From a virus: a DNA stretch of 40,854 nt. Made by a program: the position numbers and the translations under genes. The stretch covers positions 1 through 40,854 of the IMG/VR virus record IMGVR_UViG_3300042868_005714, one strand, 5' to 3'. Below, piece by piece: positions 1 through 40,854 of this stretch (positions are counted from its first letter, which is position 1; every line of letters starts with the position of its first letter). The notes under the pieces are model-generated. The model saw nothing but the letters and a program-made list of their open reading frames with translations. It did not search any database and was not told where the DNA came from.

Positions 1-99
1 CACACTCAGGGCGAACCTGCAAGAATATTTGTACATGCCATGACACAGGAAGAAGCTGAAAGACAGGTTGATGAGTGGTTTGGTGAAGGTGTAGAATGA
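1..99 (+). CDS. C-terminal end of a hypothetical protein (cut by window edge)
   Basis: An open frame runs from the window start to the TGA at 97-99 and gives the last 32 residues of a protein. They are acidic and probably helical, with the segment EEAERQVDEWFGEG. The stop overlaps the ATG of the next gene (ATGA), the same coupling seen throughout this block, which supports it as a real gene end. The family cannot be named from so short a piece. Confidence 0.6.
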   Translation, partial: HTQGEPARIFVHAMTQEEAERQVDEWFGEGVE

Positions 100-515
100 T
101 TAAGCCGTTGCGTGACGATCTAATGGTGCAACAACAAGTAGACGACGATTGGCAACATTTTGTCGGTGTGATCATGTTGAACCAAACTGGTCGCAAAGCA
201 GTAAAGACCACACTACCCGAATTTCTATATTGGTTTCCTACAGCATTAGCATTATTACACGCAGAAGAAGAGTTTGTCAAAAGCATAATCCAACCCTTAG
301 GAATGGTTAATGTTCGCTATACTCGGTTGATTAGAATGAGTCAAGACTACTTGACTTGGGACGGAAATGATGCTACAATGTTATATGGCATTGGCAAGTA
401 TGGTTCAGATAGTTATGAGATCTTTTTCAAACATAATTACACAGTAGAGCCCACTGACAAAGAATTAATCCGTTATCTAGATGAAGAGGTAAGAGATGTT
501 GTTGAAACTGTTTGA
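96..515 (+). CDS. MBD4-like HhH-GPD DNA glycosylase
   Basis: This 139-aa protein resembles the glycosylase domain of MBD4 along most of its length. The matching landmarks are FVGVIMLNQTGRKA (22-35), KPLG-like IIQPLG (64-69), the helix-hairpin-helix LYGIGKYGSDSYEIF (96-110) and EPTDKEL (118-124), where D121 is the expected catalytic aspartate. The position of the Schiff-base lysine of endonuclease III is a tyrosine, as in MBD4, so a monofunctional enzyme removing T or U (or a damaged pyrimidine) from DNA is predicted. It is shorter than Nth and lacks an iron-sulfur cluster loop. The start has GAAGG 6 nt upstream and overlaps the previous stop. The match is from memory of the family; the exact substrate is inference. 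Confidence 0.75.
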   Translation: MIKPLRDDLMVQQQVDDDWQHFVGVIMLNQTGRKAVKTTLPEFLYWFPTALALLHAEEEFVKSIIQPLGMVNVRYTRLIRMSQDYLTWDGNDATMLYGIGKYGSDSYEIFFKHNYTVEPTDKELIRYLDEEVRDVVETV

Positions 516-957
516 AAGATTAGGTCGCAAACGCATCATTTATGATCGCGTTAACAACGAACCTTACCTTGTAAGATATTATCTCTTTTTGAAAGAACGT
601 GAGCGTTTTCCTTTTAATATATTTCTACATAAGTTTCTCAAAGGTGATCCGGATGATGTGCATGATCATCCCTGGCCCTATGCTACACTAATTTTGAAGG
701 GCGGATATTATGAATGGGTTCCGGAATTTGATCGAGACGGTAAAATGCTTGGCGAGATGCAGAAGTGGCGAGGTCCAGGTCATTTTCGTATTTGTAGTTC
801 TAATAGTTATCACCGGATTGAATTAAAACCAGGCGTCACTGCCTGGACTCTGTTTATGCCTGGTCCTCATCGCCGCGAATGGGGATTTTTAGTCAACAAT
901 CAGTGGATACAACATGAGCAGTACCTCAAGGAGAGATATGAACAAACTCAAAATTAA
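496..957 (+). CDS. Cupin-fold protein
   Basis: This 153-aa protein has a cupin metal-binding pattern: HDHPW at 56-60 (H56, H58), GGYYE at 69-73 (E73 as third ligand) and H106 in SYHRIEL. The surrounding beta-rich sequence (TLILKGG, HFRICSSNSYHRI) fits a small single-domain cupin. Such proteins occur in many marine phages; the reaction is unknown, and a metal-dependent oxygenase or a sugar-binding role are both possible. Its start overlaps the glycosylase by 20 nt and has a GAAGAGGT Shine-Dalgarno. The next gene overlaps its end by 20 nt, so it is part of one translation-coupled block. Confidence 0.7.
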   Translation: MLLKLFERLGRKRIIYDRVNNEPYLVRYYLFLKERERFPFNIFLHKFLKGDPDDVHDHPWPYATLILKGGYYEWVPEFDRDGKMLGEMQKWRGPGHFRICSSNSYHRIELKPGVTAWTLFMPGPHRREWGFLVNNQWIQHEQYLKERYEQTQN

Positions 958-1528
958 TCAGCATGAAGTAACTGGTCTAGTCGGCAAGATCTGTAGAGAA
1001 CTTGCTATAGGAAGTTGGCGACCAGATTATATTGTAGGAATCACTCGCGGTGGGTTGGTTCCTGCTGTTATGATCAGTCAATATTTTAATATCCCATTGC
1101 ATACATTAAATGTAAGTCTGCGTGACGGAGATGTAGGACCCGAAAGTAATCTGTGGATGGCCGAAGATGCACTAGGGCCGAACAGTAGAGAACGGATTGT
1201 TGAAGATTCCGATAACATTGGCGGTATTCTAGAAGCTGCAAGTTCTTTACTAGAAAACGGTGGCACATACAAGAATATTCTTATTGTGGATGATATCAAC
1301 GATCAAGGCACTACACTTAACTGGATCATGAAAGACTGGCCCAGTGGCTGTTTTCCAGATGATCCTAGTTGGGGTGAGGTGTGGAACAATAATGTAAAAT
1401 TTGCAGTATTGGTAGATAATCTTGCCAGCCAATGTGAAGTTAAAATGGATTACGTTGGCATGGAAGTCAACAAGGCAGAAAAAGATATATGGATTGATTT
1501 TCCTTGGGAAGATTGGTGGACTAAATGA
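938..1528 (+). CDS. Phosphoribosyltransferase-domain protein
   Basis: This 196-aa protein carries a type I phosphoribosyltransferase signature. The PRPP-binding motif ILIVDDINDQGTT lies at 114-126, and GITRGGLVPA at 34-43 matches the pyrophosphate-loop region. The family transfers ribose-5-phosphate from PRPP to a purine or pyrimidine base. A long hood segment (residues 60-110) makes it closer to bacterial xanthine/hypoxanthine-type enzymes than to OPRT, but base specificity is not readable. I chose the ATG at 938 because AAGGAG at 928-933 sits 4 nt upstream; an in-frame ATG at 914 lies deeper in the cupin gene without such a site. A salvage role during infection is inference. Confidence 0.8.
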   Translation: MNKLKINQHEVTGLVGKICRELAIGSWRPDYIVGITRGGLVPAVMISQYFNIPLHTLNVSLRDGDVGPESNLWMAEDALGPNSRERIVEDSDNIGGILEAASSLLENGGTYKNILIVDDINDQGTTLNWIMKDWPSGCFPDDPSWGEVWNNNVKFAVLVDNLASQCEVKMDYVGMEVNKAEKDIWIDFPWEDWWTK

Positions 1529-1752
1529 TCGATTCTAAGATCAAGGTTCGCTGCACTGATGCAGGCAAAGATTTTGACATGCATGTTCTAGGATACAAGC
1601 CTAAGGTATTTTTAGATGTTGCATTTCAAACTATTAAGTTGCGATTAGTTTATATGGAACGTACTAAGGCATTTGCAGGCAGTCTAGGCGGCCGTGAGTT
1701 TGTTGTACGCGAAGACGAGTTACCTCGAGAACGTGGAGAGTATAAACGATGA
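1525..1752 (+). CDS. Hypothetical protein (75 aa)
   Basis: A small basic, beta-rich protein that I do not recognise. It starts and ends in ATGA overlaps with the phosphoribosyltransferase and HIT genes, which is strong evidence that it is translated. It contains LGYKPKVFLDVAF near the N-terminus and GGREFVVREDELPRERG near the C-terminus. No membrane segment, cysteine cluster or catalytic motif is visible. Confidence 0.65.
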   Translation: MIDSKIKVRCTDAGKDFDMHVLGYKPKVFLDVAFQTIKLRLVYMERTKAFAGSLGGREFVVREDELPRERGEYKR

Positions 1753-2126
1753 ACCTACACTATTCATTAGATGATGCACGTGATGCGGGTGATGCACCTT
1801 GGGACGATGTCATACAAGATGATTTTCATGTTGCTATTTTTAAAGACAAGTATCCTGTAACAGAAGGACACTTGCTGTTTGTGCCTAAATATTCAGCCGT
1901 AGGTGTTATTGAAGATTGTTTTGCGGATGCACTTAGACTTGGACAAGAAAAAGTCAACAGTGGCGAGTGGGACGGATTCAATATTGGAATGAATTGGGGG
2001 GAGGCTGCTGGACAGACCGTGCCTTATCCACATGTTCATTTGATTCCTAGACGCAAAGGTGACATGGAAGACCCCACAGGTGGTGTTCGCCACGTGATTC
2101 CAGAAAAGGGTAATTATCGTAAATGA
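1749..2126 (+). CDS. HIT-family nucleotide hydrolase/transferase-like protein
   Basis: This 125-aa protein has the histidine-triad layout: PVTEGHLLFVPK (36-47), GFNIGMNWGEAAGQTVPY (76-93) and PHVHLIPRRKGD (94-105), followed by GGVRHVIPEKGNY. HIT proteins cleave or transfer nucleotides from phosphoramidates or dinucleoside polyphosphates. The nucleophilic His (H95) and the following His (H97) are present, but the first member of the triad is a tyrosine (Y93). It sits after a phosphoribosyltransferase, which suggests nucleotide metabolism, although a specific substrate cannot be assigned. The ATG at 1749 overlaps the upstream stop. Confidence 0.85.
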   Translation: MNLHYSLDDARDAGDAPWDDVIQDDFHVAIFKDKYPVTEGHLLFVPKYSAVGVIEDCFADALRLGQEKVNSGEWDGFNIGMNWGEAAGQTVPYPHVHLIPRRKGDMEDPTGGVRHVIPEKGNYRK

Positions 2127-2317
2127 AGAGAATCACTGTGCCGTGGAAGAATCAAACCAACACATGGTGGAATGAAACCTGCGCCAATATATTAGAGCAT
2201 TTTGGATTACCTGGTGATAGGTATGTCACAGAAATCACTGCAGATCACATGCACTTTGATTTTAACGACGATAAAGATGCATTAATGTGTAGAATAATGA
2301 TCAGCGATAAAATATGA
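2123..2317 (+). CDS. Conserved hypothetical phage protein (64 aa)
   Basis: A short soluble protein with a tryptophan-rich start (VPWKNQTNTWWNETC) and an acidic middle. I recall similar sequences in marine T4-like genomes, but no function is known to me. It overlaps both neighbours by ATGA junctions, consistent with translational coupling. Confidence 0.65.
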   Translation: MKRITVPWKNQTNTWWNETCANILEHFGLPGDRYVTEITADHMHFDFNDDKDALMCRIMISDKI

Positions 2318-2520
2318 AACATTTTGTCTATATCTGTATCATGATTGTATTGATCGTTGTGCTGATACGATATCGACCCGAAGGCAGAGTCTACGACTGC
2401 AGAGATGCACACTGGCATCCAGACTATCCTATAGAAGTTAAACAAGAATGTGCTAGACTAAGAATAGAAGAATGGCGTAGATTAAATCAAGAAACAGAAT
2501 CCAAAGATAGGTATATATAA
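2314..2520 (+). CDS. Small membrane-anchored hypothetical protein
   Basis: This 68-aa protein begins with one hydrophobic helix, FVYICIMIVLIVVLI (residues 4-18), followed by a positively charged stretch (RYRPEG). A polar tail has two cysteines (YDC, QEC) and an arginine-rich helix. The layout suggests a single-pass inner-membrane protein; with the basic residues after the helix the tail is probably cytoplasmic by the positive-inside rule. Function unknown. Its ATG overlaps the previous stop. Confidence 0.6.
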   Translation: MKHFVYICIMIVLIVVLIRYRPEGRVYDCRDAHWHPDYPIEVKQECARLRIEEWRRLNQETESKDRYI

Positions 2521-2521
2521 A

Positions 2522-2707
2522 ATGCAAACATGGACAGTAACAGTGGAAGAAGACGGTATCATAACGTTGCCCCAAGATCTTTTAGATGCCGCAGGATGGC
2601 GAGAAGGCGATTGCCTACATTGGATTGATCAACATGATGGATCTTGGCAATTGGTCAAGGAAGAGTTGACAACATTTATAAAAAGTGGTATAATAAACAA
2701 TGAGTAA
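2522..2707 (+). CDS. SpoVT/AbrB-like domain protein
   Basis: This 61-aa protein matches the AbrB swapped-hairpin pattern: TVTVEEDGIITLPQDLLDAA (residues 5-24) and then GWREGDCLHWID. Members usually bind DNA as dimers, often as transition-state regulators or as antitoxins. No toxin gene adjoins it; the next gene is the QueE-like enzyme, whose ATG overlaps this frame by 8 nt. A role as a phage transcription regulator is possible but not shown. Confidence 0.65.
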   Translation: MQTWTVTVEEDGIITLPQDLLDAAGWREGDCLHWIDQHDGSWQLVKEELTTFIKSGIINNE

Positions 2708-3563
2708 AATTAAAATAGCAGAACTGTTTTACAGTATACAAGGCGAAGGCCGATATATGGGTGTTCCTAGTGTATTCTTACGCACTTTTGGATGTAATTT
2801 TAAATGTGCTGGCTTTGGAATGCCGCGTGGCGAAGTAAGTCACGAAGCAACAGATATTGCGGCCACGCATAAAATGATCGAATCATTTCAAACGTATGAG
2901 GAACTTCCGTTAGTCAGCACAGGCTGTGACAGCTATGCATCATGGATGCCAGAATTTAAAGATCTTTCACCACTGCTTACATCAGATGCAATAGCAGAAC
3001 GTATCATGGAAATTTTACCTTACAAGCGTTGGGAAGATGAACATCTTGTGATCACAGGTGGTGAACCGTTGTTGGGATGGCAACGTGCTTATCCGGATCT
3101 TTTGAATCATCTGAGTATGACGGGCCTTAAAGAAATTACTTTTGAAACCAACGGTACTCAAAAGCTAACTCCGGAGTTTAAAAAATATCTACAAGAATGG
3201 TCACAGAATCCTCCTTTTGCTAGTAGAGAAGTTACATTTTCAGTCAGTGCCAAACTCAGTTGTTCAGGAGAACAGCCCAGTGAAGCCATACGTCCAGATA
3301 TAGTCTGTGAATATCAAGAAGCTGGTCATGTATATCTCAAATTAGTAGTGGCCACTGAAGATGATGCAGAAGAAGCTCTAGAAGCTGTGGATATCTATCG
3401 TGCAGAAGGTTTCACTGGTAATGTTTATCTCATGCCTGTGGGCGGGGTTGAGTCAGTATACACACTAAATAACCGCAGAGTAGCAGAACTGGCAATGAAA
3501 CATGGACTGAGATATTCAGACAGATTGCAGGTGCCACTGTTTAAGAATGAATGGGGTACATAA
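2700..3563 (+). CDS. queE: QueE-like 7-carboxy-7-deazaguanine synthase (radical SAM)
   Basis: The N-terminus AELFYSIQGEGRYMGVPSVF (7-26) and the downstream motifs ITGGEPLLGW, FETNGTQ and VSAKLSCSGE are typical of QueE, which converts 6-carboxytetrahydropterin to 7-carboxy-7-deazaguanine, the ring-contraction step toward preQ0. The cluster cysteines are split: C32 and C36 form CX3C, but the third, C76 in the equivalent of CDTxYAW (here CDSYASW), lies 39 residues further on instead of 2. At 287 aa it is longer than most bacterial QueE (about 210-250). No QueC, QueD, FolE or transglycosylase is in the window. In phages this pathway feeds 7-deazaguanine DNA modification or host tRNA pools; which applies here is unknown. 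Confidence 0.85.
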   Translation: MSKIKIAELFYSIQGEGRYMGVPSVFLRTFGCNFKCAGFGMPRGEVSHEATDIAATHKMIESFQTYEELPLVSTGCDSYASWMPEFKDLSPLLTSDAIAERIMEILPYKRWEDEHLVITGGEPLLGWQRAYPDLLNHLSMTGLKEITFETNGTQKLTPEFKKYLQEWSQNPPFASREVTFSVSAKLSCSGEQPSEAIRPDIVCEYQEAGHVYLKLVVATEDDAEEALEAVDIYRAEGFTGNVYLMPVGGVESVYTLNNRRVAELAMKHGLRYSDRLQVPLFKNEWGT

Positions 3564-4000
3564 TGAAAATAATTAAAAAACTATTTGGTCTAGATAAACT
3601 AGAAGCTTCTATCCAAAAAGCTGAACTGGATTTGGCAGAAGCCAACAACAGGTTGGCTGCGGCTGAAGCTGCATCTAAAACTGCTGAACAAGCAGAAGAA
3701 ACTGCCAAGCAGACACCAAAAGAACGTGCTACTAGACGCAAAGAAGCATGGGTTGGTGTAATAAACACTCATGTTAACAAAGATAATATACGAAATGGCT
3801 TTTTTGAGCTTGACTGGAATGACCAATTTGTGCTACAATTAAAGCAAGAGGGATACGGTGAAGATGGTGACAAAGAAGAAGAAATCGTAGATCGTTGGTT
3901 CCGTGAACTTTGTGCAAATGTTGTGGTAGATGGTGATTTTGGCGGCCCTGTGAACACAGGTGTTATAGACATTAAAACAGTGAAGAAGACAAATCAATGA
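3563..4000 (+). CDS. Hypothetical protein with N-terminal coiled coil
   Basis: This 145-aa protein begins with an alanine- and glutamate-rich helix (about residues 10-60, with LAEANNRLAAAEAASKTAEQ), probably a coiled coil. A compact C-terminal region contains NGFFELDWNDQFV and IVDRWFRELC. The ATG at 3563 overlaps the QueE stop as TAATG. An in-frame ATG 12 nt earlier (3551) lies within queE and has no better ribosome site. Function unknown. Confidence 0.7.
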   Translation: MKIIKKLFGLDKLEASIQKAELDLAEANNRLAAAEAASKTAEQAEETAKQTPKERATRRKEAWVGVINTHVNKDNIRNGFFELDWNDQFVLQLKQEGYGEDGDKEEEIVDRWFRELCANVVVDGDFGGPVNTGVIDIKTVKKTNQ

Positions 4001-4998
4001 CCTATATTTTAGTTGATACAGCAAATACATTCTTTCGTGCTCGTCACGTGATCAACGGTGATGCTGATATCAAACTAGGCATGGCTTTTCATATCACCCT
4101 TAATTCAATCCGCAAAGCATGGCAGCAGTTTAACGGCAGTCATGTCATATTCTGTTTAGAAGGTAGATCTTGGCGCAAAGATTATTATGCACCCTACAAG
4201 CGAAATCGTTCTGATGCTCGTGCTGCTCACACAGAAAAAGAAGCAGAGGAAGATCGCGTGTTTTGGGAAGCCTTTGATACATTCAAAGAGTTTATCACAG
4301 ATAAAACTAACTGCACAGTCATGCAGAATCCACAGCTAGAAGCAGATGATTTAATCGCAGGCTGGATACAGAGCCATCCAAATGACAAACATGTAATCAT
4401 CAGTACTGACACAGATTTTGTACAATTGATCGCCCCTAATGTCACACAGTACAACGGCGTCATGGAACATGTAATCACACATGAAGGTATCTTCGATGAC
4501 AAAGGCAAAAGAATCATTGATAAGAAAACACAAGAACCTAAAGCTATCCCAGACCCGGAATGGCTGCTGTTCGAAAAATGCATGCGTGGTGATACCAGTG
4601 ATAATGTCTTCTCGGCGTATCCGGGTGTGCGTACTAAAGGCACAAGCAAAAAAGTGGGTCTTACAGAAGCGTTCGAAGATCGTGGCAGCAAAGGATATGC
4701 GTGGAACAATCTCATGCTTCAGAGATGGACTGACCATGAAGGCAAAGAACACAGAGTCTTAGAAGATTACGAACGCAATCGTAGATTGATTGACCTTAGT
4801 CATCAGCCAGATGACATCAAAGCCATAATCTCAGAGACCATTGCCGCAGCCACTAGTGCAGACAAAAATGTCAGCCAGGTTGGTCTTAGATTAATGAAGT
4901 TCTGTGGCCTGTATGATCTCAAGAAGATATCTGATCAGGCTGCAAGTTATTCGGAACCATTGAATGCGAGGTACCTAGTTGGAGAACGACATGACTGA
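3997..4998 (+). CDS. T4 RNase H-like 5'-3' exonuclease (FEN family)
   Basis: This 333-aa protein has the metal-binding aspartates of the FEN/5'-3' exonuclease family: D7 in ILVDTANTFFRAR, the basic patch SWRKDYYAPYKRNR (58-71), EADD at 115-118, STDTD at 136-140 and MRGDTSDN at 196-203, followed by the helix-hairpin-helix-like PGVRTKG. In T4 the homologue (rnh) removes RNA primers and trims 5' flaps during lagging-strand synthesis. Its length is close to T4 RNase H (305 aa). The ATG overlaps the previous stop. A replication role is well supported by family knowledge; processivity partners are outside the window. Confidence 0.88.
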   Translation: MTYILVDTANTFFRARHVINGDADIKLGMAFHITLNSIRKAWQQFNGSHVIFCLEGRSWRKDYYAPYKRNRSDARAAHTEKEAEEDRVFWEAFDTFKEFITDKTNCTVMQNPQLEADDLIAGWIQSHPNDKHVIISTDTDFVQLIAPNVTQYNGVMEHVITHEGIFDDKGKRIIDKKTQEPKAIPDPEWLLFEKCMRGDTSDNVFSAYPGVRTKGTSKKVGLTEAFEDRGSKGYAWNNLMLQRWTDHEGKEHRVLEDYERNRRLIDLSHQPDDIKAIISETIAAATSADKNVSQVGLRLMKFCGLYDLKKISDQAASYSEPLNARYLVGERHD

Positions 4999-5467
4999 TT
5001 TACACGCCAAACCTATCATAGATAACAAGTTTTGGATCGTAGAAGAGAATGGCGAGAAGATTGCTACTCTAAGAAAAAATGAAGACAATAGATTCGTAAT
5101 GAGTAATCAAGATGGAATAAAAATCTATGAAACTAAAGAACACATCACTAGAACATTCGGTAAAAAATTCTTTACTGTCAAGATTGTAAAAGAAAGTGAA
5201 AACGCCTTACCCAATGAGGTTCACGGTTATCCGACCAGCACAGCACCTCACAATGCCATGTTTGACATACGTAAGAAACTTCCCCTATTCACAAAAAGCA
5301 GTGATTCAAAAAGTTTGTATTGTGCAGGATATTACTGTATAAAATTCGAGAAAGGTTGGGTTAAGAGTTTCTGTCCTAAAAAGATCACCTTAGAAAGATA
5401 CCCCTATCGAGGTCCTCTTAAAACAGAATTAGAAATGAAACAGGTATTAGCTAATGTCTCAAAATAA
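4991..5467 (+). CDS. Conserved hypothetical protein (158 aa)
   Basis: A soluble mixed-fold protein with a beta-rich N-terminal half (FWIVEENGEKIATLRKN) and a C-terminal half with YCAGYYCIKFEKGWVKSFC, which has three cysteines. I do not know its function. I chose the ATG at 4991 because GGAGAA at 4981-4986 lies just upstream; a TTG at 4979 would place the start before that site. It overlaps the exonuclease end by 8 nt, and the next gene starts 14 nt before its stop. Confidence 0.7.
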   Translation: MTDLHAKPIIDNKFWIVEENGEKIATLRKNEDNRFVMSNQDGIKIYETKEHITRTFGKKFFTVKIVKESENALPNEVHGYPTSTAPHNAMFDIRKKLPLFTKSSDSKSLYCAGYYCIKFEKGWVKSFCPKKITLERYPYRGPLKTELEMKQVLANVSK

Positions 5468-5702
5468 CATACCTACTGTGTTGCCTACAGTTGAGAAATT
5501 ACTTCAACGAATAACAATAGCAGAAAAGAGCCAACAGAAAGAAATAAGGATCACTATACAGGAAGCCAGAGATCTCACCACTGAGCTCGCTATTTTTTCT
5601 ACTAAACTAGGCCGCACTGTGCAGGAAATACATGGTATCCTAGCTCAGATCAAAGAATCCAGTCAAAGTATAGACGTTAAGTTCGACGGCGGCTCATTTT
5701 AA
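5454..5702 (+). CDS. Small helical hypothetical protein (82 aa)
   Basis: An almost entirely helical protein with heptad-like spacing from about residue 12 to 70 (VEKLLQRITIAEKSQQKEI and onward), ending in KFDGGSF. It overlaps the upstream gene by 14 nt. Nothing identifies its role. A structural or small regulatory factor is possible from its position after the replication exonuclease, but this is a guess. Confidence 0.6.
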   Translation: MSQNNIPTVLPTVEKLLQRITIAEKSQQKEIRITIQEARDLTTELAIFSTKLGRTVQEIHGILAQIKESSQSIDVKFDGGSF

Positions 5703-5705
5703 AAA

Positions 5706-5741
5706 GATAAATATATACGTGGTTAATTAGGAACCCGTATA
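5706..5741 (+). promoter_or_regulatory. Candidate late promoter and leader hairpin
   Basis: GATAAATA at 5706-5713 differs from the T4 late octamer TATAAATA by one base and lies in one of the few intergenic gaps of this block. Immediately downstream, 5714-5719 (TATACG) plus 5721-5724 (GGTT) pairs with AACC at 5732-5735 plus CGTATA at 5736-5741: 10 bp with a single bulged T and a 7-nt loop holding AGG of the ribosome site. With T4 spacing, transcription would start near 5719, so late transcripts would lack most of the lower left arm. Confidence 0.5.
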
Positions 5742-5743
5742 AG

Positions 5744-6028
5744 ATGTCGAGACCAAAACCAAAGATACTTTTAGAATATGCTAACAAAGAAACTTTCAAA
5801 GTCGAGCAGATACTGGACTCGGAAGCCATTTGGGCTGTTTTCTATCGACACCAACCGTTTAATCTAAAGAGTGGTAGCCTAGTAGCCAGCTATCCTGGTC
5901 CTAAATATAAAAAAGTATCATTTTCAAATCCTGGCCATGCACACAATTTGGCTAAAAAATTAAACAAACTTTTTAAAACCACAGACTTTGCTGTGGTTAA
6001 ACTCACTGCCGGTGAAGAGGTAGTTTAA
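5744..6028 (+). CDS. Conserved hypothetical marine-phage protein (94 aa)
   Basis: A basic 94-aa protein with the segment YPGPKYKKVSFSNPGHAH (residues 50-67), which I associate with marine T4-like genomes but cannot tie to a function. It follows a candidate late promoter and a leader hairpin whose loop holds the likely ribosome site (AGGA near 5729), so late expression is plausible. No membrane segment or catalytic motif is evident. Confidence 0.65.
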   Translation: MSRPKPKILLEYANKETFKVEQILDSEAIWAVFYRHQPFNLKSGSLVASYPGPKYKKVSFSNPGHAHNLAKKLNKLFKTTDFAVVKLTAGEEVV

Positions 6029-6029
6029 C

Positions 6030-6437
6030 GTGGATTCCAAGGATGCCTATACTCGGGTGTTCTTACAGGCAGCAGAACTACCTATCGACTCTGACACAGT
6101 GAAGCAGTACAGATCAGTATGGTGGTGGAGTTTCAGAGAAAAGACTCAAGGTGGCCTTAGACTAACTGAACAGGCCTTGCAGTTCATTGAAGAATATGCT
6201 AAAATTAAAACTTATAAAATAGATTTTCCAAAAGAATTTGCATTCACTCCGCAGGTGCTGGTTTGGTTAGATCATTTTATCGATTCTCCTTTTTTCATCA
6301 ATAAAAAACATATTATAGTTATGAAAGAAAAATCCGCTTTTGAACTGTATCTTTTTTCTGGCGATGTTGCCAAGCTGGGTCACACCAAAGCTATGGCCAA
6401 AAGACTTAGCCAAGAATCCACCCTCGAATCTAATTGA
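6030..6437 (+). CDS. Hypothetical protein (135 aa, GTG start)
   Basis: The frame opens with GTG at 6030, directly after the previous stop, with GAAGAGG about 10 nt upstream. The protein has a striking WWWSF cluster (residues 29-33), then GGLRLTEQALQFIEEY and a C-terminal helix with GHTKAMAKRLS. The LRLTE segment suggests a small winged-helix-like or adaptor fold, but no family is certain. The next ATG in frame is far inside the protein, so the GTG start is favoured. Confidence 0.65.
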   Translation: MDSKDAYTRVFLQAAELPIDSDTVKQYRSVWWWSFREKTQGGLRLTEQALQFIEEYAKIKTYKIDFPKEFAFTPQVLVWLDHFIDSPFFINKKHIIVMKEKSAFELYLFSGDVAKLGHTKAMAKRLSQESTLESN

Positions 6438-6439
6438 CT

Positions 6440-6447
6440 TATAAATA
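6440..6447 (+). promoter_or_regulatory. Candidate T4-type late promoter octamer
   Basis: A perfect TATAAATA lies in the 18-nt gap between two genes. With T4 late spacing the transcript would begin near 6453, only about 3 nt before the ATG at 6456. Either the next gene is translated from a nearly leaderless message, or the promoter mainly serves the genes from 6725 on, which have strong ribosome sites. Confidence 0.5.
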
Positions 6448-6455
6448 TTTTCACG

Positions 6456-6725
6456 ATGTTTGATTTAAATCCTATTGATGTACTAAAACAGCGCAGGCTT
6501 AAGACCATTCCTCCTCACTTCAGCAAAATTGCTATCTCAGATAACGAAATTTTTGAAGGTGTAGAAGAATGGGTCAAGACCAAATTGAAAGGCCGTTACT
6601 GCTTGGCCAAACAACCAGGTATTGATAAATCTGGAAATCTGCGTTCTACTCATTATCTAGGATTCGAAGATCAAAAAGAATTAACGTATTTCATGCTTGC
6701 ATGTAACCATTTAAGGAGAACCTAA
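6456..6725 (+). CDS. Hypothetical protein (89 aa)
   Basis: A basic 89-aa protein, not recognised. It has PPHFSKIAISDNEIFEGVEE in the N-terminal half and GRYCLAKQPGID plus STHYLGFEDQKE in the C-terminal half. No Shine-Dalgarno precedes the ATG at 6456; instead a late-type octamer ends 8 nt before it. Its last base overlaps the next start (TAATG). Confidence 0.6.
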   Translation: MFDLNPIDVLKQRRLKTIPPHFSKIAISDNEIFEGVEEWVKTKLKGRYCLAKQPGIDKSGNLRSTHYLGFEDQKELTYFMLACNHLRRT

Positions 6726-6952
6726 TGTCAGAAGAAACTACAAATCAAGAACCCGAAGCCGTGGCACCGGTGCCAGAAACTGCCCCTGCACAGGGTCCAG
6801 ATCTCAATGTCAGCGATCTTGCTGCACTGAGAAGCATCATCGAAGTAGCTACACAACGAGGAGCGTTCAAAGCAGCAGAACTAGAGGCCGTGGGCAAAGC
6901 TTTCAACAAGCTAAACACCTTCTTAGAAGCTGTGGCTAAAAAGGAGGCCTAA
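6725..6952 (+). CDS. Small acidic conserved protein (75 aa)
   Basis: The protein starts with a disordered acidic, proline-rich tail (about residues 1-25) and continues as a helical domain, VSDLAALRSIIEVATQRGAF, ending in LNTFLEAVAKKEA. A strong AAGGAG at 6713-6718 supports the ATG at 6725, which overlaps the upstream stop by one base. I recall this helical pattern from cyanophage genomes, where it is unassigned. Together with the next gene it may encode an abundant virion or morphogenesis factor, given the strong ribosome sites. Confidence 0.65.
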   Translation: MSEETTNQEPEAVAPVPETAPAQGPDLNVSDLAALRSIIEVATQRGAFKAAELEAVGKAFNKLNTFLEAVAKKEA

Positions 6953-6953
6953 A

Positions 6954-7607
6954 ATGGCACGACCACTAAAACACATCGGTAGGATCAACAACACAGGCGT
7001 GAAAGTGCTTGTGGTGTTTAGAACATTGCCAGGCGAATCAAACATGGCATTGGTTTTACCAGTAACACAGCTCAGTGACGCATATCACGATTCGATCATG
7101 ACCATGGTAGAAACAGATCAATGTCAAGAGGCCTATGAACTAGGCGAAATGATGTTTATACGTACATTTACAGATGGCAGACCTATGTTGCAAGCCATGC
7201 AGGTAGATGGAAGATTACAGAAAGTAGCCACAGATTCTGTGACTATGACTCCTACTACTAATGATACTGTGCTGTTAAGTAGTCTAAACACACTGATCGC
7301 AGAACAGAAAAACTGCGCAGTGGACGATCTTTACACATTTGTTAAAGGTGCTCCTAAAGTCAAGGCAGAAGTAAAACAAATTGCTGAAGTGGCCGACCTA
7401 GCACCTGCTGTAGACACAGATGTTCCTGCACCAGTTAGAGCTCAGGCTGCTACTGATGCTGTACTCACAGACAAGGACATTGCTAAGAGCTATCGCAGTC
7501 AAGCAGATGCCATGTACAAAGAAGCAGCAAGATTGCGTAAAGAAGCTGAAGAACTAGATCCTACAGTGAAGAAAACCACAAAGGCAAAAGATACCGTAGA
7601 TGCCTAA
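6954..7607 (+). CDS. Conserved marine T4-like phage protein (217 aa)
   Basis: The N-terminal domain (about 1-125) starts MARPLKHIGRINNTGVKVLV and continues with VVFRTLPGES, a pattern I associate with marine T4-like phages. Residues 130-180 are an alanine/proline/valine-rich linker, and residues 165-217 form a charged helix with SQADAMYKEAARLRKEAEEL. AAGGAGG at 6941-6947 gives a very strong ribosome site. Function unknown; domain plus flexible linker plus helix would suit a virion-associated or scaffold-type protein, which is inference. Confidence 0.7.
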   Translation: MARPLKHIGRINNTGVKVLVVFRTLPGESNMALVLPVTQLSDAYHDSIMTMVETDQCQEAYELGEMMFIRTFTDGRPMLQAMQVDGRLQKVATDSVTMTPTTNDTVLLSSLNTLIAEQKNCAVDDLYTFVKGAPKVKAEVKQIAEVADLAPAVDTDVPAPVRAQAATDAVLTDKDIAKSYRSQADAMYKEAARLRKEAEELDPTVKKTTKAKDTVDA

Positions 7608-7905
7608 TCCGTTGTTTAGGCCACCTCGACATCTTGTCAAAGAGTGGCCGGAAGTTTTTGAAGATCTCTATATGAATACCATGCCTGTGGCCTATTTGGA
7701 TATAGTACATCTAGAATTCAAAGATGGCAGGGTATGGGAGATCGATGTAAAAAATGAATTGACCAAGCAGACGGCCGACGGCATTGCTGATATATTGCTT
7801 AACACACTCCAAGAATACAAAGATGAAATCAAAAAGATCGATTTCAAAGTCGATGTGATCCGTTTGAAAAACGATATTGCCAGTGAAACTGATAAATTGT
7901 TCTAG
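7600..7905 (+). CDS. Conserved hypothetical protein (101 aa)
   Basis: A 101-aa protein with PNPLFRPPRHLVKEWPEVFE at the N-terminus, then a beta segment (HLEFKDGRVWEIDV) and a charged helix. It is the last plus-strand gene, overlapping the previous one by 8 nt, and it ends inside the hairpin that separates the two convergent transcription units. I recall this protein beside the preceding family in marine phages, without a known role. Confidence 0.7.
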   Translation: MPNPLFRPPRHLVKEWPEVFEDLYMNTMPVAYLDIVHLEFKDGRVWEIDVKNELTKQTADGIADILLNTLQEYKDEIKKIDFKVDVIRLKNDIASETDKLF

Positions 7906-7924
7906 ATAATTAAAAGAACAGTTT
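7894..7924. terminator. Hairpin terminator between convergent operons
   Basis: AAATTGTTCT (7894-7903) pairs with AGAACAGTTT (7915-7924): 10 bp including one T-G wobble, with an 11-nt loop. On the plus strand the 3' arm runs into a T-rich stretch (GTTTTTCTAG). It overlaps the last codons of the plus-strand gene and lies just before the end of the minus-strand operon at 7936, so it could stop transcription from either side. The stem is AT-rich, so strength is uncertain. Confidence 0.5.
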
Positions 7925-7935
7925 TTCTAGTCTGG

Positions 7936-8778
7936 TTATTCGAGAGTAATATGCGCTTTGTAGATCTGTTCAGCAAAAGATCTATGAGCATCTTCATTTA
8001 AGTGCCCGTGAGGCAATATAGTTTCTTTCGTTGAAAAATCGTACAAACAACAATCTGCAGTTATAAACAATTGAGAATTATGTAATTGATTTATTATTTT
8101 GTTAAAAAATAAAGCATTCTCAAGTGACGCTACTCGATATGTGCCGTAAGCATCTGTGCTGGGCCAAAAACATAATTCTTTAGGAATATTTTCCATAGGA
8201 ATCGCAAATAATCGGCCATTTATTTTCTGTTTTATTGATTCAAATGATTTTAAATCTCTATAATAATTCCACAAAAGTCTATCGTCTGTGAAGTATTTTG
8301 TTATATCTTCTGATAGTTCAGTTCGATACGATTCGATATTTGAAAGTAAAAACGGCACGGGTTCTGGATGGGTACTAGAGAAAAACATAGATCGTTGAGT
8401 TCCAGTTGTTCCAATTAGGATTAAATCATGTTCTGTTATTTCACCCGATTCTAATTTTTTTTCTATTTGCCAACATACAAATTCATTGCTATTACCGGGT
8501 CGAGCATAATTTACAAAGTCAATTCCCAGGTAAGAAGCTAGATGGGCCGGCCAAGCATGATTAGATTCTTGTTTTCGAAGTTCTAGCTGTAACGTCATCT
8601 GCTCCGAATCTGTTTTAAGTTTTTCCCACCATTGATATGCATCTAATTTATTTTTTAAATCTACAAAATAAGGATTTAGTTGGTAGTCTAGTATTTCAGT
8701 ACCGGCTGTAAAACTGCATCCAAATGCTAAAATTCTCTTTATATTAAATGTGTTTTCTTTGATAGTGAGTTTTACCAC
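7936..8778 (-). CDS. SGNH/GDSL hydrolase-like protein
   Basis: This 280-aa protein opens its fold with ILAFGCSFTAGTE (16-28), matching block I of SGNH hydrolases with S22 as the nucleophile. ARPGNSNEF gives the block II glycine/asparagine region, and GHLNEDAH near residue 259 matches the catalytic-His block. Block III reads IGTTGTQR rather than GxND, and the usual aspartate two or three residues before the His is absent. The family removes or transfers acyl groups, often on sugars, which suits a position at the end of a glycosyltransferase operon. Activity may be altered or lost. It starts with GTG at 8778 (TAAGGT upstream), overlapping the preceding gene. Confidence 0.7.
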   Translation of the reverse strand: MVKLTIKENTFNIKRILAFGCSFTAGTEILDYQLNPYFVDLKNKLDAYQWWEKLKTDSEQMTLQLELRKQESNHAWPAHLASYLGIDFVNYARPGNSNEFVCWQIEKKLESGEITEHDLILIGTTGTQRSMFFSSTHPEPVPFLLSNIESYRTELSEDITKYFTDDRLLWNYYRDLKSFESIKQKINGRLFAIPMENIPKELCFWPSTDAYGTYRVASLENALFFNKIINQLHNSQLFITADCCLYDFSTKETILPHGHLNEDAHRSFAEQIYKAHITLE

Positions 8779-9971
8779 GTGTTTACCTTAAATTGTTTTG
8801 CGTATTCTATAAAATGAGGTTTGGTTTTGAATAAATTTTGATTACGTATCATATCATAGTTTTTTTGCATTTCAAAAAAATCAACGACTCTCTTAGAATC
8901 TACATTCTTAGATTTATCTATAGCATCTTTAATCATATTTAATAATTCATCTGCTCGATGCAATGACGTGTTTCTATACTTCTGTAATTTGCTATATGCC
9001 TCTTCTAAAATATGTAAGGGTGTTATGTCAATCTCATTGAATTGAACTACCGGAATAAAATAAAAACTAAGTTTATTATCTGATAGTTCTTGCATACTAT
9101 CAATAAGTTGATCTAAGTTATCAACATTTAAATTTTGCACAGTTGTAGCTATTCCAGGCAGTATATTCTTATTCTGTTTCGAATAATCAATTACCAGTTT
9201 TATATTTTTATATAACTTAGACCAATTTCCGGGCCACCTTATATACTCATAAGTATCACCGTGGCCGTCTATACTAATGCTTAGATCTATGGTTTTAAAT
9301 TTTTCCCATACAGCTAATTTACGTTCAGCATCTATTTGTAGGTTCGTGTTGTAATGCAGGATTAAATTTTTTGATCTACCGTTTGCGATAAGCAGTTCAA
9401 CTATCTCATCGTGGAATTCGGACACCAACGGCTCACCTCCTAACATATATATTTCTGTTAAGTTGATAGATTTGTTAATTGTGTCGAGTATTTTGTCTTT
9501 GGTAGATCTATCAAATTCTATGATTTCCTGATGGTTCTGTGATTTATTAATAATATTCCATTGTTTAGCAACTAACGAACTACTAAAAGGGCTACACATT
9601 CGACAGGCAAGATTACATTTATTTCCTAATGTGATATCAAGATACTGTATATTTTTAAATTCAATATGACTTTTGAATTCGATCGTCTTGTTATTTTTTA
9701 TTCCATAGGATTGATTCTCATTTGCCACGTGTCTAAAACTAGGATTTCCAATAGCCTCCATGTTCCAGCATCGATCGCAGTTACTGGGTGTTTGTCCATT
9801 TAAAAAACTCTGTCTTAATTCTACAATTTTTGTATTGTTAATAAATTCTTCAGGAGTTAAATCCTTGGCATATAATTCGAATCCGTTGGTTCCACTGCTA
9901 CAACAGGCTCTAAATTGCCCGCTTGCATCTATGCTTATGCTATTAAAAGGCAAGACACATAAGTTATTCAT
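8772..9971 (-). CDS. N-terminal twitch-type radical SAM protein
   Basis: This 399-aa protein has an auxiliary-cluster-like cysteine set first (C5, C23-C24, and C65xxC68W), then the radical SAM motif C119NLAC123RMC126 and MLGGEPL. N-terminal twitch-domain radical SAM proteins are a recognised but functionally undefined family. The reaction would be radical chemistry on an unidentified peptide, protein or sugar. I chose the ATG at 9971 because TAAGGA precedes it; a longer frame to 10019 lies within the preceding gene. It overlaps that gene by 8 nt. Confidence 0.8.
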   Translation of the reverse strand: MNNLCVLPFNSISIDASGQFRACCSSGTNGFELYAKDLTPEEFINNTKIVELRQSFLNGQTPSNCDRCWNMEAIGNPSFRHVANENQSYGIKNNKTIEFKSHIEFKNIQYLDITLGNKCNLACRMCSPFSSSLVAKQWNIINKSQNHQEIIEFDRSTKDKILDTINKSINLTEIYMLGGEPLVSEFHDEIVELLIANGRSKNLILHYNTNLQIDAERKLAVWEKFKTIDLSISIDGHGDTYEYIRWPGNWSKLYKNIKLVIDYSKQNKNILPGIATTVQNLNVDNLDQLIDSMQELSDNKLSFYFIPVVQFNEIDITPLHILEEAYSKLQKYRNTSLHRADELLNMIKDAIDKSKNVDSKRVVDFFEMQKNYDMIRNQNLFKTKPHFIEYAKQFKVNTW

Positions 9972-11190
9972 TGTTTTCCTTAACAATGTATGAATCTTTT
10001 TTGTTTCCAAGTTCTCCAAAATCGAGACCGTTAAATTCTACACCACAGCATTGTCCGCATTTCGCCGGACGCATCGAAGTATTACCATTTTCATTGTCCC
10101 ATGTATCCGGAATCCATTTTTGAAAAATATCTAATTGCAGTATGTCATAGATATCGTTAGTATGCATATTAAGTCTGTGCATACCGCCCTGGGCAATGAT
10201 CATACTGATGTAATTTTCATCTCGATCCTTGACCTTGATATCTATCATAGGCTCAGAACCCAGAAAACAACAAGGAGCAACATGACCTCCCGCACTTACA
10301 AATATTTCATTGTGCGGTTGATGCTCTCTAGCACCTTTAACAGCGCGGCACGCTATGTTGAGTGAATCTAGATCAATGGTTTGCCATTTTCCATTTACAA
10401 ATCTTATATCCCCATTCTCGATACCTACCATGTTTTTAAAATCATTCAGAGTGATGCTTTGATATTTACTCTGCTTGAAGTATGCTGAATCCTCAAAGTT
10501 GTGTTTGAATTTATCTTCGTTGGGTTGTTTTAAATCATACAAGTAGTTGCCTTTCCAATAAACAGGATACGACCCGACTCCGTTATTATATCTTGCCCAG
10601 CGGGTAGTTCTTTTAACATTGAAATTTTTAAAGCCCATAGTTTTAGCTAATTCTCTAGCTTCGTCGACTTGGTGTTCATTGTGTTCGAAAACAATATAGT
10701 CCCAATGGGCGACGCCGCCAGCATTAATAAATGCCTGAGCGTTTTCTATAATCTTTTTCCAATTGGTATTTCGACGATACAGATGATTTGTGTCTTCGAG
10801 TCCATCTAGACTAAACGTACAGTAATTACCTAGATTTTGATCTTCACGCATCACAGCCCCTAAACGTGCCCACCATGCTGGATTTCTAAGACTACCGTTG
10901 GTATTACATGCAAGCCCTATGCCTGGATTAGTTTCTCTACAGTATTCATATATGTCTACGAATTCTCTACAGGCACAAGGATCACCAAAATTCCCGCAGG
11001 CAAGTATCTTTTGTAATTCCAATAAAAATTTTACAGACCATGCTTTTTTAAAACTTTCTAAAGTCCATTCCTTGTTTTCTAATGTGCTTATCTCAAAACC
11101 TTTTGAATCATATCTCGGACACATAGAACATCCACTATTACATTTATCTGTTGGCTCCCAATGAACCTGTGTTATTACATCATTCCACAT
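9964..11190 (-). CDS. Radical SAM protein with SPASM-like C-terminus
   Basis: A 408-aa protein with the cluster motif C17NSGC21SMC24 near the N-terminus. After the barrel come cysteine groups typical of SPASM auxiliary clusters: NIACRAV, then GGHVAPCCFLG, then CGQCC near the C-terminus. This order (core first, auxiliary cysteines last) is the reverse of its four radical SAM neighbours. SPASM enzymes mostly modify peptides, for example in RiPP maturation, though some act on sugars. No precursor peptide gene is visible nearby. AGGA lies upstream of the ATG, and the next downstream gene overlaps by 8 nt. Confidence 0.8.
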   Translation of the reverse strand: MWNDVITQVHWEPTDKCNSGCSMCPRYDSKGFEISTLENKEWTLESFKKAWSVKFLLELQKILACGNFGDPCACREFVDIYEYCRETNPGIGLACNTNGSLRNPAWWARLGAVMREDQNLGNYCTFSLDGLEDTNHLYRRNTNWKKIIENAQAFINAGGVAHWDYIVFEHNEHQVDEARELAKTMGFKNFNVKRTTRWARYNNGVGSYPVYWKGNYLYDLKQPNEDKFKHNFEDSAYFKQSKYQSITLNDFKNMVGIENGDIRFVNGKWQTIDLDSLNIACRAVKGAREHQPHNEIFVSAGGHVAPCCFLGSEPMIDIKVKDRDENYISMIIAQGGMHRLNMHTNDIYDILQLDIFQKWIPDTWDNENGNTSMRPAKCGQCCGVEFNGLDFGELGNKKDSYIVKENNE

Positions 11191-11198
11191 ATTATATC

Positions 11199-12410
11199 CT
11201 ATAAGTATTTTTTAATTTCGTTGAAGTATTCAGGAAAGATTTCTTTGAAAGATTCTTTTCTTATTTTATCTCGCATCTCGAGTTCTAACCAAAAATTAAT
11301 CCATTCCAATTCAACAGATTCTGTGTTGGATAAATGTTGTATAACCATGTTTCTGTCATTGTTCCACTGTTGTGGTAGATATTTAGATTCATATAAATTA
11401 AGTTTATTGATTACTGTTTCTTTTAGTTCACGAGGCAAAACTTTGATACCATGATGATCGTGAACCATGTTTACGTATATACCTATACCTTTGCTGGCAT
11501 AATGCTCGAAAGTTTCAAAAAAATCATATACATTAAATGCTGAAACAGAAATACAAGCAGATAACAACCATTCAGTATTGCTGTTATTTTTTGCAGAAAT
11601 AAACTTATCAATATTTTCTTCTACTTCTTCCCAAACAGCCGGATGACGACAATATTCAAATTTCTTACCAACGCCGTCACTGCTAATTTGTATATCTACA
11701 ATTTTAAATTCTTCTAGCAACGACATATATTTTTCTGGATAGATAGTGCCATTGGTATTATAATGAATGTGTTGTTTTTTACTCCAACCGTTTTTCACAC
11801 ACTTTTCAACAATGCTCCAGTGTTTTTCAATATAAAACGGTTCTCCTCCTGCAAAATCAAACTTGGTCACATTGGGCAAGAGTGTGGTAATATCATCCCA
11901 TAAGAATTTGTTTTTGTAATCAAAACTATCTTTAGAAATTTTCCATTTTGGTTGTTTTAAATATGCTTGTTTATTATTTGGAAAATGTATAGCAGCTTCT
12001 TCAATCATCCAAGGAGTAGAATGCGTTGGTCCACATATCCTACATTTTATATTACACAAATTTCCCATACTTAGGTCTACCACTATCGGTAACATGTCAT
12101 TGCCGGTAATAGAGTTGGCATATATTTTATTATCTCTAACACGTTTACTTTCTTTTCCGGCATCCTCTTCTTGCCAACAAGCCTTGCAATCGAATATTTT
12201 AATTCCGATATCAAGACTATTAATCATTTGTTGACGATCTTTGCCATTCCAAAACTCTAAAATACTAGCAGTGTTAATCGTAGTCTTGCCTGAGTCGGTC
12301 ACTAGCTCTCGAGTGCTCATACAGCATGGCTTAACTATGCCTTTGGGATGAATGCTTAGATTCATATACGGATTGACACAATAAGTAGATTTATTTTTCA
12401 TAATTTTCAT
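11199..12410 (-). CDS. N-terminal twitch-type radical SAM protein
   Basis: Numbered from the ATG at 12410, the 403-aa protein has an N-terminal cysteine set (C11, C29-C30, C75xxC78W) followed by C119NIKC123RIC126 and DFAGGEPF. The spacing is nearly identical to that of the gene at 8772-9971, so the two are paralogues. An in-frame ATG three codons later (12401) is equally possible; neither has a strong ribosome site, and both lie in the end of the preceding gene. Substrate unknown. Confidence 0.8.
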   Translation of the reverse strand: MKIMKNKSTYCVNPYMNLSIHPKGIVKPCCMSTRELVTDSGKTTINTASILEFWNGKDRQQMINSLDIGIKIFDCKACWQEEDAGKESKRVRDNKIYANSITGNDMLPIVVDLSMGNLCNIKCRICGPTHSTPWMIEEAAIHFPNNKQAYLKQPKWKISKDSFDYKNKFLWDDITTLLPNVTKFDFAGGEPFYIEKHWSIVEKCVKNGWSKKQHIHYNTNGTIYPEKYMSLLEEFKIVDIQISSDGVGKKFEYCRHPAVWEEVEENIDKFISAKNNSNTEWLLSACISVSAFNVYDFFETFEHYASKGIGIYVNMVHDHHGIKVLPRELKETVINKLNLYESKYLPQQWNNDRNMVIQHLSNTESVELEWINFWLELEMRDKIRKESFKEIFPEYFNEIKKYL

Positions 12411-13746
12411 AAATTTGTTTACACAAATTGTAAAATTCTGCGTATTCAGGAAACGTCTTTAACAAATCTGTTCCCAACCGTTTGTCATTTTCAGTAAAGA
12501 AACTGTAAAAATCTCTACGCCCTGCACGAATTTTTTCTGCTGGAATAGTTTTAGCTTTCATGTAATCTGTAACACGTAAGAACTTTTCATATTCTAAATC
12601 ACTTAACCATTCACTATCTTTGATAAACTGTAATGTGTTGTCCATGTCCAGGATGAAATCATCTGTGAGAATATTAATCATCCAGTGAGGAGGTTCTTTT
12701 AAGTACGGAGTATCGAACTTGATAGCATCACGACCAAATTCTTTTCTCCACTCAATAACTTTCTCTAGCAATGATTTAAAGTTAGTAACACACAAAACAT
12801 TAAATGTACACATAAAATTTACGCTAGTTCCTGTAGCAAGCACTGCTCGCATGTTACGTTCCCAATGAACGCAATCTAAACCAGTACGCATGTACTCTGC
12901 TTGCTCGCCCCAGCTATCTATACTGGTGTAAAAACTAAAACTACGAATCTTCTTTTGTTGTAACAATGAACCTACACGCTCGATTAAACTATCAACTTTG
13001 GCAAACGATACACCTAGATTGCTGTTAAGTGTAATTTCTAAATTAGGTGCTGGCTCGTTCTCTAACAAATCAAAGAACTGCATTGCGCCGGGATTCATCA
13101 AAGGCTCGCCACCTGTGATACGAAGTGTATGCAAGTCGTTACGTAGACTAGGCCACCATTTCCAAAATGCTTCAATGTACGGATTTTCGTCCTTGGGACC
13201 GTAATATGAACCATTGCTCATGAACTCTATACCATACTGATTATAGGTTAGATCGTAATTGCCATGCTTCTTGATCTCTTCAGTCCACATTGTACTGGCC
13301 TGTGGGCAACAGTATCCGCATCTGTAATTACATCCATTACCAAAACTAACTTCTAGATAGCGTGGATTGATATGTCGGTCCCAGGGCATTTTAGCAACAT
13401 CGTCGATAATAGGTACAGAATAATCACTAGCACTATGAATCATGCGATCGCTGATATGCTCTCCTGACAAATCTTCAATGTTCCAGCAGTAGTAACACTC
13501 ATCAGGGCGGCCGCCTTCTAACATGGTCTTACGTTGTTGTTTTTTCCAGCTAGTGTTATGTAAGGCACTCGGGTCGACAGCTATTTCATCAAGGCTAATA
13601 TGATGTGGTCTGGGATGATAGCAACTGTGATTATCTCCGGTGTGCAAATACAAGGTTTGATGCAGCCATTTCATGGTGCAGAATCCTGGACCTGTGGTGT
13701 TTAGTTTGTCTCGTATTGATTTAATATATTGTAGTTTATGATCCAT
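12391..13746 (-). CDS. N-terminal twitch-type radical SAM protein, HSCYHPR subgroup (copy 1)
   Basis: A 451-aa protein with N-terminal C23, the motif NHSCYHPR (39-46), C84YYC87W, then the radical SAM motif C139NYRC143GYC146 and RITGGEPLM. It is clearly paralogous to the following gene (13736-15163) over nearly its full length: both share HSCYHPR, PDECxxCW, NPYxxAFWxW and TGGEPLM. AAGGA precedes the ATG. Because the auxiliary cysteines lie before the barrel it belongs with the N-twitch family, but the HSCYHPR version is distinct from the CC version in the neighbouring pair. Confidence 0.8.
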   Translation of the reverse strand: MDHKLQYIKSIRDKLNTTGPGFCTMKWLHQTLYLHTGDNHSCYHPRPHHISLDEIAVDPSALHNTSWKKQQRKTMLEGGRPDECYYCWNIEDLSGEHISDRMIHSASDYSVPIIDDVAKMPWDRHINPRYLEVSFGNGCNYRCGYCCPQASTMWTEEIKKHGNYDLTYNQYGIEFMSNGSYYGPKDENPYIEAFWKWWPSLRNDLHTLRITGGEPLMNPGAMQFFDLLENEPAPNLEITLNSNLGVSFAKVDSLIERVGSLLQQKKIRSFSFYTSIDSWGEQAEYMRTGLDCVHWERNMRAVLATGTSVNFMCTFNVLCVTNFKSLLEKVIEWRKEFGRDAIKFDTPYLKEPPHWMINILTDDFILDMDNTLQFIKDSEWLSDLEYEKFLRVTDYMKAKTIPAEKIRAGRRDFYSFFTENDKRLGTDLLKTFPEYAEFYNLCKQIYENYEK

Positions 13747-15163
13747 GTGCGTCCTTGCAGGTGTTCCAAAAGTCTGTTAGTTCAGGAAATGTATTTACAA
13801 AATTTGTATTTCTACGACGATCTTGTTCTGTAAAAAACATATAAAAATTTTTCATTGCTTTATTTTTATCAAAATTGGATTCTTGTTTAATCCAATCTAT
13901 CAACCGTTGAACCTTGCTAACTTCAAAATCTTTAAATCCTTTGTGATGATTAAACAATCCTTCAGTGTTCGCTAACATATATTCTTTGGCGTTTTCTAAT
14001 TCGATAACCATTTCGGGTAACAATTTTGAATTTAAAAAATCAGGATCTTGTAACTGAGGAATGTCAAACCAAATTAGTTGACGGCCTTCACTGAATTGAT
14101 TTCTTAATTTGTGAATGTTTTTAATATACTCTACAAACCCCGAGTAACTTAAGACATTAAACGTAATAATGAATGTTAAGCTATGTTTATACCCGTTGGC
14201 CAAAAAGTCGGTTATGTTCTGATACAGTAGATCGAAGTCCATACCAGGACGTATATATTCAGCTTGTTTGCCCCACGAGTCTAAACTACAAAACAGCATA
14301 AAGTGGTCAATTGCTGATTTTTCAGTAATCTTCTTCAATGATATCATGAACTTATTCCACTGATTTCCTGGTGGACAGCAATTTGATGTTATAGACAAGT
14401 TTAAGGCAGGATGTGGGTGTTCGTATACATAATCAAACATTTTAAAGGTGTTTTTATCCATTAGAGGTTCACCGCCAGTCATGCGGAATGTTTGTAGCTT
14501 TGAGTATATTACTGGCATCCATTCCCAGAATGCTTTTAAATAAGGGTTGTCGGGGCCGTTATCAATATTAAGCTTCTTTACCCATGTTATGTCGTTGTGC
14601 CAGCGATCTGATAAAATAATAGCACCGTTTTGTTCTATATCTTGCTGCCAGGCTGTGCTTAGGTGAGGACTGCAATAGCTACATTTAAAATTGCAGGCTT
14701 GGTTGAAGTTTACTTCAACATATCGAGGTATTGCATTTCCTTCAAATCCCAATGCCTGAGCTTCCGCAATCAGTCCATCTTCATAGACATCGTTGCTGCG
14801 ATATGCACGATCGCTTAGTTGGTTGCCACTGTCTTCAATTTGCCAACAAAAATTACACTCGTCTGGTCGCTGACCTTCTAACATTAATTTGCGTTGTTCT
14901 TTTTTATGCCTAGTATTATGTAAAGAACTTACATCTATTGCAATTTCTTCTAACGGAATTTTATGGCTGCGGGGATGATAACAACTGTGTGTTTGGCCGG
15001 TTGGAATATGTATGCTTACATTAAACCATTTTGCTAGACAAAAACTAGGACTGACTTCATTTAATTCTTCAAAAACTTTTCCAGCATCGTGGAAATATTT
15101 AGACTGATATCGGCCATTAATTTTAACCAACTCGTTGCCTTTTATGTTTTCATTTAGAGGCAT
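13736..15163 (-). CDS. N-terminal twitch-type radical SAM protein, HSCYHPR subgroup (copy 2)
   Basis: A 475-aa paralogue of the downstream gene. It has C42, THSCYHPRSH (59-68), C103NFC106W, then C157NFKC161SYC164 and MTGGEPLM. The copy has an extra N-terminal stretch of about 18 residues and differs in the loop after the cluster. Tandem placement in the same orientation points to duplication followed by divergence, perhaps to handle related substrates or to form a heteromeric enzyme. CAGGA is present upstream of the ATG, and the gene overlaps the preceding glycosyltransferase-like gene by 14 nt. Confidence 0.8.
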   Translation of the reverse strand: MPLNENIKGNELVKINGRYQSKYFHDAGKVFEELNEVSPSFCLAKWFNVSIHIPTGQTHSCYHPRSHKIPLEEIAIDVSSLHNTRHKKEQRKLMLEGQRPDECNFCWQIEDSGNQLSDRAYRSNDVYEDGLIAEAQALGFEGNAIPRYVEVNFNQACNFKCSYCSPHLSTAWQQDIEQNGAIILSDRWHNDITWVKKLNIDNGPDNPYLKAFWEWMPVIYSKLQTFRMTGGEPLMDKNTFKMFDYVYEHPHPALNLSITSNCCPPGNQWNKFMISLKKITEKSAIDHFMLFCSLDSWGKQAEYIRPGMDFDLLYQNITDFLANGYKHSLTFIITFNVLSYSGFVEYIKNIHKLRNQFSEGRQLIWFDIPQLQDPDFLNSKLLPEMVIELENAKEYMLANTEGLFNHHKGFKDFEVSKVQRLIDWIKQESNFDKNKAMKNFYMFFTEQDRRRNTNFVNTFPELTDFWNTCKDAHGS

Positions 15164-17108
15164 CGAATTTTTCCTGTAGCCAATTGAAGTCGTTGATTCG
15201 TCTTAACTCTTCTAGATTGTTTTTATTTTCTAAACCATATTGGCGGCCGGCTCTTGCTCCTGCTATGGAGTATTCACCAAACCGTGCATCTTGTCCCACA
15301 TTACACCATATGTCTAAACGTTGCTGTGTTTCTTCTTCGAACTGTCTTTCAATGGTGCGACTAGACAATTTACAACATTCCCTAAATGCTGAGCGCCACG
15401 TGGTAAATTCATCAGTGTTAAACCAGTTAGTGTTAGACACCGTATTCATAGTCTTGAACTTTTTAGATATACTGGTTGTCATGTCAGATGTATTAACATC
15501 CATGTTTAGTGTTAAATGCCGGGGTAATAGTTTGACTCCGCCGTTACCATATTCTAGATTATTGATAGGGTTTCTACTACGCCAAACATGAACGCAGTCA
15601 ATATCATAACTCGACATAACTAAATCAAAATTAAAATTATCCTCAACAACAGCATCGCCGTCTACTATCCATATCATATCAGTATCACACAACTCTGCTG
15701 CTTTAATGTGTGCCTGGTGAATTCCTTTAACTCCGTGTACTCGTTTTGCTCTGGGACATTTATCAAGCAATCTAAGATAGTTTTCTTCAGCATTGGTTTC
15801 ATTATAAGATATAAACACCACATCATATAAACGATGCTTGGATACTAGAATATCATGTTCTTTTTTCTCAATTAAAAATCTGTGATTAAACTCTCGTTGA
15901 CTAATAATTTTATCTTTAGAAAATAAGACAACACCGTTAGTGTAAATTTCAGAGTCGTTAAACAAATGTCTAAATGTATGATTTTCCGATCTATCATAAT
16001 CAAAAGTTGGATTATTGGGTTTAAAATACAGATCAAAAATAGTTGTGTCTATTATTTCTATTTCAGGCCAAATGCACCAGAACATGGGCTGCTGGTTAGT
16101 ATTGGTAATTTCTAAATATTCAGCATAATTATTAATGATATAAACAGGATATTCAAATTTACAAACTACTATATCGTGTTCTTTCTTGTCAACAGCGTAT
16201 TGTCTTTCAAATTCTTTTTTGGACAATGGTTTATATTTGCTACAAAGTATCACCCCATTTAGGTATAACTCTTCGCCGTTACACTGATTTTTAAAAACAT
16301 GATTTTCTCTACGATCATAACTGTTGTGATGACTAAAATATAGATTAAAAATCTCTTCGTTTAGAATCTTGATTCCGGGTGACACTACCCAAAACATATC
16401 GTCTGTTATTTGTTGATATTCTTCAAATGTGCTAGGACTATATACATTATACTTTTTTGGGGTCGAAGCTACAATATCTATTTCTTTTTTATCTGCAAAA
16501 AATCTGTGATGGAATTCTCTTTTAGATATTGTAACATTTTTAGGAAATAGACAAATACCATCGTGGTGATCGCCGTTTTTAAAAATATGCACAATATTAC
16601 AATTGTGTTTAGGTACTTTATAATCAAATTTAAAATTTGAATCAATTTCTACGTCGGGCCACACTGCCCAAAACATATCTGTGGTTGATTGTTTAACAGC
16701 GTTTACATATTCATCATATGTTGATATTTCAAAACTATTGTAACCCTTAGGCACACTGGCAACAATGTCTATTTCTTTTTTTTCTGTAAAAAATCTATTA
16801 TTAAATTCTCGTTGAGAAACTAATATTGATTTAGGAAATAAACATACTCCATCATAATGTTCACCGTTTTTAAAAACATGAACATACATATCGTCCCATT
16901 TTGTTGCAGTATATTCTGTTAAATTAAATGAATCGTTAAGAGTTATGTCGTCCCAAATAACCCAAAACATCTTAGTAAAAGATCTTGATTTTATTTCTTC
17001 ATAAGAAGTTATGTTTGACAATCGTTGAGCAATCGGATACTTAAACTTTATTGTTTGCCAGTCCAAGTCATTGCCTGCAGTTTTCGAAACATAAAAAATG
17101 TCATACAT
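15150..17108 (-). CDS. Glycosyltransferase-like protein with four degenerate GT-A-derived repeats
   Basis: The 652-aa protein has two parts. Residues 418-652 form a GT-A-like domain: YDVVFISYNETNAEENY, RVHGVKG (456-462), a DGD motif at 483-485 and GNGGVKLLPR (521-530), paralogous to the whole core of the gene at 17101-18018. Residues 1-417 consist of four tandem ~100-aa units that repeat the front half of the same fold (MFW at 47, 145, 238 and 342 aligning with MIW at 478), each ending near REFxxRFFxEKKE. In the units the DxD site reads WDD, WPD, SPG and WPE, so they are probably non-catalytic. I infer a processive or sugar-binding scaffold attached to one active site. Confidence 0.7.
   Translation of the reverse strand: MYDIFYVSKTAGNDLDWQTIKFKYPIAQRLSNITSYEEIKSRSFTKMFWVIWDDITLNDSFNLTEYTATKWDDMYVHVFKNGEHYDGVCLFPKSILVSQREFNNRFFTEKKEIDIVASVPKGYNSFEISTYDEYVNAVKQSTTDMFWAVWPDVEIDSNFKFDYKVPKHNCNIVHIFKNGDHHDGICLFPKNVTISKREFHHRFFADKKEIDIVASTPKKYNVYSPSTFEEYQQITDDMFWVVSPGIKILNEEIFNLYFSHHNSYDRRENHVFKNQCNGEELYLNGVILCSKYKPLSKKEFERQYAVDKKEHDIVVCKFEYPVYIINNYAEYLEITNTNQQPMFWCIWPEIEIIDTTIFDLYFKPNNPTFDYDRSENHTFRHLFNDSEIYTNGVVLFSKDKIISQREFNHRFLIEKKEHDILVSKHRLYDVVFISYNETNAEENYLRLLDKCPRAKRVHGVKGIHQAHIKAAELCDTDMIWIVDGDAVVEDNFNFDLVMSSYDIDCVHVWRSRNPINNLEYGNGGVKLLPRHLTLNMDVNTSDMTTSISKKFKTMNTVSNTNWFNTDEFTTWRSAFRECCKLSSRTIERQFEEETQQRLDIWCNVGQDARFGEYSIAGARAGRQYGLENKNNLEELRRINDFNWLQEKFDASK
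15858..17108 (-). repeat. Four tandem ~100-aa protein-level repeats
   Basis: Units cover residues 1-112, 113-209, 210-310 and 311-417 of the encoded protein. The shared pattern is DIVAS, then a YxEY turn, MFWxVWP, a short beta segment, HxFKNG, DGIxLFPK or NGVxLFSK, and a closing REFxxRF/KKE. Units 1 and 2 are most alike; 3 and 4 share longer loops (YFxxxN and YDRxENH). The units are homologous to the N-terminal half of the adjoining GT-A domain, which indicates repeated internal duplication of a partial domain. Confidence 0.75.
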
Positions 17109-18018
17109 TGGCAGGAACCGGCATTTTAAAATACGTATCGTTTAAATTCATAGTTTCATTATAGAGATCTAAAGTATACTTACTTTGACGTTCATCTAAC
17201 CAAGGCCAGTCTAATCCTAAATTAATTTTTATTTTGTCTCCTAGATCTTTTATTGCATCTACAAGACCTTCGCCGTTGACTTCTTCATATGGTCTTCCGT
17301 ATTGATTCCATATACCTCTAAGTATTTCAAAATCTCTAACGTCAACATAATTCCAGTTAGTACAATTAGCCATCCAGGTTCCTAATCTTGCACCGTAAAC
17401 TGCAAAGATTCCGTTTTCTTCATGGCTACCAACTGTGGACCACATACGTAATCTATGAATGTTATGCCACCATATTCTCTGTTGTATTTCTTGGGCCGGA
17501 ACCTTAACTCCGTCTAGCAGTGTCATTTTAACACCTTCACGGAACCCTGCTCGCCATGCTTGGAATGGCGATCCTGTAATAATACTTTCGCTAAATGTTA
17601 ATGGAAAATTTCTATATCCATCTTCCCAACAGAAATCTACCTGTCCGCGATCGCTGTCTGAATTCTCATGTGTTTTCATATTCAACACAAAGTCTTTACG
17701 CCAGATCTTTAATCCACCATTACCATATCGAAGACCGTTGATTGCGTTACGGCCGCACCATCCATAGACCTGAATCTTAGGATCACTCATATCAAGATCA
17801 ATGTTAAAAAATCTAGGATCTACAATGTTGTCAGCATCAACAGTGATAAACCAATCTGTTTCGCTGGCTTCGGCGGCGGCTTTATGAGCATGGTCTGAAC
17901 CTTTAACACCGTGAATACGTTTAGCCCAAGGAACTTTGTTGCATAAATCTGCATAGTGTAGATCTGCATTAGGTTCATCGTAACTTAAAAATACAACATC
18001 AAATTCAATAATTTTCAT
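17101..18018 (-). CDS. GT-A-fold glycosyltransferase-like protein (DAD motif)
   Basis: This 305-aa protein starts with FDVVFLSYDEPNADLHYADL, then RIHGVKG (34-40), the metal/nucleotide-sugar motif TVDADN with DAD at 61-63, GNGGLKIWRKDF (99-110) and AWRAGFREGVK. These match the C-terminal domain of the next gene almost segment by segment, so the two arose from one ancestor. GT-A enzymes of this kind transfer sugars from nucleotide donors; donor and acceptor are unknown. It probably supplies the active partner of the repeat-bearing paralogue. Its start overlaps the preceding stop (ATGA). Confidence 0.75.
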   Translation of the reverse strand: MKIIEFDVVFLSYDEPNADLHYADLCNKVPWAKRIHGVKGSDHAHKAAAEASETDWFITVDADNIVDPRFFNIDLDMSDPKIQVYGWCGRNAINGLRYGNGGLKIWRKDFVLNMKTHENSDSDRGQVDFCWEDGYRNFPLTFSESIITGSPFQAWRAGFREGVKMTLLDGVKVPAQEIQQRIWWHNIHRLRMWSTVGSHEENGIFAVYGARLGTWMANCTNWNYVDVRDFEILRGIWNQYGRPYEEVNGEGLVDAIKDLGDKIKINLGLDWPWLDERQSKYTLDLYNETMNLNDTYFKMPVPANV

Positions 18019-18632
18019 TTATATTCTATCACATAGTTTTTAAACAAGCGTCTAGTGTATACACTAAATTTAGGATAGTTGAAACCTGTAATCAACTTAT
18101 GGTTTCCAGTAAGATTGTTAATTGTAACACTTACTGTTTCAAAAAGCAAGTTTGGGTCGTTGTATTCTGTAATAAAAAATTGCATTTCAGTGTCGCCATC
18201 CCATACAATATTTCTTTTCTTTATCCCAGCCCTAGCCTTACATGTTCCCCCAAATTCTGAAGACATTTCTATTTTAAAAGTATTAAATTTTGAATCATAT
18301 TTAATATAGATATCTGGGTTTTTTATTTCAGAATCTTTCTTAGAAATAATTCTATGCAGCACATCGTCTATCTTATAGGTATTTTTTATTTCTGCTACTT
18401 CTAAAGTATTTGAATTTATATCAACTATGCAGTTGTTAATTTTAATTTCTGCATTAATTATAGATTCTGCCAATTCTTTATCTATAGATATTTTGTGTTT
18501 TTGATCTTTAAAGGCATGACTAGGACCTACACTAATTACCGCGCCAGTGTCGGGGTTAAAAACCGCAACAAATTTTACAGGAGGTAATTTGAAATTTGCA
18601 AGCCAATTATCAAAATCAATTATTTCTTCCAT
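18015..18632 (-). CDS. Conserved phage protein of unknown function (205 aa)
   Basis: A soluble, beta-rich protein with VAVFNPDTGAVISVGPSHAF (residues 22-41), IDDVLHRIISKK in the middle and NYPKFSVYTRRLFKNYVIEY at the C-terminus. I recall similar proteins next to glycosyltransferases in marine phage genomes, but no function. It has no membrane segment or cysteine motif. Its place between two pairs of glycosyltransferases suggests a substrate-binding or chaperone role for the same pathway. GAGGAAG precedes the ATG. Confidence 0.65.
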   Translation of the reverse strand: MEEIIDFDNWLANFKLPPVKFVAVFNPDTGAVISVGPSHAFKDQKHKISIDKELAESIINAEIKINNCIVDINSNTLEVAEIKNTYKIDDVLHRIISKKDSEIKNPDIYIKYDSKFNTFKIEMSSEFGGTCKARAGIKKRNIVWDGDTEMQFFITEYNDPNLLFETVSVTINNLTGNHKLITGFNYPKFSVYTRRLFKNYVIEYK

Positions 18633-19459
18633 AAAACTTCCTCGAGAATATTGATCATTTCCTTGTTAATTTTATCTTTTTCTACATAATGAACAATATC
18701 ATATTGTTGATAATTTCCTATTTTGAGTTCACCTTTTTGGTTTAGATAAAATCCTACATGATCACTCCAGCAATCAGCAGGCCATGGCCAATTCTGTATC
18801 ATAGGTTTCATATGTACAACTCGAGGAAACTCTAAAGGGTATGCAATATCATCGGTAATATCTAATATTTTAGCTGCCAAGGCAAAGGATTCATCTGTAC
18901 CTACAACTCGAGGTTTATGATCCGACAAGAAAATATTTGAAAATTCTATAGGATTTTTTATAATATATCTTCCTAGATCGAAAAATTCTTTAACTACTTC
19001 GCTGTCTTTTTTAAAAAAGGTATACATGCTGTAAAGATTAGGTAGATCGTTTTTTATAAATGTCTTTCGATAATAGTGATCAACAGCTATCTCTCCTCGA
19101 TAGGTGTAGCTTTTGTTAGCAACATATAATTCGCTGTTTTCAATAAAGTATTCGACCCAATGACTGTAGTCACGCATAAACAACATATCTACGTCTAGAC
19201 ATACAGTGTATTCAAACGGAGTAAGATGGTCCATCCAAGATCTGCCATCCCAGAATGTCTCTTGATTCCATTCTATTACATGATCAAAGACCCAACTGCT
19301 GTTCAAATCTTTAAGTTTTTGCTTGTCATTGATCACTAGTGCCACTTGATCAAACCCAGATTTTTGTGTATTTTTAATACTGATAGCCAAGGCATAGGCT
19401 AACTGTAAATAGTCCACAAATTCATTCTCTGCTACTACTAACAGATATCCGAATTTCAT
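18620..19459 (-). CDS. Glycosyltransferase-like protein with DVD motif
   Basis: A 279-aa protein with a Rossmann-like start (GYLLVVAENEFVDYLQLAYA), the metal site CLDVDMLF (D89 and D91), FYLN and PRVVGTDESFALAAK (about 183-197), then RVVHMKP. The plan resembles GT8-like nucleotide-sugar transferases, where a late His and Asp/Glu complete the site. It is a distant paralogue of the preceding gene in the operon, sharing the length and the DxD position. GGAGC precedes the ATG. Donor sugar unknown. Confidence 0.7.
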   Translation of the reverse strand: MKFGYLLVVAENEFVDYLQLAYALAISIKNTQKSGFDQVALVINDKQKLKDLNSSWVFDHVIEWNQETFWDGRSWMDHLTPFEYTVCLDVDMLFMRDYSHWVEYFIENSELYVANKSYTYRGEIAVDHYYRKTFIKNDLPNLYSMYTFFKKDSEVVKEFFDLGRYIIKNPIEFSNIFLSDHKPRVVGTDESFALAAKILDITDDIAYPLEFPRVVHMKPMIQNWPWPADCWSDHVGFYLNQKGELKIGNYQQYDIVHYVEKDKINKEMINILEEVLWKK

Positions 19460-20316
19460 ATTAGCTCCAGTAATTTATCGCCATGTCTTACTATACTCTG
19501 TTTATTCATTATATGAACGTCAATGTTCTGTATTAAAGCCGCACAATAATTCTCATCTAATTTTGGGGATACCAAAAAAGTTAATTTACCGGCATCTACA
19601 GAGTGTAATATATCTCTGTCTAGTAATGTTAACACGGGCGGTAAACATCCCAATGGCGACTGTTCAAATCCTGCCAATACATGTTTGGCCACACTAAATG
19701 CAATATCATTTCTGTATTGTTTTGAATCAAATCTGTATGTGTCGGCATAGTATTGGTAGTTATCTTTGACGTGACGTACTAGATCAAAAAACATTTTTGA
19801 ATTATCATTTTTTGTGAACATCACAGTAGTAGCCCAATACAATTTAATACCTACGTCCGAAACATATCTATCATGATATCCTAGTCGTTGATTATCATAG
19901 ATATCGTTGATAGATTCGCCAATCATAAAATCATTATCTATATCCCAATATTCTGCCAGTCTATTAGAAAATATAAGAAAGTCTGCGTCAATCAAAAGTG
20001 TTCGTTGGTATGGAGTAATGTCGTAGGCGGAATTTCTATTACCATTAATGAATTGCACTACACTACGTGCTGTGCCGTCATGTAATCCTCTAGAATTATT
20101 CGACTCGGGCCTAGCTACTATGAAAATATGTTCGAAAATTGTTTGAGCACGATCATATATCTTAGATTCTATCATCCAATCTACAGTGGGTTGATCAGTT
20201 ACCAGAGACACCGGCTGTCCAAGATATTTTTTAGCCAATCCTCCGGAGATAATCGCCATTAATGCATAATCTACAGTGCGATTGTTATGAGCGTAGATTA
20301 ATATACCTTTGGTCAT
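19456..20316 (-). CDS. Glycosyltransferase-like protein with DAD motif
   Basis: A 286-aa protein that starts with GILIYAHNNRTVDYALMAII, has TLLIDADFLIF with D110 and D112 as the likely DxD, GYHDRYVSDVGIKLYWATTV downstream, and YRNDIAFSVAKH (about 202-213). Overall layout equals that of the adjacent 279-aa protein, with which it overlaps by 4 nt (ATGA), so the two may be an old duplicate pair acting in sequence. Assignment to an exact CAZy family is not possible by eye. Confidence 0.7.
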   Translation of the reverse strand: MTKGILIYAHNNRTVDYALMAIISGGLAKKYLGQPVSLVTDQPTVDWMIESKIYDRAQTIFEHIFIVARPESNNSRGLHDGTARSVVQFINGNRNSAYDITPYQRTLLIDADFLIFSNRLAEYWDIDNDFMIGESINDIYDNQRLGYHDRYVSDVGIKLYWATTVMFTKNDNSKMFFDLVRHVKDNYQYYADTYRFDSKQYRNDIAFSVAKHVLAGFEQSPLGCLPPVLTLLDRDILHSVDAGKLTFLVSPKLDENYCAALIQNIDVHIMNKQSIVRHGDKLLELI

Positions 20317-20663
20317 TTTTCTAATAATTTTTCTACTGATCTACTTTTTTTGAGATTTTGATCTTGTTCAAAATATTCATTAGTAGCTTCAAAATATCTA
20401 TTAAAGCATTCATCTCGGAATGCAACTAAATCCTCGATCATTATAGGGGTTTCGTTTGTATCTAATAATACAACTCCACTACTTCTTCCGTTGACCAACA
20501 ACATTTCTATAAAAGTCAAAAGCGTTCTGTCAATTTGAAATAGTCCGCCATTATAACCTAGTGTTAGCTTGGCTGCGATTTTTTCTTTTAGAATCTTACG
20601 TTGGATTGAAAACGTCTGCCGGTAATTAGCAAACTCTAGAGCGTTTTTAAGTTGATCCTTCAT
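20313..20663 (-). CDS. Short conserved helical protein at the head of the operon (116 aa)
   Basis: A charged helical protein: KDQLKNALEFANYRQTFSIQ at the N-terminus, then a small beta segment (LTLGYNGGLFQIDRTLLTFI), VVLLDTNETPIMIEDL and the C-terminal KKSRSVEKLLEK. I recall homologues in marine T4-like phages, with no assigned role. It is the first gene after the only sizeable gap in this operon. AAGGA precedes its ATG but is contained in an inverted repeat, so its translation may be controlled by RNA structure. Confidence 0.7.
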   Translation of the reverse strand: MKDQLKNALEFANYRQTFSIQRKILKEKIAAKLTLGYNGGLFQIDRTLLTFIEMLLVNGRSSGVVLLDTNETPIMIEDLVAFRDECFNRYFEATNEYFEQDQNLKKSRSVEKLLEK

Positions 20664-20666
20664 GCA

Positions 20667-20719
20667 TTTTCCTTGATTATCTGCGCACTTTATTTAGCGG
20701 CTTAGAGATTCAAGGAAAA
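20667..20719 (-). promoter_or_regulatory. Late-promoter-like box inside an RBS-masking inverted repeat
   Basis: On the minus strand TTTTCCTTGA (20719-20710) pairs perfectly with TCAAGGAAAA (20676-20667), and ATCT/AGAT adds 4 bp after a two-base bulge. The 3' arm contains the AAGGA ribosome site of the gene at 20663. Between the arms lies CTAAATAA (20697-20690), two bases different from TATAAATA; with T4 late spacing it would start transcripts near 20684, after the 5' arm. Read-through RNA would fold and mask the site, while promoter-derived RNA could not. The repeat is seen directly; the promoter and the regulation are inferred from T4 examples. Confidence 0.55.
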
Positions 20720-20721
20720 AA

Positions 20722-21675
20722 TTAAGGTGCTATGGCCGAAATAGTAACTGTAGGCAATGTTACTGTAAAACTGCCCTGACTTGGTGGTACCAAAATACCT
20801 GTAGCATATTGTAAACTAACTGCTACTGTGAATGTCCCGTCTACCGAATCTGCGGGAGGAGGACTAAGAAACTCAAATAGATCTGTGTAGTTATCAACAA
20901 ACTCTATGTGCCATTCACCTTGGCGAGCCGTACCTGTAGAATTATTGCTTGCATCTAAAGTTCTAGCATATATTTTATAGGTGTTAGATCCGTAAGGACT
21001 AGATCCGCTTTGACTGTACCACAACTGTCGAGTGTTTGTACATCTATACCAGTTTTGGCCATCGTTGGGACTGGTACCAGTACCGGGATTATTACCGCCA
21101 TAGGTTTGCATACCAGCGGTGCTGAGAATAGATGTCCATTGTGTGTTCTGAGTGGTACCAGAGCCGCCGCTGCGTGATGCTGTAAATCGAATCTGACCAC
21201 CACTATTCCAAAAATATCTAGCTTGATTACTATCAGGCCATGTAGCGGTCACTGTACACTGTATAAGGCTAGACCAACTTGCACCGTATATTCCGGGCCA
21301 GGTAGTACTTGAGGGTGCAGAAGGAATGTTTGTAGCTGATTGACCAGCTCCTACATTGAATCTATTTGATATAAGTGTATTAGCTAATGTATCGTAGGTA
21401 GTAACTGGCGCATCTATAGCACTAAATCTCACTGTGTCGCCTTCTACTACGGTAACTGTAGAGGGATTAGATCCTACCTGATGTACGTAAGCACTGAAAA
21501 TATCGTATCTTAGATTAGCATACTCATTAATGGTAATAGAATTTCCTTCTGCTACCGCGGTGCTGACAAAGGGTTGTCCATAGCCAGAATTTCCCGATCC
21601 TGTACCGAGTACGCCGAGTACTTTGTTTCTAATATTGTTGTATTCTGCTTGGGTGATAATGTCATTTACTGGCAT
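20722..21675 (-). CDS. Putative virion structural protein (317 aa), paralogue of the next
   Basis: A Ser/Thr/Gly/Asn-rich, beta-type protein typical of tail appendages. It starts with a short helical part (ITQAEYNNIRNKVLGVLGTG), then YDTLANTLISNRF, ARYFWNSGGQIRFTASRSGG (about 152-171), NNSTGTA and VDNYTD, ending with DSVDGTFTVAVSL. The same landmarks in the same order occur in the adjacent 302-aa protein, so the two are tandem duplicates. It closes the tail module. No enzyme motif is visible. A 6-bp inverted repeat (21688-21693/21703-21708) sits in its leader. Confidence 0.6.
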   Translation of the reverse strand: MPVNDIITQAEYNNIRNKVLGVLGTGSGNSGYGQPFVSTAVAEGNSITINEYANLRYDIFSAYVHQVGSNPSTVTVVEGDTVRFSAIDAPVTTYDTLANTLISNRFNVGAGQSATNIPSAPSSTTWPGIYGASWSSLIQCTVTATWPDSNQARYFWNSGGQIRFTASRSGGSGTTQNTQWTSILSTAGMQTYGGNNPGTGTSPNDGQNWYRCTNTRQLWYSQSGSSPYGSNTYKIYARTLDASNNSTGTARQGEWHIEFVDNYTDLFEFLSPPPADSVDGTFTVAVSLQYATGILVPPSQGSFTVTLPTVTISAIAP

Positions 21676-21710
21676 GCGTTTGTCTTTGATTAAGTCTTAT
21701 ATTTAATCGA

Positions 21711-22619
21711 TTAACTGGCAGTGACCACAGAGAGCGAGTATGAAGGGCTAGCAATTGTAAAAGTTCCTGACGGTATAAGTGTTCCTGATGCTTTTAATTC
21801 TTCTACTGATATAGTCAGCGTTCCATCGACTGAGTCTCCCGGTGCTGGATTAGGGTCAAAACCAGCACCAGAATCAGTATAATTATCAGTTAAAGTTACT
21901 CTTAAAGTTAAAATAGTTGCCGTGCCTGTGGAATTGTTAGCTACATCAGTTTTGGCTTCTAATCGGTAATTATTAGCAGAATATGGTGTTGAAAGAGAAT
22001 TTTGATAATATATTTGAAAAGAACTAGTAAGAGTATAATAGTTCACTAATGGATCCGTGTCTGCACCAAATGATCGAATTCCTACTGCATTTAAAACATT
22101 AAGCCAGGCATTGTACTGGGCGGTGGTTGTGCCGCCGGTAATAGTTGTGTTGATTCTAACTTTGCCGCCGCTGTTAAAAAAATATCGTCCCTGATCTGCA
22201 GACGCAAATGTTACAGTTAGTGTAAATTGTGCAGATGAACTCCAAGCACTGGTGTAGGTTGCTGAACCTTTAGAACTAACCGCAGACTGAGTAGCTGCTA
22301 TCTGAAATATATTTTGATCTGCTGTGGTCAACAGAGTATCATAGTTGGTATTTGGATGACTAGCGCCGAACCCAATTACATCGCCAGCATTAACAGATAC
22401 AATATTTGGCAACTCTCCATTTTGATGATACAATATGTTAACAATGTCAGTTTTTAATAGATCCCACTGTACTCGAGTAATTTCATTGCCAGAAAATACA
22501 TCCGACGATAATACTGTTTGATTGTATCCTCTAGTGGTGGCCCCTGTGCCTAACAATGCCTCGGCTTTGTCTTGTATTGTTACAAACCCAGCGGCTGTGA
22601 TATCTGAGTTTAAAGACAT
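21711..22619 (-). CDS. Putative virion structural protein (302 aa), paralogue of the previous
   Basis: Shares with its neighbour the N-terminal helix (ITAAGFVTIQDKAEALLGTG), YDTLLTTADQNIF, GRYFFNSGGKVRINTTITGG, NNSTGTA, DNYTD and DSVDGTLTISVEEL. Identity appears moderate, so the duplication is not recent. Its ATG follows the upstream fibre gene's stop with one base between them (TAATATG). Composition and position favour a tail-fibre or tail-tip component; the exact role is unknown. Confidence 0.6.
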   Translation of the reverse strand: MSLNSDITAAGFVTIQDKAEALLGTGATTRGYNQTVLSSDVFSGNEITRVQWDLLKTDIVNILYHQNGELPNIVSVNAGDVIGFGASHPNTNYDTLLTTADQNIFQIAATQSAVSSKGSATYTSAWSSSAQFTLTVTFASADQGRYFFNSGGKVRINTTITGGTTTAQYNAWLNVLNAVGIRSFGADTDPLVNYYTLTSSFQIYYQNSLSTPYSANNYRLEAKTDVANNSTGTATILTLRVTLTDNYTDSGAGFDPNPAPGDSVDGTLTISVEELKASGTLIPSGTFTIASPSYSLSVVTAS

Positions 22620-22620
22620 A

Positions 22621-24429
22621 TTACAGCACCAATGCTTCTATTAATTTAACGTCCATACTATTATTAGATTCTAATGCAACCGCAAATGCTCTAGTTGGAT
22701 TATCACCGTTATATGCAGCATGGCCGTTGTCTGCTGGAACTAGCTCTTGACCTTTTATAATCGGTCCAATTACCATAACAGGCACTCGACCTTTTAAAGC
22801 AACATACACACCACCTTCTAAATCTTTATTCATCATAAATGCAGGATTTGCACTGATAACTCCTATGGCACGTTTGCCAAATACACTTGCAGTAATTTCT
22901 TTTTCACCGCCGATCATAACAACTGTGCCTGGTAGATATTCTGTATCGGGCAAATATTTTTCTGCTAAGTCAGCATATCTAGCAGCAGTTGCGGTGCCTG
23001 AAAAAATATTAGCTGCAATATTGCCACTGGCATCTCGAGCTGCTATGCTGTAAGCGGTAGCTGTTACTTTTGCAGTTCTATATTTGGTGCTGGTAGTTGC
23101 AGGGTTCCATGCCGGATCCGATACCCCAGCACTTATACTATCGTCGAGAAACAGTCTATCTGACTTATCCGACGTGCCAACGAATTGATTTGCTAAAATG
23201 TTTCCCGATGCATTTCTTACAGCAATAGTAGCAACAGCAGATCCCGGTACTGTTGCACTAGGATCTAGATCATTTAGTTTGCTAGCATTAGTGGCTGAAC
23301 TAGCTGTTCCTGTTACTGAACCAGTTAGGGTACCAATTATGTTGGCTCCTGCAAATCCAATCTGTTTAGTTGCGGCATTGATCATCACCGTGTTGTCTGA
23401 GGCTAATACATTGCCTGTATGGACTCCGGTGGAATTTCCTGTAACGTTACCTACTAGGTTTCCAGTATGGATAGCAGCATACACATTGCTCCAACGCGAT
23501 CCGGCGGCGCCTAGTGCATAGGCAGTGTCATCACCAGGTACTACTCCTGTACTAGTTATTACAGCGACATCTCGTTCATCTGTGGTATCAACTACTGTGA
23601 TTCTAAATGTTATAGGATTTCCTAAACGATTTTCAACAATTACTTCATCACCGTTTTCTACACGCAGTCTAAAATCATTACCGTCACCTACTGTTAAACC
23701 TGGATCAAAGAATTTAACTTCGCCGGTAAATGAGTTATCACCTAATTTTAAATATTGATCTGCGGTAAACCCACCTAGACGATTTGCGTTATTTGCAGTA
23801 CCCCATAGGATGAAGTCATCGGAGCTGATTCCAGACTGAGACTTAGCTAGGGTGAAACCTTTCTTAATAACCGTGAAATCATCTATAGCATTCTGTGCAT
23901 TGTCTAAAGTGAATGCAGTCTTGCTGAAAATGCCTATAACTTTATCATCAGCTATAACTTTAAGTATAGTATGCGGTCCTACCGCGGTGCTTATCGTGCC
24001 TTTAACTACAGCAGCACTGATGATTGACGAACCGAGATCTGGACTGGCTTCTGGACCAATGAGCGCAAATTCAGTGCCTGTCCATGCATACAATTGTTTG
24101 GCTGCAGAATCCCACCAAAAATCGCCGGTACTTAGTCCGCTAGGCGCGGTAGTACTGACTTCTGCTCCGCCGGCCAGTTTAAATCTTGAACCATCATAGA
24201 ATTTTAACTTTTTATTGGCACTATCGAACCAAATCTGTCCAGTGATCACTTTGGGCGGAGCAGTGGTGTTTGAGAAATTTTCTAAAAGATGTAGAAAGTT
24301 TTCATTTTGTACTTCGCCGTATCCCGCATAGTTTTTACCTACAAATCTAAGATCCGAGGTGGTATCGATCGTACCGTCTTCTACGGATACAAAAAAAGCA
24401 CCGTTAAATTTATCTACTTGATATGCCAT
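22621..24429 (-). CDS. Tail fibre-like protein A with C-terminal processing-like domain
   Basis: This 602-aa protein shares its N-terminal ~125 residues with three upstream neighbours: VEDGTIDTTSDLRFVGKNYA, QNENFLHLLENFSN, TGQIWFDSANKKLKFYDG and a final TEFALIGPE. The middle is low-complexity fibre sequence (GNVTGNSTGVHTGNV). The C-terminus begins ADLAEKYLPDTEYLPGTVVM (about 481-500) and continues GKRAIGVISANPAFMMN, a pattern found at the ends of marine phage fibres and reminiscent of intramolecular-chaperone/autoproteolytic caps. GCGGAG precedes the ATG. Probably an adhesin that contacts the host; the cleavage idea is inference. Confidence 0.75.
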   Translation of the reverse strand: MAYQVDKFNGAFFVSVEDGTIDTTSDLRFVGKNYAGYGEVQNENFLHLLENFSNTTAPPKVITGQIWFDSANKKLKFYDGSRFKLAGGAEVSTTAPSGLSTGDFWWDSAAKQLYAWTGTEFALIGPEASPDLGSSIISAAVVKGTISTAVGPHTILKVIADDKVIGIFSKTAFTLDNAQNAIDDFTVIKKGFTLAKSQSGISSDDFILWGTANNANRLGGFTADQYLKLGDNSFTGEVKFFDPGLTVGDGNDFRLRVENGDEVIVENRLGNPITFRITVVDTTDERDVAVITSTGVVPGDDTAYALGAAGSRWSNVYAAIHTGNLVGNVTGNSTGVHTGNVLASDNTVMINAATKQIGFAGANIIGTLTGSVTGTASSATNASKLNDLDPSATVPGSAVATIAVRNASGNILANQFVGTSDKSDRLFLDDSISAGVSDPAWNPATTSTKYRTAKVTATAYSIAARDASGNIAANIFSGTATAARYADLAEKYLPDTEYLPGTVVMIGGEKEITASVFGKRAIGVISANPAFMMNKDLEGGVYVALKGRVPVMVIGPIIKGQELVPADNGHAAYNGDNPTRAFAVALESNNSMDVKLIEALVL

Positions 24430-24461
24430 TGATATACTCCGCTAGTCATTATTATTACTTA

Positions 24462-24818
24462 TCAAACTATGCGAGCTGCCGCGGTCTGCCGCTGCTGCTC
24501 TAATTCTGTGTACTCTGCATCAGTAAGGCTGGTAGCAATTCCCAGAGCTTTTTGCCTAATATGGCGCATAACTTTCCAATCAGTTGAATTTAAAAATTCA
24601 CGTTCTATACCGTTTAATCTGTCCTGTTCTCTTTGACTAATAATAGCTTGATCTACAGCAACTATAGTTCTAGAAGCCACATCAAATACATGTGTCTGCG
24701 CCATGATCTGTGCGTGTTGAGTATCTGAGATAGTAACCACAGACACTGTGTTAGGCACCGCAGGTTCATAACTCTGTATGCCTGTGATCTGATTATTTTC
24801 TATACATACATAGTACAT
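24462..24818 (-). CDS. Tail fibre assembly-like small protein (118 aa)
   Basis: The C-terminal half reads EREFLNSTDWKVMRHIRQKA, then TSLTDAEYTELEQQRQ, the pattern seen at the ends of phage tail-fibre assembly and fibre-associated proteins (tryptophan in TDW, then a helix with an R-rich end). The N-terminal half (MYYVCIENNQITGIQSY) is a small beta domain. I chose the ATG at 24818, preceded by TTGGAGTTAATC; a TTG 12 nt upstream is disfavoured because it lies at the ribosome site. It sits directly after fibre B, whose assembly it may assist. Confidence 0.65.
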   Translation of the reverse strand: MYYVCIENNQITGIQSYEPAVPNTVSVVTISDTQHAQIMAQTHVFDVASRTIVAVDQAIISQREQDRLNGIEREFLNSTDWKVMRHIRQKALGIATSLTDAEYTELEQQRQTAAARIV

Positions 24819-24820
24819 GA

Positions 24821-27094
24821 TTAACTCCAAATTACCAAATAGTTAGCTGCGGGGGTAGAACGCTGTTCTGTGTTTTGCACCCAGACTCTAATCCTATCAC
24901 CGAGATACGAATATGTACATCTGATACTGTCATTGCCATCTACCCCTCCAGCATAATGAACCACATGTATACTTGGGATAAATGCCACTAGGTTCCCCAT
25001 AGATTTACCTGCGGGCGGATACACATCAAAGTAGTTGGCACCGTCGTTAAATGATCCTACCTGGTTGGTAAATCCTGAGATACTGTAACTGACTCCAGAG
25101 ATAATAGTGTACTGAGGTAGTCTGCTGTCTACATAAGTTTTAGTGGCAGCATGATTGACATCAACTGGGGCTCCAACTAGTGTTAGATATCCAGACATTG
25201 TGCTGCCTGCTAGAGCAACTTTTGTACTGTCGCTAGCAACTATAGTTATGTTTTGTGTGCCATCAAACGCTACACCGTTGATAGTTCTAGCGGTTTGTAA
25301 TTGTGTGGCTGATGTTGCATTGCCTGTTACATTACCTGTTAAACTAGCAGTAATTGTTCCTGCAGAGAAATTACCGCTAGCATCTCGAGCAACTACTTTA
25401 TTAACAGTATTGGCAGATGTAGCATCAACAGATATAGTTAGATCATCTAAACCATTGTATGATGCAAATGGAGTAAACGGCGATCCGGAAAGTGCAAGTG
25501 TTAGATAAGATCCTTTGGTAAGAGGAGATCTACTTACTGGCAACCAACTTAATCCGCCTGCTTGTGCAGTTAACACATACCCAGCTGTACCTAGTCCCAA
25601 CATTGATGTGGTACCAGCAGCAGTTTGAAATGGTATTGCACCTGCTCCGCCGCCTGCTATATTTGTAGCTGTTGTGGCTAGAGTGGATGTAGTAGCATTA
25701 CCTAAGAAATTGTTAGCATAGATGTTGTTAAATTTATATCCTGTGATACCTAGGTTTGTGGTATTATCTCCTAGCACAGCAGGTGCACTAGGACCGCCTA
25801 ATGATAATGCTGTTGCGGAATCCACGAAAGAAATATCAGGACCACTAACTCCCATATCAAAATTAAGTATTCCTGTGCTGGATCTTATAGTTGGTCTACT
25901 TGCATCTACAAACATTTTTAACTGACCAGAACTACCTATATTAACTCCGCTGTCAGTGACATTTAAATTAACTAATGTTCCTAATTGTTGCAAACTACTT
26001 TGTATTATCGTAGAGTTTAAAGTATTGCCGGTTAGTGTATCAGCTGCTGCTGTTACAGTGATGTCACTGGTACCATTAAAATTTACACCATTAATCTGTC
26101 TTGAAGTAGCTAACTGCGTAGCAGAATTAGCATTACCAGTTAGTGTTGCACCGATAAATGTGTTGGCCTGTATAACATTAAATGTGCTGGTACCGGATTC
26201 AGCAGTTACATTACCAATGACATTTCCTATGAGGTTTGCCGAAATAGTACCAGCTGAAAACCCGCCTTCTGAATTTCTAGCTACTATCTTACCTATAGAA
26301 TTTGAAGATGTAGCATCTACACTCCATGTGATCTCTGTGCTACCATCAAAGTCTGAGCCTTGAATATATGTGCCCTTGACCAGTTTATTTGTGGTAGAAG
26401 ATTTTACAGTGACATTTTGTTGGCCGTCAAACGGCACGCCGTTAATTGTTCTAGCGGTGTTGAGTCTATCTGCGCTACCAGCATTGCCTGTAATGTCACC
26501 CTTGACTTTTGCGGTTGAAGAAAGATTGATACCTGCTATTAAATTATTTTCAAATCCGACAACTGAATTAGAGGAATTTATAGTAAATGCCTGTGCTGTG
26601 CATATAGCGAAAGCGACACCGTCAGTTTCTAAAATTACTACAGGTCTAGAATTACCCACAGAATCATCTAGGGAGGTAGCCCTGGCTCTAGTCGATCCGA
26701 ATCCAGCTACCACTTCCGGACCAATTAAAGTCCATGCAGACCCTGTGTAAATTTTCAGTTGATTGGCAGTGGTGTCTAGCCAAAGAGCTCCTGCATTGGA
26801 ATCAGTAGGAGCTGTTGCACTCAATACAGCAGCACCTATGGGACTCCAAGTTGCACCGTCGTAGGCATAGGTTAAGTTGGTAGTGGTGCTGAACCAAATT
26901 TGTCCTTGTAGGGGTCTCGATGGGGGAGACTCGTTAGCAAAATTTTCCAATAAAAACACAAAATTTTCGTTCTGTGTTTCACCGTAGCCTACATAGTTTC
27001 TACCAACTAGGCCCAGACTGGTGGAGGTATCAATAGTTCCATCTTCGAGAACTATTAACTGTGCTCCGCTAAATTTATTGACTATGTAAGCCAT
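24821..27094 (-). CDS. Tail fibre-like protein B with internal repeats
   Basis: A 757-aa paralogue with the shared N-terminal domain (LEDGTIDTSTSLGLVGRNYV, QNENFVFLLENFAN, GQIWFS, TLIGPE). A module of the form TARTINGVxFDG followed by NITV occurs three times, encoded near 26400-26490, 26040-26140 and 25250-25330. A second module SVDATSxNxxxKxVAR, then GxFSAGTI, occurs twice (about 26230-26330 and 25350-25440). The last ~120 residues (after AATKTYVDSRLPQYTI) form a separate globular tip. Repeats of this type build trimeric beta-helical fibre shafts. CAGGAG precedes the ATG. Confidence 0.75.
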   Translation of the reverse strand: MAYIVNKFSGAQLIVLEDGTIDTSTSLGLVGRNYVGYGETQNENFVFLLENFANESPPSRPLQGQIWFSTTTNLTYAYDGATWSPIGAAVLSATAPTDSNAGALWLDTTANQLKIYTGSAWTLIGPEVVAGFGSTRARATSLDDSVGNSRPVVILETDGVAFAICTAQAFTINSSNSVVGFENNLIAGINLSSTAKVKGDITGNAGSADRLNTARTINGVPFDGQQNVTVKSSTTNKLVKGTYIQGSDFDGSTEITWSVDATSSNSIGKIVARNSEGGFSAGTISANLIGNVIGNVTAESGTSTFNVIQANTFIGATLTGNANSATQLATSRQINGVNFNGTSDITVTAAADTLTGNTLNSTIIQSSLQQLGTLVNLNVTDSGVNIGSSGQLKMFVDASRPTIRSSTGILNFDMGVSGPDISFVDSATALSLGGPSAPAVLGDNTTNLGITGYKFNNIYANNFLGNATTSTLATTATNIAGGGAGAIPFQTAAGTTSMLGLGTAGYVLTAQAGGLSWLPVSRSPLTKGSYLTLALSGSPFTPFASYNGLDDLTISVDATSANTVNKVVARDASGNFSAGTITASLTGNVTGNATSATQLQTARTINGVAFDGTQNITIVASDSTKVALAGSTMSGYLTLVGAPVDVNHAATKTYVDSRLPQYTIISGVSYSISGFTNQVGSFNDGANYFDVYPPAGKSMGNLVAFIPSIHVVHYAGGVDGNDSIRCTYSYLGDRIRVWVQNTEQRSTPAANYLVIWS

Positions 27095-27114
27095 TTATTG
27101 CGCTCCTGTATTCA

Positions 27115-28965
27115 TTATGGTGGTAAACTTAAATCTGACTGCCATGTCCAAACGCTGGCCACAATTTGGAATGTTTTAATAATTCTAGTTGTTGAAATAC
27201 TTGCTGGTGCAATAGTAGCTGTAGGAAACGAGATACTAGTAATGGCTAAAGAACTGCTTCCTGATAGATCAGTTAAGAAAGGATTGGTACTGATACCAGG
27301 AGGCAATGCATTAATGGACAGCGTGGTGCTGGAAGGATTAATTAGTGTACACAATATTCTTGCATAAGTGCCATTTCTAAATTCACCTACCGGAGCTAAA
27401 TTATTTAAAACGTTAGCGATGATATATGTATTAGATTTTCCATCGGATAAATCCATACTGAATATCAATGGTCTCAACTCTATAGTATCATCAACATATT
27501 CTTTGGTAGCAGCATCCTGCTGACCTACCGGATTCTGCATTCCTGTGATTCTCGGCGAGCCTATTAACGCAACATTTCCTGTACCGTCTGGTTCGAGTTC
27601 GATGTCAAAATTAGTTGACAACGTGCTGATCCTATGGTTTTCTAAACGCATCTGTGTTACTGGCGGTGCTCCTGGGCCAATATTTACAACATTTTGCGTA
27701 CCAAACGCGGTAACGCCTGGAATACTAGTTATGGCTGACCCTAGACTGTTACCATCGATAACTTTAACTCCGCCTATCTGCAACTGTTTACCTGCTGCTA
27801 AATTAAGGTCTTCGCTGACGTCAAATACTCCAGTGGGTGGTGGACCTTCACTAGTTGATCTATAAACTATTGTTTTGTCGTAGGCGGACGAATCAGCACC
27901 AGTAGATCTAATTACTATGCCTGCGCCAGTAGCTGTGGTTTCACTAGGTTCTGATACATTGGCTAATGTCAATGTTTTATCTTCAATTGTAACATTAGCG
28001 GTGTTGATAGTGGTAGTTGTACCTTCTACTGTTAGATCGCCTGTAACTACTAGACTTCCGCCGACATTTACTGTACTGGTCGAAAATCCTGAATATATTC
28101 CAACTGTTCGTGTGCTTGAATCTATAGATACCGCAGTTTCTTGATCAATGCCTTTTCTAACTTTAAGAAATAGATTTTTGTCGCTGGCAAAATTGGATAC
28201 TTCTATATCTCCCGAGCTCACTAAAAGATTCATCTGATTACCCGAGCCTATCACTAGGCCTGCATCTACGTTTATACTTAATTGTCCGCTCAACGTGTTA
28301 GCTGAATCTCTTCTAGCATATGTTGTAGCTACTGCACCTCCTAATTGTTCTGAATTAGTACAGGTTACTCGAAACTTTATATTAGCCAATGTGCCTGCGT
28401 TGAATCCAGGCTCTATACTACCACTAAATCCAATAATAGAAATTTTGGGTGTGAAACTGTCTTTAGAAAAGATTCCTAGTAATATACCATTATTATAAAG
28501 ATATGTTATTACTTTGGTTTGATTCAGAGTATCTAATATGCTGTCGACCTCTAATCCGCTTTTACCTTGTGCTGTTGAATATGCTGGTCCGATTAATATA
28601 GGTTGGTTTCCGTCGAAGAAATACAACTGCGCACCCACGTCATCAAACCATAAATCACCTATGGATAAGGTATCGGGTTGTGTGCTAGAAATAGTTGCAG
28701 AACTCACAGGAATAAATGTTGAGCCATTATAAACTTTCAACTTATTTTCTGCGTTATCAAACCAAACCTGACCTTTTAGTGGATGCAAGGGTGCTGTGGT
28801 GCTGGCAAAATTTTCTAGTATTTTTACTAGATTTTCATTAAATGCTTCGCCAAACCCACTGTAATTTTTACCTATCAGTGTGATGTCTGTGGATAAGGTG
28901 TCTACCTGTCCATCCACCACTGTTGCTATAATAGTTCCGTCAGTTTTGTTTATTTGGTATGCCAT
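27115..28965 (-). CDS. Tail fibre-like protein C
   Basis: A 616-aa paralogue that shares the N-terminal domain (IGKNYSGFGEAFNENL, KILENFASTTAP, KGQVWFDNAENKLKVYNG) and a second block, IFSKDSFTPKISIIGF, also present in fibre D. The shaft contains GDLTVEGTTTTINTANVTIE, a motif common in T4-like fibre proteins, and AATKEYVDD near residue 470. The C-terminal ~120 residues form an unrelated tip domain rich in Ser/Thr/Ile. It lies in a fibre array with only 13-20-nt gaps on each side. AGAGAAC lies upstream of the ATG. Confidence 0.7.
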   Translation of the reverse strand: MAYQINKTDGTIIATVVDGQVDTLSTDITLIGKNYSGFGEAFNENLVKILENFASTTAPLHPLKGQVWFDNAENKLKVYNGSTFIPVSSATISSTQPDTLSIGDLWFDDVGAQLYFFDGNQPILIGPAYSTAQGKSGLEVDSILDTLNQTKVITYLYNNGILLGIFSKDSFTPKISIIGFSGSIEPGFNAGTLANIKFRVTCTNSEQLGGAVATTYARRDSANTLSGQLSINVDAGLVIGSGNQMNLLVSSGDIEVSNFASDKNLFLKVRKGIDQETAVSIDSSTRTVGIYSGFSTSTVNVGGSLVVTGDLTVEGTTTTINTANVTIEDKTLTLANVSEPSETTATGAGIVIRSTGADSSAYDKTIVYRSTSEGPPPTGVFDVSEDLNLAAGKQLQIGGVKVIDGNSLGSAITSIPGVTAFGTQNVVNIGPGAPPVTQMRLENHRISTLSTNFDIELEPDGTGNVALIGSPRITGMQNPVGQQDAATKEYVDDTIELRPLIFSMDLSDGKSNTYIIANVLNNLAPVGEFRNGTYARILCTLINPSSTTLSINALPPGISTNPFLTDLSGSSSLAITSISFPTATIAPASISTTRIIKTFQIVASVWTWQSDLSLPP

Positions 28966-28978
28966 TCTTGTTCTCTAA

Positions 28979-31090
28979 TTAAAATAACGGTGGACCAGAT
29001 CTAATAATATAATTTATTGTTAGAAATGGATTCATGATACCTACCGGAGTGCTCAGTGTAGTCAGAGCTGGCTTTTTAATTCCTCCTGAATCTTTGAGAT
29101 ACTGTGCTTGACCAGGTGCAGTTGGTCCCAGTCCTGTAGTTGCAGCCGGATCAATGGTTGTGGTCACTGCTATAGCTGAGTAATCTTGTGCTCCGGAACT
29201 AAGTGTATGGCTGTGTTCTGGTAAGTTTGCCAATGTAAGCGTAGTCGAACTTGAACCTGCAGTACCGCCTGTGGTGGTAGCCTGTATGTCAGATACCCTG
29301 CCTGCAGTACCGCCGCCCGAATCTACAAATCCGCCTGAACTTATAGGAACTGTTCCTGCGTTATCCATGTTGTCCCTACCCAGTGGAAATCTGCCTCGTA
29401 GGTCTGGTAATCTAAAAGTGTTTACCCCAACCAGCGGTGTCGCTCCATTATATGTACTACCTATAATGTCATATAACACAGAAAATTTTGGTCTTTCAAT
29501 CTCAGAACCGTCACAGAATAAAAATCCATAAGGAGCAGTTGCTCCAGCGTAAGGAATTATGCCACCAATAGGAATACCTAAATCTCCTACAAAGGTGTCT
29601 CTAGTTTGTTTTAATAATCCCGATGATGCTAGAGCTGCATCACTTGCTCTATAAACTAGTACAAAGTCTGTAGATTTAGATATATTTGGAAAAGGCTGAG
29701 TTTTATTTACAATAATATTAGCAGTTAAGGTGGTATTAAATATTTTGGTGTAACTGCCAACCTGCCCATCAAACTGCACAGGGGGACTTGACACATCGCC
29801 TGTCAGTTGAAAACTAGTTACATTCGTGAGACTGGTGGCGGTATTGGCGTTACCGCTAATATTTCCGGATAATACGCCTTCTATAGTATCTGCTATAACT
29901 GTTTTCGCTCTGACTGTTTTCCAACGTTTGAGACCTGTGCCTAAATCATATAAATCAGTTGTTTTAGGTTGCAGGTTGTTGATCTGTGTAGTACCAGTAA
30001 TGTCAACACCGTCTCCTACTATGAGATTTTTTGTAATTGCGGCACCACCTGCTGTTCTTAAACTTCCATTATTAAAATTGGTGCTGGCAGTATTGTTTGT
30101 AACAATAACAGAACCTGTAAGTGTAAGACTACCATCAATGTCTAATGCCTGACTAGGAGTAGCCTGATTAATACCCACTCTGTTGTCTACAACTTTTAAA
30201 ATCGTAGATGGAATTCCGTCACGACTAGTTTGAATGTCAATCGAACTACCAGCCGCACTATTATATATTTTTGCTGCGGTAGCAGAAGTACCAATGTTAA
30301 ATGTTCCATCAATTCCAACAGTGATTCCGTTGTTATTTCTAACGTTAAATGCAAAATCTGTAGTATTAATTGTATCCGATCTCAAGAACTTTCCTGAATC
30401 GACTTCGATACCTCCGACATTTAATGCGTTAGCTCGAGTAGCTGTACCAAACATTATCGGCTCAAAACCTCCAACGAATGCTGCTATCTCAGGTGCGGTA
30501 CTAGGATCAGATATATTAATACCGGAACGAATAATATTAAATCCGGATATTATGGTCTTAGGAGTAAAACTGTCCTTGCTAAAAATAATTACTGGTATGT
30601 CTGCAATGTAAAACGTAAGAACAAATCTGTCAATGTTATCAGAGTCGGCGATCCTTTCTACTACAGGTCCGTATCTTAATCCGTCGACAGAGCTTTCTGT
30701 TGGTCCTACTAAAATCCAGCGTGTACCTGTGAAAATACGTAGCTGTTGATTTGTAGTATCAACCCATAGTTCACCAACTTTACTAGTTTGTACTGAGGGT
30801 TCGCTCACCCCTTTTTGTATGCCGGAAGCTGCTTTCCATGCAGTGTTATCCCAGATCTGAAGAACTCCGTCTGTACTATTATACCACAACTGTCCTTCTA
30901 TAGGATTTATTGGTTCGTCAGCAGAAGCGAAATTTTCTAATAGAGCCAAAAAGTTTTCTGCGATAATCTGCCCGTATCCCGTTACATTTCTGCCTGGAAA
31001 TTTTAAACTGGTGTCTGTGCTGGAAGTATTATCAAACACCGTTATTGGTGTCTTGTTTTCTTTATCTGTAAAATTAACTGAATATGGCAT
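28979..31090 (-). CDS. Tail fibre-like protein D with phage tail collar domain
   Basis: A 703-aa member of the array with the shared N-terminal domain (FPGRNVTGYGQ, ENFLALLENFAS, EGQLWYNS, WILVGPTE). From about residue 505 it has a tail collar domain: IPIGGIIPYAGATAPYGFLF, CDGSEI, then FRLPDLRGRFPLGRDNM, followed by ANLPEHSHTL and the ending NPFLTINYIIRSG. Collar domains occur in T4 gp12-type short fibres and in many host-contact fibres, where they fold around metal-binding histidines. AGAGGT precedes the ATG. It is the clearest receptor-binding candidate in the window. Confidence 0.82.
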   Translation of the reverse strand: MPYSVNFTDKENKTPITVFDNTSSTDTSLKFPGRNVTGYGQIIAENFLALLENFASADEPINPIEGQLWYNSTDGVLQIWDNTAWKAASGIQKGVSEPSVQTSKVGELWVDTTNQQLRIFTGTRWILVGPTESSVDGLRYGPVVERIADSDNIDRFVLTFYIADIPVIIFSKDSFTPKTIISGFNIIRSGINISDPSTAPEIAAFVGGFEPIMFGTATRANALNVGGIEVDSGKFLRSDTINTTDFAFNVRNNNGITVGIDGTFNIGTSATAAKIYNSAAGSSIDIQTSRDGIPSTILKVVDNRVGINQATPSQALDIDGSLTLTGSVIVTNNTASTNFNNGSLRTAGGAAITKNLIVGDGVDITGTTQINNLQPKTTDLYDLGTGLKRWKTVRAKTVIADTIEGVLSGNISGNANTATSLTNVTSFQLTGDVSSPPVQFDGQVGSYTKIFNTTLTANIIVNKTQPFPNISKSTDFVLVYRASDAALASSGLLKQTRDTFVGDLGIPIGGIIPYAGATAPYGFLFCDGSEIERPKFSVLYDIIGSTYNGATPLVGVNTFRLPDLRGRFPLGRDNMDNAGTVPISSGGFVDSGGGTAGRVSDIQATTTGGTAGSSSTTLTLANLPEHSHTLSSGAQDYSAIAVTTTIDPAATTGLGPTAPGQAQYLKDSGGIKKPALTTLSTPVGIMNPFLTINYIIRSGPPLF

Positions 31091-31093
31091 CTA

Positions 31094-31741
31094 TTATACC
31101 TCTGTGAAACCGGTCAAGCTCTGTACACGGATCGTATAATCGATCTGTAACAGTCTGTTTAAACTTTTTTGCACCGGATGAAATATCACATGCGTCAGTA
31201 GTTTTCCTGTGCCACTAGGGTTGTAGCTGATTAATCCTAATTCGTCAAAAACGAAATTTCCATTCATGTCCACTGAGTTATCAAAGGCTTGTTGTTCTAG
31301 AGGTTCTCCGTAGTCTAGTAAACAACTGATCAGAATATCACTGTAAGTAGCGCCACTGATATGTCTTACCTGCATGAGATTTCTAGCAGGGTCTGTATTT
31401 TCGATAGCGTTTTGATCTACAACTTTCACATAGGTTTGGTTGTATAAACTAGAGTTAACCCCTATAGTATTAGGTGTTAGATATGTTATTAGACCAGTTG
31501 GATCAACGATCGTGCCTCCAGAACCAAACGCCATTTGATAAATTGTTCCTTGACCTTGATTGCTAAGACTCTGTACCATGGCCACACTCATATTTTCATA
31601 ATGAATGGCGTTACGTTTATCAATGAACACTTCTTTGGTGCTAGGATCAAAGATCTTAATGTGTCCTTCAAAATGGAAACCGCCCGTTTCATTTGGTCGG
31701 GCCTGGGGGATCTCGGAGATTTTTGATTGATTTTCTGACAT
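31094..31741 (-). CDS. Putative tail/baseplate structural protein (215 aa)
   Basis: A beta-rich protein: GGFHFEGHIKIFDPSTKEVF, then KRNAIHYENMSVAMVQSLSN, TIYQMAFGSGGT, and a C-terminal NRLLQIDYTIRVQ. The pattern is known from marine T4-like virions as a structural protein without an assigned position. I favour the ATG at 31741 (AGAGAAC just upstream) over ATGs at 31765 and 31762, because a late-type promoter at 31767-31774 would start transcripts near 31761, leaving those codons at or before the 5' end. Confidence 0.65.
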   Translation of the reverse strand: MSENQSKISEIPQARPNETGGFHFEGHIKIFDPSTKEVFIDKRNAIHYENMSVAMVQSLSNQGQGTIYQMAFGSGGTIVDPTGLITYLTPNTIGVNSSLYNQTYVKVVDQNAIENTDPARNLMQVRHISGATYSDILISCLLDYGEPLEQQAFDNSVDMNGNFVFDELGLISYNPSGTGKLLTHVIFHPVQKSLNRLLQIDYTIRVQSLTGFTEV

Positions 31742-31766
31742 TTTGTTCTCTGTTGAATTCATCATG

Positions 31767-31774
31767 TATTTATC
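31767..31774 (-). promoter_or_regulatory. Candidate late promoter overlapping the giant gene's stop
   Basis: The minus strand reads GATAAATAC at this position, one base off TATAAATA. The TAA stop of the giant structural gene is inside the octamer. It would allow the fibre array to be transcribed late independently of the giant gene. Confidence 0.5.
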
Positions 31775-34700
31775 GAGGTAAAACCGTAGTCTTCTCCGCT
31801 ATGAATCTTGCTACAGCTGTTGAATTATCCAGCAATGTTTGGCCACTAGACGCTGCGGTTTCTCCCCTATCGTACCAGATTCTGCCTGTTCTTTTAATTA
31901 CAGTTACCCTTGTACCTGCGGCCAATGGCGCTGTGAGCCTAATATAAGCAGTGATACCGTCCACCGCAAATTCTGCTTCTAGTCTTTCATCGGCTTCGGG
32001 ACTGTAGGCTCCGTTATCTTCCACCCATACTGCAACAGGATCTTTGCGCAATCTACGGCCTCCCGCAAACACTTCAATTTGATCACAGGCACCGTAAGAA
32101 CTAGGCATAGTGTCTCTGTACCACGAAGTTCTAACACCTTGTGTAGGCACAAAATCTAAAGGCCCAACTAATAGTGAACTACCGTCACTATAGAAATCTG
32201 TTCTTTGCTGTGTTTCATTGTAGGGCAACACTTCTTCATATCCTACATCGATAACCGCGGTTCCTGCAGAGTAAATTTCTGCGATAGCTGTGCCTTGAGA
32301 ACCTCTTCTTAGCTGTGATAGAACATTCCCAACTTTACTCATATATTCTATTCTTTCGCCCTCTACACTTATAATTCCCGGAATGTTCCTTGAAGTAATT
32401 GGCTCGGTTAATTTTGAACCGTCAGTAACTGTAATAGTAGTGTCATAATAGTTAAGTGTTGAGGTCAGTGTTACTTCACTTCTAGAAAATCTATTATAAT
32501 GATATACATTTAACATATCTTTATGAATTTCAAAAGCACTAGGTGATCGATAAATGTCCGATGAAAATAACACTATCTTAATCTGATTATTAACAGTTGA
32601 ATCTGCAACCAGATAAACTACATTTCTGGGTATATTGACATAGTAATCTTGATCCTGAGTAAGGCGGGTTCCGTTCTTATACACCCAAACATAACTAGCA
32701 GATATAGGAGCACGGGGTAATTGATACTGTACCTTGCCGCCTACAATTTCATCTGATATCATATCCAACGAAGCATATTCGCTGAACCATGTAATGTTTA
32801 TTTCTATGTTATCTGTTTCGTTAGTAGTAATCATCGAAACACTAGGATCTATGACAAGATTAGAATCAACTATAGAATATTCTGCCCTACGATTGTTTTC
32901 AATTTTTATTTGATCCCCTTCATTGAGAACAGCCGCTGTAATTACTAATTCTTTCGTAGCAGCGTTGTAGGTATATTCCGTGATAAAAGTTTTTAATCGA
33001 TTATTAACATATACTCTAATATTGCTGGGTAGGATAGCTCCGGATGCTTCTGAAGGATCCTGACCTAGAATAAACGTGTTGTTAGTTCCGTCATATTCAG
33101 CATAGATCGTATCTGCACCTCTGAGATATTGTCCATCTACTTCTACCAACATTGAATTAGGTGCTGATCCTCTCGATATCTCTACAAACCCTTCAAGATC
33201 AAAACTTCTTGTACTACCTTCAAAATACACCGTTTGGGTGTTAACCTGCACCACAGACACTCCCGAACTATCTACATCGACACTGGCTTGAAGACTTATT
33301 ATTTTTATCACTGCATCTGCTGGCGGAATTATTCCGAATTCTACTAAAGTTTTACCCGGAATATCTGTAACTTCTGTACTGTCTATAAACCCAGTATCTA
33401 CGGGCTCACCGTTGACTGTAACGAAAATTAATGCTGTATCGTCGTAGTTGGCATCCGTTAGGAATAAATTAGTGGCTCCGTCGGCAACGAATATATCTGA
33501 AGATAATATACCTATTCCGCCTACACCTATAGAGATAATTTCTATTACTGAATTGTTAATAGGTGCTGTATTAAATTCTACTCTATTCTGTACTAGATCC
33601 AAAGTATAGTCTACACCTAGATATTTTTTAACTTTATTTACATACACAATCACTGAGTTGTTTTCAACAATAGGTTGTCCGATATCAAAGTCGGTATCCG
33701 TTCCGTTACCTTTGACAATTTTGGATTGCAGTGCCGCTGATCCCGACGGAGTCGATTGAAACACTTTGATAGACACGCTGTCCATAACCTGGCCAGGAAT
33801 ATTTTCTTCTGGGGCAGGCACGTGATCAGGTTCAATAAACTTACCACCGGTTACAGCTATCTCTTCTGCTGTGGTTCCTCTGGCTGTGACATATATATTA
33901 TCTATGGCCGATAATGTGCCTCCACTGAGTTTGGTATCTAGCAAATTATCGTCGGTGATTGTTACTGATCCATCACTTTCTGAAGGACGGAAAATTAATG
34001 TATCCCCACTTTGTGTTGATAGATAATCTCCAATTTCTACAACATTGTTAACGCCATCGCCTATAAAAGTAGGCATTTCTGCATTAGGATTTGTACTAGT
34101 AGATGAATCTATCTGATCATTGTATGCCGGATCGTCTATTCTTCGAGTCTGTGTTTCTCCTGCTCGCTTGATATAAATGTTAATTTCTTGTCCGGCCGCT
34201 GGAATGTACGGAAGAGTCACTGTATTAGTGCTACCATCATGAACTACGTAATAGTCGCTGGCGGCTTCTACGCTGTCCCAGTTGTCCGTAAACCATGGTA
34301 GCGCATCCCATCCTCCAGTGACCTCAAAAGTAGTACCTTGTATCTGCACACCTCCAAAATCTATTCCGGTCATAAGTTGGTTAAGTTCTTTGCCTACCAT
34401 ACCGGAAACAGGAGTGTAGAATCGATCTATTCTGTTTACAGCAGATAATAATTCGATATTTTTTTCATAGTTTACAGTGATCACATCGCCGTTAACTGGA
34501 GCTGTATTGAATGTAATTTTTCCTCTCAACAAAGAATAATTATCAGTGGCCAAATAATATAAGCTGATAGTATATTCGCTGGTTAAGACTAATTGATTAT
34601 TTTTAAATATTGATATTTTGGTCTTGTCTCTGGTAGGAGCATATCCTAATTCAAATACCGCTGTGTTGCCTGTAGCTACAAATATTTGATTTTGTGTATA

Positions 34701-37700
34701 TGATTGATAATCACCTGTTTTGCTAACACGATCAAATTTCACTGTGAGATTAAAAGTTCTAATCTTAGTATTGCCTAACACCGCTGTGGCCTTAGCCTGA
34801 GTTCCGTCGTTGGAATTTCCTCCCACCAAGGTCACTGTAGGCTTTTGTGTATAGCCGCTGCCTGGGGTCAACATTTTAATACCAGATACACGACCGTTGG
34901 ATATATAGGCCTGCGCTGTGGCTCCTGAACCGTTGCCTTCTATAACCACCCTAGGCACAGTGGTATATAGGGTGCCGTAATCATATAATAAAATTTCCGT
35001 AACTGAGTAACCGTTATTGTCTGTCCACCATTTCCAAGGGTACTGTGTTAATTCTGCACGATCAAAGGTTATAGGAACTACTTTACCATCTATAACTGAA
35101 TAATTCGGAGCAAGGTCAAAATCTGCAATAGCTGATTGATAAGGCTCGGGAGTATTGTAACGACTTACATATTCTCTTACTGTAGTTCTAAAAGGTTTAA
35201 CTTCATCTATATATTGTTGATAACTTTCAAGATTATCATTTTTATAATTTAGCTTTTGTTCAAAACTGCCTACAGAGTGTGTAGCGTTTAAGAAACTAGT
35301 TTTAAAAACCCAATCAACATATTGTTGTTCTGATAACGCATATCTTATGCTAGAGAAAAATAATTTATTCCATTCTATAGCATAATCTGCAACAAAAATA
35401 TCTTTTTTTACAGCCTGTAAAATATTTCTTAATTCTATTGAATTTGAAATATCATAGGTAGTGTTGTCAAAACTCTGTGTGTTATCAAATCCTATACCTG
35501 CCACTGTGGTATCATATAGAGAAGATTTTAATTGCAAAGTTCCGTTCTGTCTAGCCACTAATTTAAATCTATCTGAAAAAGTTGTGCCTGTGTTGTTGAT
35601 TTTTTCAAATATCGCCCAACCGCCGGCGCCGTATTCTTTGACTCTGATTAGTTCTTCTAGTGAAATTTGATATTGTGGTTCTTGAAACACACTTAAAATT
35701 TCTCTGGTGATAGGTGAATCTTGATTATACCCTGAAAGATACCAATCTACAGTATTCCAATATTTGGTGGTATCGTAGGCTTGAGATTGACTGCGGAAAA
35801 ACACCTTTCTCACACTATCCCAGGCATAGACGCTCCAAAAATTATCTATAGTAGAATCATTCAACACCAGCACTGAAAAATTTCTTATCTTGGCCAATAA
35901 TGTTCGATACCGGTTACCCCTGTTTAACACTGTAACAGTAGCTATTCTTCCTTGATTATCTAGCGTTACCGCTATTTTAGCTCCTAATCCATCACCTTCT
36001 ATCTCTACTGGTGGCACTACTCTATATCCAAATCCAGGATCGACTATGTCAACAGTATCTAATTCACCATCAACAAGATTGGCCCGAAGTACCGCTTGTT
36101 TAGTTCTTACTGTGCCTACAGTCTGTAGATCGATCTCAGTATCAACTGTGACATCATATAGATTTAATATTTCGGCCGGTACAGGATCTTTAGCGTTTAG
36201 ATTTGTAAAGTCTATAAGGTCAGCAAACGGTTGGTTAGTCAATACCTCGTTGATGTTGATTATTGCCAGCTTTAATGCTGTTAATCTGTCGACAAACATG
36301 CTTTGACGCGGTCTAAAATTTATGCCATATTTTTGTTTGGCAGGCAATGCTGTGTCTGGTACTCTGTTTCCTTGTGTATCAGTTCCTACCAGGCTATCGA
36401 TCCATTTATTTTCTAGTTGTAAAGTTGGCACACTGTCTGCAACAGATTCTGTCAATAGCTGATATTCACTGTGTATAGGTCTAAGTGATTCTAAATCATT
36501 TCTATATTTGATATTAATCAACGCAGTGTCTGATGACATAACTGATTTTGCATTATACAAAACAAATTTATCAGAGGCTATTAGTGCTATGAACGAGGTG
36601 CCTGTGCCCACAGGATTTGCAATAATATTTGCTACTTCTGCTGCCGATTTTGTTCTATCTGCCATATTCGCAGGTACTACCGTTTTATTTTCTACCCAAT
36701 AAAAATAGAAAGTTTCTTGTACCTGTCCAGTAGTCGGATTCAAGATCTGCTTTACACTGTATGCCTCGTTGTTGGGATAAAGAGGTTGTCCGCTGATTCC
36801 TTGTGCCAGTCCTTCGTTGGTGTCTGCTACTGCTGCCCATTCATTAGGCAACAACACACTTTGTATCCATTCATACACGGCAATATCGCTGCCCTCGGCT
36901 AATTGATTCCAATTACCTGTTCTAAAAGCAGTATCACCTTGTTCAGCGTAGATCCATTTTGCAGCAGCTATATTCCACCATAATTTTCCAACATTAGATT
37001 CGTACCAGGCTATGGCAGGGTCCGTGACTACCTGATCAGTTCCTATAGTATACACTGCAGGATCATAGGGTGTCTTAAATTTAATTTCCTGTTCTGCAGA
37101 GTTTAGTATTTTACCTTTGGCAGAATCTATAAAATCAAGGTCTTGTATTTTAATATTCTGCACATTGTCATAAAATTCTATACTACGAATTTTTCGTGTA
37201 TCTACCACAGGCTGCTGTGTGTTTAAAATATTCCAAGAAGACAGTGTAGAATCTTTCTTAAACAATCTAGCATTTCCTATGTACGAACCTTCAAAGGTTA
37301 ACTCTCCTTCTGAGTCGATCACAGGAGCTCTATAGTACGGAGATCCCACTGCCACATAAGATCCTACACAGTCTACACTAGAACCGAAAGCTTCGTCGGG
37401 TGAAAAGACTTCCTGCAGTTTTTCAGTGAGCAAGAATATCTGATCTTTTTTATCAAATATGTAAACTCCGCCAGTGTAACCTTGAGCTGAGCTGAATCTA
37501 GTAGTTCCGAGATCAAAAATTGTACCACGAAGAATATCGAATGTAATAGGAATATCGTTAGAGGCGTTTCGTGCGCCTACGGCAATTTTTGCTGCGTCTG
37601 GACTCACCGAAACTCCGTATCCAAAATACTCATTAGGGTATGTTTCGAAACTTTCTAGGCGCTGTTTCACTCTGTATTCAGTGATGTTACTGTCTAATTC

Positions 37701-40700
37701 TAGCACGTATACACTGCCTTGATCCTGATAATTAATATCTGATCTAGGACTAGAAACAACCAGAGTATTACCAGTAAGATCCATATCCATTGCAAATCCA
37801 AACTGGTCACCTGTACTGATAACTAATCCAGAATCTATATCTGAGAATGCGCTGATCGATGCTGCATTAATCATTTGTTTTAGTTCATAGACATCGCCTG
37901 CGGTGCGAGCATAGACCCAAACCTTACCGCTAGACTGTGTGGTGCTATCTCCTACTACCTGCCAATTTGCACTGTCTGATGGATCTTCATTATAGCTTCT
38001 ATAGGTAGAATCTACTCCGAGGAATGCATCACCTAATCGATAATATTGATAAGAATCTCCCGGTGCTGTGGGATCTTTGAATCTCACAATCTCACCTTCC
38101 ACATATTCTACATCACCTCTCCATATACCTCGATAGTTAGCAAAATACTGACCATCTGCATCCGGAGCACCTATAACTAATATACTGCCGTCTCTGTTCA
38201 TGGCCATACTAGATCCAAACTTATCGCCCTGTTTGACTAATTCTGCCATCTGTGTGTCATTCAGCAAACCTGTGATAGCGAATTCCAAAGTGCTGCCGTC
38301 GTCCTCTACAGATAACGTAGTTGGCAGAGAACAATTTGTGCTGATATCGCTAACTTTTAACCATCCCTGTGATTGGATAGTTATTGTACTGCCGTCTGTG
38401 GTCGAATCTTCTAGATTCATCCATAAGTTTCCTCTCACAGCTTCTGCTATAGGATCCTGTGCAGCCTGCCATACAATTTCTCCTGCCTTGTAGGATTTTT
38501 GAAAGTCATATACTCCTGTGTACATAGGATTTTCTAAATGGCTCCATGCTGTACCATTAAATTTAAATAGGTACACTCGGCCTGTATTATTATAGGAGCC
38601 TGTGGCGGATACTGCCATATAATAAGAGCTGCCGTTCACAGATAAAGTTATTTCGCTGCCAAATTTTTCATTGTCAGCAGGTCTTGGACTAACAAAAGCC
38701 GCAGTATTAAAAAATCTGTCATTCGTATAGGTGTATACCGCCACCATTCCCTGTTGATACAGGCCGGTATTAACTCCTGATTCAAGTGCCGGTATAATAG
38801 TAGCCAGTTCCCAATCATCTGTGTTAATGGCTAGTTCGCTGCTATTGTCGACACCTACTGTGTTAGGATTTATAGCTCGGTAGAGTCTGCCGCCATATAA
38901 TACTATCTCATCTTGTTGATAAAACTCATCTGCGGCCCACGGACCTCGGAATGCACTAGCTACGCCACTGGCTTCAGCTGCACCGACTATCAGTATCTTA
39001 CCATCAGGACTTAGTGCCATTGCATTACCGAAAGATCCTAATGCATTAGTAAAGAACCCATTAGGGGGAGAAATAATCTGTTTTAGTAGTAGTCCTGTAG
39101 AACTTTCTGCGTAAACGTTTACTATGCCAGAACCAGGTATGCTAACAAGTAACTGAGAGTTTACTGTGTCATATATTACTTTCTTACCAGCATTAATAGG
39201 GCTAGTTGTAGCGTAATCGGTGATAGAATTAGCGGTATATTGTTTTTGCTTTTCTATGACTTCCCATAGGTCGTTGCCATTGTTATCTATAAACAATCTA
39301 GCACCGTTGTATAACAGCGCAGATGTTCCTCTATCTAGAATCTGATAATTGTTAAATCTACTTTCAGTAAGTATCGTAGGATTTACTAAAGTACTAGAAT
39401 CTATTTCTGGATCTTCATTGTCAGCATCAATTTCAATACTAACTGTGGTATTAGTCACTGTTATTATTTTAAAAAATCCCTGCAGATTCACTATGTTTCT
39501 AAATCCCACATACGTATCAACTAAGAATACATGTGGTCGATTAAAGGTAACTGTAACCGTTGTATCGTCGAGTCGTTCAACAGTAATTACAGATAGCATT
39601 TCAACTTGGTTAGCTCTAAGTACTGTCCAGGAATCTCTATAAAATGTTATCCATATATGATCATTTTCTTTGACTGTAGAGATATCTAGTGTAGTTAATG
39701 CTGCCTGCGTGGCTATCACGTGTTCATATTGATTCTCGTACACATATCCTGCGGTAAAATTTGGATCTATTTCTAAAGAAGTTGGATTAATATTTGTTAC
39801 ATACGGTATCGGTGGTACTGTAAAGTCATTGATATTAATTCTATAATTAAGATCTGAAACAACCCCACGAACTCCAGACTCTATAGTTAATACCTGAGAA
39901 TTAAATTTTATTTTATTTTTTTCTATCTGTATTTCTATTTCTGTGAGTTGATCAGTGCCTCCTATTCTGCTTAACAAAAACGCCCACTCTTCATTTAGAG
40001 TTACGCTATCAGATCCCGATCGACTAAGTTTACCAAATATTTTTGTAATAGCGTTAGCTGATCCTTTTTCACGTATAAATCCTTGATACAACTGGAATTG
40101 ACTCACTGGATCTTCAGCCAGATTATTCAAATAATCTCTCTGTTGATATCCTATTGTGTGTCTGGCCAATGCCCGTTGATTCTGGTTCGTGCCTTCTGAC
40201 GATGTTTCAAAATAATCGCTGAATTGTTTGATCTTGTAATCGAAGTTAGGAATCAGTTGTTTTTGCGGGGTGCTATCTAATTTGGTCCAAAAAGAATCAT
40301 TAAAGGTTTCAGAACCAAGTTGATTTCTTAAACTAGTCCAATTAAAACTTTTGTAAGATACTATGTCACCTAGCCTGTAATCTTGGAATGGCTGCCAGGT
40401 CTGTATGCTAACATTATCAAACAAGAATCCTGGACTTGTGTAATCTCCATCCCAATCTACTGTACGAAACCCTTGTACTTTAATTCTGCCTTGACGATAG
40501 CCAGTGGTCTTATCATAAATGATATCATTGAATACTGTACGATCGTCAAATACTGTAACATGTTCTTTGAGAACATAGTTTAATTTTAAGAAAAATACAC
40601 CTTCATCGGTGTTAGTGGTTTCTACCGTAATTTTTTGAAAACTGCGATTTACATTTATGAATCTTGGCTCTAGGGGTTTGCCGTCACCTTTTAGTACCTG

Positions 40701-40854
40701 ATAGTCATAAAACCCATCAAGTATGTTATCGGCTACTCCCACAGGTACCTCAACATCCACTTTTTCAGCCATAGGACTAATGGCTATTAACGACCCTAGT
40801 TCCCAGTTGTGTTTGGTCCAAAACATAAATTCTTTGGCACTGCTGAGCCAGTCT
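31770..40854 (-). CDS. Giant virion structural protein (5' end outside window)
   Basis: The frame encodes more than 3,018 aa and stays open to the window edge, so the ATG at 40826 is probably internal. Roughly 37250-39200 encodes a propeller of six FG-GAP-like units (SFGNAMALSPDG, KFGSEITLSVNG, KFGSSMAMNRDG, QFGFAMDMDLTG, YFGYGVSVSPDA, AFGSSVDCVG). Segments such as FYQQDEIVLYGGRLYRAI near 38900 resemble type 5/12 carbohydrate-binding modules and recur near 40360, 38480 and 38100. GxGYxxxP modules lie near 36000 and 34900, and beta domains of the form DGxxxxF...VYVN...DYT repeat through 32560-34700. The protein probably belongs to the baseplate or an adhesin and may bind surface glycans. Confidence 0.8.
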   Translation of the reverse strand, partial: DWLSSAKEFMFWTKHNWELGSLIAISPMAEKVDVEVPVGVADNILDGFYDYQVLKGDGKPLEPRFINVNRSFQKITVETTNTDEGVFFLKLNYVLKEHVTVFDDRTVFNDIIYDKTTGYRQGRIKVQGFRTVDWDGDYTSPGFLFDNVSIQTWQPFQDYRLGDIVSYKSFNWTSLRNQLGSETFNDSFWTKLDSTPQKQLIPNFDYKIKQFSDYFETSSEGTNQNQRALARHTIGYQQRDYLNNLAEDPVSQFQLYQGFIREKGSANAITKIFGKLSRSGSDSVTLNEEWAFLLSRIGGTDQLTEIEIQIEKNKIKFNSQVLTIESGVRGVVSDLNYRININDFTVPPIPYVTNINPTSLEIDPNFTAGYVYENQYEHVIATQAALTTLDISTVKENDHIWITFYRDSWTVLRANQVEMLSVITVERLDDTTVTVTFNRPHVFLVDTYVGFRNIVNLQGFFKIITVTNTTVSIEIDADNEDPEIDSSTLVNPTILTESRFNNYQILDRGTSALLYNGARLFIDNNGNDLWEVIEKQKQYTANSITDYATTSPINAGKKVIYDTVNSQLLVSIPGSGIVNVYAESSTGLLLKQIISPPNGFFTNALGSFGNAMALSPDGKILIVGAAEASGVASAFRGPWAADEFYQQDEIVLYGGRLYRAINPNTVGVDNSSELAINTDDWELATIIPALESGVNTGLYQQGMVAVYTYTNDRFFNTAAFVSPRPADNEKFGSEITLSVNGSSYYMAVSATGSYNNTGRVYLFKFNGTAWSHLENPMYTGVYDFQKSYKAGEIVWQAAQDPIAEAVRGNLWMNLEDSTTDGSTITIQSQGWLKVSDISTNCSLPTTLSVEDDGSTLEFAITGLLNDTQMAELVKQGDKFGSSMAMNRDGSILVIGAPDADGQYFANYRGIWRGDVEYVEGEIVRFKDPTAPGDSYQYYRLGDAFLGVDSTYRSYNEDPSDSANWQVVGDSTTQSSGKVWVYARTAGDVYELKQMINAASISAFSDIDSGLVISTGDQFGFAMDMDLTGNTLVVSSPRSDINYQDQGSVYVLELDSNITEYRVKQRLESFETYPNEYFGYGVSVSPDAAKIAVGARNASNDIPITFDILRGTIFDLGTTRFSSAQGYTGGVYIFDKKDQIFLLTEKLQEVFSPDEAFGSSVDCVGSYVAVGSPYYRAPVIDSEGELTFEGSYIGNARLFKKDSTLSSWNILNTQQPVVDTRKIRSIEFYDNVQNIKIQDLDFIDSAKGKILNSAEQEIKFKTPYDPAVYTIGTDQVVTDPAIAWYESNVGKLWWNIAAAKWIYAEQGDTAFRTGNWNQLAEGSDIAVYEWIQSVLLPNEWAAVADTNEGLAQGISGQPLYPNNEAYSVKQILNPTTGQVQETFYFYWVENKTVVPANMADRTKSAAEVANIIANPVGTGTSFIALIASDKFVLYNAKSVMSSDTALINIKYRNDLESLRPIHSEYQLLTESVADSVPTLQLENKWIDSLVGTDTQGNRVPDTALPAKQKYGINFRPRQSMFVDRLTALKLAIININEVLTNQPFADLIDFTNLNAKDPVPAEILNLYDVTVDTEIDLQTVGTVRTKQAVLRANLVDGELDTVDIVDPGFGYRVVPPVEIEGDGLGAKIAVTLDNQGRIATVTVLNRGNRYRTLLAKIRNFSVLVLNDSTIDNFWSVYAWDSVRKVFFRSQSQAYDTTKYWNTVDWYLSGYNQDSPITREILSVFQEPQYQISLEELIRVKEYGAGGWAIFEKINNTGTTFSDRFKLVARQNGTLQLKSSLYDTTVAGIGFDNTQSFDNTTYDISNSIELRNILQAVKKDIFVADYAIEWNKLFFSSIRYALSEQQYVDWVFKTSFLNATHSVGSFEQKLNYKNDNLESYQQYIDEVKPFRTTVREYVSRYNTPEPYQSAIADFDLAPNYSVIDGKVVPITFDRAELTQYPWKWWTDNNGYSVTEILLYDYGTLYTTVPRVVIEGNGSGATAQAYISNGRVSGIKMLTPGSGYTQKPTVTLVGGNSNDGTQAKATAVLGNTKIRTFNLTVKFDRVSKTGDYQSYTQNQIFVATGNTAVFELGYAPTRDKTKISIFKNNQLVLTSEYTISLYYLATDNYSLLRGKITFNTAPVNGDVITVNYEKNIELLSAVNRIDRFYTPVSGMVGKELNQLMTGIDFGGVQIQGTTFEVTGGWDALPWFTDNWDSVEAASDYYVVHDGSTNTVTLPYIPAAGQEINIYIKRAGETQTRRIDDPAYNDQIDSSTSTNPNAEMPTFIGDGVNNVVEIGDYLSTQSGDTLIFRPSESDGSVTITDDNLLDTKLSGGTLSAIDNIYVTARGTTAEEIAVTGGKFIEPDHVPAPEENIPGQVMDSVSIKVFQSTPSGSAALQSKIVKGNGTDTDFDIGQPIVENNSVIVYVNKVKKYLGVDYTLDLVQNRVEFNTAPINNSVIEIISIGVGGIGILSSDIFVADGATNLFLTDANYDDTALIFVTVNGEPVDTGFIDSTEVTDIPGKTLVEFGIIPPADAVIKIISLQASVDVDSSGVSVVQVNTQTVYFEGSTRSFDLEGFVEISRGSAPNSMLVEVDGQYLRGADTIYAEYDGTNNTFILGQDPSEASGAILPSNIRVYVNNRLKTFITEYTYNAATKELVITAAVLNEGDQIKIENNRRAEYSIVDSNLVIDPSVSMITTNETDNIEINITWFSEYASLDMISDEIVGGKVQYQLPRAPISASYVWVYKNGTRLTQDQDYYVNIPRNVVYLVADSTVNNQIKIVLFSSDIYRSPSAFEIHKDMLNVYHYNRFSRSEVTLTSTLNYYDTTITVTDGSKLTEPITSRNIPGIISVEGERIEYMSKVGNVLSQLRRGSQGTAIAEIYSAGTAVIDVGYEEVLPYNETQQRTDFYSDGSSLLVGPLDFVPTQGVRTSWYRDTMPSSYGACDQIEVFAGGRRLRKDPVAVWVEDNGAYSPEADERLEAEFAVDGITAYIRLTAPLAAGTRVTVIKRTGRIWYDRGETAASSGQTLLDNSTAVARFIAEKTTVLPR

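Follow-up and report, generated by a model that had tools for sequence, protein, structure and literature searches.

The window analysed here, a virus record of 40,854 bases from IMG/VR that derives from a freshwater phage, begins with a short gene whose product had been described, from the letters of the DNA alone, as a DNA glycosylase like MBD4, which in humans excises mispaired thymine. This raises the question of whether the protein is indeed of the MBD4 type and, if so, which base such an enzyme might remove in a phage. The positions of the gene, of its presumed active-site codons and of its neighbours are compiled in Table 1.

Table 1. Features of the window, in order of position
Feature	Position	Strand	Evidence
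Preceding small gene (cluster c12), 3' end	1-99	+	stop TGA (97-99) overlaps glycosylase ATG (96-98)
MBD4-type HhH-GPD DNA glycosylase, 139 aa	96-515	+	ORF call, Pfam, PDB sequence search, predicted fold
Q12 codon, possible counterpart of MBD4 Q449 (register may shift by one residue)	129-131	+	alignments
Q30 codon, position of MBD4 arginine finger R468	183-185	+	residue table
Y102 codon, aligned with MBD4 Y540 (thymine-reading pocket)	399-401	+	kept in 159/159 readable relatives
D121 codon, counterpart of the catalytic D560 in human MBD4	456-458	+	D in 159/159 readable of 161 relatives
Cysteine-dioxygenase-like gene, start overlaps glycosylase end	496-957	+	phrog_4786, E 6e-38
Phosphoribosyltransferase	914-1528	+	PF00156, E 8.6e-14
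HIT-domain protein	1749-2126	+	PF01230, E 1.1e-10
MazE-like small protein	2522-2707	+	PF04014, E 1.6e-4 (below cut-off); phrog_661, E 4.9e-10
QueE-like radical SAM protein	2700-3563	+	phrog_2076, E 6e-53; PF04055, E 7.1e-7
5'-3' exonuclease / RNase H-like, downstream edge of conserved block	3997-4998	+	PF02739, E 4.1e-19; phrog_107, E 4.5e-44
Radical-SAM-like ORF	8772-10019	-	translation
Radical-SAM-like ORF	11199-12410	-	translation
Radical-SAM-like ORF	12391-13746	-	translation
Radical-SAM-like ORF	13736-15163	-	translation

A viral family of MBD4-type glycosylases

The gene starts with ATG and encodes 139 amino acids. In a Pfam search that admitted E-values up to 1, HhH-GPD was the sole match in the protein and scored above the curated cut-off (30.3 versus 26.2 bits). 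PHROGs and PADLOC gave no match, and the NCBIfam models mutY (19.2 versus 286.5 bits) and nth (16.3 versus 211.7 bits) remained far under their cut-offs. When PDB sequences were searched with phmmer, glycosylase domains of MBD4 took the first 15 places (E 1.5e-17 to 8.8e-16), followed by MutY at E 0.24. A profile built from 29 viral relatives likewise placed MBD4 first (1.2e-31), ahead of endonuclease III (1.5e-13) and MIG (2e-12). With an AlphaFold2 model of the protein (pLDDT 88.4, built with 25 sequences), Foldseek returned 16 matches under 1e-3, all of them MBD4. VIA-align superimposed the model on MBD4 over 132-137 residues with Z 18.2-19.1, rmsd 1.8-2.1 and about 30% identity; the corresponding values were Z 13.9 and rmsd 5.6 for endonuclease III, and Z 13.7 and rmsd 5.7 for the archaeal MIG (1kea). 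The closest solved sequences and folds are those of MBD4, clearly before endonuclease III, MutY and MIG, and the ORF is real and MBD4-like. The MBD4-type identity put forward in the preliminary description thus held in PDB sequence matches, in the profile comparison across HhH-GPD subfamilies and in the predicted fold. The protein had further been termed a compact phage version; the length is as stated but says little, since the MBD4 domain is of similar size (PDB chains of 138-192 aa).

With the glycosylase domain of human and mouse MBD4 the phage protein shares, apart from its size, the GIGKYGxDSY hairpin and the equivalents of Asn467, Tyr540 and Asp560, and its model extends to the end of the domain, leaving no space for a 4Fe-4S loop. 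It differs from MBD4 in that no methyl-CpG-binding domain was found by the Pfam search and in the residue at the position of R468 (see below). MIG, which is an HhH-GPD thymine glycosylase as well and provides a precedent for a T:G glycosylase encoded beside a cytosine methylase, carries a 4Fe-4S cluster. Endonuclease III and MutY belong to the same superfamily but scored lower, and the position of the catalytic lysine in endonuclease III (Nth) is occupied by Tyr102 in the phage hairpin, as in monofunctional MBD4. The window sequence also stops short of the C-terminal 4Fe-4S cysteine loop of Nth.

At least 582 stretches in IMG/VR match the family profile. The window protein as query found 403 relatives there, and the 80 loci kept of these include relatives at 80-100% identity; queries with the proteins of S-TIM54, AXL_1, L147 and L145 yielded 50, 13, 10 and 27 relatives, respectively, in sets that overlap and contain near-identical contigs. 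A tblastn search (E 1e-3) of 50,697 phage records gave eight matching records, with three phages represented twice. The presence of relatives at 80-100% identity and of remoter ones in other viral lineages indicates that the gene is conserved and that its ORF did not arise by chance. Together, sequence, predicted fold and residue conservation establish a viral family of MBD4-type glycosylases.

This family is mainly viral. A plasmid search returned two poor matches, and a scan of a cellular genome collection with one motif, which divergent members escape, detected seven loci. The profile, applied at E 1e-18, matched one of 398 Pseudomonadota and one of 42 Actinomarinales genomes; both were the centre genomes that had been picked for carrying the gene, and the others gave 0/397 and 0/41. 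On the basis of these counts and of the seven motif loci, a cellular family that is merely sampled by phages was rejected. One glycosylase copy was observed in a Candidatus Actinomarina MAG (L156, 6001-6375), where the neighbours are chromosome-like (CbiM, EamA, MgtE).

Conservation of active-site residues

For the comparison of residues, 257 loci were used in which an ORF matches the profile with E no higher than 1e-15. These comprise 161 distinct ORFs, which were aligned to the human MBD4 segment from the PDB search output; two are cut by contig ends, hence 159 were readable at the positions of Y540 and D560. L145-type loci were left out of this comparison. A regular expression for the conserved residues, which required fixed spacings, matched 0 of 26 of them.

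In MBD4, according to PMC12073362, the thymine edge is read by V448, Q449 and Y540, water is activated by D560, and the orphaned guanine is contacted by R468. The hairpin and the catalytic aspartate D121, both claimed at the outset, were recovered: the window protein contains GIGKYGSDSY, and D121 aligns with human D560. The aspartate and Tyr102 were invariant among the readable relatives (Table 1), and the N467 equivalent was kept in 161/161. Glutamine was found at position 449 or 450 in all 161 relatives. Its register depends on the alignment, with Q12 placed at Q449 by phmmer and at 450 by the gapless alignment, and the acting glutamine in the window branch is ambiguous by one residue. In the T4-like branch the gapless alignment has Val-Gln where MBD4 has Gln-Glu (139/145).

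The arginine finger, by contrast with MBD4, was kept in none of the 161 relatives, which have glutamine (128), leucine (28), cysteine (4) or methionine (1) at the R468 position. E. coli Nth also has glutamine there. With the pocket tyrosine and the catalytic aspartate kept and R468 gone, the excision machinery looks intact, and the contact to the opposite base has changed. Judged from the alignments, loss of the arginine finger may relax opposite-base specificity.

Gene neighbourhood and optional occurrence in the window's lineage

The start and stop overlaps of the glycosylase gene with both neighbours (Table 1) resemble those of a translationally coupled operon. A QueE-like gene about 2 kb away had been pointed out in the preliminary description and was confirmed at a distance of 2.2 kb. 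The first 7,187 bases of the window are 99.9% identical to contig L004, and owing to this near-identity L004 shows the genes directly upstream of the window start. FolE (PF01227, E 6.2e-39) and a gene for a DpdA-like protein of TGT fold are located just upstream, and QueE lies inside the window. In L004 and its relatives the gene order is DpdA-like, several small genes, glycosyltransferase-like, FolE, c12, glycosylase, cysteine-dioxygenase-like, phosphoribosyltransferase, HIT, MazE-like, QueE, c1 and RNase H. QueD passed in 12 of the 51 glycosylase-bearing records, and QueC reached E 0.001 in six and the cut-off in two of the 51, most of which are fragments. Elsewhere in the window (8772-15163, minus strand), four ORFs with CxxxCxxC-like motifs read as radical SAM proteins by translation; they are adjoined by ORFs at 17101-20316 whose translations are glycosyltransferase-like.

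The DpdA-like protein of 512 aa had no match in Pfam, PHROGs, NCBIfam or PADLOC, and sequence and profile searches against the PDB gave no TGT. Its model (pLDDT 66.5) found human QTRT1 as first and sole Foldseek match under 1e-3 (E 1.1e-5), and the best 50 rows in VIA-align were all TGT (Z 19.5-20.1). The protein has the conserved motifs GDSGG(Y/F)Q and FDCASP, which resemble TGT motifs. Judging mainly by the model, the product of positions 401-1936 of L004 and of 45 other loci (cluster c21), which has at least 595 relatives in viral contigs, is a candidate for a divergent DpdA subfamily. The DpdA-like frame is broken by one in-frame TAA in G036 (L096) and in G030 (L098) and by two in G029 (L092), which may be broken genes or sequence errors.

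Phage DpdA inserts 7-deazaguanine into DNA (PMC6884629). The block around the glycosylase gene resembles the phage systems described there in its TGT-fold DpdA-like, FolE and QueE genes, and differs in the glycosylase, a word that is absent from PMC6884629. From its gene content and the modelled fold, the cluster of the window's lineage is predicted to be a 7-deazaguanine DNA-modification cluster.

The glycosylase gene is an optional member of this cluster. Where a freshwater glycosylase locus extends 7.5 kb or more upstream, FolE was present in 32/32 and the DpdA-like gene in 31/32 cases, which are close relatives and not independent. In the reverse direction, DpdA loci reaching 8.5 kb or more downstream contained the glycosylase gene in 10 and lacked it in 19 of 29 cases, and DpdA records searched whole contained it in two and lacked it in 14 of 16. 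Several of the 19 loci have an empty site, at which the dioxygenase-like gene follows directly after FolE (L278, L310, L320) or after FolE-c12 (L285, L329). At the level of gene neighbourhood, the proposed link of the glycosylase to modified-base metabolism is supported by its DpdA-like, FolE and QueE neighbours, but it is not an obligatory one.

The same counts bear on the idea that the glycosylase is a partner of the DpdA-like protein and acts on the modified purine itself, for instance by removing wrongly inserted or unmodified purines. Such a partnership would agree with the start and stop overlaps inside the FolE-QueE block and with the DpdA-like gene being present in 29 of the 36 T4-like glycosylase records (29/51 overall). 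Yet 19 of 29 DpdA loci do without the glycosylase, this DpdA occurs in 0/15 glycosylase records of other lineages, and the conserved pocket residues are those that read thymine in MBD4. Action on purines is thus regarded as very improbable.

Genes of the UDG family (PF03167) were found in 0/51 glycosylase-bearing records and in 0/16 DpdA records, of which 14 lack the glycosylase. The glycosylase as a simple substitute for UDG was rejected, as DpdA phages without the glycosylase have no UDG either, though many of the records are fragments. The counts also touch on a broader alternative, in which the protein is a general uracil glycosylase that removes uracil of any origin, be it misincorporated dUTP or deaminated cytosine, with no tie to modified bases. 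The Nth-like glutamine at the finger position would then reflect lost opposite-base specificity. Absence of UDG from the 51 records with glycosylase is in line with such a role; its absence from the DpdA records, mostly without glycosylase, argues against it. A general role of this kind is considered unlikely, also in view of the neighbours in other lineages (see below).

No cytosine C5-methylase (PF00145) was detected in the 36 T4-like glycosylase records, and the single match among all 51 records was in S-TIM54. For the window's lineage, repair of 5mC made by a phage C5-methylase was rejected on this ground. Thymidylate synthase (TS; PF00303) occurred in 1/30 T4-like glycosylase records, and this one has asparagine at the position of Asn177 in E. 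coli ThyA. Asn177 TS was observed in three of eight DpdA records without glycosylase (G493, G494, G496) versus 1/30 T4-like records with it (Fisher p 0.024, computed on fragments and related records).

Other lineages and a possible role in repair of deaminated cytosine

Two features that were absent from the preliminary description are the lost arginine finger and the occurrence of the gene in other lineages beside dCMP-type TS-like genes. In Bradleyvirinae the glycosylase gene is part of a run with genes for nucleotide pyrophosphohydrolase, a TS-like protein, dCMP deaminase and dihydrofolate reductase. The TS-like protein has aspartate at the Asn177 position, as does T4 dCMP hydroxymethylase, and in 10/10 Bradleyvirinae-type loci 1.4-1.6 kb separate the Asp177 motif from that of the glycosylase. 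Exchange of Asn177 for Asp is reported to change the specificity of TS from dUMP to dCMP (PMC8670742), and a dCMP methylase of Xp12 is named in PMC5175136. In the L147-type lineage (L143, L144, L146-L148), which has a gp23-type capsid, an Asp177 TS-like gene was found 2.0 kb from the glycosylase in 3/5 loci, the other two being cut by contig ends. Cyanophage S-TIM54 also encodes such a glycosylase, and other parts of its genome contain a 'ThyA' with Asp177, an annotated ThyX and the C5-methylase. The TS-like gene with Asp177 at positions 7781-8623 of L147 and in its relatives is a candidate for a dCMP-modifying enzyme of a little-known lineage.

Among 50 records, PF00303 was matched in 13. Asp177 was present in nine of the ten with glycosylase (the tenth, G026, has Asn177) and Asn177 in all three without it (9/1 versus 0/3; Fisher p 0.014, with small numbers and relatedness ignored). 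Asp177 is not rare, since T4 gp42 has it as well. TS-like proteins that share 60% identity or more with the AXL1 one occur in 32 phage records, in which some phages are represented twice; the glycosylase was present in seven of these records and absent from 25. Around the gene in two further lineages, the L145 and L149-L153 types, no modification gene of those looked for was detected. The nucleotide-metabolism genes of the Bradleyvirinae run would also suit the general uracil glycosylase introduced above, but a plain dUMP/dUTP reading leaves the dCMP-type TS-like neighbours unexplained.

One of the two lineages with a nearby Asp177 TS-like gene includes AXL1, a relative of Xp12. Of 31 restriction enzymes, five cut AXL1 DNA, and the authors of that study likened the phage to Xp12, in which 5mC takes the place of all cytosine (PMC9206674). 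The 'ENDO3c domain' protein gp65 of AXL1, which outside this phage is reported from Xp12 only (PMC9206674), belongs to the same viral family as the window protein (28.8% identity). It was described as an endonuclease III-type protein with no canonical active-site motifs and with D141 as a weak candidate (PMC9206674); the aspartate that aligns with MBD4 D560 is D144. Among the papers listed, none has a title or abstract start on a phage MBD4-type glycosylase, the nearest being that on gp65 as ENDO3c protein. Cytosine C5 modification is predicted in AXL1-like siphoviruses, L147-type phages and S-TIM54.

On balance, we favour the view that the protein is a monofunctional thymine/uracil glycosylase which repairs deaminated cytosines in modified phage genomes. 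Thymine or uracil, possibly also other 5-substituted uracils, would be flipped out of duplex DNA and read by the conserved Gln/Tyr pocket; Asp121 would then cut the glycosidic bond, leaving an abasic site to be mended by host or phage enzymes. The benefit would consist in undoing cytosine deamination in genomes with modified bases. C5-modified cytosine would deaminate to T or 5-substituted U opposite G, products whose removal by ordinary uracil glycosylases is not expected. In the window's lineage the enzyme might perform the same U/T repair in predicted 7-deazaguanine DNA, as an optional gene.

This repair function is suggested by the lead of MBD4 in sequence and fold, by the retained equivalents of D560, Y540, N467 and Gln 449/450, by the DpdA-like and FolE neighbours in the window's lineage and the Asp177 TS-like neighbours in others, by the Asp177 'ThyA', ThyX and C5-methylase of S-TIM54, and by the restriction digests of AXL1 DNA together with the reported Xp12 relative. 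Several observations count against it: the arginine finger is gone in 161/161; no enzyme for cytosine C5 modification was seen in the window's lineage (PF00145 0/36, PF00303 1/30 and that one with Asn177); the gene is dispensable (absent in 19/29, 14/16 and 25/32); the modification genes looked for are missing around the gene in the L145 and L149-L153 types; and the authors of the AXL1 study deemed gp65 to be without canonical active-site motifs (PMC9206674). Deamination repair is better supported where C5-modified cytosine is predicted than in the window's lineage, for which we infer it.

It is conceivable, though doubtful as yet, that phages with modified genomes acquired, by capture or by evolution of their own, an MBD4-type glycosylase dedicated to maintenance. 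Phages with a C5 group on cytosine would meet T:G-type mispairs upon deamination, as vertebrates with methylated DNA do, and would answer them with the same type of enzyme. The viral branch would have dropped the arginine finger and might recognise the orphaned base in another way; in the window's lineage this base could be a 7-deazaguanine derivative across from the lesion. How a phage copes with deamination of heavily modified bases is a question made testable by one small protein. If the repair function is true, MBD4-type repair, for which the solved structures found were mammalian only, would extend to a large set of phages and to small glycosylases with altered opposite-base contact, and gp65 of AXL1 and the reported Xp12 relative, left as doubtful endonuclease III-like proteins in PMC9206674, would receive a concrete function.

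Alternatively, the glycosylase might serve counter-defence or offence by excising bases of host or competitor DNA, or defence-made lesions in phage DNA, instead of spontaneous deamination products. Its accessory nature, with empty sites in near relatives, would be compatible with that, and restriction glycosylases exist (PMC10273834). REase_II, a PADLOC model for a 'Type II nicking endonuclease', matched the proteins of L147 (E 1.2e-9) and L145 (E 6.8e-5), which leaves room for a restriction-like role. We nevertheless consider counter-defence or offence improbable. The window protein had no PADLOC match, an unsystematic view of the gene's neighbours revealed no toxin-like or secretion partner, and the pocket is of the thymine-reading type of MBD4.
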